NCBI RefSeq assembly: GCF_025127995.1
Contig: NZ_JAHLYP010000009.1
Location: 1-54,661 of the forward strand
From: Synechococcus sp. CS-1332
GTDB lineage: Bacteria > Cyanobacteriota > Cyanobacteriia > PCC-6307 > Cyanobiaceae
Reading direction: 5' to 3'
Length of the DNA: 54,661 bases
The first letter of the stretch is position 1; each line of letters begins with the position of its first letter. This document shows, one piece after another, positions 1 to 54,661 of the stretch. The position numbers were made by a program, and so were the translations under genes. Below the pieces are notes generated by a model. It saw nothing but the letters and a program-made list of their open reading frames with translations. It had not been told where the DNA came from and did not search any database.

Positions 1-1593
1 CCCCCCCCCCCCCGGGCCGGTGAACGGCTGCTGGCCCAGGCCGCCATCCCCATCCAGCGGCGGGCGCCGGCCGGGGCCCCGGCCGATCTGGCCTGCACCG
101 GCAGCCGCGCCCCCGCCTGGCTGGCGGCCGCCGGGCTGCCGGTGGACACGGAAAGCGGCCGCGTGCTGACCCACCGGAGCCTGGCGGTGGTCGGCCATCC
201 GGCCCTGTTCGCCAGTGGCGACTGCGGCCTGATCGCCACCGATCCCCGGCCCCCCTCGGGGGTGTGGGCCGTGCGGGCGGCGCCGGTGCTGGCGGACAAC
301 CTGCGCCGCAGCGTCCTGGAGCCGCCGCGGCCACTGCGGTCCTGGCGGCCCCAGGCGCGGGCCCTGCAGTTGCTCGGCGACGGCGGCTGGCACCCCGACG
401 GCCCCAGGGCCCTGGCCTTCTTCGGATCGGTGGCCCTGGGGCCATCGGGCTGGATCTGGCACTGGAAGCAGCGCATCGATGGGGCCTTCATGGCCCGCTT
501 CGCCACGCTCCAGCCGATGGCTGCCGCCGCCATGGCCTGCCGCGGCTGCGCCGCCAAGCTGGGGGCCGCCCCCCTGACGGCCGCCCTGGCCAGGCTCGAC
601 CCTGGCGGCAAGCCGCCGTTGGCGGAAGACGCGGCCGAAGTGGCCACCTGTGCCGACGGCGGCCTGCTGCTGCAGAGCGTCGATGGCTTCCCGGCCCTGG
701 TGGACGACCCCTGGCTGAACGGGCGGCTCACCACCCTGCATGCCTGCAGTGACCTCTGGGCCAGTGGCGCGGCGGTACAGAGCGTGCAGGCCCTGGTCAC
801 GGTGCCGGAGGCGGCCGCCTCCGTTCAGGAGGAGCTGCTGCTGCAGACCCTGGCCGGAGTCTGCTCGGTGCTGGAGCCCCTCGGGGCCGCCCTGATCGGC
901 GGCCACACCCTGGAGGGCCGGGATGGGGCGGGCCTGGCCCTGGCCTTGACCGTGAATGGCCGGGTGGCGCCGGCGGCCCACTGGCGCAAGGGGCCGCTGC
1001 GCCCCGGAGACGCTCTGCTGCTGAGCCGGCCCCTGGGCAGCGGCGTGCTGTTCGCCGCCGCCATGGCCGGTGCCGCCGCGCCCGCCTGGATGGAGGCGCT
1101 GCTGGTGGCGATGCAGCACTGTCAGGCGCCCCTGGTGCCGCTGCTGGCCGCCCACGGCTGCGGCGTCTGCACCGATATCACCGGCTTCGGCCTGCTGGGC
1201 CACCTGGGGGAGATGCTGGACGCCAGCGGCGCGGGGGTGGCGGTGGAGCTTGATGGCGCCGCCATCCCCGCCTATCCCGGCGCCCTGGAGCTATTGGAGC
1301 GGGGCTTCGCCAGCAGCCTGGCCCCCGCCAATGCCGCCGCCCTCGCCCTTCTGGAGGGGCCGGTGCGGCTGATTTCGGCCGATGGTGGCACCGAGGCACA
1401 AGCGGCCTCGGCGGCCCTGGCGGCGCTGCTGATCGATCCCCAGACCTGCGGTCCACTGCTGGCGGCGCTGCCGGCGCAGCGGGCACCGGCGGCCCTGGCC
1501 GCCCTCCAGCGGGCCGGCTTCCCGGAGGCCCGCCTGATTGGACGGGTGGTCAGCCGGAGTGAGGCTGCTGCAGCGTCACAAGGCCCCGGTTGA
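1..1593 (+). CDS. selD: NADH-dehydrogenase-like / selenide water dikinase fusion (5' partial)
   Basis: SelD makes selenophosphate from selenide and ATP, the selenium donor for selenouridine tRNA and selenoproteins. The frame is open from base 1, so the N-terminus lies outside the window. Bases 1 to about 350 encode the end of a pyridine-nucleotide-disulfide oxidoreductase (NDH-2-like) domain, with the typical run ASGDCG and APVLADNLRR. The SelD domain starts near base 532 with MACRGCAAKLG, giving the active-site Cys and Lys, followed by an EDAA segment, VDGFPALVDDP and ITGFGLLGH. Such oxidoreductase-SelD fusions are known from cyanobacteria. The 3' end overlaps the convergent mnmH by 44 bases, which fits a shared selenium role. 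The leading run of C at bases 1-13 looks like a contig edge. Confidence 0.92.
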   Translation, partial: PPPPRAGERLLAQAAIPIQRRAPAGAPADLACTGSRAPAWLAAAGLPVDTESGRVLTHRSLAVVGHPALFASGDCGLIATDPRPPSGVWAVRAAPVLADNLRRSVLEPPRPLRSWRPQARALQLLGDGGWHPDGPRALAFFGSVALGPSGWIWHWKQRIDGAFMARFATLQPMAAAAMACRGCAAKLGAAPLTAALARLDPGGKPPLAEDAAEVATCADGGLLLQSVDGFPALVDDPWLNGRLTTLHACSDLWASGAAVQSVQALVTVPEAAASVQEELLLQTLAGVCSVLEPLGAALIGGHTLEGRDGAGLALALTVNGRVAPAAHWRKGPLRPGDALLLSRPLGSGVLFAAAMAGAAAPAWMEALLVAMQHCQAPLVPLLAAHGCGVCTDITGFGLLGHLGEMLDASGAGVAVELDGAAIPAYPGALELLERGFASSLAPANAAALALLEGPVRLISADGGTEAQAASAALAALLIDPQTCGPLLAALPAQRAPAALAALQRAGFPEARLIGRVVSRSEAAAASQGPG

Positions 1594-2590
1594 CGAGCTG
1601 GCGGGCGGCCTCCGGGGCCGCAAGGCCGCCCAGATCCACCGCCGAGCAGGCATGGCCATCCAGGTCGTGGTCGTAGCAACGGTCGTAGTAATCGAGCATC
1701 TGGCGGCAGGCGGTGGCCCAGTCGCTCCGCTCGATCGCCTCGAGGGCCAGGGCGGTGCGCTGGGGCCCCAGCCGCTTGGCGATGCGCCCGGTGGCCTCCG
1801 CCAGGGCGAGGGGATCCTGGGCGCCGTAGATCTCCACCAGGTGGGCCACCCGCTCCTCCAGGGGCCGCTCCACCGCCAGCACCGGCGCGGCCTTCATCTG
1901 GCGCCACAGGCCGGCGGGGATGCGGCAGCGGCCCACCATGGCGCTCTCGGCCTCCAGCCAGATCTGGTCGGCACCGGCCAGGGGCGCCAGGGCGGCGGCG
2001 AGGCGGTTCTCATAGTGCTCGCTGCTCGGCTGCTCCGGCAGGCCCAGGCCGCCGAAGCTGCTGCCGCGGTGGTGGGCCAGGCCCTCCAGATCCACCACCG
2101 CCGCCCCCAGCCCCTGCAGGGCCAGCAGCAGTTCGGTCTTGCCGCTGCCGGTGCGGCCCCCCAGCAGCTGCAGGGGCCAGGGCCGTTCGAACAGCTCCAG
2201 CACCCAGCGCCGATAGCTCTTGTAGCCCCCTTCCAGCAGCAGCACCGGCAGCTCCAGCTGCTGGGCCAGCCAGGCGACGCTGGCCGAACGCATGCCGCCG
2301 CGCCAGCAGTGCAGCCGCAGGGGCGCCCCTGACGAGCGTTTGCTCCAGGCCACCAGATCGGCGGCCAGGGCCTCCATCCGCGGACCCACCAGAGCCAGAC
2401 CCCTCAGCACCGCGGCCTGGCGGCCCTGCTGCTTGTAGAGCGTGCCCACCTCGGCCCGCTCGGCATCACTGAACAGGGGCAGATTGGCGGCACCGGGAAT
2501 GTGGCCCTGGCGGAATTCGGCCGGCGTGCGCACGTCGATCAGCGCGCCGCCGCCCCCCAGGAAAGTGTCGATGGGGAGGCAGACCGCCAT
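1550..2590 (-). CDS. mnmH: tRNA 2-selenouridine synthase
   Basis: MnmH (SelU, YbbB) replaces sulfur by selenium in 2-thiouridine at the wobble position of some tRNAs, using selenophosphate from SelD. The N-terminal rhodanese domain shows LIDVRTPAEF and the catalytic Cys in LHCWRGGMRS. The C-terminal P-loop domain carries GGRTGSGKT. I chose the ATG at 2590 because the rhodanese domain follows at once; an in-frame ATG at 2641 would add 17 residues that do not look like the family. It lies tail to tail with selD and diverges from the periplasmic binding protein at 2677, so the three genes form a selenium block. Confidence 0.92.
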   Translation of the reverse strand: MAVCLPIDTFLGGGGALIDVRTPAEFRQGHIPGAANLPLFSDAERAEVGTLYKQQGRQAAVLRGLALVGPRMEALAADLVAWSKRSSGAPLRLHCWRGGMRSASVAWLAQQLELPVLLLEGGYKSYRRWVLELFERPWPLQLLGGRTGSGKTELLLALQGLGAAVVDLEGLAHHRGSSFGGLGLPEQPSSEHYENRLAAALAPLAGADQIWLEAESAMVGRCRIPAGLWRQMKAAPVLAVERPLEERVAHLVEIYGAQDPLALAEATGRIAKRLGPQRTALALEAIERSDWATACRQMLDYYDRCYDHDLDGHACSAVDLGGLAAPEAARQLVNRGLVTLQQPHSG

Positions 2591-2676
2591 GGAGCTGACC
2601 CAGGAAAGGGGGGTGCAGGCCGCCGCCCACCTGCTCGCCATAGTGGATCAAAGGCCGCCTGCGCTTCCCAACCCCG

Positions 2677-3621
2677 ATGTGCATGTTCCGGATCCGCGCC
2701 ACCGCTGCTCTGATGGGGGTGTCGCTGGCGCTGCTGCCCCTGCTGGCCCCCGCCGCCGCCCCCCTTCCCGGCCTGCTGGCGCCGGCGGGCGCCCAGCAGA
2801 GCCAGAAGGTGCTGCGTCTCGGTGCCATCCCCGACCAGAAGCCGGAGAAGCTCAACCGCCTCTATCCGCTGGTGGCCGAGGAACTGGGCCGGCAGCTGGG
2901 GGTGAAGGTGGTCTACGTGCCGGTGGTCGACTACGTCGCCGCCGTCAGCGCCTTCCGCACCGGTGCCCTCGACCTGGTCTGGTTCGGCGGGCTCACCGGC
3001 GTGCAGGCCCGGCTGCAGAAGCCGGGCGCCCGGGTGCTCGCCCAGCGCGACATCGACGTGTCATTCCGCACCGTCTTCATCGCTAACAGCCGCAGCGGCC
3101 TCAAGCCCGTCACCAGCGCCAGGGGGCTGGCGGAACTGAAGGGCAAGCGCTTCACCTTCGGCTCCGAAAGCTCCACCTCCGGTCGGCTCATGCCCCAGTT
3201 CTTCCTGGGCAAGGCGGGGGTGAAGCTGTCCGACTTCGCCGGTGGTGCTCCCGGCTTCAGCGGCAGCCATGACGCCACCATTGCCCTGGTGCAGAGCGGC
3301 GCCTATGACGCCGGCGCGGTGAACGAGCAGGTGTGGAACGCCAACCTCCACGACGGCAAGGCCAACCCCGCCAAGGTGTTCGTCCTCTGGAGAACCACGG
3401 GCTATCCCGACTACCACTGGATCGCCCAGCCGGACCTCGACAAGCGCTTCGGCAAGGGCTTCACCGCCAAGGTGCAGCAGTCGATTCTCAGCTGGCGCGC
3501 CAGCAACCCCACCCAGAAGCAGATCCTGGCCCTGTTCGGGGCCCAGCAGTTCACTGCGGCCAACGCCAAGGCTTACACCATGATCGAAGATGTGGGCCGC
3601 CAGATCGGCAAGATCCGCTGA
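2677..3621 (+). CDS. PhnD-like periplasmic substrate-binding protein, possibly for selenate
   Basis: This is a substrate-binding protein of the phosphate/phosphite/phosphonate (PhnD) superfamily, 314 residues. A signal peptide covers roughly residues 1-40 (MCMFRIRA start, hydrophobic core, cut near GAQQ). The mature part has LRLGAIPDQKPEKLNRLYPL, ALDLVWFGG and FTFGSESSTSGRL, all typical of PhnD-like proteins. A branch of this family is annotated as putative selenate-binding and tends to sit by selD and mnmH, as here; that substrate is an inference from context. No ATPase or permease is adjacent. A PhnC/PhnE-like pair lies 10 kb away at 13519-15830 and may be the partner. Phosphonate or phosphite are alternatives. 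Confidence 0.82.
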   Translation: MCMFRIRATAALMGVSLALLPLLAPAAAPLPGLLAPAGAQQSQKVLRLGAIPDQKPEKLNRLYPLVAEELGRQLGVKVVYVPVVDYVAAVSAFRTGALDLVWFGGLTGVQARLQKPGARVLAQRDIDVSFRTVFIANSRSGLKPVTSARGLAELKGKRFTFGSESSTSGRLMPQFFLGKAGVKLSDFAGGAPGFSGSHDATIALVQSGAYDAGAVNEQVWNANLHDGKANPAKVFVLWRTTGYPDYHWIAQPDLDKRFGKGFTAKVQQSILSWRASNPTQKQILALFGAQQFTAANAKAYTMIEDVGRQIGKIR

Positions 3622-4805
3622 GCCGCCTCCGCCGCGGGCATCGGACCGCCGGGCTGGCTTTGACCCTGGCCGCCCTGCTTGGGTCGCCGGGCCCTGCGGC
3701 CGCCGCCACCTGCGTGCCCGCCGGCGCCTGGGTGGAGCCCACCGCAGCCGGTCCCCGGACGGTGGCGGCCGACGACCTGCTTGATCGCCTGGCCCGGCGC
3801 CCGGTGCTGTTGCTGGGAGAACGCCACGACAGCGCCGCCCACCACCAGTGGCAGCTGGCCACGCTCGCGGCCTTGCTGGCGCGGAGCCCCACTCTCAGCC
3901 TTGGCCTGGAGATGGTGCCGCGCCGGCTGCAGCCGGTGCTCGATCGCTGGGTGGCCGGCGGGCTGGGGGAGCGCTCCTTCCTCGCGGCCCTCGACTGGCC
4001 GGCCATCTGGGGCTACGACGCCGAGCTTTACCTGCCGATCCTGCGCTTCGCCCACGACCGCCGGGTGCCGCTGCTGGCCCTGAATGTGGAGCGGCGGCTG
4101 GTGCGGCGGGTGCGGGCCGAGGGCTTCGCGGCGGTGCCCGCCGCCGAGCGGGAGGGGGTGGGCCGTCCGGCGCCGCCCAGCCAGGCCTATCGCCTCCAGC
4201 TGCACCGGCTCTGGCAGCACCATCCTTTTGTGCCCAGCAGCGGCCAGCGGCGGCCCGGGCTGGAGGATCCCTCCTTCCGACGCTTCGTGGAGAGCCAGCA
4301 GCTGTGGGACCGGGCCATGGCCGAGGCCATCACCGACCAGCGACGTCGGCGCCCCGGGACCCCGGTGGTGGCCCTCATCGGCAACGGCCATCTGGCCGGT
4401 GGCCACGGCGTGCCCCATCAGCTGCGGGCCCTTGGGCTGGGTGAGGCGGCCTGGCTACTGCCCTGGGAGGACACGCTCGACTGCGCCGAACTCCAGCCTG
4501 GGCTGGCCACGGCGGTCTTCGGAGTGGCGTCATTGCCGCCGGCGGGCCTGAAGCTTGGGGTGTATCTGGAAACCCATGGCGGCCGGGTGGAGATCCATCA
4601 GGTGGCGCCTGGTTCGCTGGCCGAGCGCTCCGGCCTGCGGGTCGGCGATGGGATCACGGCGATCGACGGCCAGCCCGTCAGCAGTGCCCGCCAGGTGATC
4701 CAGCGGGTGGCCGCCCACCCGGCGGGCCGGCCCCTCGGCCTGACCGTGCAGCGGGGCAGCCGCATCCTGACCCTGCAGCTGCAGCTGCAGCTGGCCCTGC
4801 CTTAG
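3618..4805 (+). CDS. ChaN-like (DUF399) protein with C-terminal PDZ domain
   Basis: The main domain is of the ChaN / haem-binding Tiki-like family: LLLGERHDSAAHHQWQL, GLEMVPRRLQPVLDRW and ALIGNGHLAGGHGVPHQL are its conserved stretches. Some members bind haem or act as membrane-linked proteases; the activity here is unknown. The last 95 residues or so form a PDZ domain (GSLAERSGLRVGDGITAIDG). An N-terminal signal sequence rich in Ala and Leu follows RLRRGHRTAG. No ATG fits: the frame offers CTG at 3618, overlapping the TGA of the upstream gene, or TTG at 3660, which would lose the basic n-region. The start is therefore uncertain. Likely co-transcribed with the upstream binding protein. Confidence 0.75.
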   Translation: MSRLRRGHRTAGLALTLAALLGSPGPAAAATCVPAGAWVEPTAAGPRTVAADDLLDRLARRPVLLLGERHDSAAHHQWQLATLAALLARSPTLSLGLEMVPRRLQPVLDRWVAGGLGERSFLAALDWPAIWGYDAELYLPILRFAHDRRVPLLALNVERRLVRRVRAEGFAAVPAAEREGVGRPAPPSQAYRLQLHRLWQHHPFVPSSGQRRPGLEDPSFRRFVESQQLWDRAMAEAITDQRRRRPGTPVVALIGNGHLAGGHGVPHQLRALGLGEAAWLLPWEDTLDCAELQPGLATAVFGVASLPPAGLKLGVYLETHGGRVEIHQVAPGSLAERSGLRVGDGITAIDGQPVSSARQVIQRVAAHPAGRPLGLTVQRGSRILTLQLQLQLALP

Positions 4806-4851
4806 CCCTGCCAGGGCCGTAGGGGCCACGGCCAGCGCTCTGGATCGCTTA

Positions 4852-4865
4852 GTATCATCCGATAC
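4852..4865. promoter_or_regulatory. Short palindrome upstream of the DUF1611 gene
   Basis: GTATC-ATCC-GATAC is a 5-base inverted repeat with a 4-base centre in the 160-base gap before the TTG start at 4966. The 8-mer CGCTTAGT occurs on both sides of it, near 4846 and 4872. This could be a repressor operator for the DUF1611-racemase operon. No regulator gene is next to it. Confidence 0.3.
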
Positions 4866-4965
4866 GCTTCCGCTTAGTGGGGGCCAGTGGTTATCCCTGC
4901 TCGGTTCGGCGATCGGCAGACCATGCGGCCGCCTCCCCTGAGCCTTCAGAAAGGATCAGAACCAC

Positions 4966-6132
4966 TTGACAGCTTCCTCCCGGGCCATCGGCTCGCCCTT
5001 GTCGGGGCGCGTCCTTGCCCAGCCGCAGGCGACGTCCACCCCGCTGACCACACCCATGGCAGCCGTGGTCTATTGCGAAGGGCAGTTCGCCAGCGCCGAC
5101 GGCAAGACCGCTCACGGGCTGGTGCGTTACAGCGCCCTCTACCGGATCGTGGCCGTGATCGACAGCCAGGCCGCCGGCCGTGACGCCGGGGAGCTGCTCG
5201 ATGGCCTCCCCAATGGCATCCCGATCGTGGCCGATCTGGCGGCCGCGTTCCGCCTCGGCGGCCCCACCCCGGAAGCGTTCATCTATGGCATGGCCCCGGC
5301 CGATGGTCTGTACAGCTCCAGCGACCGGCAGGTTCTTCTGGCCGCCATGGCGGCCGGCTTGTCCCTGGTGAGTGGCATGCGCGAGTTTCTGGCGGATGAC
5401 CCTGTCTTCGCCGCCAGCGCCGCAGGGCACCGGGTGACGATCCAGGATGTGCGCCGGCCGCCGGCTCTGAAGGATCTGCGGCTGTTCAGTGGCGCGATCA
5501 GCAACGTCACCTGCCGGCGCATCGCCGTGCTCGGCACGGATGGCGCCATCGGCAAACGCACCACCGCCACGCTGCTGGCGGCGACCCTCAACGATCACGG
5601 CATCCACGCGGCGCTGGTGTCCACGGGGCAGACCGGCATCATCCAGGGCGGCCGTTACGGCCTGCCGCTCGATGCGATTCCCTCCCAGTTCTGCTCCGGT
5701 GAGGTGGAGGCCGCCGTGGTGGACGCCTTCAACAACGAGCATCCCGAGGTGATCGTGATCGAGGGTCAAGGAGCGCTCAGCCATCCGGCTTACCTCTCCT
5801 CCACCTTCATCCTGCGGGGCGCCCAGCCCCAGGCCGTGATCCTCCAGCACGCGCCCAGACGCCGCCAACGCTGTGATTTCCCCGGCGTGGCGATGCCCAC
5901 GCCCCACAGCGAGATCACGCTGATCGAGGCCTTTGCACCCACCAGGGTGATCGGCCTCACGCTCAACCACGAGGGTATGAACTCCGCCCAGATCTCCGCC
6001 GCCATTGCCCTCTACGAGGCGGAACTCCACATCCCGGTCACCGACCCGCTCACCAGCGCCCCCGAGCGCCTGGTGCAGATGGTGGTGAGGTCCTTCCCCG
6101 AACTCGGCGCGGAACTGGCGGCGATGGCGTGA
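4966..6132 (+). CDS. DUF1611 family P-loop protein (DgcN-like)
   Basis: A DUF1611 protein of 388 residues. A Walker A-like loop, GTDGAIGKRTTATLL, lies at about residues 190-204. Other conserved parts are RIVAVIDSQAAGRDAGELL, STGQTGIIQGGRYG and IVIEGQGALSHPAY. Some family members (DgcN) N-acetylate D-glutamate in D-amino-acid breakdown; the substrate here is unknown. I chose the TTG at 4966 because AAAGGA lies about 10 bases upstream; ATG at 5056 is an alternative and would lose 30 residues of low conservation. It overlaps the next gene by GTGA, so the two are translationally coupled. Pairing with a racemase supports a D-amino-acid or amino-acid-epimer role. Confidence 0.78.
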   Translation: MTASSRAIGSPLSGRVLAQPQATSTPLTTPMAAVVYCEGQFASADGKTAHGLVRYSALYRIVAVIDSQAAGRDAGELLDGLPNGIPIVADLAAAFRLGGPTPEAFIYGMAPADGLYSSSDRQVLLAAMAAGLSLVSGMREFLADDPVFAASAAGHRVTIQDVRRPPALKDLRLFSGAISNVTCRRIAVLGTDGAIGKRTTATLLAATLNDHGIHAALVSTGQTGIIQGGRYGLPLDAIPSQFCSGEVEAAVVDAFNNEHPEVIVIEGQGALSHPAYLSSTFILRGAQPQAVILQHAPRRRQRCDFPGVAMPTPHSEITLIEAFAPTRVIGLTLNHEGMNSAQISAAIALYEAELHIPVTDPLTSAPERLVQMVVRSFPELGAELAAMA

Positions 6133-7196
6133 GCGCCCCGCGGCTCGAGATCGATCTCGACCGCCTGCACCACAACGCCGCCACGCTGGTGCGCCGCCTG
6201 GCGGGCCAGGGGATCGCGGTCACGGCGGTGGGCAAGGCCTGCCTCGGCAGGCCCGAAATCGTGCGCACCTGGCTGGCGGCCGGCGTGACCTCGATCGGCG
6301 ACTCACGCATCGAAACGCTGGAAGGCCTGGCCCGCGGCGGCCTCACAACGCCGACGCTGCTGATCCGTACCCCGATGCTCAGCCAGGTGGAGCAGGTGGT
6401 GGCCCATGTCACCAGCAGTTGCCACAGCGAACCGCTTGTGATCCAGGCGCTGGCGGCGGCGGCCCAGCGTCAGCGCCGGCGCCATGGCGTGCTGCTGATG
6501 GTGGAGCTGGGCGATCGGCGCGAGGGCCTCCTGCCCCGTGATCTCGAAGCCATCGCCAGGCTCACCCTGGGCCTGCCGTCGCTGCGGCTGGTGGGGATCG
6601 GCACCAACCTGGGCTGCCAGCACGGGGTGGCCCCTGACGCGGCCAACATGGCGGAGCTCTCGGCCCTGGCGGACGCTCTCGAAGCCCGCCTCGGCATCAG
6701 GCTCGAGCTGGTCTCGGGGGGTAATTCGGCCAATCTCCCCTGGCTGGCCCGGGGGGGCGCCCCGGGGCGGATCAACCATCTGCGGCTGGGGGAGGCCCTG
6801 CTGCTGGGGCGGGAACCCCTGGCACGCTGCCCCATTCCCGGCCTCCACACCGATGCCTTCTCCCTGGTGGGCGAGCTGATCGAAGTGAAACGCAAACCCA
6901 GCCGGCCCTGGGGGGAACAGGGGCTCACCAGCTTCCTGGCCACGGCCGCAGCCCCAGCGCCGGACCGGGGCTGGCGGCAGCGGGGCCTGCTGGCGCTGGG
7001 TGTTCAGGATGTGGATCCGGCGGACCTGGTGCCGCCACCGGGGGTGTCGATCGTGGGGGCCAGCAGCGATCACCTGGTGGTGGAGGCGGAGCGGCCGTTG
7101 CGGGTGGGTGAGGAGCTGCGCTTCCAGCCTGGCTACAGCGCCCTGCTGCGGGCCATGACCAGCCCCTTCGTGCACAAGCACTGCCTCAAGGGGTGA
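6129..7196 (+). CDS. Alanine/ornithine racemase family PLP enzyme
   Basis: The protein has the fold III alanine-racemase N-terminal barrel. The PLP-binding Lys is probably in AVGKACLGRPEIV near residue 35, followed by IGDSRIETLEGL and LMVELGDRREGLLP. VSGGNSANLPWL and RINHLRLGEALLLG match the Orr/YhfX branch rather than classical Alr. The GTG start overlaps the TGA of the upstream DUF1611 gene. The likely reaction is racemisation of an amino acid such as ornithine or alanine; which one cannot be read from sequence. The gene ends 12 bases before the tail of a broken SDR copy on the other strand. Confidence 0.8.
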   Translation: MSAPRLEIDLDRLHHNAATLVRRLAGQGIAVTAVGKACLGRPEIVRTWLAAGVTSIGDSRIETLEGLARGGLTTPTLLIRTPMLSQVEQVVAHVTSSCHSEPLVIQALAAAAQRQRRRHGVLLMVELGDRREGLLPRDLEAIARLTLGLPSLRLVGIGTNLGCQHGVAPDAANMAELSALADALEARLGIRLELVSGGNSANLPWLARGGAPGRINHLRLGEALLLGREPLARCPIPGLHTDAFSLVGELIEVKRKPSRPWGEQGLTSFLATAAAPAPDRGWRQRGLLALGVQDVDPADLVPPPGVSIVGASSDHLVVEAERPLRVGEELRFQPGYSALLRAMTSPFVHKHCLKG

Positions 7197-7208
7197 CTGC
7201 CTCCGGCC

Positions 7209-7393
7209 CTACCAAGGCAGGTTCTGGCCGTTGGCATGCCAGAAGCTGCCGCTCGTCTCCAGGCTGCGGGCATCGATGCGCTCCAGCAGGCCGTGCACCG
7301 ACTCCTCGGTGCTGATCGCCTGGTCGCTGAAGCCTGTCACGCGGGTGCGCACCAGGCCGGGAAGAAACAGGGGCCCGGTAATGCCCCGGGGCC
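7209..7393 (-). pseudogene. Fragment: C-terminal tail of a short-chain dehydrogenase
   Basis: Read on the minus strand, this stretch ends with NGQNLPW and a stop. It matches base for base, with scattered changes, the last 190 or so bases of the intact SDR gene at 11345-12010, which ends NGQILPW. The match stops near 7393, where unrelated sequence begins. Only the C-terminal 60 residues or so remain; the Rossmann fold and catalytic residues are missing. It is one arm of the duplicated block described at 8420-11345. Confidence 0.8.
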
Positions 7394-7451
7394 GCCAGGC
7401 CCGGGGCCCCCAACGTCGAGAGTTTCCAGGGCAGCAGAACCTGCCGTGGGA

Positions 7452-8423
7452 TCAAGGCGCGATCCCGTACATCTCTCTCACCTCCTCCAGCGGCTTGTCG
7501 AAGTCGTCCCAGGGGTCCCAATCGCTGATCAGGTCGCGGTTCACCTTGCTGCCCCGTTCCAGGCCATGGATGACCGCCTCCGGGGTGACCTGGTCCGTTT
7601 CGGCGTCGTTGAAGGGTGTGCTGCCGATCCCCAGCTGGAGCTGGGCCAGCGCGAACAGAATCGTGTAGAAGGGATCGCTGCGGCCGAAGCCGGCCTGAAA
7701 GCCGATCACCCCGCATTCCCCGGCCCGGCTGGGGTCGTAGCCGCCGAGCACGTGGCAACAATCGTGGCGCACGACCGGCGGCGGTGGGCCACCGCGTTCA
7801 CCGGGCACACTGAAGCCGTTGTCGTCAATGAAGGCGAGGTAGGCGCGGCCGAGGCTTGCCTCGGGATAATCGGCCAGCTGGCGGTAGTGGGCGGCCAGTT
7901 CGCGGTCCTCCCGGTGGAGAAGGTGGCGGGCGATCTGCAGGGCGCCATCCATCCCTTCATCGCGGAGGTAGCTCAGGGTGGCTCCCTTCTGAAAGCCGCG
8001 TCGGGCGATGTCGAGTCGCACGAGATTGAACTGGCCATCGAGAACATGACGGAAGCTGGTCACGACGGTGTCGCCGATGTCGAGGGCCGTTGCTGTGGCT
8101 TGCAACCATTGCAGCTGAGCGGTGCTGGGCTCTCGCTCCATCAGAGCCAGGACGGTCATGCCACGCAGGATCCGTTCGCGCCACTCGGGCTCCGGCACGG
8201 CCTCGGCCAGCTGCTCAGGGTCCAGAGGAATGATCTCCTCCAGTGGAATCGGCAGATGGATCAGGTGATCGCGGATGGCGGTGATCGTGCGGCGGGCGAT
8301 GGCGCTCGGCTGGCCCTCCACAGATGCGATCGCCAGCAGGCTGCCCAGCCCGGCCCGGCCGATGGCCTCGCCCCGACCAGGCGGTGGTTGGAGCTGGGGG
8401 GTGGTGCAAGGAATGTCCGTCAG
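7452..8423 (-). CDS. TerB-like plus Coq4-like two-domain protein
   Basis: The N-terminal 110 residues or so resemble the TerB helical domain: LGSLLAIASVEGQPS and, one repeat later, LALMEREPSTAQLQWL, which mirror the two acidic motifs of TerB. The C-terminal half has VVRHDCCHVLGGYDPSRAGE, close to the HDxxH..G..xxGE metal site of Coq4 from ubiquinone synthesis. Function is unknown; a quinone or polyprenyl-linked role is only a guess. The start is unclear: no ATG, GTG or TTG precedes the TerB motif. CTG at 8423 overlaps the stop of the pterin dehydratase remnant and is shown here; GTG at 8321 would cut the domain. The 5' end may have been altered by the neighbouring duplication. Confidence 0.6.
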   Translation of the reverse strand: MTDIPCTTPQLQPPPGRGEAIGRAGLGSLLAIASVEGQPSAIARRTITAIRDHLIHLPIPLEEIIPLDPEQLAEAVPEPEWRERILRGMTVLALMEREPSTAQLQWLQATATALDIGDTVVTSFRHVLDGQFNLVRLDIARRGFQKGATLSYLRDEGMDGALQIARHLLHREDRELAAHYRQLADYPEASLGRAYLAFIDDNGFSVPGERGGPPPPVVRHDCCHVLGGYDPSRAGECGVIGFQAGFGRSDPFYTILFALAQLQLGIGSTPFNDAETDQVTPEAVIHGLERGSKVNRDLISDWDPWDDFDKPLEEVREMYGIAP

Positions 8424-8600
8424 GCGTGACCGTCTCCGTGAACGATGACATCGAACGTCGCCGCCAGCACCACATCGGAGCGGGTCAGTCCCTCCGGATC
8501 GTGGGTGTAGGTGATGGCTTCTGCGTAACCCCATCCCAGCTTGAAACCATCACGGTGCCCCTGCTCCTCACAGATGGCTCCGGCATGACGCACCCAGTGG
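8420..8600 (-). pseudogene. Fragment of pterin-4a-carbinolamine dehydratase
   Basis: About 58 codons beginning at WVRHAGAICEEQGHRDG and running through FKLGWGYAEAITYTH and EGLTRSD match the C-terminal half of the intact gene at 10319-10777. The N-terminal half, which holds the W...F.DF segment, is missing, and the sequence upstream is in other frames. The catalytic HH pair of the family reads HR here. I treat it as a decayed duplicate. Confidence 0.75.
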
Positions 8601-8834
8601 GGGTCAATGCGGGGCCAACACCTCGGGCAGGGATGCAGAGTTCGTCGCGTATTTCCATGGTTCAATTTCTTCCATTCCTCCTGGGATCAGGTTAACGAAA
8701 CTGGCGTCAACTGGAGAGGCTTTTTCAAAGGGCAGAGGACGCATCCAAGGCGCAGATCGACGGCGCATCAGATGCTGAGCCATGGCGCACCCAGGCATCT
8801 GGGAGAAATAGGCTGCATCGAAGGCGTCGCTACA

Positions 8835-9142
8835 AAGAATTCCTGGCGGAGGTTGGGGCGATTGCCAGGGCTCAGCCACCGATCAGTGGCTGGTGGATCA
8901 TGGCATCAAAGCTGGACTATCGGATGAACAGGCCTGGCTCTACACCCAGCCCACGTGGATGTTCACGAGCCGCAAGCTTGCGACTGTGCGGAAGGCAGAT
9001 CTTCGCTTCGTGCAGGGTGCGGTCACGCCTGTGCACCAGCAGATGGTCGCCGCTGCGGATCGTCTTTCCACCCCTGAGGCTCATCTCGACGCGGGCTTTG
9101 GCAGAGGCCTTTGCTGAGCTCCACTACGCGCTGCCGGGGTAA
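8835..9142 (+). pseudogene. Broken dihydrofolate-reductase-like (RibD C-terminal) gene, copy 1
   Basis: The stretch from about 8880 to 9060 matches the DHFR-like remnant at 11050-11240 closely (shared peptides WLYTQPT, FTSRKLA and VRKADLRFVQGA). The end, AELHYALPG plus stop, matches the end of the intact paralogue at 31474-32046 but lies in another reading frame. About 55 codons around the GGGELAAQ region are missing. So the copy has lost its start, an internal segment and its frame. Confidence 0.8.
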
Positions 9143-9327
9143 CTCCAGGTGTCCAGTCCCGCCTGGAATCTGAGGATGTGGTGATCACTCGAGGAATGGC
9201 GAGCGTTGAGTGGCTTTGTGAGTCAGCCCACGTGACCAGGCGCTCGTGTAGGGCGGATTTTAATCAATGAATGGAACTCATTGGCAGGGGTGATGATTAG
9301 AGTTGGAAAGAGTTCAGGGCCCGGCTG

Positions 9328-10257
9328 ATGGCTTCAGGCAAGCAACGAGCGATCCGGCGTTTTCCCACTGCTTCGATTCGACTGTTGAAGCACGGCGGCA
9401 TCGTCTCAGTCGTGAATTCAGCTGACTGGATCCGGCATTGGCGCTACCCCAACGATGTGATGCTGGCCGTGTCTTGGCCCACTTTCTTCGGGCTGGTGGC
9501 AGCTGCCTATCTACTCCTCAACCTGACCTTCTCCTGCCTGTATTGGTTGGATCGCCACGGCATCGGCGGTGTGGCGGGTCAGTCCACAAGGTTTGACGAC
9601 GCTTTCTTTTTCAGTGTGCAGACGCTGGGCTCGATTGGGTATGGCGTCCTCTATCCAAGCAGTCTCTATACGAATGTGATCGTCACTATTGAGTCGCTGA
9701 TGGGGATTGTGTTCATCGCCTTGATCACGGGACTGGCCTTCAGACGCTTTTCACGGTCCACAGCTCGCATCCTGTTCTCGGAGGTGGCAACGATGCATGA
9801 CTACGACGGTCAGCACTCCTTGATGTTCAGATTGGCCAACGAACGCAGGCGTACGATTCTGCAGGCCAGAATTCAGGCCTATCTGGCCATCGATGAGCGC
9901 ACTGTTGAAGGGTACCGAATGCGGCGTCTCTATCCGATGAGATTGCAACGGGAGCATTCACCCCTATTTCTACTCACCTGGACGGCGATGCATTCCATCG
10001 ACTCGACCAGCCCGTTGCATGGCCTATCGCTCGATGATCTAGCCGCCAATCACGCTGACATCGTGGTGTCGTTCAGTGGGATCGATGAAATCTTAGAACG
10101 ACCCATCCATGCCCATCACAACTACCCCATCTCCAAGGTGTTGTTTGATCAGGCCTTCGTGGAGATGATGCGTGATGAGGACGACGGAAGCGAAAGCTTG
10201 ATCGTCGCCAATTTCAACCGAACCCACCATTGCCCCTCCAGCACGAGGGCTGATTGA
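9328..10257 (+). CDS. KirBac-type inward rectifier potassium channel
   Basis: A 309-residue channel of the bacterial inward-rectifier (KirBac) family. Two membrane helices lie near residues 50-75 and 115-140. Between them the pore loop FSVQTLGSIGYGVLYP carries the selectivity filter SIGYG at about 102-106. The C-terminal cytoplasmic domain has FRLANERRRTILQARIQAYL, SPLFLLTWTAMHSID and the ligand-binding beta sandwich typical of Kir channels. It should pass K+ inward across the plasma membrane. It stands alone between two copies of the duplicated pterin-dehydratase/DHFR block, and its base composition is lower in GC than the flanks, so it may have arrived with the rearrangement. Confidence 0.88.
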   Translation: MASGKQRAIRRFPTASIRLLKHGGIVSVVNSADWIRHWRYPNDVMLAVSWPTFFGLVAAAYLLLNLTFSCLYWLDRHGIGGVAGQSTRFDDAFFFSVQTLGSIGYGVLYPSSLYTNVIVTIESLMGIVFIALITGLAFRRFSRSTARILFSEVATMHDYDGQHSLMFRLANERRRTILQARIQAYLAIDERTVEGYRMRRLYPMRLQREHSPLFLLTWTAMHSIDSTSPLHGLSLDDLAANHADIVVSFSGIDEILERPIHAHHNYPISKVLFDQAFVEMMRDEDDGSESLIVANFNRTHHCPSSTRAD

Positions 10258-10318
10258 AAGTCCGTACAAACTGGGGGAACGTGGTTCGGTCCGCTTGGAC
10301 TGAAGGCAGAAGATCTCC

Positions 10319-10777
10319 TCAGCTCATATCGACACCTTGGATGGAATCAAGTTCTGTGGCCAGAGCGATATCAGCTCTGGTGAGTCCTTCAGACTTGTGG
10401 GTGTAGGTGATCGCTTCCGCATAACCCCAGCCCAGCTTGAAATCGGCATGGTGGCCCTGCTTCTCACAAATGACACCAGCGTGACGCACCCAGTCGAGGG
10501 CTGAGCTGAAGTCCTGAAAGGTCCAGGCTTTGTGCAAGTGATGGCCATCGACAAGATCCCAGCCTGTGAGCACGCCAAGGGAATCTGCGATCTCATCTGG
10601 TGTCAGGTTGGGAGCACGATCCTCGAGAGGGCTGTCGACGTTGTCGCGTAATACATCGTGTAATACCATAATCTGTTCAATTTTTTCTTGGACTAAGAAC
10701 AACCTAGCGAGGGAGAGGTCGGCTGAAGGATCTTTCTTGGTTGCCAAAGATGCAGTCAAGGTGCTGATCTGCGGCAC
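10319..10777 (-). CDS. Pterin-4a-carbinolamine dehydratase family protein
   Basis: The C-terminal 100 residues fit 4a-hydroxytetrahydrobiopterin dehydratase: GWDLVDGHHLHKAWTFQDF, ALDWVRHAGVICEKQGHHAD and THKSEGLTRADIALA. The enzyme dehydrates the 4a-carbinolamine formed when tetrahydropterin is oxidised. The catalytic HH-D cluster is present in QGHHADF. The first 50 residues are not typical; an ATG at 10666 would give a standard-size protein. A decayed second copy lies at 8420-8600. The neighbour on the other strand is a broken DHFR-like gene, so a pterin or folate theme is shared by both copies of the block. Confidence 0.75.
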   Translation of the reverse strand: MPQISTLTASLATKKDPSADLSLARLFLVQEKIEQIMVLHDVLRDNVDSPLEDRAPNLTPDEIADSLGVLTGWDLVDGHHLHKAWTFQDFSSALDWVRHAGVICEKQGHHADFKLGWGYAEAITYTHKSEGLTRADIALATELDSIQGVDMS

Positions 10778-10903
10778 ATAAGGTACTCAGTTCTTTGCGC
10801 TCAGCCCTTCAAAAAACTGCCGCCTGTGATGGAAGGCAACCGATGTAATCAAGCTCGCTTAACCCCTGCTTTGGCCTCGACCTTCAACATCGTCAATCCC
10901 TCA

Positions 10904-11270
10904 GTGAAAACCCAGTCCTATTCCGCCTGCAGCCTGGATGGTTTCATCGCCATCAAGGACAACTCCCTGAACTGGCTGCTTCCGTTCGGTGCAGTAGAAG
11001 GACCAGGCTGTATAAACGTCCTGGCTGAGGTTGGGATGATTGGCATGCGCACAGCCACCGATCAGTGGCTGGTGGGTCATGGCATCAAAGCTGGACCATC
11101 GGATGAAAAGACCTGGCTCTACACCCAGCCCACGTCGATGTTCACGAGCCGCAAGCTTGCGTCCGTGCGGAAAGCGGATCTGCGCTTTGTGCAGGGTGCG
11201 GCTACGCCGGTGCACCGGCAGAGGGTCGCCGCTGCGGTGGGGAAGACCATCTGGATTGCCCCTCCTTGTG
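10904..11270 (+). pseudogene. Broken dihydrofolate-reductase-like gene, copy 2
   Basis: From a GTG at 10904 the peptide VKTQSYSACSLDGFIA parallels the start of the intact paralogue at 31474 (MKTQYYTAASLDGFVA). Homology continues to VGKTIWIA, after which the last third, including the NADPH-site GGGELAAQF part, is gone and the sequence runs into the tail of the convergent SDR gene. The frame stays open to 11533 only by reading through antisense of the SDR. I regard it as a truncated, probably inactive copy. Confidence 0.75.
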
Positions 11271-11344
11271 CCGCGTCAACCGGACGGGGAGATGGCTGGG
11301 ACCTGATCAGCCTGCCTTGGTCTGATCCTGTTTCGACTGGTCCC

Positions 11345-12010
11345 CTACCAGGGCAGGATCTGGCCGTTGGCATGCCAGAAGCGGCCGCTGGTCTCCAGGG
11401 TGAGGGCATCGATGCGGGCCAGCAGGCCGTGCACCGACTCCTCGGTGCTGATGCCCTGGTCGCTGAAGCCCGTCATGCGGGTGCGCACCATCCCCGGATG
11501 CAGCAGAGCCACGGCGATGCCCTGGGGCCGTAGGTCGATGGCCAGCGACTTGCCGGCCATGTTGAGCGCCACCTTCGACATGCGGTAGCCGTAGGCGCGG
11601 CCGGAGCTGTTGTCGTCGATCGAGCCCATGCGGCTGGTCATCAGGATCACCTTGGCGCCGGGCGGCAGATGATTCATCAGGGCCTGGGTGAGCCGCAGGG
11701 GGGCGATGGCGTTCACCTCAAACTGGCGCCGCAGGCTGTCGACGTCGAGGTTGTCCAGGCTGGTGCGCTCCAGCAGGCCGGCGTTGAGGATCAACCCGTC
11801 GATGGAAAGCGGGCCGAGCCGGCCCACCAGATCGGCGATGGCGGCCCCGTCGGTGAGGTCGACCCCCGCCTCGATGCGCACCCCCATGGCTTCCAGTTCC
11901 GGCGACGGCGTACGGCAGACCGCCACCACCGTGTCGCCCCTGGTCTGGAGCTGGCGGCAGTATTCCAGGCCGATGCCTCGGTTGGCGCCGGTGATCAGAT
12001 AGGTGGCCAT
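11345..12010 (-). CDS. Short-chain dehydrogenase/reductase
   Basis: A classical SDR of 221 residues. The NAD(P) site TGANRGIG is at residues 7-14, NAG occurs in LILNAGLLE, and the catalytic Ser and Tyr-Lys lie in MTSRMGS and YGYRMSK. The start at 12010 (MATYLITG) fits the family; an upstream in-frame start at 12079 only adds non-conserved residues. The substrate is unknown. The last 190 bases are duplicated at 7209-7393. It runs in the same direction as the CDF gene upstream, 37 bases away. Confidence 0.85.
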   Translation of the reverse strand: MATYLITGANRGIGLEYCRQLQTRGDTVVAVCRTPSPELEAMGVRIEAGVDLTDGAAIADLVGRLGPLSIDGLILNAGLLERTSLDNLDVDSLRRQFEVNAIAPLRLTQALMNHLPPGAKVILMTSRMGSIDDNSSGRAYGYRMSKVALNMAGKSLAIDLRPQGIAVALLHPGMVRTRMTGFSDQGISTEESVHGLLARIDALTLETSGRFWHANGQILPW

Positions 12011-12047
12011 CGGGGACGCGCTCGCTGCTGTCTGGATCGTATGGGGC

Positions 12048-12956
12048 TCAACCCTCCTCCCAGCGGAATCCCTCGTCATCCCAGGCCCTGGGATCCTCGA
12101 TCGGCTCGAGGTGAGTCAGCACATCGCTGCGGGGCAGGGCGATGGCGATCTCCTGCTCCAGCTGCTCGCAGAGGTCATGGCCGTCCTGGACCGTCCATTG
12201 CCCCGGCACCAGCACATGGAAGGCCACGAAGCGGCGTGATCCGGCCACCCGGGTGCGCAGGGCGTGGAAGCGGATGCCCTCAGTTTCATGGGAGGCCAGC
12301 AGCGCCTCCAGCTGCTCCTGCTCGTCGATGGGGAGCGAACGGTCGAGCAGGCCGGAGGCGGTTTCCCGCAGCAGATTCCAGCCGGTGAGGGTGATGTTGA
12401 GCGCCACCGCGATGGCGATCAGCGGGTCGAGGATCGTCAGGCCGGTGACCTTCACCAGGCCGATGCCCACCAGCACCCCGCAGGAGGTCCAGACGTCGGT
12501 GAACAGATGGTGGGCGTCGGCCCGCAGGGTGATCGAGTGGAAGTGGCGGGAGGCCTGCAGCAGCACCCAGGCCACCAGGCCGTTGAGCACCGTGGCCACC
12601 AGGGAGAGGGCCATGCCCAACCCCAGTTGCTCCAGCGGCTCAGGAGTCTGCAGGCGGCCCACAGCCGAATAGATGATCGCCAGTGCGGCCAGCACGATCA
12701 GCACGCTCTCCAGGCCGCTGGAGAAGTACTCGGCCTTGAAATGGCCGTAGTGGTGGGTGCGGTCGGCGGGCTTGGCGGCGAGGCTGAGGGCCCAGAAGGC
12801 CCCCAGGGCCGCCACCAGATTCACCCCGGATTCCATGGCATCCGAGAGCAGGCCCACCGAGCCGGTGAGTCGCCAGGCCGCCGTCTTGAGCACGATCGTG
12901 GCCACCGCCGCCGCCACCGACAGCAGGATGTAGGAGCGGGGGGAAGCAAAGGCCAT
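12048..12956 (-). CDS. Cation diffusion facilitator (FieF-like) metal efflux protein
   Basis: A CDF-family proton-coupled antiporter of 302 residues for divalent metals such as Zn, Fe, Co or Cd. Six membrane helices are visible, with the metal-site pattern LLSDAMESGVNL in TM2 and ADAHHLFTDVWTS in TM5. THHYGHFKAEYFSS is the usual loop after TM2. The cytoplasmic C-terminal domain ends in VLTHLEPIEDPRAWDDEG. The TM2 motif carries DxxxxxxN rather than the more common DxxxD arrangement, so the metal preference is uncertain. Confidence 0.86.
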   Translation of the reverse strand: MAFASPRSYILLSVAAAVATIVLKTAAWRLTGSVGLLSDAMESGVNLVAALGAFWALSLAAKPADRTHHYGHFKAEYFSSGLESVLIVLAALAIIYSAVGRLQTPEPLEQLGLGMALSLVATVLNGLVAWVLLQASRHFHSITLRADAHHLFTDVWTSCGVLVGIGLVKVTGLTILDPLIAIAVALNITLTGWNLLRETASGLLDRSLPIDEQEQLEALLASHETEGIRFHALRTRVAGSRRFVAFHVLVPGQWTVQDGHDLCEQLEQEIAIALPRSDVLTHLEPIEDPRAWDDEGFRWEEG

Positions 12957-13029
12957 GGGGTGACGGACCTGACCGGGACTGTTGAACCAGCCTGGCTGCG
13001 GCGCCCCGGCCCGTCAGCCCGTTGGCTGT

Positions 13030-13404
13030 TCAGGCCGCGGGACGCTCGGCCACCAGCAGCAGGCCCCCCATGATCGAGAGGTTCTTCAACAGCGCGATCC
13101 GCTCCTGGGGGTCGGCCAGATCGTTGTGGAAGATCAAGGTGGTGGGCACCAGGAACAGGAGCAGCAGGATCGCCCCGAGCCGCACCCGGAAGCCGCTGAT
13201 CACCAGCACCGAACCGACGGCCATCAACGCCATGGCGGCCGCCAGCAGCACCGGCGCGATCGGCAGGCCCCGACCGGCCATCATCCCGGCCACCCCGGCG
13301 AACCCCGTCAGCTTGCCGATCACCGCATGGAGGAACACCAGGCACAGCAGCACCCGGGCGATGCCATCAAGGAGAGAGGGTCTGGAACCCGTGGAGGAGG
13401 TCAT
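13030..13404 (-). CDS. DoxX family membrane protein
   Basis: A 124-residue protein with four hydrophobic helices: RVLLCLVFLHAVIGKLTGF, PVLLAAAMALMAVGSVLVI, GAILLLLFLVPTTLIFH, and a last one near NLSIMGGLLLVA. The pattern and the LADPQERIALLKNLSIMGG end are typical of DoxX/YphA proteins. The role is unclear; some relatives act in redox or oxidative-stress complexes. The ATG at 13404 opens the only frame with these helices. It diverges from the ABC ATPase gene. Confidence 0.75.
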   Translation of the reverse strand: MTSSTGSRPSLLDGIARVLLCLVFLHAVIGKLTGFAGVAGMMAGRGLPIAPVLLAAAMALMAVGSVLVISGFRVRLGAILLLLFLVPTTLIFHNDLADPQERIALLKNLSIMGGLLLVAERPAA

Positions 13405-13518
13405 GGGCAAGCGTGCGGATGGGGAGAGTCTGCTGGCCGTCCCCCTGGCCTGACGTGCCAAGGGGCCATGGCCTGACGACTGGCAATCTGGACCGAGCCT
13501 TTGCTGTTTCCGTCTGTC

Positions 13519-14289
13519 ATGGCCGCCGGCCCCCCCACCGCCGTGCTCGCGCTGCGGGGCATCCGCGTCAGCGGCCGCGATCGGCCCCGGCTGGAGGACG
13601 TCGATCTGAGCCTGGCCCCCGGCGAGCGGGTGGCGTTGCTGGGGGCCAGTGGCGCCGGCAAGAGCACCCTGCTGGCGGTGGCCAACGGCCTGCTGGCGCC
13701 GGTGGCGGGCACGGTGCTGTGGGAGGGGCAAGCCCCCGCCCGCTCCCGCCGCGGCCGCCGCCGCCAACAGGCCCGCATCGGCACCCTCTGGCAGGACCTG
13801 CGCCTGATCGAGGAGCTCACTGTCCAGCAGAACCTCAACGCCGCCCGGCTGGCCCGCTGGGGCTGGCCCCGGGCCCTGCTCAACCTGCTCCTGCCCCTCG
13901 ACACCGACGCCTGCGCGGTGGCCCTGCGGGCGATGGATCTGGATCCGGCCCTGTTGGAGCAGCCGGTGACGGCCCTCTCTGGCGGTCAGCGCCAGCGGGT
14001 GGCGATGGCCCGCCTGCTGCGCCAGGAGCCCACCCTGCTGCTGGCCGATGAACCCCTGGCCAGCCTCGATCCGCGCCTGGCCAGCGAGCTGCTGGCCCTG
14101 CTGCTGGCCCAGGCCGTGGCCCCCCGGGCCCTGCTGCTGAGCCTGCATCGCCCCGACCTGCTGGACGGCTTCGATCGGGCCGTCGGCCTCAAGGACGGCC
14201 GGGTGCTGTTCGATGGGCCGGTGGCCCGGGTGAACGCGGCCCTGCTGGCGGACCTCTACGGGGGTACCCCGCACGGCCCGTCGCCTTGA
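13519..14289 (+). CDS. PhnC-like ABC transporter ATP-binding protein
   Basis: ATPase subunit of an ABC importer. Walker A is GASGAGKST, the Q-loop is LWQDLRLIEELTV, the signature is LSGGQRQRVAMARLL, and Walker B is LLLADEPLASLD. The closest class by length and pattern is PhnC (phosphonate). The ATG at 13519 (MAAGPPTAV) is preferred to the TTG at 13501. Its end overlaps the permease start by TTGA. No substrate-binding protein is adjacent; the PhnD-like gene at 2677 is the best candidate in the window. Confidence 0.85.
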   Translation: MAAGPPTAVLALRGIRVSGRDRPRLEDVDLSLAPGERVALLGASGAGKSTLLAVANGLLAPVAGTVLWEGQAPARSRRGRRRQQARIGTLWQDLRLIEELTVQQNLNAARLARWGWPRALLNLLLPLDTDACAVALRAMDLDPALLEQPVTALSGGQRQRVAMARLLRQEPTLLLADEPLASLDPRLASELLALLLAQAVAPRALLLSLHRPDLLDGFDRAVGLKDGRVLFDGPVARVNAALLADLYGGTPHGPSP

Positions 14290-15830
14290 AACCGGCCGCG
14301 CCGCTGCTGATGCTGCTGCCGGCCCTGGTGCTCGTGCCGCTTGCTTTCCTGCTGCCGCCCCTGGTGCACGGGGGCGGCTGGGAGCTGATCGGCAGCTTCG
14401 CGCTGGCGGCGGTGACCCCCTCGCTGGATCCGGTGGTGCTCGCGTCGCTACTGGGGGGGCTCGGGGTGACGGCCGGCATGGCCCTGCTGGGCTGGGCCGG
14501 CAGCCTGGTGCTGGGCCTGCTGCTGGGGGCGGCCAGCTCCCGCACCGTGTGGCGCACCCTGACCGGCAGCGCCCTGCCGGCGGAGCTGATTCGCCGCCTG
14601 CTGGCCTTGCCCCGGGCGATCCATGAACTGATCTGGGGCCTGCTGCTGCTCCAGCTGGTGGGGCTGCAGCCGGCGGTGGCGGTGCTGGCGATCGCCCTGC
14701 CCTTCGGCGCCTTGGTGGCGCGGGTGCTGTCCGACCTGCTCGATGCCCTGCCCACCGCCAACCTCGAAGCCCTGCGGGCGGCGGGAGCCCCGGCGCCGGT
14801 GGCCCTGCTCACGGCCCTGGGGCCGGCCCTGCTGCCGGGGGTGCTCAGCTACGGCGGCTACCGGCTGGAGTGCGCCCTGCGCAGCGCCACCCTGCTGGGG
14901 GTGTTCGGCCTTGGGGGCCTGGGCACCGATCTGAAGCTGACGCTGCAATCGCTGGAGTTCCATGAACTCTGGAGCGGCCTGTGGCTTCTGCTGGCGGTGA
15001 TGCTGGCCCTGGAGGGGTGCATCAGCCTGCTGCGCCGTCGCTGGCTGGTGCCCGGCCGTTTCGTGCTGGCCCGGCGGGGTGTGGGGGAGCGCAGCCGCGA
15101 GATGTTGCTGACCCTGGCCGCCCTGGTGCCCCTCTGCCTGCTGGTGGGCCGCGGGCTGGGGGTGGATCCGGCGGCCCTGCTCCACTGGCAGCCCCTGCCG
15201 GGGCTGGGCGGCGGCGACTGGGCCGCCACCGCCGCCCTGCCCTGGCCCCGGCTGGTGGGGGGCACCCTGCTGCTCACCGTCCTGGCGGCCAGCCTCGCGG
15301 TGGGTTTGGCTCCGCTGCTGCTGCTCGTCGTGGCGCCCCTGGGCTGGGCGCGGCAGGGGCTGCGGCTGCTGTGGGCCCTGGGGCGCCTGTGGCCGCCGCC
15401 GCTGAGCGCCCTGCTGCTGCTGTTCGTGCTGGAGCCGGGGGTGATCACCGCCGCCCTGGCCCTGGGCTTCCACAACCTCGGGGTGCTGGGCCGGCTGCTG
15501 CTGGAGAGCACAGGCGCCACCGATCCGGCCGCCGAAGAGGCCCTGGCCTGCGGCGGCAGCGGCCCACGGCTGGCCCTGCTCTACGGCCGCTTCAGCGCCC
15601 TGGCCCGGCCCTACCTGGCCTACGGCGCCTACCGGGCCGACGTGATCCTGCGGGAATCGGTGGTGGTGGGCCTGGCGGGAGCGACCGGTCTGGGCAGCCA
15701 GCTGCTGGAAAGCCTCAGCTCCTTTGCCTGGGACCAGCTGCTGGCGCTGGTGGCGGTGTATGCCCTGCTCACCTTGGTTGGCGAGGACCTCAGCGACCGG
15801 GCCCGGCGTCGCTGGCTGGCGGCGGCCTGA
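14286..15830 (+). CDS. PhnE-like ABC permease, two permease domains fused
   Basis: A 514-residue membrane protein with about twelve helices in two halves. Each half has an EAA-type coupling loop: ANLEALRAAGAPAPVALL in the first and EEALACGGSGPRLALLYGRF in the second. Each half thus corresponds to one PhnE-type permease. The TTG start overlaps the ATPase stop. Fused tandem permeases are seen in phosphonate- and iron-type importers. Together with the upstream ATPase it forms the membrane core of an importer. The link to selenate is inferred from the PhnD-like gene beside mnmH. Confidence 0.82.
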   Translation: MKPAAPLLMLLPALVLVPLAFLLPPLVHGGGWELIGSFALAAVTPSLDPVVLASLLGGLGVTAGMALLGWAGSLVLGLLLGAASSRTVWRTLTGSALPAELIRRLLALPRAIHELIWGLLLLQLVGLQPAVAVLAIALPFGALVARVLSDLLDALPTANLEALRAAGAPAPVALLTALGPALLPGVLSYGGYRLECALRSATLLGVFGLGGLGTDLKLTLQSLEFHELWSGLWLLLAVMLALEGCISLLRRRWLVPGRFVLARRGVGERSREMLLTLAALVPLCLLVGRGLGVDPAALLHWQPLPGLGGGDWAATAALPWPRLVGGTLLLTVLAASLAVGLAPLLLLVVAPLGWARQGLRLLWALGRLWPPPLSALLLLFVLEPGVITAALALGFHNLGVLGRLLLESTGATDPAAEEALACGGSGPRLALLYGRFSALARPYLAYGAYRADVILRESVVVGLAGATGLGSQLLESLSSFAWDQLLALVAVYALLTLVGEDLSDRARRRWLAAA

Positions 15831-15864
15831 TGGCCCATGGTGGGGCCGCCGCCGCGATGCCGCG

Positions 15865-16530
15865 ATGCCCGCCTCGCCCGCCGACCCCAGCGGGACGGCG
15901 CCACCGTTCACCCACCGTTTCCTGCATCGCGTCGAACCGGCGGGGCTGGCGGCGTTCCTGGCGATGGAGGAGCGGCTGATGGCGGCCGCCCGCCGCCACC
16001 CGGGCTTCGTGGCCGAAACCGCCCCCTCCCCCTTAGGCCGTGAACCCCATGACGGCCGGCTGCTGTATGCGTCGGAGCTGAGCTTCACCACCCCCGGCGC
16101 CTTCATGGGCTGGATGGACTGCCAGGAACGGCGCGATCTGCTCAGCACCGCCGAGCGCGGCGGCTACCGCTACGAAGGCCGCTCCGACTGGGAGGGCTAC
16201 GCCCGCTGGTTGGGGGAGGCCGGCCGGGAGTCCGTGCCCATATGGAAGGTGAACCTGCTGGTGCTGGTGGTGCTCTACCCGACCGTGGCGGTGCTGCGGG
16301 TGCTGCTGCGGCCCCTGCCACTGGATGGTCCCACCGGTCTGCTGCTGGGCAATGTCTGCACCGTGGCGCTCACCGGTTGGTGGCTGGTGCCCTGGATCAG
16401 CCGGCGCTGCCAAGCCTGGCTGGAGGGCACGGGTAGCCGTCGCGGCCACCGGCTGACCCTGGCGGCGATCCTGGCGAGCCTGGCGCTGATGCTGCAGCTG
16501 TTCCGGGCTTTGCCGGCCACCAGCGCCTGA
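15865..16530 (+). CDS. ABM-like (antibiotic biosynthesis monooxygenase fold) membrane protein
   Basis: The first 120 residues look like a ferredoxin-like ABM domain: FTHRFLHRVEPAGLAAFLAM, MAAARRHPGFVAETA, FMGWMDCQERRDLL. The C-terminal half has two to three membrane helices (VNLLVLVVLYPTVAVLRVLL, GNVCTVALTGWWLVPWI). This domain order is found in hypothetical membrane proteins of many bacteria; no reaction can be assigned. It begins 35 bases after the ABC permease and may be in that transcript. Confidence 0.65.
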   Translation: MPASPADPSGTAPPFTHRFLHRVEPAGLAAFLAMEERLMAAARRHPGFVAETAPSPLGREPHDGRLLYASELSFTTPGAFMGWMDCQERRDLLSTAERGGYRYEGRSDWEGYARWLGEAGRESVPIWKVNLLVLVVLYPTVAVLRVLLRPLPLDGPTGLLLGNVCTVALTGWWLVPWISRRCQAWLEGTGSRRGHRLTLAAILASLALMLQLFRALPATSA

Positions 16531-16560
16531 GGGCCATCCCGAGCGGACCCTTGGGGGATC

Positions 16561-17052
16561 TCAGTAGCGAACGCGGTCGGGTCTGGCCTGGTAGTCCTTC
16601 CAGACCTCCACCGCCTCCTCCCTCAGGATCTGGTGCAGCCGGATCGAGCGTTTCTCCTTGGGCAGGGCCAGCTGCTCATAGATCGGGCGATCATCGAAAT
16701 CACCGTATTCGAGGGCATCTTCCACCGTCGCCGCATAATAAACCTCCTCGATTCCTGCCCAGTAACAGGTGGCCATGCACATCGGGCAGGGCTCGGCAGA
16801 GGTATAGAGAATGCAGCCGGGCAGCTTGAAGCTCTGCAGGGTGATGCAGGCCAGCCGGATCGCCTCCATCTCCCCGTGCCAGGTGGGATCGTGGCTGGCC
16901 ACGACGCGGTTCATCCCCTGGGAGATGACCACCCCATCCTTGACGATCACCGCTCCGAAGGCCCCGCCGGTGCCGAACTCCAGGGCGGCTTTTCGGGACA
17001 GTGCGATGGCCTGGCGGATGAAGGTTTCGTGGTCCGCCATCAATGAAGCCAT
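16561..17052 (-). CDS. Nucleoside deaminase (guanine deaminase-like)
   Basis: A zinc deaminase of the cytidine/deoxycytidylate deaminase superfamily, 163 residues. The zinc site is formed by H59 with catalytic E61 (TWHGEMEA) and C89/C92 (EPCPMCMA). FGAVIVKDGVVISQGMNRV and the C-terminal EEAVEVWKDY resemble bacterial guanine deaminases more than TadA. It would deaminate a purine or nucleoside in the cytoplasm. The start at 17052 gives the family's normal length. Confidence 0.82.
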   Translation of the reverse strand: MASLMADHETFIRQAIALSRKAALEFGTGGAFGAVIVKDGVVISQGMNRVVASHDPTWHGEMEAIRLACITLQSFKLPGCILYTSAEPCPMCMATCYWAGIEEVYYAATVEDALEYGDFDDRPIYEQLALPKEKRSIRLHQILREEAVEVWKDYQARPDRVRY

Positions 17053-17091
17053 GGACCTTCCCCGAGCCGAATCAGCGTACCGTTGATCGAC

Positions 17092-17520
17092 ATGACAGTG
17101 GCCATGCCGCGATCGATCGAGCGTCCATGGAAGCTGCGGCGCTCGGCCCGGCTCGGGCTGGCCTGGGGGGTGATCCTGGCGGCCACGGCCACCATGGGCC
17201 TGGCCGGACCCGCCGCCCTGGCCTCCCCCGCCGGTCCGCCACCCTGGCTGGAGCGGCTGATCAGGGAGTTGAAGGCCCGGCCGCCGGGCAACCCGCCCCA
17301 GTCGGTGTGGCGCTACCGCTACCGGGACCAGGTGGTGTACTATCTGCCGCCCCAGTGCTGTGACCAGTACAGCGTCCTCTTCGATGCCGAGGGCAGGGTG
17401 ATCGGCGCCCCGGATGGGGGCCTCACCGGCGGGGGGGATGGTCGGGCCGGCGATTTCCACCAGCTGCGCCGCCAGGGCCTGCTGCTCTGGCGCGACCCAC
17501 GGGGCCTGGCGCCACGATGA
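17092..17520 (+). CDS. Exported small protein, DUF6970-like
   Basis: A 142-residue secreted protein. The signal peptide runs from RRSARLGLAWGVILAATATM to about ALAS. The mature part has PPWLERLIRELKARP, NPPQSVWRYRYRDQVVYYL, PPQCCDQYSVLFDAEG and GAPDGGLTGGGDGRAGDF, a pattern I associate with DUF6970 proteins. The CC pair and the acidic Gly-rich tail are conserved there. The function is unknown. ATG at 17092 is preferred to TTG at 17083. Confidence 0.65.
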   Translation: MTVAMPRSIERPWKLRRSARLGLAWGVILAATATMGLAGPAALASPAGPPPWLERLIRELKARPPGNPPQSVWRYRYRDQVVYYLPPQCCDQYSVLFDAEGRVIGAPDGGLTGGGDGRAGDFHQLRRQGLLLWRDPRGLAPR

Positions 17521-19254
17521 TCAGCCGCGGATGGCCAGCTCAAGGCCATCGGCCAGGGGAAGGCCCTCCCGCTGAAAGCGGGCCACGAGGCGCCGCTGCA
17601 GCTCCCGGGAGCAGGCCCATTGCTCGCCGGCCACGGTGGTGAGCAGGGCGCTCAGGGTGATGCCCAACGGGCCGGTGGCGCTGACGCCCCGCAGCAGGGG
17701 CGCCGCCAGCAGCCGGGGTCCCCAGGTGGTGTCGGCGTGGAAGAGGGCGAGCTCCTCGGCCACCACCGCCAGGGCCTGGTCGATGTCGGAGCAGCGGTGG
17801 GACACCAGCAGCTTCACCTCCTCGCCGGAGCGCAGCTTGGTGTGGTTCACCACCCGGTCGAAGGCGCTGTTCTGGATCACGGCCACCCGGTGGTCGAGGC
17901 AGCGCAGCTGGGTGCTCAGCACGCCCACGTCCACCACATCGCCCTCGAGGCCGCCGATCTCCACCCAGTCGCCGATGGCGTAGCGGTCTTCGATCAGGAC
18001 GGCCAGGCCGGCGGCGAAATCCCGCAGCAGCCCCTGGAACACCAGGGCCAGGCCACCCAGCAGGGCGCCGCCGGCCAGCAGCAGGGAGGAGGAGGCGGCA
18101 CGGAGGCCGGGAATGTCGATCAGGATCCAGCCGCTCGCCACGATCACGCAGGCCAGATCGATGAGGCGGTGGCTCACCCGCAGCAGGCTGCGGTGCCGCT
18201 GCTCCCGCCGGGCCTGCTCCTCCACCGGCACCCTGGCGCTGTCGGCCCACTGGTGCAGCAGAAACGTGGCCAGGGAACGCCCCAGCAGGGCGATCAGCCC
18301 CACGATCAGCACCTTGAGGACGGAGTGAACCGGCTGCAGCAGCAGCTGCAGGCCCAGGGGCACCTTGCCCGGGACGGCCATCACCCCCAGGGCCAGCATG
18401 ACCATCAACTCCAGCAGCACCGCCAGCAGCAGCACCAGCCCGAGGGCCTGGTGGAGCTGCAGGCGGTGGTCGAGGGCCCGATCCGGTGTGGGGCTGCGGC
18501 GGCCCTGGAGCCTGGCGCGGCGGTGGCGGTTCAGGCGCCATAGCCACAGGGTGCCGGCGGTGAGCACGGCCAGCGCCAGGACCAGCGCGACGGTGAACTG
18601 CCAGCGGCGCCGCAGATCGGCCGGCTGCATCACCCGGCGGGCATGGCGCAGGCGGCTCTGCAGGCGCTGCTGCCAGCGTTCCCCCAGGGCCCAGGCGCTG
18701 GTGCCGTTGAGGCTGGCGTCGGCGCGGGTGATCGTGAGCAGCGGCAGAGGTTCGGACCGTTCCGGCACCCTGGCCTCCAGCACCACATCCCCACCCGGCA
18801 GCAGCCGGCGCGCCACCACCAACTGCTCGGGGGCACTGCCCGGGACCGCCTGGAGCGGAGGCTGCTCACAGGCCCCCTCGTTCCCCCCCATCACCCGGAG
18901 CAGAATCCACTCGGCGATCTGTTCGCTCTCGCTGCACAGATGCGCCGGGTCGTAGAGCAGGCGCAGGTTGCCTTCGATCACCTCGGCGCGGCGCTGGGCG
19001 TTGGGGACGTTGCCCAGGTCACCCACCACCGGAGAGGCCACGGTGATGGCGGGAACGCCAAGGATCCTGACCTTGGCCAGCTCGAAACTGCCGGCGGCCA
19101 CCGTGGCATTGCGGGGATCGCCGGGTGCGGCCGGAGCCTCGCTGCCCCCACCGTTGCCGCCGGATCCGGCACCCGCCAGCGCTGGCGGCAGCAGGGATAA
19201 GCCGGCAGCGATCAGCAGGGCGAGGGCACCCTGCCACCAGGAGCGGACCCTCAC
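17521..19254 (-). CDS. MscS-family mechanosensitive channel with periplasmic N-domain
   Basis: A 577-residue protein. A signal peptide (GALALLIAAGLSLLPPALA) leads to a periplasmic domain of about 190 residues. Several membrane helices follow, and the MscS core contains SSLLLAGGALLGGLALVFQG, YAIGDWVEIGG and VAVIQNSAFDRVVN. Such enlarged MscS proteins open under membrane tension to release solutes. The ATG overlaps the moaB stop (ATGA), so the two are translationally coupled, an odd pairing without an obvious functional link. Confidence 0.86.
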   Translation of the reverse strand: MRVRSWWQGALALLIAAGLSLLPPALAGAGSGGNGGGSEAPAAPGDPRNATVAAGSFELAKVRILGVPAITVASPVVGDLGNVPNAQRRAEVIEGNLRLLYDPAHLCSESEQIAEWILLRVMGGNEGACEQPPLQAVPGSAPEQLVVARRLLPGGDVVLEARVPERSEPLPLLTITRADASLNGTSAWALGERWQQRLQSRLRHARRVMQPADLRRRWQFTVALVLALAVLTAGTLWLWRLNRHRRARLQGRRSPTPDRALDHRLQLHQALGLVLLLAVLLELMVMLALGVMAVPGKVPLGLQLLLQPVHSVLKVLIVGLIALLGRSLATFLLHQWADSARVPVEEQARREQRHRSLLRVSHRLIDLACVIVASGWILIDIPGLRAASSSLLLAGGALLGGLALVFQGLLRDFAAGLAVLIEDRYAIGDWVEIGGLEGDVVDVGVLSTQLRCLDHRVAVIQNSAFDRVVNHTKLRSGEEVKLLVSHRCSDIDQALAVVAEELALFHADTTWGPRLLAAPLLRGVSATGPLGITLSALLTTVAGEQWACSRELQRRLVARFQREGLPLADGLELAIRG

Positions 19255-19766
19255 GGCGCCTGATCGGCAGACTCGGTGAGCCGCGGCAGCAGCTGCACCA
19301 GGTTGCAGGGGCGGGTGGTGACGTCGAGCTGGGCGCGGATCAGCCGGTCCCAGGCGGTGGTGACCGCATCGAGGGAGCCGGGCAGCACGAACACCACCGT
19401 GCCGTTGGCCACCCCGGCCAGGGCGCGGCTCTGCAGGGTGCTGGTGCCGATCGTCTCAAACGACAGCACCCGGAACAGCTCCCCGAAACCCTCGATGGTC
19501 TTGTCGAGCAGGGGCGCCACGGCCTCGGGGGTGCCGTCGCGGCCGGTGAGGCCGGTGCCGCCGGAGCTGATCACCACCTGAACGGCGGGATCGGCGATCC
19601 AGCGGCTCAGATCGGCGCGGATGCGGTAACGGTCATCGGGCACCAGGGTGCGCTCCACCAGTCGGTGGCCGGCCGCCTCCAGCCGCTGCTGCAGGGCATC
19701 GCCCGAGGGGTCGTCGGCGAGGCTGCGGCTGTCGGAGACCGTGAGCAGGGCAATGGGGAGGCTCAA
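19251..19766 (-). CDS. moaB: MoaB-type molybdopterin cofactor protein
   Basis: A 171-residue MoaB/Mog family protein (MogA-like fold) that binds molybdopterin and probably adenylylates it. The substrate-binding motif [19 protein letters not shown] and the [18 protein letters not shown] segment are diagnostic. It would feed the molybdoenzyme at 38726-39436 among others. It overlaps the downstream MscS gene by four bases. Confidence 0.88.
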
Positions 19767-19797
19767 GTCCGGGGCGCGGCAGTCCCACCCATTTTGA

Positions 19798-20583
19798 TCA
19801 GGCCGCCACCGCCTCCACCACCGCGACCGGTGAGGGGGTGGGGTGGATGGCGCTCAGCCGCAGCCCCGCCCGCTCCAGCAGGTGGCCGTACTCCGTGGGG
19901 GTGCGCTCCTGGCCCCCCTCGGTCATCACGAGCATGTTGAGGTCGAGCAGCTTGCCAGGGGCCGGAGCGTTGCCCGGGGCGATCACCTGCTCGAGGATCA
20001 GCACCCTCCCACCGGGGGCGAGGCCGCCGCGGCCACCACCCACGTCGATGAGATGGTGCAGGCCGCTGAAGTCGTAGGCCGCCAGCAGGCCTTCGGTCTC
20101 GACGCGGGAGAAGTCGGTCATCGCCCCGTCGAAGATGGCGCCGCGCTCGGGGTTCTTCCCGTACCACGTGAACACCGGTTCGCCGTAGCGGTGGCGGAAG
20201 GCGCTTTCCTGCGTGCGCACGCTGTGAAGCAGGTCGGCCCAGGCGTCGTAGTGCTCACCGCCGAGCATGCGGACGAACTGGCGCTGGGAGCCGGGGTGGT
20301 CGCTGCGCAGCAGCTCCGCCAGGGGAGTGAGCACGAACCGGCGCGGCGCCTTCTCGCTCTCAGCGAACAGCCCCAGGCTCGCCAGACCCCGCAGCAGCCG
20401 GAACAGGGCCTCGCCATCGGCGCCGCAGCACCCGGCGAGCTCCTCGGCCGTCAGGCCCTCGGGGCCGGCAGCTGCCAGATGGTCGGCGATCGCCAGTTCG
20501 GCGGCCACATGCAGCATCTGGGTGACCCAGTTGCCGCAGGCGAGCTGGAGGAACCGGCTGGTGAGATCCGCGTTGGGGTCCAT
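19798..20583 (-). CDS. O-methyltransferase with its SAM-binding core deleted
   Basis: The N-terminal dimerisation domain is intact and typical of acetylserotonin/hydroxyindole-type class 2 methyltransferases (FLQLACGNWVTQMLHVAAEL, TAEELAGCCGADGEALFRLL, HYDAWADLLHSVRTQESAF). In the catalytic domain, HLIDVGGGRG is followed directly by GLAPGGRVLILEQV. Normally about 70-75 residues lie between, carrying the acidic SAM residue and the catalytic His (the LKHILHDW stretch). The protein is 261 residues instead of about 335. The deletion, near base 20030, is in frame. I expect no methyltransferase activity, though the ORF is otherwise clean. Confidence 0.8.
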   Translation of the reverse strand: MDPNADLTSRFLQLACGNWVTQMLHVAAELAIADHLAAAGPEGLTAEELAGCCGADGEALFRLLRGLASLGLFAESEKAPRRFVLTPLAELLRSDHPGSQRQFVRMLGGEHYDAWADLLHSVRTQESAFRHRYGEPVFTWYGKNPERGAIFDGAMTDFSRVETEGLLAAYDFSGLHHLIDVGGGRGGLAPGGRVLILEQVIAPGNAPAPGKLLDLNMLVMTEGGQERTPTEYGHLLERAGLRLSAIHPTPSPVAVVEAVAA

Positions 20584-20610
20584 GGGAGCGAGGGGCTTGT
20601 GCCGGCCGGT

Positions 20611-22158
20611 CTACAGCGCGATGCCTGCCCCGCGGTAGGGCCGCCATTCCCCTTCAACCTTCTCCGCCACCAGCGGCGTGAGCGTGAGCTTCAGGGGGAT
20701 GCCGGCCGCCACCTCCACCCGCAGGGCGGAGTAGGCGCGGCGCAGGGCGGAGCCCCGGCCGCTGCGGCCGAGGAACAGGCGCGAGCGGGCCACCACGCGC
20801 TCGCTGCCCGGGGGACCCTCCAGCAGCTCGGGCCCCTCCGGCCGCTGGCGGCGCAGGCTGTAGCCGCTGCCGCCGCAGATGGCCCAGGGGATGCGGGCGT
20901 CGCCGTGACCGGTGTCACCGGTGTTGAGCAGCTCCAGGCAGTGGGCGTGGCCGCTGAAGGCCAGATCGAGCAAAGGGCGGCCGGCCGGCAGATCGCCGAG
21001 GGCGGCGGCCACCCGATCCAGCACGCGGCGCAGCTGGGCACGCACCGCCAGGGTCTGGCCCTGGTTCCACTTGCTGACCTCGGTGACGTAGGGCGGATGG
21101 TGCAGCACCAGCAGGCGGCCCCGCACGGCCGGGTTGCGCCAGGAGGCAATCAGGGAATCGGTGAACCAGTCCAGCTGGGCCTCGTCCACCGCCTGGGTCC
21201 GGCCGGCTCGGGCTGAGGCACTGCTGGCGAGCTGCTTATCGATGTCACGGATCTGTTCGTCGATCTGCTCGGCCAGGCTGGCCCGATCGTCGCGGGCGTC
21301 CTCGTCACTGGTCAGGGGGCCGAGGGACCGCAGTAGGTCGGCGCGTTTGGCGTCGAGCTGATGGCGGTGCCGGCGCAGCTCCCCATCATCGGCGCCGGCC
21401 GGGAGGGGGTGGTTGAAGGTGTTGGAGTCCAGGGCGAACACGTCGACCCCGGCCCAGCGGAAGGTGTAGTAGCGGTGGGGCAGGCGGGTGAAAACGCCGG
21501 GGCGGTAGAGCAGGCAGTCAGCTCCATCGACGGACCCACTGCGGGTTCGCGAGAGGTGCTCGCCGAGGCCTGGCTCGGGCACAGCCGAGAGCACGTCGAG
21601 GAAGGCGTGCGCCCAGGCCTGGCCCACGAAGGAACCGTGCCAGCCCACATCCAGATCCAGCCAGGAGCGAAGCAACCGCCGTGGCGGCGCCGTCAGGCCG
21701 GCGAGCAACCCCAGTGGAAGCGGCAGATCGTAGTAGTCGTGGTTGCCGAGCACCGGCAGGAACGGCACCCGGAAGACGAGCTGGTCGTAGGGCAGCCGGC
21801 GCCAGTCCTCGCCGCCCATGATCCATTCGCGGTAGGGACGGATGAAGTTGTCCGGGTACTGCTCGCTGGAGCCCACCTGGTAGACGACGTCGCCGGTGTG
21901 GAGCAGGAAGCGGGCGTCGGCGCCATGGGCGAGCAGCTGCTCGGCCACCCGCCGCTGGGGGGTGTCGCGGCGGTGCAGCCCGGTGCCGCTGTCCCCCAGC
22001 ACGAGGAAGGAGAAGGCCTCGGGTGAATCCGGATCCCCCTCGATCGCCAGGCGGCAGGGATCGATGCCGCGGCGGGCCATCTCGGGATGGCCCCAGCGCA
22101 CCCGCTCGGCCATGCGGCCGACCTTGGTGGCGATGTCCGCCTCGGAGGCGAGGTTCAT
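20611..22158 (-). CDS. Calcineurin-like metallophosphoesterase
   Basis: A 515-residue phosphoesterase. The dimetal motifs appear in order: FLVLGDSGTG, LLHTGDVVYQ, VLGNHDYYDL, LVLHHPPYV and FSGHAHCLELL. The first motif reads GDSG rather than DxH, as in purple-acid-phosphatase-like cyanobacterial proteins. An acidic helical insertion sits near residues 285-330. No signal peptide is evident, so it is probably cytoplasmic. The substrate is unknown. Confidence 0.82.
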   Translation of the reverse strand: MNLASEADIATKVGRMAERVRWGHPEMARRGIDPCRLAIEGDPDSPEAFSFLVLGDSGTGLHRRDTPQRRVAEQLLAHGADARFLLHTGDVVYQVGSSEQYPDNFIRPYREWIMGGEDWRRLPYDQLVFRVPFLPVLGNHDYYDLPLPLGLLAGLTAPPRRLLRSWLDLDVGWHGSFVGQAWAHAFLDVLSAVPEPGLGEHLSRTRSGSVDGADCLLYRPGVFTRLPHRYYTFRWAGVDVFALDSNTFNHPLPAGADDGELRRHRHQLDAKRADLLRSLGPLTSDEDARDDRASLAEQIDEQIRDIDKQLASSASARAGRTQAVDEAQLDWFTDSLIASWRNPAVRGRLLVLHHPPYVTEVSKWNQGQTLAVRAQLRRVLDRVAAALGDLPAGRPLLDLAFSGHAHCLELLNTGDTGHGDARIPWAICGGSGYSLRRQRPEGPELLEGPPGSERVVARSRLFLGRSGRGSALRRAYSALRVEVAAGIPLKLTLTPLVAEKVEGEWRPYRGAGIAL

Positions 22159-22159
22159 G

Positions 22160-22204
22160 GAGGCCAGTTCACGGTGGCTAGTTCACGGTGGCCAGTTCAC
22201 GGTG
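22160..22204. repeat. Three tandem copies of a 14-base unit
   Basis: The unit CCAGTTCACGGTGG occurs three times in a row (the middle copy has CT for CC) between two minus-strand genes. The third copy contains the TGA stop of the methylglyoxal-synthase/kinase fusion (read as tca on this strand). The repeat probably arose by slippage and lies in the short leader of the phosphoesterase gene. Confidence 0.8.
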
Positions 22205-23501
22205 GCGGCAGCGGCGCGAACACGGTGAGGGCGCCGGGCAGGCAGGTGAAGGTCACCGGGTCGGCTTCGAGCATTTCGCCGTCGATCACCAGCCGCTGGG
22301 GAGGGTCGGTGGTGATCGTGATGTGGCTGGCGCGCAGACACAGAAGATCGGGGTGGTTGCTGGGAGACTGCACCACGGCGGAGGTGAGCAGGGAGGCCAG
22401 GGCGTTGAGGCCCTGCAGGCGGGTGCTGGGCGAGGCGATCGTGACCTCCAGCAGGCCGTCGTCGGGGATCACCCGCCCGAAGCCCTGGGCCAGCACGGAG
22501 GTGGCGGGGGCCACGTTGGCCACGGTGATGGCGGCGGCCTGCATTTCGGTGACGGTGCCGTCGATCTCGACGCGGGCCTGGAACGGCTGCTGGCTCACCA
22601 GCTGCTGGGCGCCGGCGAGCACGTAGGCGAGCGGGCCCAGCATCGTTTTGAGTTCGCGGGTGGCGCGATCCACCATCCCGGCCTCGAAGCCGACCCCGGC
22701 CAGCAGGGTCATCGGCAGGCCGTTGCAGCGGGCGGCGTCCACCACGTGGGTGTGGCCGGCCAGGATCGTCTGGCAGGCGGCCACCAGGTCGGTGGGGATG
22801 TCGAGCGCCGCGGCGAAGGCATTGGCGGTGCCACGGGGGATCACGCCAAGGGGAATGCCGGTGCCGGCCACCGCCCCCGCCACCGCCGAGACGGTGCCGT
22901 CGCCGCCGCAGGCCACGATCATCACGTTGCCGACCTCGCCGGCTGGCCGGGCCTGGAGCAGCTCGACCAGCTCCCGGCACTGGTCGCCCGGATCGGTGCC
23001 GGGCCCGGTGAGCAGAACCGTCACCAGGAGCTGGGGTTCGAGGATGGAACGGATCAGGGCCAGATCGGCGTTGGCCTCCCCCTGGCCGGCCACGGGGTTG
23101 AACAGCAGGTAGGCCGAGCGGCCGTGGGCCAGGCCGCGCAGGGCCAGCTCGGCGGTGGCGGCGTTGAGGGCCAGGGGCACGGCGGCAAGATCACAGGCGC
23201 GGATCAGCAGCCGGCCGTCGGGCGGCGAACCCGGCGGCGCCTCCGGATCGAGGAAGGCGATCACCGCCGCCACCTCACCGGCCAGCAGACGGGCGGCCAC
23301 CTGAATGTCGCCCCCCTCGGCGAGGGCCTCGAGCGCCATGACCGGCAGCTGGGCGGTGCGGGGATCGCTGCGGAGCCGCCCGGCCAGTTCGGCGGTGGCG
23401 AGCAATGGAAAACCGGAGACGGCCAGGGCCTGGCGGTCGAGCCAGTCGAGCAGCGCCGCTTCCCGCGACGGGCTCGCCAGCAGCACCAGGGAGTGGGCCA
23501 T
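22197..23501 (-). CDS. Methylglyoxal-synthase-like / diacylglycerol kinase fusion
   Basis: The N-terminal 125 residues fold like methylglyoxal synthase: SLVLLASPSREAALLDWL, EGGDIQVAARLL and AVIAFLDPE, with the catalytic Asp in GGD. The two active-site histidines of MgsA (in AHD and PHD) are absent: the sequence reads LAS and SPPD instead. The rest is a YegS/LCB5-type lipid kinase: LLFNPVAGQGEAN, ACGGDGTVSAVAGAV and GTANAFAAALDIP. The kinase should phosphorylate diacylglycerol or a similar lipid; the first domain may be regulatory only. This fusion is found in other cyanobacteria. Confidence 0.85.
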   Translation of the reverse strand: MAHSLVLLASPSREAALLDWLDRQALAVSGFPLLATAELAGRLRSDPRTAQLPVMALEALAEGGDIQVAARLLAGEVAAVIAFLDPEAPPGSPPDGRLLIRACDLAAVPLALNAATAELALRGLAHGRSAYLLFNPVAGQGEANADLALIRSILEPQLLVTVLLTGPGTDPGDQCRELVELLQARPAGEVGNVMIVACGGDGTVSAVAGAVAGTGIPLGVIPRGTANAFAAALDIPTDLVAACQTILAGHTHVVDAARCNGLPMTLLAGVGFEAGMVDRATRELKTMLGPLAYVLAGAQQLVSQQPFQARVEIDGTVTEMQAAAITVANVAPATSVLAQGFGRVIPDDGLLEVTIASPSTRLQGLNALASLLTSAVVQSPSNHPDLLCLRASHITITTDPPQRLVIDGEMLEADPVTFTCLPGALTVFAPLPPP

Positions 23502-23660
23502 CGGCGCCAGGCTAGAGGGGAGTCATCGCCGCTCCTCCAGGCCCTCTGACTGATGGTGGACTGGCCGGGGAACTCTGAAGCAGGCTCCGGTTTGTTCCCA
23601 TGGCTCCGACTCCCGGCCCGAGGCTGATGGATCGTTACCATCAGTTCCTATGCCCAGTGG

Positions 23661-24533
23661 GTGAAACGCTTTCTGCGCTTTCACGGGATGCGGCATCCAC
23701 GGGAAATGGGCGAGGAGGAGATCAATGCCTTCCTGTCGCATCTGGCCACAGTGGGGCAAGTGAGTGCCTCCACGCAGAACCAGGCGTTATCCGCCCTGCT
23801 CTTTCTCTACAGGCACGTGCTCGGGGGAGATGTGGGCAACCTGGAAGGGGTGGTGCGCGCCCGTCAGCCCAAGCGGTTGCCGGTGGTGTTCACGGTGGGG
23901 GAGACGAGGGAGGTGCTGCAAAGGCTCCAGGGAACCGAACAGCTTGTGGCGCAGATGCTCTATGGCAGCGGACTGCGGCTGATGGAAGCGCTGAGGCTCC
24001 GGGTGCAGGATGTGGAGATTGAGGTCAGGCAAGTGACCGTCCGCAGCGGCAAAGGCGACAAGGACCGGGTCACCGTGTTCCCCGCCAGCCTGATGGAGCC
24101 CTTGCAGAATCATCTGCTGGTGGTGCGGCAGATGCACCGAACCGACCTGGCGGCAGGCTGGGGGAGGGTGGTGCTGCCGATGGCACTGGGAAGAAAGTAC
24201 CCGAACGCCGCCTCGGAATGGGGCTGGCAGTGGGTCTTTCCACAGTCTCACCGTTGGCGTGACGCCAGGACCCGAACGGAAGGCCGGCACCACATTGACC
24301 CATCCGTGATCCAGAAGGCTGTGAAGCGTGCAATCCTGAGCGCCGGAATCAGCAAGCCGGCAAGCTGCCATACGTTCCGCCACTCGTTTGCGACTCACCT
24401 GCTGGAGCGCGGCCAGGACATCCGCACCATCCAGGAATTGCTTGGGCACAGCGACGTGAAGACCACGATGATCTATACCCATGTGCTGAATCGCGGCCCT
24501 TGCGGGGTGATGAGTCCGGTGGACCTTCTGTAG
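23661..24533 (+). CDS. intI: Integron integrase, N-terminus probably damaged
   Basis: A tyrosine recombinase of the IntI class. The catalytic set is present: R106 (YGSGLRLMEAL), K131 (SGKGDKDR), H237 and R240 (CHTFRHSF), H263 (LGHSDVKTTM) and Y272 (IYTH). The IntI-only insertion lies at about 185-212 (EWGWQWVFPQSHRWRD ... GRHHID). It would recombine attI and attC sites. The GTG at 23661 is the first usable start but has no ribosome site. The same frame upstream still encodes IntI-like SYAQW back to a TGA at 23625, and another frame holds an ATG at 23600 with MDR, so about 38 bases seem deleted in the N-terminal helix. Cassettes follow on the same strand. Confidence 0.9.
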   Translation: MKRFLRFHGMRHPREMGEEEINAFLSHLATVGQVSASTQNQALSALLFLYRHVLGGDVGNLEGVVRARQPKRLPVVFTVGETREVLQRLQGTEQLVAQMLYGSGLRLMEALRLRVQDVEIEVRQVTVRSGKGDKDRVTVFPASLMEPLQNHLLVVRQMHRTDLAAGWGRVVLPMALGRKYPNAASEWGWQWVFPQSHRWRDARTRTEGRHHIDPSVIQKAVKRAILSAGISKPASCHTFRHSFATHLLERGQDIRTIQELLGHSDVKTTMIYTHVLNRGPCGVMSPVDLL

Positions 24534-24718
24534 CGAACCGAACCTCTGGATCTCGGACCCGCCCATGTCTCCGTCACCCAAGAGCAAGGGTAGAGAAAAG
24601 CTTTACGCTGGAGGGGTTCTCAGGGCATGATCATGGTCTCACAGGCTTCTTATGCCGCCGGAGCACCCTGAGCAGGATGGATACCGGACCCGCCGAAATA
24701 CTGTTGATTTGTCCGCGT
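24534..24718. other. intI-to-array spacer, candidate attI region
   Basis: No gene is seen here. The spacer has an inverted repeat, CTCAGGG (24619-24625) with CCCTGAG (24666-24672), whose loop contains the perfect palindrome CATGATCATG (24626-24635). attI sites are not conserved enough to identify by eye, but this is where one would be expected for an integrase facing its cassettes. It could also be the intI terminator. Confidence 0.35.
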
Positions 24719-24719
24719 T

Positions 24720-24749
24720 TTTACTGTTGTGTGGGTTGCGTAGGATATT
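24720..24749 (+). promoter_or_regulatory. Candidate cassette promoter (Pc)
   Basis: TTTACT and GATATT lie 18 bases apart in the only AT-rich stretch between intI and the first attC site, pointing into the array. This is the right position for a Pc promoter. It is a guess from spacing and composition only. Confidence 0.3.
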
Positions 24750-24758
24750 TGTGCGGCA

Positions 24759-24843
24759 AACCAACTCCGCGCTGGAGCCGACACCGCCTGCTAGCCGAAC
24801 GGCGTTCGGTAGAACGGCGGTGCGGCTCAGCTCCTAGTTATGC
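24759..24843 (+). other. attC site 0 (before first complete cassette)
   Basis: The two halves form a long imperfect hairpin: AACT..GCTGGAGCCGACACCGCC..CTAGCCGAACG pairs with CGTTCGGTAGAACGGCGGTGCGGCTCAGCTCCTAGTT in order, with unpaired extra bases on one strand, as attC sites need. The right-hand core is GTTATGC at 24837, the left-hand core AACCAAC at 24759. No gene lies between intI and this site, so it ends an empty or lost cassette. Confidence 0.6.
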
Positions 24844-24888
24844 GGCTCGGCAAGAGAACGTGACACAAAACCATCAATGGAGATCGAA

Positions 24889-25596
24889 ATGAAGACCTCG
24901 AGCTTGTGCGTCAACCAGTTGAGCGAGGCCAGATACAAGTGGTATTTGGAGTACCTAGACGCGCTCGATGCCAAGAATGTCGAGCGCTACGGTTCGTTTC
25001 TCGCCGAAGGTTGCGAGCTGGTCATGAATAACGCAGAGCCGGTCGTTGGCAAGGAGTCGGTCCTGGCGGGCCTGTCCTACTACTGGCGCTCGTTCGGCAA
25101 TCTTGAGCACGAGCTTCTGAACATCTACGGCACGGACAGTTCGTTCATGCTTGAGGCTTTAAACCACTACCAACGCTTAGATGGCAAGGCAGTGACCCTC
25201 CGGGCGGTTGCCCTCACCGATCGAAACGAGTCAGGCGAGGTAACTTCGGTACGGCTCTACACAGACACCGGACCGCTGTTCGCGCAGGATGCCGCATATC
25301 AACCGGTTGCAGCGGTCGGCGCTGGGGCGCCGCCGCTGAACCGGAGCGTTAGACAGGCCGAGGACCGGTTGCGTCTCCGTATCCCTGGGGATACAATGGT
25401 GGCTTGCTGGAGATTCGGGAGACCCCTGCCTATGCCGCATGGTTCAGTGGGCTGCGCGATCGCGCGGCAAAAGCCCGCATCGATATTCGGATTAGGCGTT
25501 TATCCCTGGGAAATCCAGGTGATGTCCGTCCGGTCGGAGAAGGTGTCTCTGAGCTTCGGATTCGTTATGGCCCTGGCTACCGGATCTATTTCATAA
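24889..25596 (+). CDS. NTF2-like (SnoaL/DUF4440-type) cassette protein, stop lost
   Basis: The first 140 residues form a small NTF2-like domain: LSEARYKWYLEYLDALDAKN, RYGSFLAEGCELVMNNAEPV and VRLYTDTGPLFAQ. Proteins of this fold bind or isomerise small molecules; the function here is unknown. ATG 24889 follows GGAG by a good distance. The natural end should be at about 25300. There the codon CAA falls exactly on the attC left core, where TAA would give both a stop and a consensus core. With C the frame reads on through the attC and into the toxin gene to 25596, adding about 98 probably meaningless residues. Confidence 0.65.
   Translation: MKTSSLCVNQLSEARYKWYLEYLDALDAKNVERYGSFLAEGCELVMNNAEPVVGKESVLAGLSYYWRSFGNLEHELLNIYGTDSSFMLEALNHYQRLDGKAVTLRAVALTDRNESGEVTSVRLYTDTGPLFAQDAAYQPVAAVGAGAPPLNRSVRQAEDRLRLRIPGDTMVACWRFGRPLPMPHGSVGCAIARQKPASIFGLGVYPWEIQVMSVRSEKVSLSFGFVMALATGSIS
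25297..25354 (+). other. attC site 1
   Basis: A compact 58-base attC. The stem is nearly perfect: CCGGTT-g-CAGCGG-t-CGGCGC pairs with GCGCCG-CCGCTG-AACCGG, leaving an extra G and an extra T on one strand, the asymmetry by which IntI recognises the right strand. The right core GTTAGAC (25348) fits GTTRRRY. The left core TATCAAC deviates from RYYYAAC at its first two positions. Confidence 0.85.
25369..25397 (+). promoter_or_regulatory. Promoter of the toxin-antitoxin cassette
   Basis: TTGCGT (25369-25374) and TACAAT (25392-25397) are separated by exactly 17 bases, a good sigma-70 promoter. Transcription would start at about 25404, where the toxin's TTG codon lies, so the message may be leaderless. 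Toxin-antitoxin cassettes in integrons often carry their own promoter. Confidence 0.6.
25379..25394. promoter_or_regulatory. Palindromic operator in the toxin-antitoxin promoter
   Basis: GTATCCC-TG-GGGATAC is a perfect 7-base inverted repeat that covers the promoter spacer and runs into the -10 box. This is where an HTH antitoxin such as the one at 25704 would bind to repress its own operon. Confidence 0.6.
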
Positions 25597-25694
25597 GCCA
25601 AGGCAACATGGTTATTGTTCTTCTCGCTGGTGGCGACAAGGGCTCTCAAGCGAAAGACATCCAGCATGCCAAAGATCTTGCCCGTAACCTATAA
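25404..25694 (+). CDS. RelE/ParE-family toxin (HigB2-like)
   Basis: A 96-residue toxin of the addiction-module killer type (Gp49-like/HigB2 branch of RelE): TPAYAAWFSGLRDRAAKARI, GDVRPVGEGVSELRIRYGPG, YRIYFISQGNMVIVLLAGGD and KGSQAKDIQHAKDLA. Such toxins cut mRNA on the ribosome. The TTG start is used because it yields the full domain; the promoter places the transcript start on or near it. The antitoxin follows 9 bases later. The order is toxin first, as in HigBA. Confidence 0.85.
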   Translation: MLEIRETPAYAAWFSGLRDRAAKARIDIRIRRLSLGNPGDVRPVGEGVSELRIRYGPGYRIYFISQGNMVIVLLAGGDKGSQAKDIQHAKDLARNL

Positions 25695-25703
25695 GGAGAG
25701 CCA

Positions 25704-26012
25704 ATGACCAAAACCGAAACAACTGTCTGGGACCCAGCCAATCATTTCACAAACAGTGAAGACATGGCAGCCTATCTTGAAGCCGCTCTGGAGGATGGAG
25801 ATCCAAGGCTGGTGGCTGCTGCCTTGGGGGATATTGCTCGTGCCAAGGGCATGTCGCAGATAGCACGTGAAGCTGGACTGGGTCGGGAAAGTCTCTATAA
25901 GGCTCTCTCATCAAGCGGTAATCCTGAACTGGCAACCGTCTTGAAGGTTATCTCTGCACTCGGACTTCAACTACATGCCAGTCCTGCTCTTGAGGCGGAG
26001 ACGGCTGTCTAA
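25704..26012 (+). CDS. HigA-like HTH antitoxin
   Basis: A 102-residue antitoxin of the addiction-module antidote family. The N-terminal part (DPANHFTNSEDMAAYLEAAL) should contact the toxin. The XRE-type helix-turn-helix is GMSQIAREAGLGRESLYKAL. A strong ribosome site (AAGGAGAG) precedes the ATG. Its TAA stop lies inside the left core of the next attC, GTCTAAC, as is normal for a cassette gene. It would repress the operon through the palindrome at 25379. Confidence 0.87.
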   Translation: MTKTETTVWDPANHFTNSEDMAAYLEAALEDGDPRLVAAALGDIARAKGMSQIAREAGLGRESLYKALSSSGNPELATVLKVISALGLQLHASPALEAETAV

Positions 26013-26095
26013 CAATGCCATGCACCTGGGCCGCCTCCAAATGACTCTTTTCGTCGCATTGAATCCTTGCGGCCATGTGATGGCGAGCGTTAGGC
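26007..26095 (+). other. attC site 2
   Basis: An 89-base attC. The cores GTCTAAC (26007) and GTTAGGC (26089) fit RYYYAAC and GTTRRRY. The inner arms pair as GCCAT-g-CAC..TGG-g-CCGC with GCGG-CCATGTGATGGC, leaving extra bases on one strand. It closes the toxin-antitoxin cassette. Confidence 0.88.
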
Positions 26096-26110
26096 TGACC
26101 AAGAAATGAA

Positions 26111-27028
26111 ATGAGTGCAGAAGGAACAATCGCAGCCGTCGTGGTTTTACCGGCCCCGTGGCCACCCCCTCGGGCCCTGACTCTGTTCGCCAAAGACGAA
26201 GGAGGAACCACAGTAACCGTGTTCGCGGATAGTGATGCGCGTTTGATTGCATCTGTACGTTATGGCGGTGATCTAAGAAGATGCTGCTATGGACCGCTTG
26301 ATCTTCCGGACTCTGCCAGGGTCATCCTCATGATGACATGGACCCCTGATTGCATCTCCCTTTTTCTCAATGGGAATGAACTCTCCGATCGTGCAAGTTC
26401 CGCCAGTGAACTCGGCGTCAGTACCTCGGTCTCAGGGGTGTACGCCTCCGGCCTCATCTTTCCGAATCTCCAACTCCGTGCCTGCTTGTCTGAGGAAGAG
26501 CACCTCTTCCTTTGCACGGTCATAGATCTTGATCAGAAGGTCACAGCTGGTGACCGCTATAGCGTAATCCGTGCGTCGGGCCTGCTGCGCCAGCTCCTGC
26601 TGGACGAGACGCCGCTAGTGCACGCTGTCAATCGGCAATACCGCCTTGAACTCTCCTTCCAGACCGTAGATTTCTCACAGCCACTCCCGGTTGAAGCTCA
26701 AGCACACTGGCAAGCCCTCGATCCCGAACCATTCCCAGGTGCCCGTACCCAGAGTTGCAGCCTCAAGCAGTTTCTCAGCGCTCCATGCTTGGCATGGAAT
26801 GGCCGCAACGCCCGCGTGAGTGATCTCATCCGGGCTTGCGCAAACGCGAAGGGCGGCATCCACTTTGGCCGCACCAAAATTGCAGATGAGCAGATGATGC
26901 TCGACTGGGATCAGGCCATTAACCTTCTCGGAGAGGAGCCGAGCATCATGGCAATTGCAGCGGTGTGTCGTGTGACTCTCCGCGGTCTCAGTGGTCTGGT
27001 GAGCGCCACTCAAAGAGGGGCTGCCTAA
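26111..27028 (+). CDS. Unknown cassette protein with possible LamG-like N-domain
   Basis: I do not recognise this 305-residue protein. The N-terminal 130 residues alternate beta strands (TVTVFADSDARLIASVRYGG, ARVILMMTWTPDCISLFLNG) in the style of a concanavalin/LamG-like sandwich. The C-terminal part has VSDLIRACANAKGGIHFGRT and a helical end; the GGIHFG stretch may be a conserved site. There is no signal peptide or membrane helix. It is the sole gene between attC 2 and attC 3, and its TAA stop lies in the attC core, so it is a complete one-gene cassette. Its codon use is more AT-rich than the chromosome. Confidence 0.7.
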   Translation: MSAEGTIAAVVVLPAPWPPPRALTLFAKDEGGTTVTVFADSDARLIASVRYGGDLRRCCYGPLDLPDSARVILMMTWTPDCISLFLNGNELSDRASSASELGVSTSVSGVYASGLIFPNLQLRACLSEEEHLFLCTVIDLDQKVTAGDRYSVIRASGLLRQLLLDETPLVHAVNRQYRLELSFQTVDFSQPLPVEAQAHWQALDPEPFPGARTQSCSLKQFLSAPCLAWNGRNARVSDLIRACANAKGGIHFGRTKIADEQMMLDWDQAINLLGEEPSIMAIAAVCRVTLRGLSGLVSATQRGAA

Positions 27029-27114
27029 CTAGCCCCTCGAGTGGACAGGCCACCATCAACTATCCGCTGCGCCATCCCAGACTCCTTGCCTGCCACTCAG
27101 GGGCAGCGTTAGAT
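27023..27114 (+). other. attC site 3
   Basis: A 92-base attC with cores GCCTAAC (27023) and GTTAGAT (27108). The arm CCCCT..AGTGG-a-CAGGC pairs with GCCTGCCACTCAGGGG. It is nearly identical to attC 5 at 28187 across both arms, differing mainly in the loop, which marks them as the resident attC type of this integron. Confidence 0.9.
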
Positions 27115-27145
27115 GTTTTCTGATTCCAATTATAAAGGAGCAAAA

Positions 27146-27388
27146 ATGAAAAAAGTACTTCCATATATCCCGGCCATTCTTGGATTTTCCGCCGCATGGG
27201 CATTCGGCTTATCGTCATCGATAATGATTCTTGTAGGTGGTTTGGTTGGGCTTTTATGTGGTCTTCTGCCATATTTCATTTCAAGAGGCAACCGTACTGA
27301 ATTTGCAAAGACGTCCTTGTGGGTGTGCGGTGTCGCAGGCATGATCGGCGGTGCGCTGTTGTGTTGGCGGTCCCTACCGCTGTGGTAA
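27146..27388 (+). CDS. Small membrane protein, cassette gene with probable frameshift
   Basis: An 80-residue protein with two to three membrane helices (VLPYIPAILGFSAAWAFGL, SIMILVGGLVGLLCGLLPYF, GVAGMIGGALLCW). The ATG at 27146 has a clear AAAGGAG ribosome site. The stop TAA at 27386 overlaps an ATG (TAATG) in another frame, which stays open to 27447 and ends in a TAA inside the left core of attC 4. That is where a cassette gene should end, so I suspect a one-base shift that shortened the protein by about 20 residues. The function is unknown. Confidence 0.6.
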   Translation: MKKVLPYIPAILGFSAAWAFGLSSSIMILVGGLVGLLCGLLPYFISRGNRTEFAKTSLWVCGVAGMIGGALLCWRSLPLW

Positions 27389-27441
27389 TGGCTATTGTTG
27401 GGTATTTCAAATCAAAGTCTGCGCCTCTTGATGCAACCGAC

Positions 27442-27476
27442 ATCTAACCAGCCGCCCCTGAGCTAGCACGTTAGGC
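27442..27476 (+). other. attC site 4, truncated
   Basis: The cores ATCTAAC (27442) and GTTAGGC (27470) fit the consensus, but only 35 bases separate their outer ends and the inner arms are missing on the right side. An attC needs roughly 55 bases or more to fold, so this one has probably lost its middle and may no longer recombine. Confidence 0.6.
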
Positions 27477-27478
27477 GT

Positions 27479-28192
27479 ATGCACATTTTGACTTGGAACT
27501 GCAACGGTGCCTTGCGCAACAAGCTTGATGCGTTAGCAACCTTACAGTTTGATATCGCAATCATACAAGAGTGCGAAGATCCCGATCTCTCCAATAGTCT
27601 TTCGTATAAGACATGGGCGAAGAACCATCTGTGGACTGGAAAGAATAAGAACAAGGGTATTGGAGTGTTCGCCTCACCTGCAGTAAAGCTTGCTCCTGTT
27701 GATCTTGAATTAGGTCAACTCGAATCGTTTCTTCCGTGCCGGATTAAGGATAGCTTCTTACTTCTGGCTACCTGGACTCGGCAAGCAAACTCACCTACTT
27801 TTCAATACATTGGACAGCTCTGGAAGTTCATTCAAGCTCACCGCGCCGTGCTTTCAACTCAGCCAACAGTGATCGCTGGAGATCTGAACAGCAATGTTCG
27901 CTGGGATAAATGGGATCGATGGTGGAACCACTCTGACGTAGTCAGAGAGCTCTCGGCAATGGGACTGGAGAGCGTCTATCACCGTAGCCGCGGAATTCAG
28001 CAGGGTTCAGAACCGGAGCCACCATTCTATTTGCAGCGGAATCCGGCCAAGGAGTATCACATCGATTACGCCTTCGCGCCTGTTGCTTGGCTAGATGAAT
28101 GTTCAGCTTGGGTCGGTGATTCTGACAAGTGGTTGCAATGGAGCGATCACATGCCTCTCGTAGTACGGGTGGATCCTCCTGATGACGCCTAA
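27479..28192 (+). CDS. Endonuclease/exonuclease/phosphatase (EEP) superfamily cassette protein
   Basis: A 237-residue EEP-fold enzyme. The family's metal and catalytic motifs appear in order: LTWNCNGALRNK, IAIIQECE, TVIAGDLNSNVRWD, YHIDYAF and WSDHMPLVV. These correspond to the Asn, Glu, Asp-Asn, Asp and Asp-His residues of DNase I-like enzymes. It could cut DNA, RNA or phosphoesters; the target is unknown. It starts three bases after the attC 4 core and ends within the attC 5 core, so it is a one-gene cassette. Its GC content is low for the window. Confidence 0.82.
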   Translation: MHILTWNCNGALRNKLDALATLQFDIAIIQECEDPDLSNSLSYKTWAKNHLWTGKNKNKGIGVFASPAVKLAPVDLELGQLESFLPCRIKDSFLLLATWTRQANSPTFQYIGQLWKFIQAHRAVLSTQPTVIAGDLNSNVRWDKWDRWWNHSDVVRELSAMGLESVYHRSRGIQQGSEPEPPFYLQRNPAKEYHIDYAFAPVAWLDECSAWVGDSDKWLQWSDHMPLVVRVDPPDDA

Positions 28193-28278
28193 CAGGCCCC
28201 TCGAGTGGACAGGCCACCACCAACTCTCTGCATCGCCGCCCCATAATCCTTGCCTGCCACTCAGGGACAGCGTTGGGC
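28187..28278 (+). other. attC site 5
   Basis: A 92-base attC with cores GCCTAAC (28187) and GTTGGGC (28272), near-identical to attC 3 in both arms. It is the last well-formed attC in the window; beyond it only degenerate sites were found. Confidence 0.9.
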
Positions 28279-28329
28279 GGATCGGCAGCGAACAATGACG
28301 ACCTGAACAGCAGGAATACAAAGACTCCC

Positions 28330-28750
28330 GCAGAAGAGGGGACGGCAACAACAAATCAAATAGAGCAGATACGTCCTTGTCCTCCGAGGTCACTTCTGCT
28401 CCTTTTGACATGTAAACTCTCTCAAGGAGGTACTCTGAAAACTCATCTTTATGCTTATGACGAGTCCCGGGATCCAGTAGGAGCCCTACGGATTCAGTGA
28501 ACAGATCCGCAATCTGCAACACATCAAACTGGTGGGAGGGCTTGTATTCAAATTCACCAAGAGCAAGGTTTCAGCCAATGCAAGGCTGCCCATAGTGAGC
28601 AATAGATTTTGGGTGTCTCTACCAGCCCCCTCGTCCCACCCATCACCATGTAGTGATAAGACCTCGTCAAGCCCATTGCTGAAGTCTGACATGCCTTCCT
28701 TGTGAAGCTTGAATGCTTTATTTGCTCTAGAGGGGATAGGGGAAACGCCA
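28330..28750 (-). pseudogene. Frameshifted unknown gene on the opposite strand
   Basis: On the minus strand one frame encodes AFKLHKEGMSDFSNGLDEVL and continues to TMGSLALAETLL, then about base 28560 the protein-like reading moves to a second frame: GEFEYKPSHQFDVLQIADLF, then KHKDEFSEYLLERVYMSKGA. The second frame continues to about SALFDLLLPSP. I do not recognise the family. The protein-like composition on both sides of the shift suggests a gene broken by one indel. It lies just after the last good attC and is inverted relative to the cassettes. Confidence 0.45.
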
Positions 28751-28853
28751 CATTTGGTGCTTCTCGGTTTATACCTTCCTGGCGGTCACCGCTCACGCAG
28801 TACTTGCCCAAGCTCTCTGGAGGGGAATAGAATGCTGCAGAGCTTCACCTCCA

Positions 28854-29468
28854 ATGCGTATCGCGATTTCTGGATCACACTCTCTTGGCAAATCCACGGT
28901 GGTCAACGATTGGGTCGCCGCCCAGCCTGGTTTTCTCAGGGAAGAAGAGCCCTACCGCGCCCTTGGCATCTTCGGACCTTATGAGATTAAGTTCCGCGAA
29001 GCCTCAACCAGGCTTCAGAACGGGATTCAGATGTATTACAACATCTCTCGAATCCATCGTTACTCGAGCATGTCTGATGATGTGATCTTCGATCGAGCTC
29101 CGGTCGATTATCTTGCCTATTCGCAATACACCGCCAATCAGGCCACCACCGACATCGACGATGCCTTCGTGGCCTCGATGGTGCCCGCCGTGAGGGAGTC
29201 GCTGGATCATCTCGATATTCTGGCTTTCGTACCGTTATCTGAGGCCTGGCCAGTGGCCATGGAGGACGATGGTATCCGCCCCGTGGATCATGCCTACCGT
29301 GACGAAGTGGACGCGATCTTCAAGGAGATCTATCGCGAGGGTCGCTTCGATGTCATGCCGAGAGAGCAGGCGCCACGGCTGATCGAATTGGTCGGGCCAG
29401 CCGAGCAAAGGCTGGAGCAGTTGAAGAGCGCCATCTTTGACTTCCAGCAGCAACGCGAGCCTGGCTGA
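28854..29468 (+). CDS. AAA_28-like P-loop kinase/NTPase
   Basis: A 204-residue P-loop protein. Walker A is ISGSHSLGKST at the N-terminus, followed by FLREEEPYRALG and DVIFDRAPVDYLAYSQY, which resemble AAA_28/NadR-type nucleoside kinases. LDILAFVPLSEAWP and the HAYRDEVDAIFKEIY helix complete the fold. It probably phosphorylates a small nucleoside-like substrate. It overlaps the start of the broken hydrolase gene. No attC is next to it, so its cassette origin is unproven. Confidence 0.7.
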   Translation: MRIAISGSHSLGKSTVVNDWVAAQPGFLREEEPYRALGIFGPYEIKFREASTRLQNGIQMYYNISRIHRYSSMSDDVIFDRAPVDYLAYSQYTANQATTDIDDAFVASMVPAVRESLDHLDILAFVPLSEAWPVAMEDDGIRPVDHAYRDEVDAIFKEIYREGRFDVMPREQAPRLIELVGPAEQRLEQLKSAIFDFQQQREPG

Positions 29469-30143
29469 TGGACCCGTCCCTGGACCATGCGATCCACAAC
29501 GGACCGGCGGCTGCCTTGTACCCAGCACTGGTGCCGGGAACTCTCTTGCGCGACCGCTGGGTGGCGGAGATCCGGTTGCTCTGGGGAGTCCAGGAGCACC
29601 CCAGCCTGGGGGCTTTCCCTGAGGTTCAACGCTCGGAAGCGGCTTTCCCCTCTCTGGAGGAGGGGGTCCAGGTGACGGCCACGGTCTTCACACCTCCTGA
29701 GCCAACACCTGATCTGCTCCTATCTGCACGGGGGCGGCTGGATCGCTCCGGCCTCAGGCCGGCATCTGGGCTGGGCCAAGCGCATCGCCGGTCTCTCGAG
29801 GCAAACCGTGGTGGCTATTCACTACCGCCTCGCGCCTGAGCATCGGTACCCCCGAGCGCTCGACGACGTGATCGGCATGCTCCGAGCCCTGCAGAAGACT
29901 AGTGTCGGCCAGATCACGGTGGGTGGTGACGACACCCTTCGCGATGATGGCCTTGACTTTGCCTAGCGGGCGCTGGCCCTCGGTGCCCCACTGCGGATCC
30001 GCCAAGGTGAGGCCAGGCCCCATGGCTTTCACATGCAACACCGGCTTGACCCTGCCGCAGCAGCAGAGGCTGAACGGGTGATCCTGGAGTTTCTCGAAGG
30101 TAGCCGCCTACCAGAAGCCTGGATCAGCCCTGTCCTGGCTTGA
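29468..30143 (+). pseudogene. Broken alpha/beta hydrolase (HSL/GDXG type)
   Basis: The first frame gives VQVTATVFTPPEPTPDLLL, then shifts. In another frame CSYLHGGGWIAPASGRHLGW and VAIHYRLAPEHRYPRAL carry the HGGGW oxyanion motif and YRLAPEHxYP of the hormone-sensitive-lipase family. After ITVGGDD the nucleophile GDSAG region and some 80 residues are missing. A third frame has the catalytic-His end PHGFHMQHRLDPAAA and stops at 30143. Two lesions at least, so it is inactive. Confidence 0.75.
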
Positions 30144-30368
30144 ACGGACGTGAGAGGAACTGGGCATGGCAGCTGACACGAGACACCCTCTATTTACAAG
30201 CAACGGATCTAAGTCACTGATTTTCTCTGCTGTCTATAAACCATGGGGAGCTATGTAGGGAATAGTGGTTGTCAACTTATTCTTCTTAGCTTTGGCAAAA
30301 TCTCTAACTCTGCCCCCTTCGGTGAATCATCTGGACGCTTCCGCCCTACATCCAGATTTATCGGACGG
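30144..30368. other. AT-rich spacer
   Basis: No gene or clear structure is visible. The stretch is distinctly AT-rich compared with its surroundings (TATTTACAAG, GGAATAGTGG, TTATTCTTCTTAGC) and may hold a promoter for the HD gene. Confidence 0.4.
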
Positions 30369-30428
30369 GTCTATCAATGCCGCATGACCGCACAGAGCTT
30401 TGGCCCGCCGCTGGCCTAGGCGTTAGCA
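30369..30428 (+). other. Degenerate attC-like site before the HD gene
   Basis: GTCTATCAATGCC (30369) differs by one base from the left end of attC 2, GTCTAACAATGCC. GCGTTAGCA (30421) resembles a right core. The 60-base spacing is right for a short attC, but arm pairing is weak. I read it as a decayed attC. Confidence 0.4.
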
Positions 30429-30481
30429 TCCTCTTTTCAAGACTTACAGCCGCAGTTGTATTGACCAACGAGACAAACTCG

Positions 30482-31042
30482 ATGTCAGACATCAAGATCA
30501 AGCTGGAACGCCCCTTTGTCGATGAGCTGTTTACTCGGTACGAAGCCGTGATTGGCAGCGACTTCCCAGGTTATCGAAACCATGTGTATCGCACGATCAC
30601 CTATGCCATGCATTTCCTTGGTGATGCAGAGGAACATGAGAAGCTGGTCGAGGCTGCGTTCGTTTACCATGACATCGGCCTCTGGACAGACCATGAGTTA
30701 GCCTATCTGGAGCCATCCGAGGCTGTGGCGATAGCCGACAACATGAAGTATGGACTGGGGCTGGATCCTGGCCTGTTGCGTGGAGCCATCCATTGGCACC
30801 ACAAGATGTTTCCCTATATCGGACCTCACGGAGACATCATTGAGGCCTGCCGCAAGGCCGATTGGATCGATGCTTCAAAAGGACTACTTCGCAAGGGCTT
30901 GAGCAATGTCCAAATTCAAAGAGTCGAAGCCGCGTTTCCAAACTCTGGTTTCCACGAGACGCTGCTGCGACTTGCTAAAGATTATGGGGGCTCAACACTT
31001 GCTGGGGTTCTTAAGGTGACTTTGGGCATCGTCAAATGGTAA
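30482..31042 (+). CDS. HD-domain phosphohydrolase
   Basis: A 186-residue HD protein. The metal ligands are visible in order: NHVYRTITYAMHFLG (His), FVYHDIGLWTD (HD), IHWHHKM and CRKADWIDASKG. The family hydrolyses phosphomonoesters or nucleotides; the substrate is unknown. The ATG at 30482 is preferred because the domain begins directly after it. It is flanked on both sides by degenerate attC-like sites, so it may be an old gene cassette. Confidence 0.78.
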   Translation: MSDIKIKLERPFVDELFTRYEAVIGSDFPGYRNHVYRTITYAMHFLGDAEEHEKLVEAAFVYHDIGLWTDHELAYLEPSEAVAIADNMKYGLGLDPGLLRGAIHWHHKMFPYIGPHGDIIEACRKADWIDASKGLLRKGLSNVQIQRVEAAFPNSGFHETLLRLAKDYGGSTLAGVLKVTLGIVKW

Positions 31043-31062
31043 TTATCTCCACGGCGCGGGCT

Positions 31063-31118
31063 GGTCATTGATTCAAGGCGATGCCGCTTCGCGGCACTAC
31101 TTACTACCAACGTTCGAT
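31063..31118 (+). other. Degenerate attC-like site after the HD gene
   Basis: A perfect small hairpin, TGCCGC-TTC-GCGGCA, sits at the centre, flanked by CAAGG..CTACTT and ending in GTTCGAT (31112), one base from a GTTRRRY core. The central hairpin is the kind seen in short attC sites of mobile integrons. The left core is not recognisable. Confidence 0.45.
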
Positions 31119-31193
31119 GGGCTCTGGGCCGGGCCTGCAGGCCGATTGGATGCTGACCGATTGAACCAGACTCCTTTTGAAACCGGTATCAAG

Positions 31194-31367
31194 ATGAGGG
31201 TGCTTATGGCTGGGGCCTCTGGCAAGCTCAGCAGGTGCTCGGCGTTTGCCAGGCCATCAGCACGATCGCTATCTGCCATTGATCGTCAGGATCCTCTGGC
31301 CGTCGATTGTTCACCAGGCCCGGTGCCGGGTTGGGCAAAAACTTCTCGAATCAGTTCAGGTTTCTGA
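31194..31367 (+). pseudogene. Possible fragment of an NAD(P)-binding epimerase-like gene
   Basis: The ATG at 31194 opens MRVLMAGASGKLSR, which looks like the start of an NAD(P)-binding epimerase (VxGASGxL motif). After some 15 codons the resemblance ends. Another frame further on gives plausible protein, HDRYLPLIVRILWPSIV, ending at a TGA near 31424. I see nothing else in 31119-31473. Confidence 0.3.
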
Positions 31368-31473
31368 TGCCGCGGTGGTCCGCGACCATCTGATTGTTCT
31401 GACCACAGCGGCTGCTGGCCTGTGAGGTCCTAGCGTCACAAGGCCTCTGGCTGCCCAGCGTCTCACGAACCCC

Positions 31474-32046
31474 ATGAAGACGCAGTACTACACCGCGGCC
31501 AGTCTTGACGGTTTCGTTGCCACCGAGGACGACTCCCTGGAGTGGCTGTTTCCGCTCGGCGATGTCAAGGAAGCTGGCTATCCGGCCTTCATTGCCCAGG
31601 TCGGTGCGATTGCCATGGGAGCCTCGACCTATGAGTGGATGCTGCGCCACTCCGAGAAGGTCCTTGAGGATTCAGGTTCAGCTTGGCCCTTCACCCAACC
31701 GACCTGGGTGTTCACCCATCGCGACTTGCCACCCATCGCAGGTGCTGATGTCCGTTTCGTGCAGGGCAGCGTCAAGGCGGCCCACGCCCGGATGATGGAA
31801 GTGGCGGGCGGGAAGAACATCTGGATTGCTGGTGGTGGTGAACTGGCCGCCCAGTTTCATGATGCCGGTTTGCTGGATGAAGCCATCATCCAGATCGGTT
31901 CGGTCACCCTTGGCCAGGGCAAGCCGCTCTTCCCACGCCGGGTGACCAACCCACCGTGGCGGTTGCTGTCGGTGCGCCAGATCGGCTCGGGTCTGGCCGA
32001 GCTGCATTACGCGCTGCCCCGAGCCCCCCTCGGCCAGGAAAGATGA
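31474..32046 (+). CDS. Dihydrofolate-reductase-like (RibD C-terminal domain) protein
   Basis: A 190-residue protein of the RibD C-terminal/DHFR-like family: TAASLDGFVATEDDSLEWLF, MGASTYEWML, WVFTHRDLPP, IWIAGGGELAAQFHDAGLLD and GQGKPLFPRR. The GGGELA stretch binds NADPH. It reduces an unknown substrate. It is the only intact member of a set of three; the others, at 8835 and 10904, are broken. Those two are more like each other than like this one. Confidence 0.82.
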   Translation: MKTQYYTAASLDGFVATEDDSLEWLFPLGDVKEAGYPAFIAQVGAIAMGASTYEWMLRHSEKVLEDSGSAWPFTQPTWVFTHRDLPPIAGADVRFVQGSVKAAHARMMEVAGGKNIWIAGGGELAAQFHDAGLLDEAIIQIGSVTLGQGKPLFPRRVTNPPWRLLSVRQIGSGLAELHYALPRAPLGQER

Positions 32047-32284
32047 CGCCTCTCCATTCGGACCACCAGGGGGCTTGATGGAGCAGTTCGTTGCGTCGTT
32101 CCAGCGAGGCCGTCTGGCCGCAGGCTTCTGCGAAGCAGTGGGCTGATGTCAGGAGGCGGATGAGTCCGCCACCCCGGCAGAGCGTGGCCCGGAAGGCGTG
32201 CGGTCGGGCTGGTGCCTCAGGTTTGATCGCTGGTTGCACCACCTGGGGTGGGTGCCGTCGCCTCCTGCACCACTGGCGCTTCGT

Positions 32285-32627
32285 TCAGTGAGCTGTCGAA
32301 TGGCCCTTGTAGGGATCCGGATCCCAGAACACGACGATCGAATGGTTGGCCAGTCGGTAGATCTGGCCACGTTGGCTTCCTGGATCTCTCGGCGTGCCGG
32401 CGTGCCTTGCTGATCGAGGTAGGCGTTGGGGGTGCTCCCGTTGGGCTTGAGCTCGATGCGGGTGCCATTTTTGAGCTGAATGCTCAATAAACCCTGGCGC
32501 TGCGAAAAGCTGCACAGGCCCGATGACGTGGCCTTGTCAGCCACCTTGGGAAACACGTCACACCGTTGGCCAGGCAGACCCTGATGGCAGCCAGATCCGT
32601 CAACGCCCTTCTGGAAAGCGTTCTTCT
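32285..32627 (-). pseudogene. Frameshifted unknown secreted-type protein
   Basis: On the minus strand CDVFPKVADKATSSGLCSFS and LLSIQLKNGTRIELKPNGST read in one frame. The end, GQIYRLANHSIVVFWDPDPY plus KGHSTAH and stop, reads in another. The two parts look like one protein interrupted by an indel near 32400. I recognise no function. There is no start codon after the in-frame TGA upstream, so the 5' end may also be lost. Confidence 0.45.
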
Positions 32628-32661
32628 GGCGTCAGAAGAGTTCTAGGCCCTCATTGAGGCC

Positions 32662-32889
32662 GTGCGTCTGTCCGTGCAGCAGAGCTGCAGATCCATCACG
32701 GAAGAGGAAAAGTATGATTGCATCCTCTTATGGTCAGACGGCATCCCGTTTGACGGCGTGTTTGTGTACAAACAACATGTCTCCGTTGAATTCAGTTGCG
32801 GAGCTTCCATCATTGATCCGTTTGATCGGCTTGAAGGGGAAGACTTGTCAAGTCGATCAACAGGAGTGAACCCTTGGATCACGTTCTGA
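32662..32889 (+). pseudogene. Truncated DUF1801-like protein
   Basis: The reading EKYDCILLWSDGIPFDGVFV followed by KQHVSVEFSCGASIIDPFD resembles the middle of DUF1801 (YdhG-like) domains, where a Lys-His-Val strand and an FxxGA turn are typical. The expected C-terminal part (RHLKL and the last helix) is absent: after LEGE the sequence drifts and stops at 32889. Probably a remnant. Confidence 0.4.
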
Positions 32890-33155
32890 TCATTCACGCC
32901 GTGCAGGACTACGAGGCGTGGAAGAAGGTGTTCGACGCGGCGGCCGCCATGCGGAGGGACGCGGGCGAGCGATCGTTCCAGGTGCTCCGGTATGAGAACG
33001 ACCCGAACAAAGTGGTGCACTTCTCCCGGTGGGATTCGCTGGCCAAGGCGAAGGCCTTCTTTGAGTCCGCCCGGTTGGTGGACATCCGTCGACAGGCTGG
33101 CGTCGAAGCGCCTGAGTTCATCTATCTCCACCAACTAGAGGCAGGCACGCTGTGA
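32874..33155 (+). CDS. ABM-like small cytosolic protein
   Basis: A 93-residue ferredoxin-like protein of the antibiotic-biosynthesis-monooxygenase type: VLIIHAVQDYEAWKKVFDAA, RSFQVLRYENDPNKVVHFSR and WDSLAKAKAFFESARLVDI. The TTG start has AGGAG 8 bases upstream. It overlaps the end of the DUF1801 remnant. No substrate can be named. The DUF4188 gene follows 19 bases later and has a similar fold, so they may act together. Confidence 0.7.
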   Translation: MDHVLIIHAVQDYEAWKKVFDAAAAMRRDAGERSFQVLRYENDPNKVVHFSRWDSLAKAKAFFESARLVDIRRQAGVEAPEFIYLHQLEAGTL

Positions 33156-33174
33156 TGGCAGCCGGATTCGCCCC

Positions 33175-33684
33175 ATGAGCCCCATTTTCCCCGGCCGTTA
33201 CACCGCCCAGATCGAGGGCCCGTTCGTGGTGTTCATCATCGGTCTGCGGGTGAATCGCCTTTGGGCCCTCCACCAATGGCTCCCGGTGGCACGGGCGATG
33301 GGCCCCATGATGCGTGAACTGCTGGCCAGTCCCGATCTCGGTCTGCTCAGCGCCGAGACGTTCGTCTATTGGCGCGGTGTGGGGCTGGTTCAGTACTGGC
33401 GTTCCTTCGAAGCTCTGGAGAGCTTCTCGAAGAATCCGAAGGCTTCGCACCTGAAGGCCTGGAAGCGTTTCAACCAGGCGGTCGGCGCCAGTGGCAGCGT
33501 GGGCATCTGGCGCGAAACCTATCTGGTGGAGGCCGGCCGCTATGAATGCGCCTACGGAAACATGCCGCGCTTTGGCCTGGCCAGGGCAGGAACGCATCAG
33601 CCGGCCGTCGGTGCCATGGAAACGGCGAGCCGCCGCCTGGGACGGGACGGAGATCCAGCCGTGCCCAGCTACGACAACCCCTGA
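33175..33684 (+). CDS. DUF4188 monooxygenase-like protein
   Basis: A 169-residue DUF4188 protein: GRYTAQIEGPFVVFIIGLRV, NRLWALHQWLPVARAM, VYWRGVGLVQYWRSFEALES and SVGIWRETYLVEAGRYECAY. The fold is a dimeric alpha+beta barrel related to haem-degrading and ABM monooxygenases; no activity is established from sequence. It is a likely co-transcript with the ABM-like gene upstream. It lies at the end of the decayed zone and is in good condition. Confidence 0.75.
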   Translation: MSPIFPGRYTAQIEGPFVVFIIGLRVNRLWALHQWLPVARAMGPMMRELLASPDLGLLSAETFVYWRGVGLVQYWRSFEALESFSKNPKASHLKAWKRFNQAVGASGSVGIWRETYLVEAGRYECAYGNMPRFGLARAGTHQPAVGAMETASRRLGRDGDPAVPSYDNP

Positions 33685-33796
33685 GGCCCCCTCTGCCCAA
33701 AGGATTGTCGTTTCAGGAAGGGAATTCGGCTGCGAAGCGGTTCCTCCCATGGGCTCGCTCTGGAGGCCCTGCAAGGAACACCCGAGCCCCTGAATC

Positions 33797-34282
33797 TCAG
33801 GCCAGCGTCTTGAACATCACCAGGGCGTCCACATCGCCCAGCCGGGGATGGCGGAAGGCCCCCGGCAGCCGGCCGATGGTGCGGAAACCGTTGCGGCTCC
33901 AGGCCGCCACCCCGGCCGTGTTGGTGGCCACCACCAGGTTGAACTGCATCGCCGTGAAGCCCCGCCGCAGGGCCTCTTGCTGGGAGTGGTGACAGAGGGC
34001 ATGGGCCACCCCCTGGCCCCGGGAGGCCTCGGCCACCACATAGCCGGCATTGGCCACGTGGGCGCCCAGGCACGGTTGGTTGGGGCGCAGGTAGTAGGTG
34101 CCCAGGATCGCGCCGCTCGCATCGGTGGCCACGAAGGTGGCGGCGGCGGCCTCCACCCAGGCCTGCCGGGCCGCTTCGCTGCCGATCGCCGGGTCGTGGG
34201 GGAAGGTTTCGCCGGCGCGGAACACCGGCTCCAGCACCGCCCACACCCCTGGCCAGTCGGCAGGGTCGTACGCCCGGATCAT
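33797..34282 (-). CDS. GNAT N-acetyltransferase
   Basis: A 161-residue GNAT protein. The acetyl-CoA loop is VAEASRGQGVAHAL, preceded by the strand GAHVANAGYVV and followed by FTAMQFNLVVATNTAGVAAW and GFRTIGRLPGAF. The substrate is unknown. The ATG overlaps the stop of the OsmC gene (ATGA), making it the last gene of the sulfur operon that starts at 37222. Confidence 0.82.
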   Translation of the reverse strand: MIRAYDPADWPGVWAVLEPVFRAGETFPHDPAIGSEAARQAWVEAAAATFVATDASGAILGTYYLRPNQPCLGAHVANAGYVVAEASRGQGVAHALCHHSQQEALRRGFTAMQFNLVVATNTAGVAAWSRNGFRTIGRLPGAFRHPRLGDVDALVMFKTLA

Positions 34283-34716
34283 CCCGCCGCTTGCACCACG
34301 ATCGACTTGCTCACCGTACCGGGCAGATTCCGCGACACCGGACAGACCTTCATGCGTCGCTCCAGAAAGGCCCGGCTGGGCCCATCCAGCTCCGGCGTCG
34401 CCGCCCCATCGGCCGCCTCCAGCCGCACCTGGAACGTGCCGTTCACCGCCTCGATCATCCAGTCGGCGGAGGCGGTCACGCTGAGAACCCCATCGACAGT
34501 CGCCAGGGGCAGCTGCCGCTCGACGGCGTTGGCCACCAGGTAGTGGTGCTGGCAGAGCAGCAGCGACAGCAAATAGAGCCGGAAGCCGGGGGTCCGCAGG
34601 CTGGGCTCCAACGGCTGCCAGGGCTCCTGGTCGCCGTTGCGGAAGTCGACGCTGAGGGCGTCGCCGGCGGCCCCGTGGCGGCTCTGCAGGCGGAACTGGA
34701 ACAGGAGGTTGGTCAT
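34279..34716 (-). CDS. OsmC-like protein
   Basis: A 145-residue OsmC/Ohr-family protein. The C-terminal Cys lies in MKVCPVSRNLPGTV. LLSLLLCQHHYLVANAVERQ provides the other conserved helix with a Cys. Such proteins reduce peroxides or handle reactive sulfur with paired Cys. It overlaps both neighbours by four bases, so it is co-translated with TauE and GNAT in the sulfur operon. Confidence 0.75.
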   Translation of the reverse strand: MTNLLFQFRLQSRHGAAGDALSVDFRNGDQEPWQPLEPSLRTPGFRLYLLSLLLCQHHYLVANAVERQLPLATVDGVLSVTASADWMIEAVNGTFQVRLEAADGAATPELDGPSRAFLERRMKVCPVSRNLPGTVSKSIVVQAAG

Positions 34717-35525
34717 CGCTGGGGAGAGACGGCGGGGAGGGAGGGGATGGCGGCGCTGAGGTGGCGCTGGCGCTGAAAGGCTTCGGCGCCCGTGAGCAGG
34801 GCCGAACCGACCAGCAGGGCGGCGAAGCCCTGGCGCAGGTGACGATCCGACAGGCGGGGGGCCAGGGCCTGTCCGCCGATGGCCCCCACCAGCCCACCCC
34901 CCACCAAGGGGGCCAGCAGCGGCAGGCCGGCCGCCGGCCAGTGCCCCAGAGCTTCAAGGGCCACCAGGCTGTTGGTGGCGATCAGCACCAGGCTGGTGCC
35001 GCTGGCCAGGGGCATCGGCAGACCGGCCAGCAGCACCAGGGCGGGCACGATGGCGAAGCCACCGCCCACGCCGGCGATGCCGGTCAGCAGGCCCACCAGC
35101 ACCCCCTGGCCGGCGAGGGCCAGCGGGGCGCTGCGGGAGCCGCTGCCCGTGGTGCTCGGGCGCCGCGAGAGCAGCCAGGCGGCCACCAGGGCGGCGGCGG
35201 CGAACACCCCCAGCTGTATGGGCTCGGGGATCAGGCCGTGCTTCACCAGGGTGCCTCCGATCCAGCTGCCCGCGAGGGCCGGCACCCCCAGGATCAGGGC
35301 GGGGCGGGGCGCCACCTGGCGTCGCCGCAGGTAGGGGCCGGCATTGGCCACCGCCAGCAGGGTCACCGCCAGGAGTGAGAGCGGTACCGCCTCACGGGTG
35401 GGCAGCCCGGCGCCGCTGATCAGCAGGGGCAGCAGCAGGATCGAGCCCCCGGCCCCGAGCACCGCCAGCAGGAAGCCGATCAGGGCACCCCCACCGGCCA
35501 TCAGCAGCAGGACGGCGGCGCTCAA
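34713..35525 (-). CDS. TauE/SafE family sulfite/sulfur-anion exporter
   Basis: A 270-residue membrane protein with about eight helices in two repeats: GALIGFLLAVLGAGGSILLL PLL and LVGLLTGIAGVGGGFAIVPA are the paired TauE motifs. The family exports sulfite, sulfoacetate or similar anions. The TTG at 35525 overlaps the TGA of the rhodanese gene; ATG at 35501 is an alternative. In BigR-type sulfide operons a TauE protein removes the sulfite that persulfide dioxygenase makes, which fits this context. Confidence 0.85.
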   Translation of the reverse strand: MSAAVLLLMAGGGALIGFLLAVLGAGGSILLLPLLISGAGLPTREAVPLSLLAVTLLAVANAGPYLRRRQVAPRPALILGVPALAGSWIGGTLVKHGLIPEPIQLGVFAAAALVAAWLLSRRPSTTGSGSRSAPLALAGQGVLVGLLTGIAGVGGGFAIVPALVLLAGLPMPLASGTSLVLIATNSLVALEALGHWPAAGLPLLAPLVGGGLVGAIGGQALAPRLSDRHLRQGFAALLVGSALLTGAEAFQRQRHLSAAIPSLPAVSPQR

Positions 35526-36049
35526 GGGCGCACCCGGTTCCAGGGCATCACGGCCAGCAGGCGGGCCATGCCGCAGAAGCCGCTGAGGCCGGCGAAGCTG
35601 AGGCCGGCCCCCACGAAGCCGCTCAGCCAGATCCAGCCCGGCGCCACGGTCTGGCTGAGCAGCACCCCCACCAGCACCAGACCACCGGCGACGATCTGCA
35701 CCTGGCGCATCAGTGGCAGTGGCGCCCTGGAGTGCCGTTGCACCGGCAGGCCGGCCTCCTGCCAGGCCCCTAGACCCCCCTCCAGCTCCGCCAGGGGTTG
35801 GGGATGGCCGCGGCGCAGCAGATCGGCCAATCCTTGGCTGCTGCGATTGCCGCTCTGGCACAGCAGCACCAGCGGGCCCTCCGGCAAGGGCTCGCTGCCC
35901 AGCCGTGACAGGGGGATGTTGTGGCTGCCGGGGATGTGACCGGAGGCGAATTCCATCGGTTCGCGCACGTCGATCAGCGTCAGCGACACCGCGTGGCGGT
36001 GGCTGGCGAGGTCGCGGGGGGAGAGGCGCCGGGGGGTGGTGGTGGTCAT
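35522..36049 (-). CDS. Membrane-anchored rhodanese
   Basis: A rhodanese domain (LIDVREPMEFASGHIPGSHN) with the active Cys in LVLLCQSGNRSSQGL, about residue 64, is followed by two C-terminal helices of the DUF2892 type (QIVAGGLVLVGVLLSQTVAP, FVGAGLSFAGLSGFCGMARL). It would carry sulfane sulfur as a Cys persulfide at the membrane. It lies 45 bases after the persulfide dioxygenase-rhodanese gene and overlaps TauE. Confidence 0.87.
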   Translation of the reverse strand: MTTTTPRRLSPRDLASHRHAVSLTLIDVREPMEFASGHIPGSHNIPLSRLGSEPLPEGPLVLLCQSGNRSSQGLADLLRRGHPQPLAELEGGLGAWQEAGLPVQRHSRAPLPLMRQVQIVAGGLVLVGVLLSQTVAPGWIWLSGFVGAGLSFAGLSGFCGMARLLAVMPWNRVRP

Positions 36050-36094
36050 GCTTCTGGCGGTGGGGGAGTGAATGGGGAAGGGGGTGTTTCGGGC

Positions 36095-37222
36095 TCAGGT
36101 GGGGGTGGGGGTCGGCACCTCCAGCAGCAGGCCCTCGGCCTGCCAGCCCCGCAGGCCGCCGCGCAGGTTGGCTACGGGGCTGCGGCCCTGCTTCAGCAGT
36201 TCCTGGGTGGCCAGGGCCGAGCGGCTGCCGGAATGGCACAGCACCACCACGGGCCTGCCTGTGGGGATCTCGGCGGCGCGGGCCGCCAGCTCCGGCAGGG
36301 GGATGGCCAGGCAGCCCGGCACCCGGCCATCCGGCCCGAGCACCTCGGCTTCGGAGCGCACATCCACCAGGGTCAGCTGGTCGCGGTGTGCGGCCACCCA
36401 GGCGGCCGCCACCTCCGGCAGGCCCGCGTAACTGCGTTCGACCGGTCCCCAGTCGTCCTCTTTGCTGTGGTCAGCGTCGCTGGGCATGCCCGAGCGCAGG
36501 TTGGCCGGCAGGGCCTCGGCGATCCGGTGGGGATGGGGCAGGTGCAGGTTCTCCATGGAGCCCACGAAGTCCCGCTCGTCGGCACCACCGCCGAGCCTGG
36601 CGTTGTAGGCCTTCTCTTCGGCCACCGAGCTCACTTGGCGACCGCTGTAATCGTGGGCCGGGTAGAGCTGGCACCGGTCCGGCAGCGTGAGGATCTGCGC
36701 AGTGATCGAGCGGAAGAGGGTGTGGGCATTGCCCTGCTGGAAATCGCAGCGGCCGCAGCCCCGCACCAGCAGGGCGTCGCCGGTGAAGGCCAGGCTCCGG
36801 TCGTCGAGCACGAACGTCAGGCAGCCATCGGTGTGCCCCGGGGTGGCGCGCACCTCCAGATGGCGGCCGCCGAAGCGCACCCGATCGCCGTGGGCCAGGG
36901 GCAGGGTCACGTTCCGGGCGCGGGCCGCGGCGGCGAGGCCGATGGCGCAGCTGGTGGCCTGGTGCATCCGCCAGCTGCCGGTCACATGGTCGGCATGGGC
37001 GTGGGTGTCGAGACAGGCCACCAGATCGATGCCCAGTTCCCGCACCAGGGAGAGATCGCGGGGGTGGTGGTCGTAGACCGGGTCGATCAGCACCCCTTCG
37101 CCGGAGGGCACATCCGCCAGGAGGTAGGTGAAGGTGCCGGTCTCGGCGTCGAAGAGCTGGCGGAACAGCAGGCGTGCCCCGCCTGCGGCGGATTCGAGCA
37201 GAAACGGAAGGACCGAGGCCAT
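36095..37222 (-). CDS. Persulfide dioxygenase-rhodanese fusion
   Basis: Residues 15-245 form an ETHE1-like metallo-beta-lactamase: HAHADH at 74-79, TPGH at 127-130, GDALLVRGCGRCDF near 148-161 and YPAHDY near 188. The C-terminal rhodanese domain has LVDVRSEAEVLG and the active Cys at 329 (VVLCHSGSRSA). Fused enzymes of this type oxidise glutathione persulfide to sulfite and move sulfur with the second domain. It is the first gene of a five-gene operon diverging from the ArsR gene. A direct repeat CATAC-acg-CATAC lies about 25 bases before its start. Confidence 0.88.
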   Translation of the reverse strand: MASVLPFLLESAAGGARLLFRQLFDAETGTFTYLLADVPSGEGVLIDPVYDHHPRDLSLVRELGIDLVACLDTHAHADHVTGSWRMHQATSCAIGLAAAARARNVTLPLAHGDRVRFGGRHLEVRATPGHTDGCLTFVLDDRSLAFTGDALLVRGCGRCDFQQGNAHTLFRSITAQILTLPDRCQLYPAHDYSGRQVSSVAEEKAYNARLGGGADERDFVGSMENLHLPHPHRIAEALPANLRSGMPSDADHSKEDDWGPVERSYAGLPEVAAAWVAAHRDQLTLVDVRSEAEVLGPDGRVPGCLAIPLPELAARAAEIPTGRPVVVLCHSGSRSALATQELLKQGRSPVANLRGGLRGWQAEGLLLEVPTPTPT

Positions 37223-37392
37223 CGAAGCAACCTGAGTTGGCTGCTATGACCATACACGCATACAACGTCTAAGGAGTGGAAGCGGCGCCGATGCGGCGTC
37301 CTGCTGCGGCCATGTCCATTTCAGAGCGGTTCTGGCTTGGGCCAAGGCCTGGGAAAGCCTGCATAATTCCTCTAGCGACATAACCTTCTGCC

Positions 37393-37749
37393 ATGGGCGT
37401 TGCCGGCCACGGTTCCATCCCCAGTTCCATCCCCAGTCCCGAGCTGCTGGAGGAGTTCAGCCAGTTCTTCCGCCTGCTGAGTGAACCGGCCCGGCTTCAG
37501 CTGCTCTGCCACCTGCGCCAGGGGTCGGCCGATGTCGCCTCCCTGATTGAGGCCACCGGGTTCAGCCAGTCCCACATCAGCCGCCAGCTGTCCCAGTTGC
37601 AGCGGGCTGGCCTGGTGACCTGCGACCGGGACGGGGTCCGGCTCATCTACCGAGCCGACACCGAGCTGGTGGAAGAGCTCTGTCACCTGGTGCAGACCCG
37701 GATGAAGCAGCGCCTGCAACAGCAGCTGGATCAGCTCCAGGCGGTCTGA
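37393..37749 (+). CDS. ArsR-family regulator, possibly sulfide/persulfide-responsive
   Basis: A 118-residue winged-helix repressor: FFRLLSEPARLQLLCHL, then the recognition helix GFSQSHISRQLSQLQRAGLV and the wing GVRLIYRA. Cys occurs at 39, 77 and 97. BigR/SqrR-type sulfide sensors use one Cys in the helix where C39 lies and one in the last helix; C97 is in that helix but nearer its start, so the match is imperfect. Its position, divergent from the persulfide dioxygenase operon, supports control of that operon and of itself. CATAAT at 37362 may be its -10 box. Confidence 0.82.
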   Translation: MGVAGHGSIPSSIPSPELLEEFSQFFRLLSEPARLQLLCHLRQGSADVASLIEATGFSQSHISRQLSQLQRAGLVTCDRDGVRLIYRADTELVEELCHLVQTRMKQRLQQQLDQLQAV

Positions 37750-38103
37750 TCGTCCGCTGCTTCAGCCGATGGCGTCTGGCTATCCAGAAGCGATCTTCGC
37801 CACAGGTGGTGAGCCCAAGCGCCTCCTGGGGATTCCGGGCTGATGGCCCTGCGATCCGCCCGATCACGGACGAGCTTGGCCTTGTGCCCGATTTGGGGGC
37901 CGATCTCGATCGGGTGGCGGGACGCAACCTTCGGCATCCCCTTCGGCAACCTGATCACCCTGGGGGCCCAGGGACAGTTGGTGCTGAACCGGCCTGCGAA
38001 GACCCCAGCCCCTGCGGTGGAACCGCCACCGTGGCGCTATTGGACTGCCGAGGGGGGCAGAATCAACAGGGTGTTGGACCATCGCCTCGCTTCCGCCCCT
38101 CTG
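37750..38103. other. Intergenic stretch without recognisable gene
   Basis: About 350 bases between the ArsR and cytochrome b genes. Open frames exist on both strands but none has a known motif or plausible start. It may be the leader of the molybdoenzyme operon, or the remains of a gene. Confidence 0.4.
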
Positions 38104-38721
38104 ATGCCCACGTCAACCAGACGCCCCAGGGCGCCTATCCGGTACGCCCCGCTCTGGACCCGGGCCTTCCACTCCTTCAACCTGCTGGTGATCCTGCTGA
38201 TGGCCGCCAGCGGTCTTCAGATCTACAACGCCAATCCGGTGTTCGGGGGCCGGGGCGGTGCCACCGTGCCCGAGCTGTTCACCCTGGGGGGCTGGTTGGC
38301 GGGCGGCCGCGACTGGCATTTCGGCGTCATGGGCCTCTATGCCGCCAATCTCGGTGTCTGGATTGGCCTGCTGATCCGCCAGCGGCACCAGCGCCTGGCA
38401 GCGCTGGCGGATGTCGGCACCCTCCGCGCCAGCAACAACACTCCGAAGCGACGGCTGGCTGCCCATCGGTTGGTCTACACCCTGATGCTGATCGTGCTTG
38501 GCTTCAGCCTGATCACGGGGATGGCGATGTACAAGCCCGCCCAGTTCTGGTGGCTGGTGGGTCCATTCTCCTTCGCCGAAGCCGCCGGCCACGACAGCTG
38601 GCAGGTGCTGCGCGTCTGCCATCTGGCCACCATTCCCGCCATCGCCCTGCTGCTCGGCGCCCATGTGGTGCTGTCTTGGCGGGTGGGTGGGCTGCGGCTG
38701 TGGCGTTCGATGGCCGTCTGA
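38104..38721 (+). CDS. Cytochrome b561-like membrane subunit
   Basis: A 205-residue protein with four helices and His residues placed for two b haems: LWTRAFHSFNLLVILLMAAS, RDWHFGVMGLYAANLGVWIG, LAAHRLVYTLMLIVLGFSLI and VCHLATIPAIALLLGAHVVL. It resembles cytochromes b that pass electrons between quinone and periplasmic molybdoenzymes. The ATG at 38104 begins MPTSTRRPRAPIRY just before the first helix. The molybdoenzyme gene follows after 4 bases, so the two are probably subunits of one complex. Confidence 0.8.
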   Translation: MPTSTRRPRAPIRYAPLWTRAFHSFNLLVILLMAASGLQIYNANPVFGGRGGATVPELFTLGGWLAGGRDWHFGVMGLYAANLGVWIGLLIRQRHQRLAALADVGTLRASNNTPKRRLAAHRLVYTLMLIVLGFSLITGMAMYKPAQFWWLVGPFSFAEAAGHDSWQVLRVCHLATIPAIALLLGAHVVLSWRVGGLRLWRSMAV

Positions 38722-38725
38722 TCCC

Positions 38726-39436
38726 ATGGCCCACCCTGCTGATCCCCTGAGTCGCCGCCGTTCCCTCGGCCTGCTGCTCGGGGCTGCTCCGACGCTGCTG
38801 CTCGGCGGCTGTGCCCTCAATGGTGTCAGTGAGGCGGTTGGCGCCGCCACCCAGCCGCTCAACGAACGCCTCGAGGCCCTGCTGCAGGGCAAGGGGAAAC
38901 TGCCGGAGTTCCGTCCCAGCCAGGTGGATCCGGCCGCCCTGCTGATCAACAGCTTCAATGGCACTCCCGAATTCACGCCTGGCAGCTACCGACTCGCCGT
39001 GAGCGGGCTGGTGAGCCGTCCGCTGAACCTCGATCTGGCTGCCCTGGCGGCCCTGCCCCAGCAGCAGTGCGTCATTCGCCACGTCTGCGTGGAGGGCTGG
39101 TCGGCGATTGTGGCCTGGTCGGGGCCGCGGCTGGCGGATGTGGTGGCCCTGGCCGGCCTCTCGCCGCTGGCCGGCTACGTGTTCATCGAATCGGCCGATC
39201 AGTACTACGAAAGCTGGGATCTGGCCTCGGCGCTTCACCCCCAGACCCTTCTGGCCACCCACATGAACGGCGCCCCGCTGCCGGCGGCGAACGGGGCGCC
39301 GGTGCGGCTCGCCACCCCGATCAAGCTCGGCTACAAGCTCAGCAAGTGGGTCACGAGCCTGAAGCTGATGGCCACGCTCGGGGATCGGCGGGGGTACTGG
39401 GAGGACCAGGGCTACGAGTGGTTCGCCGGCCTCTGA
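38726..39436 (+). CDS. Tat-exported YedY/sulfite-oxidase-like molybdoenzyme
   Basis: A 236-residue protein of the sulfite-oxidase/YedY family. The N-terminus has a twin-arginine motif (SRRRSLGLLLG, residues 9-19) and a lipobox ending at C29 (LLLGGC), so it is likely a Tat-exported lipoprotein. The molybdenum-ligating Cys is at 121 in RHVCVEGWS. ESADQYYESWDLASAL and PIKLGYKLSKWVTSL are the usual later motifs. With the cytochrome b it could oxidise sulfite, or reduce methionine sulfoxide as MsrP does. The nearby persulfide dioxygenase, which makes sulfite, favours the first. Confidence 0.83.
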   Translation: MAHPADPLSRRRSLGLLLGAAPTLLLGGCALNGVSEAVGAATQPLNERLEALLQGKGKLPEFRPSQVDPAALLINSFNGTPEFTPGSYRLAVSGLVSRPLNLDLAALAALPQQQCVIRHVCVEGWSAIVAWSGPRLADVVALAGLSPLAGYVFIESADQYYESWDLASALHPQTLLATHMNGAPLPAANGAPVRLATPIKLGYKLSKWVTSLKLMATLGDRRGYWEDQGYEWFAGL

Positions 39437-39451
39437 ACCAAAACCCGGCCC

Positions 39452-40699
39452 TCAGGGGCGCACCAGCCCCGTGGGCACGTCCTTCTGGCCCGCTTCACGC
39501 AGCAGCTCCTGGATCGTGCGTTCGGAACTGTCGTACGCGCCCTCACCGAAATGGGAGTGGCGCAGGCGGCCCTGGCTGTCGATGAAATAGAAGGACGGCC
39601 AGTAGGTGTTGCGGAACGACTTCCAGATGGCGAAGTTGTTGTCGATCACCACCGGATAGGTGATCCCCAGCTTGCGGACAGCGGCGCGCACGTTGCCGAG
39701 GTCGCGCTCGAAAGCGAACTCAGGGGAATGAACGCCGATCACCACCAGGCCATGGTCCTTGTACTTGCTGGCCCAGGCCCGCACATGGGGCAGGGTGCGC
39801 ACGCAGTTGATGCAGGAGTAGGTCCAGATGTCCACCAGAACCACCTTCCCCCAGAGCTGATCACGGCTGAGGGGCGGCGAATTGAGCCAGGTCGCCCCCT
39901 TCGGGAAGGGCGGCAAGATGCCCAGCACGGGCAGGCGGCTCAACACAGGGGCGCTCTGGCTGGCTGCCTCGGGGGGCGGAACTCTGGCGAGCAGGGCCTG
40001 CTCGAGCCGGTTGGTGTCCGCCAGAGCCCAGCCGGCGAAGGAGGCCTGCTCCAGGCCCAGGGCGCTCAGCCCCACCGCCGCCAGCACGGCGGCCCCCAGC
40101 CCGCGGCGCATCCAGACACAGGCCCCCTGCGAGCGTTTGAGCGCGTTGGACAGTCGACTGCCGGCCAGCAGTGCCACCGCCAGGGAGGTGGCAGCACCCA
40201 GGCCATAGGCCAGCAGCAGCAGGGCGGTGTCGGTGCTGCCACCCCGCAGGGCCGCTCCGGTGAGGATCAGCCCCAGGATCGGCCCCGCGCAAGGGGCCCA
40301 CAGCAGCCCCACCGCCACCCCCAGCAGGGCCGATGCGCCGATGCTGTGTCCAGCGCCATGGGCCCGATCTGATCGCCGCGACAAGCCTGCGCCCAGACGC
40401 ACCAGCGACCGGCTGAGGCGATCGGCCAGCGCCGGCCAGAGCAGGGCGACGCCGAACAGGGCCAGCGCGGCCAGGGCCGCCATCCGCCCCCACTGGTGGG
40501 CCTGCACCACCCAGCCGCCGCCTAGGGCCGCCAGGCTTGCCAAGGTGGCGAAGGTCACCGCCATGCCGGCCAGCAGGGGCAGGGCGCTGCGCCGGAAGGA
40601 GTGCCCCACCCGGCTGAACACGAAAGGCAGCACCGGCAGGATGCAGGGGCTGAGGATGGTCAGCAGACCGGCGAGGTAGGCCAGAAAAGGCAGGGCCAT
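39452..40699 (-). CDS. CcdA/DsbD-like membrane domain fused to thioredoxin-like domain (DipZ type)
   Basis: A 415-residue thiol-disulfide protein. Residues 1-225 are a CcdA-like domain with six or so helices and the two redox Cys at 19 (LSPCILPVLP) and 137 (LWAPCAGP). The C-terminal thioredoxin/TlpA-like domain has CINC at 296-299, preceded by VVLVDIWTYS, and WPSFYFIDSQGRLRH with the cis-Pro. It would carry reducing power from the cytoplasm to the periplasm. It is convergent with the molybdoenzyme gene, 15 bases away. Confidence 0.88.
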   Translation of the reverse strand: MALPFLAYLAGLLTILSPCILPVLPFVFSRVGHSFRRSALPLLAGMAVTFATLASLAALGGGWVVQAHQWGRMAALAALALFGVALLWPALADRLSRSLVRLGAGLSRRSDRAHGAGHSIGASALLGVAVGLLWAPCAGPILGLILTGAALRGGSTDTALLLLAYGLGAATSLAVALLAGSRLSNALKRSQGACVWMRRGLGAAVLAAVGLSALGLEQASFAGWALADTNRLEQALLARVPPPEAASQSAPVLSRLPVLGILPPFPKGATWLNSPPLSRDQLWGKVVLVDIWTYSCINCVRTLPHVRAWASKYKDHGLVVIGVHSPEFAFERDLGNVRAAVRKLGITYPVVIDNNFAIWKSFRNTYWPSFYFIDSQGRLRHSHFGEGAYDSSERTIQELLREAGQKDVPTGLVRP

Positions 40700-40750
40700 G
40701 GGGGGAGGGGATAGGAAGACCCTGGCCCGTTGGGGTCTGGAGCGCCGCCC

Positions 40751-41107
40751 TCAGGGGGCTGAAGGAGCCATCGCTGGAGTGAGGGCCGGGCAGCGCATCG
40801 CCGTGTAGTCGCAGGCGTAGACGGTGGCTTTCTGCCAGCTCAGCGGAATCTCGAGCAGATCCCTGGGCCCGGTGAGGCCTTGGGCGAGGAAGATCAGCGC
40901 AGCCAGGGCTTTGGCGCTGATGCGCAGCCGTCGCCAGCGGAAGTGCCGGAGGGTCTTGGGGCGGCAGGCCACCGAGAACAGCATCAGACCGACCAGACTG
41001 ATCCCCCCCAACAAATGCAACTGCCAGAACACCGCATCGAGGGGGTTGTCGCTGGGCCACCAGAGAGGGCGAAGCTGGCTCGGTAGAGGGGCCGCTTCAC
41101 CCGCCAA
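40751..41107 (-). CDS. Unknown small membrane protein, perhaps 5'-frameshifted
   Basis: The protein has two hydrophobic helices (DAVFWQLHLLGGISLVGLML and ISAKALAALIFLAQG) and a short extracytoplasmic end with two Cys (ACDYTAMRC). I do not recognise it. The only start is TTG at 41107. Just upstream another frame encodes a plausible first helix, LGLLLLVLVGMVLALATLW, and KRPLYR, so the true gene may begin near 41220 and carry a frameshift close to 41085. Confidence 0.45.
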   Translation of the reverse strand: MAGEAAPLPSQLRPLWWPSDNPLDAVFWQLHLLGGISLVGLMLFSVACRPKTLRHFRWRRLRISAKALAALIFLAQGLTGPRDLLEIPLSWQKATVYACDYTAMRCPALTPAMAPSAP

Positions 41108-41229
41108 AGCGTGGCCAGCGCCAGCACCATGCCTACCAGCACCAGAAGCAACAGTCCCAGCCTGGGGGCTCCCCCTTCGAAGGCCCCCAGGTGGTGCTTG
41201 GCCTGGGTGAGACGGCGTTCATCCGCTGC

Positions 41230-41748
41230 TCAGGGCTTCAGGGGAGACCAGGCCATCGTGGCGTTGAATTTCTGGCACCAGATGAGCACCGATTTCTGCG
41301 CCTTGAGATCGATCGAAGCGGGGATCACGTAGCTCTGGGCCCCCTTGCTGGATTTCAGCGAGGCCAGAACCGTGTAGCTGCCAGGTTTGAGGGGAAATCC
41401 GGGGGCCTTGGTCATGGCCAGGGGGGTGGCCGACGGGCTGAAGATCACCTTGAGATCCGGGGCCATGTCGTTGGTCTTGAAGTCGCTGCTGAGGGTGAGC
41501 ACCCTCTTGCCGCCTTCTTCGCTGATCGTGAAGCCACCGGTCACGGGAGCCTCAGCCTTGCGGAAGCTGCCCTTGGCCATGGCCATCCCCATGCCCATTC
41601 CCTTGGAGGGTCCGCTCATCGCGGGAGAAGACTGGGCAAGCCATGGGCTCTGGAACGGTGCGGCGTGGAGGGCAACACCGGAGAGCGCTGCGGCAGCGAC
41701 CACGGTGAGGGCGCCGGTGCGGAGGAAGGTGCTGGTGGAGCGTGACAT
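41230..41748 (-). CDS. Exported DM13-domain protein
   Basis: A 172-residue secreted protein. The signal peptide is MSRSTSTFLRTGALTVVAAA to about LHA. The DM13 domain begins at GSFRKAEAPVTGGFTISEEG and has VLTLSSDFKTNDMAPDLKV and the conserved Cys in VLIWCQKFNATMAW. DM13 domains are thought to take part in redox or electron transfer; the partner is unknown. A Met/Gly-rich segment (GMGMGMAMAKG) precedes the domain and might bind metal. Confidence 0.75.
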   Translation of the reverse strand: MSRSTSTFLRTGALTVVAAAALSGVALHAAPFQSPWLAQSSPAMSGPSKGMGMGMAMAKGSFRKAEAPVTGGFTISEEGGKRVLTLSSDFKTNDMAPDLKVIFSPSATPLAMTKAPGFPLKPGSYTVLASLKSSKGAQSYVIPASIDLKAQKSVLIWCQKFNATMAWSPLKP

Positions 41749-41859
41749 CTGGGATGCAGCGAGAGTGGCGAGGTAAGGGGCCGGGCAGCGAAGCAGCACG
41801 GCCTCCGTTCACCACGACTTACCCGTGGGCAGCCGGATCGGATTGGATCGGTGGTTCCA

Positions 41860-42888
41860 TCAGCCGATCGGCACGGTGCGGTCGAGGGCCTCGATATCCA
41901 CCAGGCGCCGGCCGCGGCTGTCGATGGAGACCAGATCCGCGAACGTCCGGCTTTCGCGAATGTCCTCCATCCGGTAGTGATGCACCTGCAGCAGCGCCGA
42001 TCCCGTCACCTCGTCGGTGCCCTCCACCAGCACCATCAGGGCCCCGCTGGCCCTGGCGATGGCCTCGAGCCCGAGCTGGACCAGGGGACTCTCGGGGGTC
42101 AGCGGGTGGCTCAGGACGGCCGTCAGATGCAGCTGGGGCGTGGCGGCGTTCAGCAGCGGCAACGGGTGCACGCGCCGCTGCCACAGCCCCGGCTCGATTT
42201 CCTCGTCCAGGAACAGGACCATCGCGTAGGTCACCTTCAGCCAGTAACTGGGGTCGGCGGTGACGAAGCGGCAGCTCAGATGGCCGCCGGGCCAGGAGCT
42301 CAGGCACAGCTGGCGGCTGAAGCGCAGCGGCGAATCCACCTGGGTGAAGCGCAGGAAGAACAGGCCGGTGACCATGGCGGTGGTCAGGATGCCAACGATC
42401 CGCTGGCCCGCCGCCAGGCCCAGGGTGTAGGGCGAGCTGACCCGGGCGGTCTGGAAGCTGGCGCTGAAGAGGTTCTGCAACGCGAAGATGCCGCTGTCCG
42501 GCACCCCCATCACTCCATCGGCTTCCAGGTGGCGTGAATCGAGCTGAAAGGCCAGGGCGAAGAGCAGCACCTCCGCCAGGTAGATCAGGGTCATGGCCAG
42601 GAAGAACACCGGCCAGGGCATGCGCATCGCCATCGACACCGGCTGGCGCCAGAGGCTGGTCCAGGGGCTGCGCTGATGGCCCAGGGCCCGTTGAGGACTT
42701 CTCCAGTGCGGACGCAGGAAGGTGGGCAGGCGCACAGGGAGCCGATGCCGGAAGAGAAAAACAGTAGTGGCCCCCCCTCCAGGCCCGCCTGGCGTTCGCC
42801 GGCAAGATCCGATCGTCCCCATCGCCGGTAGTACCTGTGTCAACACCCCGACGAGGGCTTCAAGGGAGTGAACCCATGCCGATCCCAC
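41860..42888 (-). CDS. Kir-like channel protein lacking the K+ selectivity filter
   Basis: The fold is that of an inward rectifier: TM1 MPWPVFFLAMTLIYLAEVLL, a pore region, TM2 GILTTAMVTGLFFLRF and a Kir cytoplasmic domain with ALMVLVEGTDEVTGSALLQV, HHYRMEDI and DSRGRRLVDIEAL. In the pore, LFSASFQTARVSSPYT (140-155) stands where Kir proteins have FSVQTxxTxGYG. The GYG signature is gone. It may conduct another ion, be gated differently or not conduct. The start is uncertain: ATG at 42888 is the first, 42822 is possible, and the first 75 residues or so are not conserved. Confidence 0.7.
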   Translation of the reverse strand: MGSAWVHSLEALVGVLTQVLPAMGTIGSCRRTPGGPGGGATTVFLFRHRLPVRLPTFLRPHWRSPQRALGHQRSPWTSLWRQPVSMAMRMPWPVFFLAMTLIYLAEVLLFALAFQLDSRHLEADGVMGVPDSGIFALQNLFSASFQTARVSSPYTLGLAAGQRIVGILTTAMVTGLFFLRFTQVDSPLRFSRQLCLSSWPGGHLSCRFVTADPSYWLKVTYAMVLFLDEEIEPGLWQRRVHPLPLLNAATPQLHLTAVLSHPLTPESPLVQLGLEAIARASGALMVLVEGTDEVTGSALLQVHHYRMEDIRESRTFADLVSIDSRGRRLVDIEALDRTVPIG

Positions 42889-43024
42889 CGTTTAGCCGGC
42901 TGGCAAGCCTTACGCTCACGGCTGAAGTCCAGCGCTGGTCCCATCAGTCGTTGGTTGGCCAGGGTGCCGCCTTTGAACGGTGGCAAGGCGTGCCCCAGCA
43001 TCCGATCGTGTTCCAGAGGCAGCC

Positions 43025-43750
43025 GTGATTCCAGGCGATGTCACCCCCGATGACAGCAACGATGCCCTGTTGGCGGGCCATGCCCTGGGGGATCTGGATG
43101 AGGCGGAACGGGAGCAGCTGGCCATCCTGCTGAGGGAGCAGCCCCAGCTCGGCCAGCGTCTGAACGAGTTCCGCACCACCCTCGAACTGTTGCCCCTGGC
43201 GTTGCCGCAGACCGCTCCGCCTCCCCAGCGACTGCGTCAACGCTTGATCGGCCGCCAGGGGTCCCCAGTGCTGGCGCGACCCGGCCGGGGGCCGATCCCC
43301 GGTGGCTGGCTGTGGCCGGCCGTGGTGGGGGTGGCCCTGCTGGGGCTGGGTTACGAGCTGCATCAGACCCGTCAGCAGTTGGCGCAGCTCCAGGGCCATC
43401 TCCAGGCCTCGGCCCCCGCGGTGGAGGCGTCCCGCCGCATGGTGCTGGAGGCCGTCGATCCCTCCGTCCCTGCCACAGGCGAAGTGATGGTGACCGGCAA
43501 CCCCACCCACAACGTGCTGATGCTCAATGGTCTGCCGCCGCCGCCGCCCCATCACGTCTATCGCCTCTGGGCCAATGTGGATGGCCTCAAAGTGGGCTGC
43601 GTGGCCTTCGTGCCCACGGCCCAGGGACACGTGGCGATGCTCATCCCCACGATGCCTACCAGTGTGGCCACCAGTGTGAGCGTGACGCTGGAAAACGACC
43701 AGGTGGGAGCCAGCCCCAGCGGCCGCATGGTGCTCTCCAGCAGCATCTGA
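43025..43750 (+). CDS. RskA-like anti-sigma factor
   Basis: A 241-residue membrane anti-sigma factor. The N-terminal sigma-binding helices are LLAGHALGDLDEAEREQLAI onward, without a zinc motif. One membrane helix follows (LWPAVVGVALLGLGYEL), then a short coiled coil, and an extracytoplasmic RskA domain with HHVYRLWANVDGLKVG and SVTLENDQVGASPSGRMVL. It should hold the ECF sigma factor at 44775 at the membrane. GTG at 43025 starts at the conserved part. The EamA gene follows after 11 bases. Confidence 0.8.
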   Translation: MIPGDVTPDDSNDALLAGHALGDLDEAEREQLAILLREQPQLGQRLNEFRTTLELLPLALPQTAPPPQRLRQRLIGRQGSPVLARPGRGPIPGGWLWPAVVGVALLGLGYELHQTRQQLAQLQGHLQASAPAVEASRRMVLEAVDPSVPATGEVMVTGNPTHNVLMLNGLPPPPPHHVYRLWANVDGLKVGCVAFVPTAQGHVAMLIPTMPTSVATSVSVTLENDQVGASPSGRMVLSSSI

Positions 43751-43761
43751 ATTCTCTACTG

Positions 43762-44778
43762 ATGACGTCACCGATCGGATCGGCCCCGTTGCCGATGGGG
43801 AGCAGGGGCTTTCTGCCGCTGCTGGCGTACGTGCTGTTGCGGGGGCTCGATGCCACCGTGCTCAAGGGCCTGCAGGTCTTCGGGGCGCTGCATCCTGTGC
43901 GGGGGGAGAATCCGATCAGCTTCTGCAACCTGTTCTTTCTGGCCCAGCTGGCGGTGGGGCTGGCGGCTCTGCTGCCGGGTCGGCGGACCCTGAGGGCGGA
44001 TCTGGCCGCTCTGGGACCTGGCGATCGGCGCCTGCTGGCCGGCGATGCCTTTCTGGGGCTGTTTCTGGGCCCTGTCGCCTACTACCTCGCCCTGGAGTCG
44101 CTCTCGGTCATCAGCCAGACGCTGCTCTTTGCCCTCGTGTTGCCGGCCTCGGCCCTGCTGGCCCGCTGGGTGCTGGCTGAGGCCCTGCCGCGGAGCTTCT
44201 CGATCAGTCTGGTGCTGATTGCCGCCGGTCTGCTGCTGCCGGCGGCCGCCACGGCGATGGCCGCCGGCAGGATGGATCAGTCGGTCGGCCTCGCCTGGGC
44301 CCTGGTGGGGATATTGGCCTACGGGGCTGCCTCCGTGAGCGGTCGCCTGATCGCCCTTCGCAGCTGGCCCCTGGCCGTCAGCGTCGGTGTGACCAACCTG
44401 GTGTCGGCCCTGATCTTCGGCGTGATCGCCCTGGTGCTGTTCGGTCCCCACCATTTCCTGCTGTTGCAGCTCTGGTGGGTGGTGGGGGTGATCGGGCTCT
44501 ATGCCCTCAGCCTGCCCCTGGGCCGGGAACTGGCCCTGCGGCTCGCCTATCGACACCTCCCTGTGGCGCAGGTCTCCCTGTGGAGCTCCCTTTCGCTGCT
44601 GGTGGCCCTGCTGAGTGCGGCCGTCCTGCTGGGGGAATCCCTCCAGGGGCCCAGCCTGGCCGGGTCGGCCCTGGTGCTGGCTGGAGTTTTCGCCAGTCGC
44701 TGGCGCTGGCCGATCCGATCCGGGCCCACGTCGGTACTACTTCCTACCGCCCCCGCCCCCTTGCCACCTTGGCCGTGA
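43762..44778 (+). CDS. EamA-family (DMT) transporter
   Basis: A 338-residue drug/metabolite-type transporter with about ten helices in two EamA repeats (YVLLRGLDATVLKGLQ and SVGLAWALVGILAYGAASVS among others). These proteins export amino acids, nucleotides or drugs; the substrate is unknown. It lies between the anti-sigma and sigma genes and overlaps the sigma start (GTGA), so it is a part of the regulated unit. Confidence 0.8.
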   Translation: MTSPIGSAPLPMGSRGFLPLLAYVLLRGLDATVLKGLQVFGALHPVRGENPISFCNLFFLAQLAVGLAALLPGRRTLRADLAALGPGDRRLLAGDAFLGLFLGPVAYYLALESLSVISQTLLFALVLPASALLARWVLAEALPRSFSISLVLIAAGLLLPAAATAMAAGRMDQSVGLAWALVGILAYGAASVSGRLIALRSWPLAVSVGVTNLVSALIFGVIALVLFGPHHFLLLQLWWVVGVIGLYALSLPLGRELALRLAYRHLPVAQVSLWSSLSLLVALLSAAVLLGESLQGPSLAGSALVLAGVFASRWRWPIRSGPTSVLLPTAPAPLPPWP

Positions 44779-45353
44779 CCCCCCCCGACGCGGATGCCAC
44801 GGGCCGCACAGGCTTGGGGACCCACCGGCGGGAACAGCAGGCCAGGTCCCAGGGCCTGGGCGCGCTCTACGACAGCTGCGGTGGCCCCGTCTATCGACTG
44901 GCCATGCGGTTGTGCCGCTCGAGCCAGGAGGCGGAGGACCTCACCCACGACGTGTTCCTCCGCTTCTGGCAGCAGGATCGCTACGACCCGTCCAGGGGAC
45001 CGGTCCTGGCCTACCTGTTGTTGCTGACGCGTTCGATGGCGCTCAACCGCATCAGCCAGCGCAAGAATCGCTGGGAGCTGATGCAACGCTGGTCGGAGCA
45101 GTTGTTTCCTGCTGCCGTGCCCACACCCCATGAAAACGCGGAGGCGGATGAACTGGCGCAACGGGTTCGGCAGGCCCTCGACGCCATCCCCGCCAACCAG
45201 CGGCAGGTGCTGGAGATGGCCTATTACGAGGGCCTGAGCCAGTCCGCGATCGGAGCCCTGCTTCAGCTGCCCCTCGGCACCGTCAAGACCCGATCCCGCC
45301 AGGGCCTGATCCGTCTGCGCGCCCTGCTCCACGATTCGCCCGCCCAGCTGTGA
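44775..45353 (+). CDS. ECF sigma factor
   Basis: A 192-residue extracytoplasmic-function sigma factor. Region 2 is LYDSCGGPVYRLAMRLCRSS with SQEAEDLTHDVFLRFWQQ; region 4 is ALDAIPANQRQVLEMAYYEG with LSQSAIGALLQLPLGTVKTR. This is the SigK-like group usually paired with RskA. Its GTG overlaps the EamA stop, and its own TGA overlaps the cupin start. Confidence 0.88.
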   Translation: MTPPDADATGRTGLGTHRREQQARSQGLGALYDSCGGPVYRLAMRLCRSSQEAEDLTHDVFLRFWQQDRYDPSRGPVLAYLLLLTRSMALNRISQRKNRWELMQRWSEQLFPAAVPTPHENAEADELAQRVRQALDAIPANQRQVLEMAYYEGLSQSAIGALLQLPLGTVKTRSRQGLIRLRALLHDSPAQL

Positions 45354-46033
45354 AGCCTGCCCCCACCCGCGTTCATGCCGACCTGGCCCGCCGGGCCGTC
45401 GTCAACAGCGCTGCCCTGCCCTGGCAGTCCTCGCCCCTGCCTGGGGTGGAGCGGCGCCTGCTGGATCGCGATGGCGGCGAGGTCGCCCGGGCCACCTCTC
45501 TCGTCCGCTACGCCCCCGGGAGCCACTTTTCCCCCCATCAACACGGCGGCGGTGAAGAGTTCCTCGTGCTTGAGGGTGTCTTCTCCGATGAGCACGGCGA
45601 CTATGGCCCGGGCACCTACGTGCGCAACCCGGTCGGCTCCGCCCATGCCCCCTTCAGTGCGGCGGGCTGCACCATCCTGGTGAAACTGCGGCAGATGGAT
45701 CCCGCCGACCAGACACGGGTCGTGATCGACACTCGAAGATCCCCCTTCGTGCCTGGCCTGGTCGCTGGACTGAGCGTGCTGCCCCTGCACGGCTTCGGGA
45801 CTGAACAGGTGGCCCTGGTGCGTTGGCAGCCAGACACCCGCTTCCCTCTCCACGCCCATCCCTGGGGCGAGGAGATCTTCGTTCTCGACGGGGTGTTCGA
45901 AGACGAGCAGGCTGCCTATCCAGCGGGAACCTGGCTGCGCAATCCGCCCGGCAGCCGCCATGCGCCATTCAGTGGCCGCGGCTGCCTGATCTGGGTCAAG
46001 ACCGGCCACCTTGGCCAGGCGATCTCCGCCTAG
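45350..46033 (+). CDS. Double-cupin (ChrR C-terminal-like) protein
   Basis: A 227-residue protein made of two similar cupin domains, an internal duplication: SHFSPHQHGGGEEFLVLEGV with FSDEHGDYGPGTYVRNP, and RFPLHAHPWGEEIFVLDGVF with EDEQAAYPAGTWLRNP. His and Glu in each could bind a metal. ChrR anti-sigma factors use such a cupin to sense oxidants, but the zinc-binding sigma-docking domain is absent. It is co-translated with the sigma factor and may sense the stress signal. Confidence 0.78.
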   Translation: MKPAPTRVHADLARRAVVNSAALPWQSSPLPGVERRLLDRDGGEVARATSLVRYAPGSHFSPHQHGGGEEFLVLEGVFSDEHGDYGPGTYVRNPVGSAHAPFSAAGCTILVKLRQMDPADQTRVVIDTRRSPFVPGLVAGLSVLPLHGFGTEQVALVRWQPDTRFPLHAHPWGEEIFVLDGVFEDEQAAYPAGTWLRNPPGSRHAPFSGRGCLIWVKTGHLGQAISA

Positions 46034-46878
46034 GAGACCGCTGGACCGCCCCGGAATGGGGCCACCGCCAGGGCGGTGAGGAAGCCCACCAGCTGGGCGA
46101 TCACCACGCTCGGGCCCGACGGCAGGGCGAAGGCGGCGGAGAGCAGCAGGCCCAGCACGGCGCAGGCCGCCCCCAGGCCAGCGGCCAGGGCCACATAGCT
46201 GTCGAAGCGGCGGCTCACCAGCCGCGAGGCGCAGGCGGGGATGACCACGAAGGCGCTGATCAGCAGCACCCCCACCGCCTTGACGGAAATGGCCACCACC
46301 ACGGCCAGCAGGATCAGGAACAGCAGCCGGTGCAGGGAGACGGCGACCCCCCGGGAGCGGGCAAGGGGTTCGTCGAGGGTGAGCAGCACCTGGTCGCGGC
46401 GGGTGAGGGCGAGGTAGCCGGTGGTGACGACAAGCAGGACCCCGATGAGGGTGAGGTCGAGCCAGGTGACCCCCAGGATGTCGCCGAAGAGGAGCTGCTG
46501 GATACCGCCCTTGTAGACCCGCAGCAGGCTCAGGGCCACCACGGCCATGGCCAGCGAGGAGGAGTAAACGATGTTCAGCAGGGCATCCGCCGGCAGACGG
46601 CTGCGTTGCACCAGCTGGTTCGTCATCAGGGCGAACAGCACCGCAAAGGGGATCAGCACCAGGGTGGGATCGATGCCCAGCAGGATGCCGAGCGTGATGC
46701 CGAGCAGGGCGGAATGGCCCAGGGCATCACTGAAGAAGGAGAGCTGGCGCAGCACCGCGAAACTGCCCAGAACGCCGCCGAGGGCGCCACTCAGCAGGCC
46801 GCCCAGCAGCGCCCGCTGCATGAAAGGCAGCTGCAGCAGTTCCACCAGGGTCGATCCCTCCGTCATGTCCACCGCCAT
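46030..46878 (-). CDS. ABC-3 family metal permease (ZnuB/MntB-like)
   Basis: A 282-residue membrane protein with eight or so helices: FMQRALLGGLLSGALGGVLG, LSFFSDALGHSALLGITLG and KAVGVLLISAFVVIPACASR are typical of zinc/manganese permeases. It imports divalent metals with an ATPase and a binding protein, neither of which is adjacent. The stop overlaps that of the convergent cupin gene. Confidence 0.86.
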   Translation of the reverse strand: MAVDMTEGSTLVELLQLPFMQRALLGGLLSGALGGVLGSFAVLRQLSFFSDALGHSALLGITLGILLGIDPTLVLIPFAVLFALMTNQLVQRSRLPADALLNIVYSSSLAMAVVALSLLRVYKGGIQQLLFGDILGVTWLDLTLIGVLLVVTTGYLALTRRDQVLLTLDEPLARSRGVAVSLHRLLFLILLAVVVAISVKAVGVLLISAFVVIPACASRLVSRRFDSYVALAAGLGAACAVLGLLLSAAFALPSGPSVVIAQLVGFLTALAVAPFRGGPAVS

Positions 46879-46916
46879 CGGCCCAGGGTACCCAGCTTGC
46901 CTGGGGCCCTCTGGCG

Positions 46917-47033
46917 TCAGGAGGGTGTGTGGACCAGGGCCTCGCAGACCAGGGCGAGGCAGGCCGCCAGCAGGACCAGGCGGCCAGCCCGGCAGACCAG
47001 CCGGGAGGTGACGACGAAACCCATCGGGATCAT
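46917..47033 (-). CDS. Possible 38-residue membrane peptide
   Basis: The reading MIPMGFVVTSRLVCRAGRLV continues with a hydrophobic helix (LLAACLALVCEALV) and stops at 46917. The gap between its flanking genes is otherwise empty. Such short hydrophobic frames can arise by chance in GC-rich DNA, so this is tentative. Confidence 0.3.
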   Translation of the reverse strand: MIPMGFVVTSRLVCRAGRLVLLAACLALVCEALVHTPS

Positions 47034-47067
47034 TGGCGTGCTTCGGTGCAGGGCAAGGGGAAAGGGT

Positions 47068-47280
47068 TCAGCGGCCTGTCGCCTGGAGGGGGCGGAGGTC
47101 CGTCAGGGTCACCGAGAAGGCTGGGGATCCGTGGCGGGTCAGGGGCCAGCGCCGCACCCAGCAGCTGTCGGTGTCTTCGTCGATGCTGATCACCTGGTAG
47201 GTACCGCCCTGGCGGCTGTTCAGCTGAACGAAGCCGCCGGGGTGCGGGGCTGCTGCTGAATGGGATGAGGGGTAGGGCAT
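47068..47280 (-). CDS. Small conserved hypothetical protein
   Basis: A 70-residue protein with GGFVQLNSRQGGTYQVISID and CWVRRWPLTRHGSPAFSVTL. The pattern looks like a small beta-rich cytoplasmic protein conserved among picocyanobacteria. The function is unknown. ATG at 47280 is preferred to GTG at 47292. Confidence 0.55.
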   Translation of the reverse strand: MPYPSSHSAAAPHPGGFVQLNSRQGGTYQVISIDEDTDSCWVRRWPLTRHGSPAFSVTLTDLRPLQATGR

Positions 47281-47346
47281 GGGTAGAACCACGCATCAGC
47301 CCTCAACGTAACAGAAAGTTGCAGATAGATTGACGAGAAGCCGGTT

Positions 47347-47427
47347 CATGTGCATTCCAAAGCACATGGCGACCATCCCTTGCCCCAAACATGCGTACCC
47401 CCCTCGGGGCGGGCCCAAGGGGGGTAC
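47347..47427. promoter_or_regulatory. Two strong inverted repeats downstream of cyAbrB
   Basis: CATGTGC (47347) pairs with GCACATG (47362) over an 8-base loop, and GTACCCCCC (47395) pairs with GGGGGGTAC (47419) over 15 bases. Both are perfect. They lie in the 270-base gap between the 3' end of cyAbrB and the 5' end of the small gene at 47280, so they could be a terminator for the first or operators for the second. No T run follows either, which argues against simple terminators. Confidence 0.45.
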
Positions 47428-47551
47428 TTTGCGAAAGCTTTGGGGAGTTGATCAATCTCCCGGCCCCGCAAAATCTTTCTAGATCAGCAGCAACGGCTAC
47501 AGCGCAGGCCTGCACATTTCGTCACAGGCGCTGCAGCGGTTCCGCATCGGC

Positions 47552-47920
47552 TCACTCGTCGTCGTCGGAGCCGCCCACCGGCACGAGGCGAATCGCCTTG
47601 CGACCCAACTTGATCTCGAATTCGTCGCCCGGCTCGAGGCCCAGCATGGCGGTGTAGGCCTTGCCCACCAGCAGGTTGCCGTTGAACTGGACCTTGGCGG
47701 TATAGCCGAGCTTGCGGCCGGCCTTGGTGGCCGCCTTGCCCACGCCATCACCGAGGTTGATGCCCTTGGCGTCGAGAAGGGCTTCGTAAAAAGCCGTGAA
47801 GTTCAAGCGCTCATTGCCGTCCTTCTTGGTGCTCACGTAGCCGCAGCTGCGGACCAGATCCGATTTCGAAGCGTCCCCCAGCTCTTTCACCTTGGCGAGC
47901 AGATCGGCACCTTTGAGCAT
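47552..47920 (-). CDS. Cyanobacterial AbrB-like regulator (cyAbrB)
   Basis: A 122-residue transcription regulator typical of cyanobacteria. The N-terminal part is MLKGADLLAKVKELGDASKS with GYVSTKKDGNERLNFTAFYE. The C-terminal AbrB DNA-binding domain is YTAKVQFNGNLLVGKAYTAM with GLEPGDEFEIKLGRKAIRL. cyAbrB proteins tune carbon and nitrogen metabolism genes. The ATG at 47920 gives the family's usual length. A TTGTACAA palindrome lies about 30 bases upstream and may be a regulatory site. Confidence 0.88.
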   Translation of the reverse strand: MLKGADLLAKVKELGDASKSDLVRSCGYVSTKKDGNERLNFTAFYEALLDAKGINLGDGVGKAATKAGRKLGYTAKVQFNGNLLVGKAYTAMLGLEPGDEFEIKLGRKAIRLVPVGGSDDDE

Positions 47921-48134
47921 GATGCAATGGCGGTGGGTATTGAGCGAAATTGTACAACTCGGGCCCGCGATCGCCAGTCGGGCCAGGTTCGGCTCTCCCT
48001 GCCTTCTGGCCCTATGCATTGCGGCTGCTCTGTGGTCACCCGCTGTGCTCCGGCGGCCGATGGATGGCCATGGCTGGAGCGAACGCAATCCGGCTCAGCA
48101 GGCTAATCGGGAGCTCGGCATTGACCCTCAGGCG

Positions 48135-49367
48135 TCAGCCCTTCGGTGGTCCCTCCACCTGATACTGGACTTGCTGGGGGAAGGGGATCTCGATGCCTCG
48201 GTCCCGGAAGGCGCGCCAGATGCCGGCCTGGACTTCGCTGCAGATGGAGACGTTATCCATGGGATTGGCGATCCAGAAGCGCAGGGCATAGTCGATGGAG
48301 GAATCCCCATAGCGGAGCAGCAGGCCTTTCGGTGCCGGGTTTGGAAGAATGCGGCTCTGGCTGCGGGCCGTGGCTTCCAGCAGGTCGATCACTTCGATGG
48401 GATCATGGTGATAGGCCGCACCCACCAGCACCTGACTGCGCCGCAGCGTGTCGCTGCCCGTGTAGGTCACGGTGGTGCTGGTGAAGAACGTCTGGTTCGG
48501 GATCACCAGTTCGGCATTATCCCGGTCGCGCCAGAGCACGGCGGCCCGCAGGCCGAGGCTGCGTACCTCGCACGGATCACCGTCAATGAACAGCACCTCC
48601 CCGGGCCGTACCGATCCTTCGAACAGGAGCCAGAGGCCACTGACGAAATTGGAGAAGACTTCCTTGATGCCGAATCCCAGGCCCACCGAGAGGCCACCGG
48701 CCACCGCCAGGATCGCGGTGCGGTTGAAGCCCACATGATCGAGGGCCCAGACGATCCCGAAGGCCACCGCCGCATAACGAATCATCAGGGCCAGGGCGCG
48801 GCGGCTGCCGTTGCTGATGCCCACGCTGCGCTGCACCAGCCAGGCCATCCCCTGGGCCGGCGGTCCCGTGCCCATGGCCAGCACGTACAGGATCACCACC
48901 GCCAGCAAAAAGCTGCCCACGGTCACTTCCGAGCCGAACCATTCGCCGATGGGGATCAGGGCCAGATCCTGGGGGTTGTCGAACACCCGGATCACCAGCA
49001 AGGCGGAGGTCAACAGGTAGGCCGGACGGATCAGGCGCGTTTCGAGCAACTGCACCTGCTGGGGCTGGATGAAGCGGCCCAGCAGCAGGCGCGCCCCGCC
49101 CAGTCCCAGCCAGCCCAGGTAGAGGAGCAGCCCCATCAGGAGCAGCCCGTACGGTTGGCCGCCAAACCCCAGGGCCAGCGACAGCAGGCCCAGCAGACTG
49201 GGGATCACCAGCTGCGGCCGCCCTGCCGGGGGAAACCGCGGGGCCAGCCGCCGGCCCAATGGCCCCTGGCCGAGGAACACGAGCAGCAGCAGGATCAGCT
49301 GGACGCGCACCTCGATGCGTTGCAGGTAGCCGAACCAGCCGAGGATCTCCAGCAGCAGAATGTTCAT
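48135..49367 (-). CDS. MscS-family mechanosensitive channel
   Basis: A 410-residue channel with several N-terminal helices and an MscS core: AILAVAGGLSVGLGFGIKEV, FSNFVSGLWLLFEGSVRPGE, AELVIPNQTFFTSTTVTYTG and the C-terminal IEIPFPQQVQYQV. It differs from the enlarged homologue at 17521. The ATG overlaps the stop of the solute-binding gene, so the two are co-translated. Confidence 0.88.
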   Translation of the reverse strand: MNILLLEILGWFGYLQRIEVRVQLILLLLVFLGQGPLGRRLAPRFPPAGRPQLVIPSLLGLLSLALGFGGQPYGLLLMGLLLYLGWLGLGGARLLLGRFIQPQQVQLLETRLIRPAYLLTSALLVIRVFDNPQDLALIPIGEWFGSEVTVGSFLLAVVILYVLAMGTGPPAQGMAWLVQRSVGISNGSRRALALMIRYAAVAFGIVWALDHVGFNRTAILAVAGGLSVGLGFGIKEVFSNFVSGLWLLFEGSVRPGEVLFIDGDPCEVRSLGLRAAVLWRDRDNAELVIPNQTFFTSTTVTYTGSDTLRRSQVLVGAAYHHDPIEVIDLLEATARSQSRILPNPAPKGLLLRYGDSSIDYALRFWIANPMDNVSICSEVQAGIWRAFRDRGIEIPFPQQVQYQVEGPPKG

Positions 49368-50671
49368 CGGGACCTCTCGCCACCCAGGAGGTCGATCAGG
49401 CCCTTGAGGGTGTCCTGCTGGCTCAGGTCATCAAAGAGGAAGCGGGTGAGCAGCGCCTGCCAGGCGTCCCTCTGGCTCTTGCTGGTCTTCCCCACCAGGC
49501 GGATCGTCGAGCGCCGCATCGATTGTTGGCGCCCATCCACCATGGCGGCCACCACGGAGGAACTTCGCACCGGCGGCGCCACCTCCCGGTTCACCGGCAG
49601 CACGTACTGGTTGCGCAGGACCATGTCTCGCTGGTGTAGCGGACTGATGGCGAACCGGGCCAGGGCCATGGCCAGCTGGCGCTGGCCCGGACTGGAGTTG
49701 ACCCCGAAGGCGAGCACCCGCTCCCGGGTGATCGGGCTGGCGGCGCCGAATGGGCCGGAGGGCAGGGGAGACACCCCCAGGTTCCTGCCCAGGCGCGACC
49801 GGAGCCGGGTGAGGTTGATGCTGCGGCAGGGAATCCAGTCGAGGGTCCCCACCATCAGCTCCTTCAGCATTTCCGTTTCGGTGGGGTAAACGGTGACGTG
49901 CTGTTGCAGGTCCGCCGCACGCAACCATTGCAGCCAGCCATTCAGGCTGGTCCGCATCAGCGGGGTCGCCGGCGCGCCGGCCAGCAGGTTGCCCACGGCG
50001 TCGATCGCCCCAAGCGGGCCCAGGGTCCAGGCCAGATTCACCGCATCGAGGGATAGCCCCACCTCCATCCCCTTGGCGCTCAACGCCAGGAGCTCGGTGA
50101 GGGTGGCGGGGCTGCGCCTGACGCGGCGCCGATCGAAGCAGGCCACAAGGGGCTGCAGCTCCAGGGGGAGGCCGGTCAGGGTTCCATCCGTGCGTCGCAC
50201 GCGCACCACGGAGCCCGCATCCAGCTGATTCAGCACCACGGCCGGGAAGGACACGGTGCTGATGAGCCGTTCCCGGGCCAGCTCCTGGGCCGTGGACTCG
50301 TTCACCAGCATCAGGTCGGGGCTCAGGCCCGTCCGGTTGCGGACGACGAGTTCATTGCGCAGGCTTTCCTCGGGAAAGGTTTCCACCTGGAGCCGGACCC
50401 GCGGCTGCAGGGTGCGGAACGAGGACTGAAGCAGGGCCGTGCGTTCCCGGATTTCCTTCTGCAGTTCGGTGTCCAGGGCCTCCTCGCTGACCCCGACGGC
50501 GATGTACAGGGTGCCCTCGAGGGGGCGCAGCATGGGCTGCAGGCGCTGACTTCGGCAGCCCCACACCGAGGTCAACAACGGAATGGCAAGCCCGGCGGCG
50601 AACAGCTTGAAGGTCAGGGGCCGTCTGCCCTGAGCGGGTGGGGTGGGGGAGCGGCGGCAGAGGGGAATCAC
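49364..50671 (-). CDS. Extracellular solute-binding lipoprotein
   Basis: A 435-residue type 1 solute-binding protein. The signal peptide LFAAGLAIPLLTSVWGC has a possible lipobox Cys near residue 39. Binding-protein motifs include SPDLMLVNESTAQELARERL and GTLTGLPLELQPLVACFD. No ABC permease or ATPase is nearby. Instead it is co-translated with an MscS channel. The GTG start at 50671 gives a proper n-region (RR, GRRP). Confidence 0.75.
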   Translation of the reverse strand: MIPLCRRSPTPPAQGRRPLTFKLFAAGLAIPLLTSVWGCRSQRLQPMLRPLEGTLYIAVGVSEEALDTELQKEIRERTALLQSSFRTLQPRVRLQVETFPEESLRNELVVRNRTGLSPDLMLVNESTAQELARERLISTVSFPAVVLNQLDAGSVVRVRRTDGTLTGLPLELQPLVACFDRRRVRRSPATLTELLALSAKGMEVGLSLDAVNLAWTLGPLGAIDAVGNLLAGAPATPLMRTSLNGWLQWLRAADLQQHVTVYPTETEMLKELMVGTLDWIPCRSINLTRLRSRLGRNLGVSPLPSGPFGAASPITRERVLAFGVNSSPGQRQLAMALARFAISPLHQRDMVLRNQYVLPVNREVAPPVRSSSVVAAMVDGRQQSMRRSTIRLVGKTSKSQRDAWQALLTRFLFDDLSQQDTLKGLIDLLGGERSR

Positions 50672-50726
50672 ACCGTGAGGCTAGGGGTGTTCGCTGCTGC
50701 GGGCACCCCTGACCCCCCGCCGCCCA

Positions 50727-50981
50727 TCAGTCCTCGGGATAGAGCAGCTCGGCGAGTTCGTCGGGGTCCACGTCGTAGACCCGCGCCAGGGTGGTTTCGA
50801 TCGCGCTGGTCACCACATCCGGCAGGAAGCGCATCGCGTTCAGGGCGTCATCGGTGATGTCGTCGGTGAGGAGTTTGTCCCCCCCCAGCTTTTCATCGTT
50901 GATCACGGCCATCACCCAGCTCTGATAGGCGGTGACGAGATCGGCGAACTCGAGCTCAGGATCGTTCAGATCGAGGGCCAT
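50727..50981 (-). CDS. Small acidic conserved hypothetical protein
   Basis: An 84-residue acidic protein: LNDPELEFADLVTAYQSWVM, LTDDITDDALNAMRFLPDVV and YDVDPDELAELLYPED. It has no membrane segment. I do not recognise it; the clean start at 50981 and the helical, charged composition suggest a real gene. The neighbouring minus-strand lipoprotein gene starts 55 bases downstream of its stop. Confidence 0.6.
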   Translation of the reverse strand: MALDLNDPELEFADLVTAYQSWVMAVINDEKLGGDKLLTDDITDDALNAMRFLPDVVTSAIETTLARVYDVDPDELAELLYPED

Positions 50982-51040
50982 CGGGCGTCTCCAGGGACGG
51001 ACGTTGCTTCTGCAGTTTGCCGCCTGGTCGTCAGGATGGA

Positions 51041-51529
51041 GGGATGGATCAGGAACCCCTGCCATCGGCGGCCTCCCTGCAGGGCACCCTGTTCGACTTC
51101 GCCATCGGCGAGCTGGTGCGCGGCCATCGGGAGAGCTTCCCGCCCCTGTGGACGACGGAGAGCTGGGCCAAACTGCTGATCTGGCTGGCCCTCAGCTGTG
51201 GTTGCTCCGGCGAGCCCCGGGCCCTGGAGGCCTTCGCGGCGGCCCTGGGTCCTGCGCTCACCGCCCGGATGCGGCGGCTGTTCTTCGAGCGGGAGCTGGC
51301 CGGGCTGAACCTGCGGGTCATGGCCGATCCAGCTGAGCAGCAGGTGCTGCTGCTTCCCCTCGATGCGGGCCTCGAGGCCGACGGAGGCCCAGCTGGGTCG
51401 CTTGATCCTGAGCGGGTGGCGGCGGCCCTGCAGGCTGTTGGCCTCAGCGCCCTGGCGACGGCCGATCGCAGTCGCTGGCAGCCGCTGGAGGCCCTGATGG
51501 CGGTGCCTTGGCAGTCCGAAAGCGGCTGA
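51041..51529 (+). CDS. Conserved hypothetical protein
   Basis: A 162-residue soluble protein: LFDFAIGELVRGHRESFPPL, WTTESWAKLLIWLALSCGCS and MRRLFFERELAGLNLRVMAD. No domain is recognised. The pattern resembles a conserved cyanobacterial protein of unknown role. The ATG at 51041 begins the plausible part; an upstream in-frame ATG at 51017 is possible. It diverges from the acidic small protein. Confidence 0.6.
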   Translation, partial: GMDQEPLPSAASLQGTLFDFAIGELVRGHRESFPPLWTTESWAKLLIWLALSCGCSGEPRALEAFAAALGPALTARMRRLFFERELAGLNLRVMADPAEQQVLLLPLDAGLEADGGPAGSLDPERVAAALQAVGLSALATADRSRWQPLEALMAVPWQSESG

Positions 51530-51609
51530 GGCGGGCTCCTGCCGCAGTCCCAGCGGAGGCTTGCTGTGTCGGGGTTCTAGGTTGCCTTCCAGCAAGATCC
51601 CGGGCGAGG

Positions 51610-52263
51610 ATGCGGCTGATCGGCAGCTTCGAGGATCCCGGCTACGTGGCCCTGGCCGATGCGGCGATGGCCTTTTTCGATCGTCGCAGCGACCTGCAGC
51701 GCCGCGGTGTCGCCTTCTCCTTCGGCAGCGAAGGCGATCCCGGCGCGGCAGGGGGGGCAGGCGATCCCGGCAAGATCTCCACCGACATCAGCCTGGTGTG
51801 GCTCGATCGCACCGACCCCGAGGCCCAGGGCCTGGCGGACGTGATCATGCGCGGGGTTTCCGCTGGTCTGAAGCGCTACCTGGCCGAGCGCCCCCTGTTC
51901 CTCTCCTGCTGTCCGGAGCGTTCCCTGTTCGTCAACCCGATCTTCAACCTGCAGCGCTATGCGCCCGGGGAGGGGTTCTACAGCTGGCACTGCGACTGGA
52001 ACACCGGCGATGAGGCCACCGAGCCCATCCGCCGGGTGCTGGCCTGGATTCTCTACCTCAACACGGTGCCGGACGGCGGCACCGAATTCCACTGGCAGGA
52101 CCACCACGTGGAGGCCGTCAAGGGGAAGCTGGCGATCTTCCCCGCCGGCCTGTCCCACGTTCACAGGGGCCGCATCAGCCAGAGCCACACCAAGACCATC
52201 GCCACCGGCTGGATCAACGTCGGCTCGCTGGATGCTTACGTGGCGCGCCTCGCCGCCAGCTGA
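51610..52263 (+). CDS. 2-oxoglutarate/Fe(II) oxygenase family protein
   Basis: A 217-residue prolyl-hydroxylase-like oxygenase. The iron site is HxD in FYSWHCDWN near residue 127 with the distal His in FPAGLSHVHRG; the following RISQSHTKTIATGWI supplies the 2-oxoglutarate-binding basic residue. RYAPGEGFYSWHCDW and LYLNTVPDGGTEF are family stretches. The substrate is unknown. It ends 4 bases before the convergent acyltransferase gene. Confidence 0.85.
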   Translation: MRLIGSFEDPGYVALADAAMAFFDRRSDLQRRGVAFSFGSEGDPGAAGGAGDPGKISTDISLVWLDRTDPEAQGLADVIMRGVSAGLKRYLAERPLFLSCCPERSLFVNPIFNLQRYAPGEGFYSWHCDWNTGDEATEPIRRVLAWILYLNTVPDGGTEFHWQDHHVEAVKGKLAIFPAGLSHVHRGRISQSHTKTIATGWINVGSLDAYVARLAAS

Positions 52264-52267
52264 GGCC

Positions 52268-53638
52268 TCATCCCAGGGCCGAGGGCACGATCAGCCGCTG
52301 CAGCCGGAGGGCCAGCTCCTCGGTGAGCGCCTGCACGGCCTGGCGGCGATCACGGCGATAGTCCGCCATCCGTTCGTCCACCACGATCGGCGCGTCGATG
52401 CTGATCCGTGCCCGCAGCCGGCCCAGCCGTGGGCGCTGGTTGGCGGTCTGGCCCTGGATCCGGCACTGGGTGTCCCAGAGCAGCAGCAGCGTGTCGGCGA
52501 AGCGCTCCTGGCTGGGCCGCTCCCGCACATAACTGCCGCTGACGGCAACGAAGGACTCCACCACGCGCATGTGCCACAGCTGGGCCTCGGTTTCGGCCGC
52601 CAGCCGGTCGGCCAGCCCCTGGGCCAGGGGGCTCAGGGGCGCGGCGTTGGCGGGCTGGGCGGGGTAAAGCCGATCCCAGCCGGCCTGCTCCAGGCGCCGG
52701 CAGCGGTGGGTGAGGCTACCGCTGGGTTGCAGCCCGAAGGACAGCTCCACCCTCCGCAGGGCCAGATCCATCAATCGTTGCAGCCGGGGTCCGAAGGGGG
52801 TGCTGGCGGCCTCCGCCACTGGGGCGTCCCCGTCCGGCAAGCAGAGGTGCACCTTGTCGCGGTAGAAGGCCTCCATCTGCTCAAGCATGCGTTCCCCGAG
52901 GCGGACCAGCCGCTCCAGCAGCCGGGAGGAGGCCAGGTCGTGGCTGGGATCGGGGCCCAGTCCCGCCCCCTCCTCCAGTCGGCAGAGCAGGGCCTCGATC
53001 GCCCCCCAGATCGGGGATATGTAGCTGTACTGCAGGCCGATCGGCAGCAGGTCCATGCGCTCGTGGCGACCGGCGTCGGCCAGGTCGGCCGCCGTCCAGA
53101 AGGCGAGCTGGGCGGTGCCGGGCTCCAGGGGGCTGAGCAACTCGTTGTGGCCATTGGTGGCCCCTTCCGGCGCTAGGGCGAAGGGGTGGGGGCCGTCCAG
53201 CAGCAGGCGCCGGGCCGTGCGCAAGGCCGGCAGATCGAGCTTGCTCCGCTGGATCGAGCCGCCCCCCAGGTGGGTGAACAGCCAGCCCATCCCCGCCCCG
53301 GCCCAGAGGGGGATGCCGCGGTCGAACAGGAACTGGCCGGTGGGCGCCGGATCGAAAGGCAGGCCTTGCCGTCGACCGGCCCTGGCCAGTTCCACCCACA
53401 GCAACTGAGCCATGCTCAGGGGGTCGTCGAGGCTGGGGTGGCGGAAGGCGAGCAGCAGCCGGCTCTCCCTGGCCTGGAAGGAGCGCATCGCTTCCAAGAG
53501 CGACGCCATGCCATCCACCTCGACCGTGTCGATCCGACAGCGCCAGCGCAGCCAGAGCGGCAGCACGATCCTGCCCACCGCCAGCACCCGGCCATCGAGG
53601 CGGGGGGGCAGGAACTCCAGGGGCGGGGCGGTGGCCAT
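52268..53638 (-). CDS. PlsC-like acyltransferase
   Basis: A 456-residue protein with an acyltransferase domain. The HxxxxD motif reads AFRHPSLDDPLSM at about 65-77, and FALAPEGATNGHNELL gives the second block near 155. The C-terminal 250 residues are helical and lack known motifs. It would acylate glycerol phosphate or another lipid at the membrane. Long proteins of this kind are common in cyanobacteria. Confidence 0.78.
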   Translation of the reverse strand: MATAPPLEFLPPRLDGRVLAVGRIVLPLWLRWRCRIDTVEVDGMASLLEAMRSFQARESRLLLAFRHPSLDDPLSMAQLLWVELARAGRRQGLPFDPAPTGQFLFDRGIPLWAGAGMGWLFTHLGGGSIQRSKLDLPALRTARRLLLDGPHPFALAPEGATNGHNELLSPLEPGTAQLAFWTAADLADAGRHERMDLLPIGLQYSYISPIWGAIEALLCRLEEGAGLGPDPSHDLASSRLLERLVRLGERMLEQMEAFYRDKVHLCLPDGDAPVAEAASTPFGPRLQRLMDLALRRVELSFGLQPSGSLTHRCRRLEQAGWDRLYPAQPANAAPLSPLAQGLADRLAAETEAQLWHMRVVESFVAVSGSYVRERPSQERFADTLLLLWDTQCRIQGQTANQRPRLGRLRARISIDAPIVVDERMADYRRDRRQAVQALTEELALRLQRLIVPSALG

Positions 53639-53730
53639 GGGCGGAGGCTAGGCGGGCAGAAATGGGGACAATGACTCCACGTCCAGCTGTTGCCCCGACC
53701 GCGCCATCGCGGCCGGCGCCCTGGGTCGCT

Positions 53731-54240
53731 TCATCGAGTCTCCAGGGGGGTGATCGGCCCTGCGCCCCGCTTCACCCCCAGCCGGATCGGCCGCGGCGGA
53801 CCCTGCGCCGGCAGGGTCACCTCCACCCACAGTTGCTCGCCCGGCGGGCGGCGGGAGGGATCTGCCACCCGGGGCGGGATGAAGAAGGCCACCGATGGCT
53901 CCAGGCGCCAGAGTTCGCCTTGCGGAGTCGCCGCAAGGCTCTGGGAGCGGGGAGTGGCATCGGTGGTCAGCGTTGCCCGCACCAGCCCGGCCTCGGAGCG
54001 CAGCACCACCCGCCCTCCCGACCAGGGCATGTCCTGGCCGTCAGCCCTGTCGGGGGCGGGCACCAGCAGGCCCAGGTTCACGTAACGCCCCCGGATCGGC
54101 AGGTGGGGATCCACCGGCTGGGTCAGGATCCAGCCCCGCGGCCGGGTGGCCCGATCCAGCAGCAGCTGGCCCCCCAGGCTGAGCAAAAGGCCGCCCTGCA
54201 GCAGGGCCAGCAGCAGTCCCTTCCGCAGCATGAGACTCAT
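53731..54240 (-). CDS. GDYXXLXY-domain protein
   Basis: A 169-residue protein with one N-terminal membrane helix (LLLALLQGGLLLSLGGQLLL) and an extracytoplasmic domain. IRGRYVNLGLLVP stands at the GDYXXLXY signature but reads GRYVNLGL, so the first D and the final Y differ. The gene is coupled (ATGA overlap) to the DUF2157-like membrane gene upstream, the usual partner of this family. The function is unknown. Confidence 0.7.
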   Translation of the reverse strand: MSLMLRKGLLLALLQGGLLLSLGGQLLLDRATRPRGWILTQPVDPHLPIRGRYVNLGLLVPAPDRADGQDMPWSGGRVVLRSEAGLVRATLTTDATPRSQSLAATPQGELWRLEPSVAFFIPPRVADPSRRPPGEQLWVEVTLPAQGPPRPIRLGVKRGAGPITPLETR

Positions 54241-54661
54241 GGGGTCGCCCGGCCAAGGGCGCGGGCCACGAACCGGCGGCGCAGTAGCTCCAGCCCCCAG
54301 CCGCCGCCGAGGAACAGCACCCCCAGGCCGATCAGGCTGGCGGAGCGGCCCAGGCTGTCCATCACCTGGGACACGTAGAACGTCATCACGTCGATGGCGA
54401 TCAGGGCGGCGCCGATGTTGACCCGCTCGGAGCGGCCATCCATCACGCCCCAGGCCACCAGCAGCAGGCCGCCGACGGCCCACCACAGATAAGTGAACAC
54501 ACCGGCGTCCTGCTGGATGCTCCAGGTCATGGCCACACCGGGCAGCAGCCAGCCGATCGCCACCGCCAGGGGCCAAGCGCGCCGGCCCCGCAGGCGAAGG
54601 GCCAGCAGCAGGGGGGTGCCCAGGGCCACGGCCCAGCCGCCGAGCGCCAGCGGCAGCGGCA
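54237..54661 (-). CDS. DUF2157/DUF4401-like membrane protein (5' partial)
   Basis: The C-terminal 140 residues of a polytopic protein, cut by the window end: AWPLAVAIGWLLPGVAMTWS, FTYLWWAVGGLLLVAWGVMD, DVMTFYVSQVMDSLGRSASL and IGLGVLFLGGGWGLELLRRR. The last two helices match the DUF2157 group. It shares a four-base overlap with the GDYXXLXY gene. The start is beyond base 54661. Confidence 0.7.
   Translation of the reverse strand, partial: PLPLALGGWAVALGTPLLLALRLRGRRAWPLAVAIGWLLPGVAMTWSIQQDAGVFTYLWWAVGGLLLVAWGVMDGRSERVNIGAALIAIDVMTFYVSQVMDSLGRSASLIGLGVLFLGGGWGLELLRRRFVARALGRATP

Follow-up and report, generated by a model that had tools for sequence, protein, structure and literature searches.

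Introduction

The T6SS slots of Vibrio cholerae have been described as carrying effector-immunity modules with orphan immunity genes, and for these slots the authors propose that an incoming module recombines by homology at one side and is joined illegitimately at the opposite one (PMC5361080). Replacement flexible genomic islands, as reported for aquatic prokaryotes, are exchanged by homologous recombination and typically code for exposed structures (PMC4033161). The block described here lies in a window of 54,661 nucleotides from Synechococcus sp. CS-1332, the whole stretch that was analysed. It appears to be a variable slot between a ChaN/PDZ gene and an SDR gene, in which, as comparison with other genomes (given as G numbers) suggests, two haplotypes probably stand end to end, whichever direction the joining took.

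Organization of the slot

The slot and its borders comprise the following features:

3633..4805, plus strand: ChaN/PDZ gene, left border (ORF 3333-4805; Pfam Cofac_haem_bdg and PDZ)
4966..6132, plus strand: DUF1611 gene (Pfam DUF1611, E 5.4e-65)
6129..7196, plus strand: alanine/ornithine-racemase-like gene, partner of DUF1611 (Pfam Ala_racemase_N)
7209..7394, minus strand: SDR tail A, relic, last 61 codons of an SDR (self-comparison)
7395..7429, no strand: junction between SDR homology and homology to the G022 slot
7452..8423, minus strand: Coq4-like gene, earlier labelled TerB-Coq4 (91% amino acid identity to the G022 slot copy)
8432..8658, minus strand: PCD-A, broken pterin dehydratase (two pieces against intact G022 PCD-A)
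8829..9136, plus strand: DHFR-A, RibD_C/DHFR-like remnant with an internal deletion (collinear with G124)
9328..10257, plus strand: KirBac-type potassium channel gene, full length (Pfam IRK_C, E 1.5e-18)
10319..10666, minus strand: PCD-B, intact pterin dehydratase (ORF open to 10777; internal Met at 10666)
10904..11260, plus strand: DHFR-B, RibD_C/DHFR-like gene, 3' third lost (residues 1-144 of 213)
11268..11344, no strand: spacer towards the SDR, with a homologue between DHFR and SDR in G022
11345..12079, minus strand: SDR-B, intact SDR, right border (Pfam SDR; next to CDF in 16 loci, the window among them)
12048..12956, minus strand: CDF cation efflux gene, right flank (Pfam Cation_efflux)

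In a self-comparison of positions 6000-14000, three off-diagonal matches passed E <= 1e-3, each of them in direct orientation: the DHFR-like repeat (8841-9058 and 11019-11237, 89.5% over 219 nt, 288 bits), the SDR-tail repeat (7207-7394 and 11343-11530, 87.2% over 188 nt, 232 bits) and the pterin dehydratase repeat (8483-8598 and 10379-10494, 81.9% over 116 nt, 115 bits). These scores are well over those of shuffled controls, in which the top off-diagonal match reached 39.2 bits with a mean of 31.3 (20 shuffles, 3-base blocks). The dot-plot check proposed in the initial annotation thus returned the expected matches, and the gene order, the strands and the presence of three genes, each twice in the same relative strand, were confirmed. 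The suggested decay is likewise seen in PCD-A, both DHFR copies and the SDR tail, all of which are broken.

The family labels given earlier held for pterin dehydratase in both copies, SDR and the Kir-type channel according to Pfam, but not for TerB-Coq4. Copy A of the pterin dehydratase (8420-8665, E 2.6e-06) lies just above the Pfam cut-off and copy B is clear (10319-10777, E 9e-20), with PCD-B scoring 71 bits for Pterin_4a against a cut-off of 26. The KirBac gene exceeds the cut-offs of both IRK_C (67.5 bits) and Ion_trans_2 (29.7 bits), placing it in the family. The Coq4 match is weak and below the cut-off (E 0.0013 for the window copy; 17.4-18.6 bits against 22.9 in the three copies scanned), and Pfam gave no TerB match at E <= 1. 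For the DUF1611 gene the closest NCBIfam model is DgcN, below its cut-off (152.8 of 480 bits), and the racemase-like gene scores 308 of 480 bits for Orr. The DHFR-like family corresponds to Pfam RibD_C, detected on the intact G012 gene; the single window fragment scanned, 10907-11263, had no Pfam match.

The active site of pterin dehydratases follows the motif E/D/K/H-x3-H-H/N-P/C/S ... W ... H ... D. The corresponding residues of PCD-B are E-KQG-HH-A ... W ... H ... D, A standing where the motif has P/C/S, and PCD-B is 86% identical in amino acids to its G022 counterpart. In window PCD-A, R replaces the second H of the motif, and the two pieces are 82% and 79% identical in amino acids to intact G022 PCD-A. 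A more widespread, distant pterin dehydratase is also present in this genome (32% to PCD-B). No full-length DHFR-like gene is left in the block, and what is left and predicted to be still able to work is one PCD, one SDR, one KirBac and one Coq4-like gene. A mobile element within the block was rejected as an explanation, since scanning found no tRNA gene across the window and Pfam no transposase or integrase among the block ORFs scanned (small ORFs covered in part); a scan with strict arms found no attC-type site in the window.

Slot states in related genomes

The SDR gene adjoins a cation-efflux (CDF) gene in 16 genomes, window included, and a ChaN/PDZ gene lies to its left in 13 of these 16 loci. 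The DUF1611-racemase pair alone occupies the slot in three loci (G061, G027 and G008) and the PCD-DHFR pair alone in three others (G022, G012 and G017); eight have neither pair, a contig end cuts the slot in one, and both pairs are found in the window alone. Other genomes, in which the initial annotation had suggested seeking an unduplicated version, show two separate arrangements: haplotype I (ChaN, DUF1611-racemase, SDR) and haplotype II (ChaN, PCD-B, DHFR and SDR, optionally with the Coq4-like gene and PCD-A between ChaN and PCD-B). The left part of the window slot, including the SDR tail, matches haplotype I, and the remainder matches haplotype II. No genome one step ahead of the proposed fusion was found.

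One round of duplication, followed by decay and insertion of the KirBac gene, had originally been put forward for the block. Such an in situ tandem duplication of PCD-DHFR-SDR would agree with the direct orientation of all three repeats, with the window DHFR copies being mutual nearest rows (90%, in a tree without resolution), which is what copying in place would produce, and with the grouping of both window SDR ends with G008/G024 in a tree from only 188 nt. It is nevertheless improbable and was rejected, because PCD-A and PCD-B do not come out as sister copies but fall into separate groups, each with other genomes (support 100/100 for B; 93/93 for A, a 56-residue fragment, which is below the level that the tree tool takes as firm), and because the SDR ends lack a shared flank: the racemase lies to the left of SDR-A and the DHFR-B spacer to the left of SDR-B, each neighbour being natural in other genomes. 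The order of DHFR and KirBac, found also in another genus, is a further argument against it. In G124, a member of that genus, DHFR and a broken KirBac start follow in the same order as in the window, separated by a homologous spacer (69% over 193 nt); the KirBac start and its upstream spacer are common to both, the G124 gene being a remnant. A late insertion of KirBac into a duplicate was thus rejected. DHFR-A, at about 8829-9136, has an internal gap, and its segments 8829-9056 and 9050-9136 are collinear with G124 9572-9800 and from 9928; on account of that order, a reading of this remnant as patched with a DHFR piece was dropped.

SDR ends and the junction

The two SDR ends of the window look like alleles of one gene, because the tail abuts the racemase as in G061 and G008, while the intact SDR keeps a G022-like spacer. 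SDR tail A lies 12 bp from the racemase stop, and the racemase end, the gap and the SDR stop align gap-free with G061 and G008; the racemase end at 7100-7199 is identical to G008 at 96 of 100 positions. On the other side, 11268-11400 matches G022 at 79.7%. SDR tail A is 85.6-88.8% identical to G061/G008, and the adjoining racemase about 96-97%; this lower similarity of the tail requires either that selection was relaxed or that the donor was older or a different one. At columns that do not vary among 15 other genomes the tail has 10 changes, compared with two in SDR-B and 0-7 in those genomes (G027 7, G002 6, G024 5).

Homology to the SDR stops at about 7391-7399, judged by eye, and homology to the G022 slot begins at 7430, which corresponds to 25 bp past the ChaN stop in G022. 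The intervening 7395-7429 continues neither, leaving about 30 bp unexplained. This filler has short GC-rich opposite-strand matches elsewhere, the best being 23 nt at 91% (E 2.5e-05 in G011, 5.7e-05 in G022). With short GC-rich matches only, 7395-7429 is a junction without homology of the kind expected of illegitimate recombination.

Divergence of the DUF1611-racemase tract

Synonymous divergence (dS) from G061 is 0.06 for DUF1611 and 0.08 for the racemase, against 0.32 for ChaN, 0.36 for PhnD, 0.18 for SDR, 0.16 for CDF and 0.15 for PhnC in the flanks; the right-flank genes have diverged only about twice as much as the exchanged pair. The tract is thus less diverged than its flanks relative to G061, whereas relative to G008 the value is low for the racemase only (0.11), that of DUF1611 being 0.32 and not recent. 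Identity steps at about 4805-4900, yet ChaN itself is not G061-like. As the G061-like tract stops short of ChaN, no homologous anchor was seen.

Proposed origin of the block

A piece that carried DUF1611-racemase together with 188 bp of the adjoining SDR, namely its 3' end, may have entered a haplotype II chromosome. The join, directly after ChaN, would have lacked extended homology and left the SDR end behind as a scar; the mode could have been homology-facilitated illegitimate recombination. The doubling of PCD-DHFR would be older, as it sits inside haplotype II, is partly common to G022 and has copies that decayed unevenly, and KirBac would belong with PCD-DHFR copy A.

This direction is mildly favoured. 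The same product would result from the opposite transfer, in which a haplotype I chromosome took up a haplotype II piece that recombined homologously within the SDR and was joined illegitimately at about 7394-7430; this course falls within the two-haplotype reading and is the less likely of the two. It would suit the SDR-B 3' end, which is closest to G008 (93.6%), G024 (92.0%) and G061 (91.5%), with the haplotype II genomes lower (G022 85.1%, G017 87.2%, G012 89.9%); however, a join 25 bp behind the ChaN stop would then be chance, and the spacer to the left of SDR-B is G022-like. An assembly chimera is conceivable in a draft of 57 contigs, of which the window is one entire contig, but is very improbable given the listed completeness of 99.42 and contamination of 0.03 and given the relic-like changes of the SDR tail and the filler of about 30 bp, which would be unexpected in a chimera.

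Pterin dehydratase-DHFR pair

Pterin dehydratase, DHFR-like reductase and SDR had also been proposed to form a small pterin redox module. The association of PCD with DHFR stands within a close subfamily, where a divergent pterin dehydratase or its remnant lies alongside all six full-length DHFRs recovered by the genus and order searches (G012, G017, G022 twice, G124 and G189), the PCD being broken in two of them (G189 and the second place in G022). PCD and DHFR are paired in at least three contexts, without the SDR. Membership of the SDR was rejected: of the 32 SDR loci viewed, some of them cut by contig ends, 28 showed no PCD-DHFR pair. Nor does the pairing extend across the DHFR family: PCD was found in none of seven of the eight loci of the next DHFR subfamily (54-58%; G011 left out, mostly 1.5 kb each side), and near none of 78 relatives outside the genus, drawn from the best 80 of 392 matches with up to 5 kb each side.

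The divergent PCD/DHFR-like pair, sometimes with KirBac downstream, has also been considered as a small cassette belonging to this cyanobacterial family, which changes chromosomal contexts and recycles a pterin under stress, with the window stacking two generations of it in one slot; this reading of the gene arrangements is doubtful. In the parts of the literature consulted on pterin-4a-carbinolamine dehydratase with cyanobacteria and dihydrofolate reductase, nothing on such a pair was found. The lineage-limited pair offers a small clue to the role of the additional pterin dehydratases in these cyanobacteria.

Comparison with known systems

Direct repeats near broken genes can be two alleles end to end and not a duplication, and reading them as alleles alters the annotation and dating of such repeat regions. 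The block is a scar of known kind, ordinary in bacterial genomes. As in the Vibrio cholerae T6SS slots, as far as these are described (PMC5361080), an acquired module is proposed to have entered a variable slot, with a remnant of earlier content staying behind; unlike there, the remnant in the window comes from the bordering SDR, of which 61 codons persist as a relic, and neither toxin nor immunity genes take part. The slot resembles the replacement flexible genomic islands of aquatic prokaryotes in that one position holds differing gene sets among related strains, but it is small and contains enzyme and channel genes (PMC4033161). Genes gained laterally and common to strains are likewise reported from the genomic islands of Synechococcus/Cyanobium picocyanobacteria (PMC7522525). 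In pneumococcus, merodiploids made by natural transformation (PMC3784515) similarly gain adjacent copies once a DNA fragment has been taken up; unequal crossing-over there gives, for the most part, tandem duplications about 100-900 kb long, whereas the window doubles gene ends only, in an allele-like manner.

Organization of the repeat block

The draft genome comprises 57 contigs (completeness listed as 99.42, contamination 0.03), of which the window is one entire contig. Its block contains two sets of genes for pterin dehydratase (PCD) and a RibD_C/DHFR-like protein (DHFR), A and B denoting the left and right copies, and a Kir-type potassium channel gene (KirBac):

7207-12079, gene order: SDR tail (-), Coq4-like gene (-), PCD-A (-), DHFR-A (+), KirBac (+), PCD-B (-), DHFR-B (+), SDR (-)
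7207-12079, state of copies: PCD-A broken, DHFR-A broken, DHFR-B truncated; PCD-B and right-hand SDR intact

Comparison of 6000-14000 with itself yielded three off-diagonal matches, all direct repeats (288, 232 and 115 bits, against a top score of 39.2 bits among 20 block shuffles), which bears out the order and copies of the scrambled repeat block described in the initial annotation.

Slot contents in relatives

The block fills a variable slot between a ChaN/PDZ gene and the SDR gene, to the right of which lies a CDF cation efflux gene. The SDR, used as a query on 42 genomes of the genus, gave 32 close loci (the window counted, G006 with two; G numbers denote compared genomes); the 31 loci besides the window were fetched (L numbers), and the window genes were placed on all 32 by tblastn (E <= 1e-3). 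The CDF gene adjoins the SDR in 16 of the 32. Left of the SDR in these, PCD-DHFR occurs in three (G022, G012, G017), DUF1611-racemase in three (G061, G027, G008), both together in the window alone, and neither in eight (G011, G024, G003, G062, G002, G060, G007, G005); in G025 a contig end cuts this space. Among these 16 loci, ChaN is absent in G002 and was not seen in G008. The remaining 16, several of them short contigs, showed neither PCD-DHFR nor DUF1611-racemase. Haplotype I denotes ChaN, DUF1611-racemase and SDR, and haplotype II denotes ChaN, with or without Coq4-like and PCD-A, then PCD-B, DHFR and SDR. The unduplicated version sought in relatives is found in G012 (ChaN, PCD-B, intact DHFR, SDR); the Coq4-like gene survives as a remnant in the G017 slot, and in G022 the slot runs from Coq4-like through an intact PCD-A to the remnant of a DHFR tail, followed after ~6.7 kb of further genes by PCD-B, DHFR and SDR.

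Stress-type cargo is present in the slots of G022 (L034 7931-13600: two CsbD-like genes, one below the Pfam cut-off, with MgtC and metallothionein genes) and G017 (L038 8978-9256: one CsbD-like gene). A second Coq4-like gene (G000:C11:75343-76287, locus L039) is 72% identical in amino acids to the G022 slot copy, and since G003, G007 and G005 all have such a copy ~8 kb left of a SelD-like gene, it is probably an older, fixed copy. In the window, a phosphonate-type binding protein gene (2677-3621) left of the slot stands ~10 kb from an ABC ATPase and a permease-like gene (13501-15830, the latter just below the Pfam cut-off) on its right.

A probable mosaic of two haplotypes

From its sequence, the block appears to be two slot haplotypes laid end to end, a recombination mosaic. 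From the racemase stop through the 12 bp that follow to the SDR stop, the window aligns gaplessly to G061 and G008, which marks the SDR tail (7209-7394, the last 61 codons) as the natural neighbour of the window racemase, and the spacer that borders the intact SDR on its left is 79.7% identical to the G022 DHFR-SDR spacer; each SDR end therefore lies in a context known elsewhere, the contexts coming from different haplotypes. SDR homology ends near 7391-7399, and from 7430 the window matches G022, beginning 25 bp past its ChaN stop. The stretch between matches neither the SDR nor the G022 slot, its best matches being short, GC-rich, on the opposite strand and elsewhere (23 nt, 91%; E 2.5e-05 in G011, 5.7e-05 in G022). 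The two SDR ends are 87.2% identical (between-genome range 81-98%). Counted at the columns that do not vary among 15 other genomes, changes number 10 in the tail, 2 in the intact SDR and 0-7 in the other genomes (highest G027 7, G002 6, G024 5); the tail thus has more than any other sequence, as would be expected of a relic, though its lead is not large.

DUF1611 and racemase are 96-97% identical to G061, with dS of 0.06 and 0.08, against 0.32 for ChaN, 0.36 for PhnD and 0.15-0.18 for SDR, CDF and PhnC in the flanks, which points to a more recent exchange of this tract than of the sequence around it, its borders falling close to the ends of the operon. Relative to G008, dS is low in the racemase alone (0.11; DUF1611 0.32), which makes the tract itself patchy.

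In a tree of 17 PCD sequences, window PCD-A, represented by 56 residues, clusters with the intact copy from G022 and a pseudogene from G027 (93/93), PCD-B clusters with G022, G012 and G017 (100/100), and the A and B clusters are sisters (90/85), the B group alone reaching the tree tool's mark for firm support. On this tree, the PCD doubling would predate the divergence of the species concerned; in the window as in G022, a Coq4-like gene adjoins PCD-A, which fits an older doubling. The G027 relative of PCD-A (L045 6278-6619; 91.7% over 145 nt, in-frame stop) lies ~160 kb from that genome's own slot on the same contig.

KirBac likely belongs with copy A, since G124, from another genus of the same family, has the order PCD-B, intact DHFR, homologous spacer and broken KirBac start, with which window 9050-9479 is collinear at 78.5%; this upstream spacer was matched in one of the 31 KirBac loci compared, that of G124. 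A distant second IRK_C-containing protein (41860-42888, -) is 26% identical to the block KirBac. The proposed history of duplication, decay and KirBac insertion is thus not supported, given the different haplotype contexts of the SDR ends, the separate grouping of PCD-A and PCD-B, and the placement of KirBac with copy A.

PCD-DHFR pairing

Searches for close-subfamily DHFRs covered 42 genus and 299 order genomes, in overlapping sets, and found full-length members in six places (G012, G017, G022 twice, G124, G189). Each of the six stands next to a divergent PCD, complete in four of the places and otherwise a remnant. The flanks of G124 and G189 are partly shared, and nothing beyond PCD-DHFR is common to the slot, the second G022 place and G124, which indicates at least three contexts. 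Outside the genus, PCD stood beside DHFR in none of 78 loci (drawn from the best 80 of 392 relatives, with up to 5 kb of DNA on either side), and DHFR was not seen at 10 + 9 additional PCD loci within the genus and the family. Together these counts suggest a lineage-limited association in which one partner is often lost, as in the window, where neither DHFR copy is whole. Of the small pterin module envisaged earlier, the PCD-DHFR pair is partly supported and the SDR appears to be no member. An intact DHFR-like (RibD_C) paralogue (31474-32046, +) is 57% identical in amino acids to the G012 gene; its relatives occur in other genus genomes, with no PCD seen alongside at the seven loci examined.

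Possible integron elsewhere in the window

An integron integrase is encoded at 23661-24533 (+; NCBIfam TIGR02249, 426 bits, cut-off 265). Two 88-nt repeats (27023-27110 and 28187-28274, 86% identical) start with GCCTAAC and end with GCGTT, features taken here to be attC-like. All five plus-strand GCGTTAG words of the window fall inside 25346-30420, none being listed for the minus strand, and a stricter attC scan of the window found none. The integrase and the region 25346-30420 possibly form a chromosomal integron with cassettes. Known attC sites include cyanobacterial ones (PMC8352920).

Proposed origin of the mosaic and comparison with known systems

By the favoured route, DNA carrying DUF1611, the racemase and the 3' end of the SDR would have entered a haplotype II chromosome, joining just behind ChaN without extended homology. 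Transfer in the opposite direction, only somewhat less favoured, would yield an identical product, and agrees with the 3' end of the intact SDR being closest to G008, G024 and G061. Two points weaken the detail of the favoured one-sided joining: a homologous anchor was not seen, and the SDR tail (85.6-88.8% to G061/G008) is more diverged than the adjoining racemase. The block, ordinary in kind, shows clearly what a recombination mosaic looks like. One-sided joining of this type is described in naturally competent species (PMC3240628) and has been proposed for Vibrio T6SS slots (PMC5361080), by authors who also call it rare.
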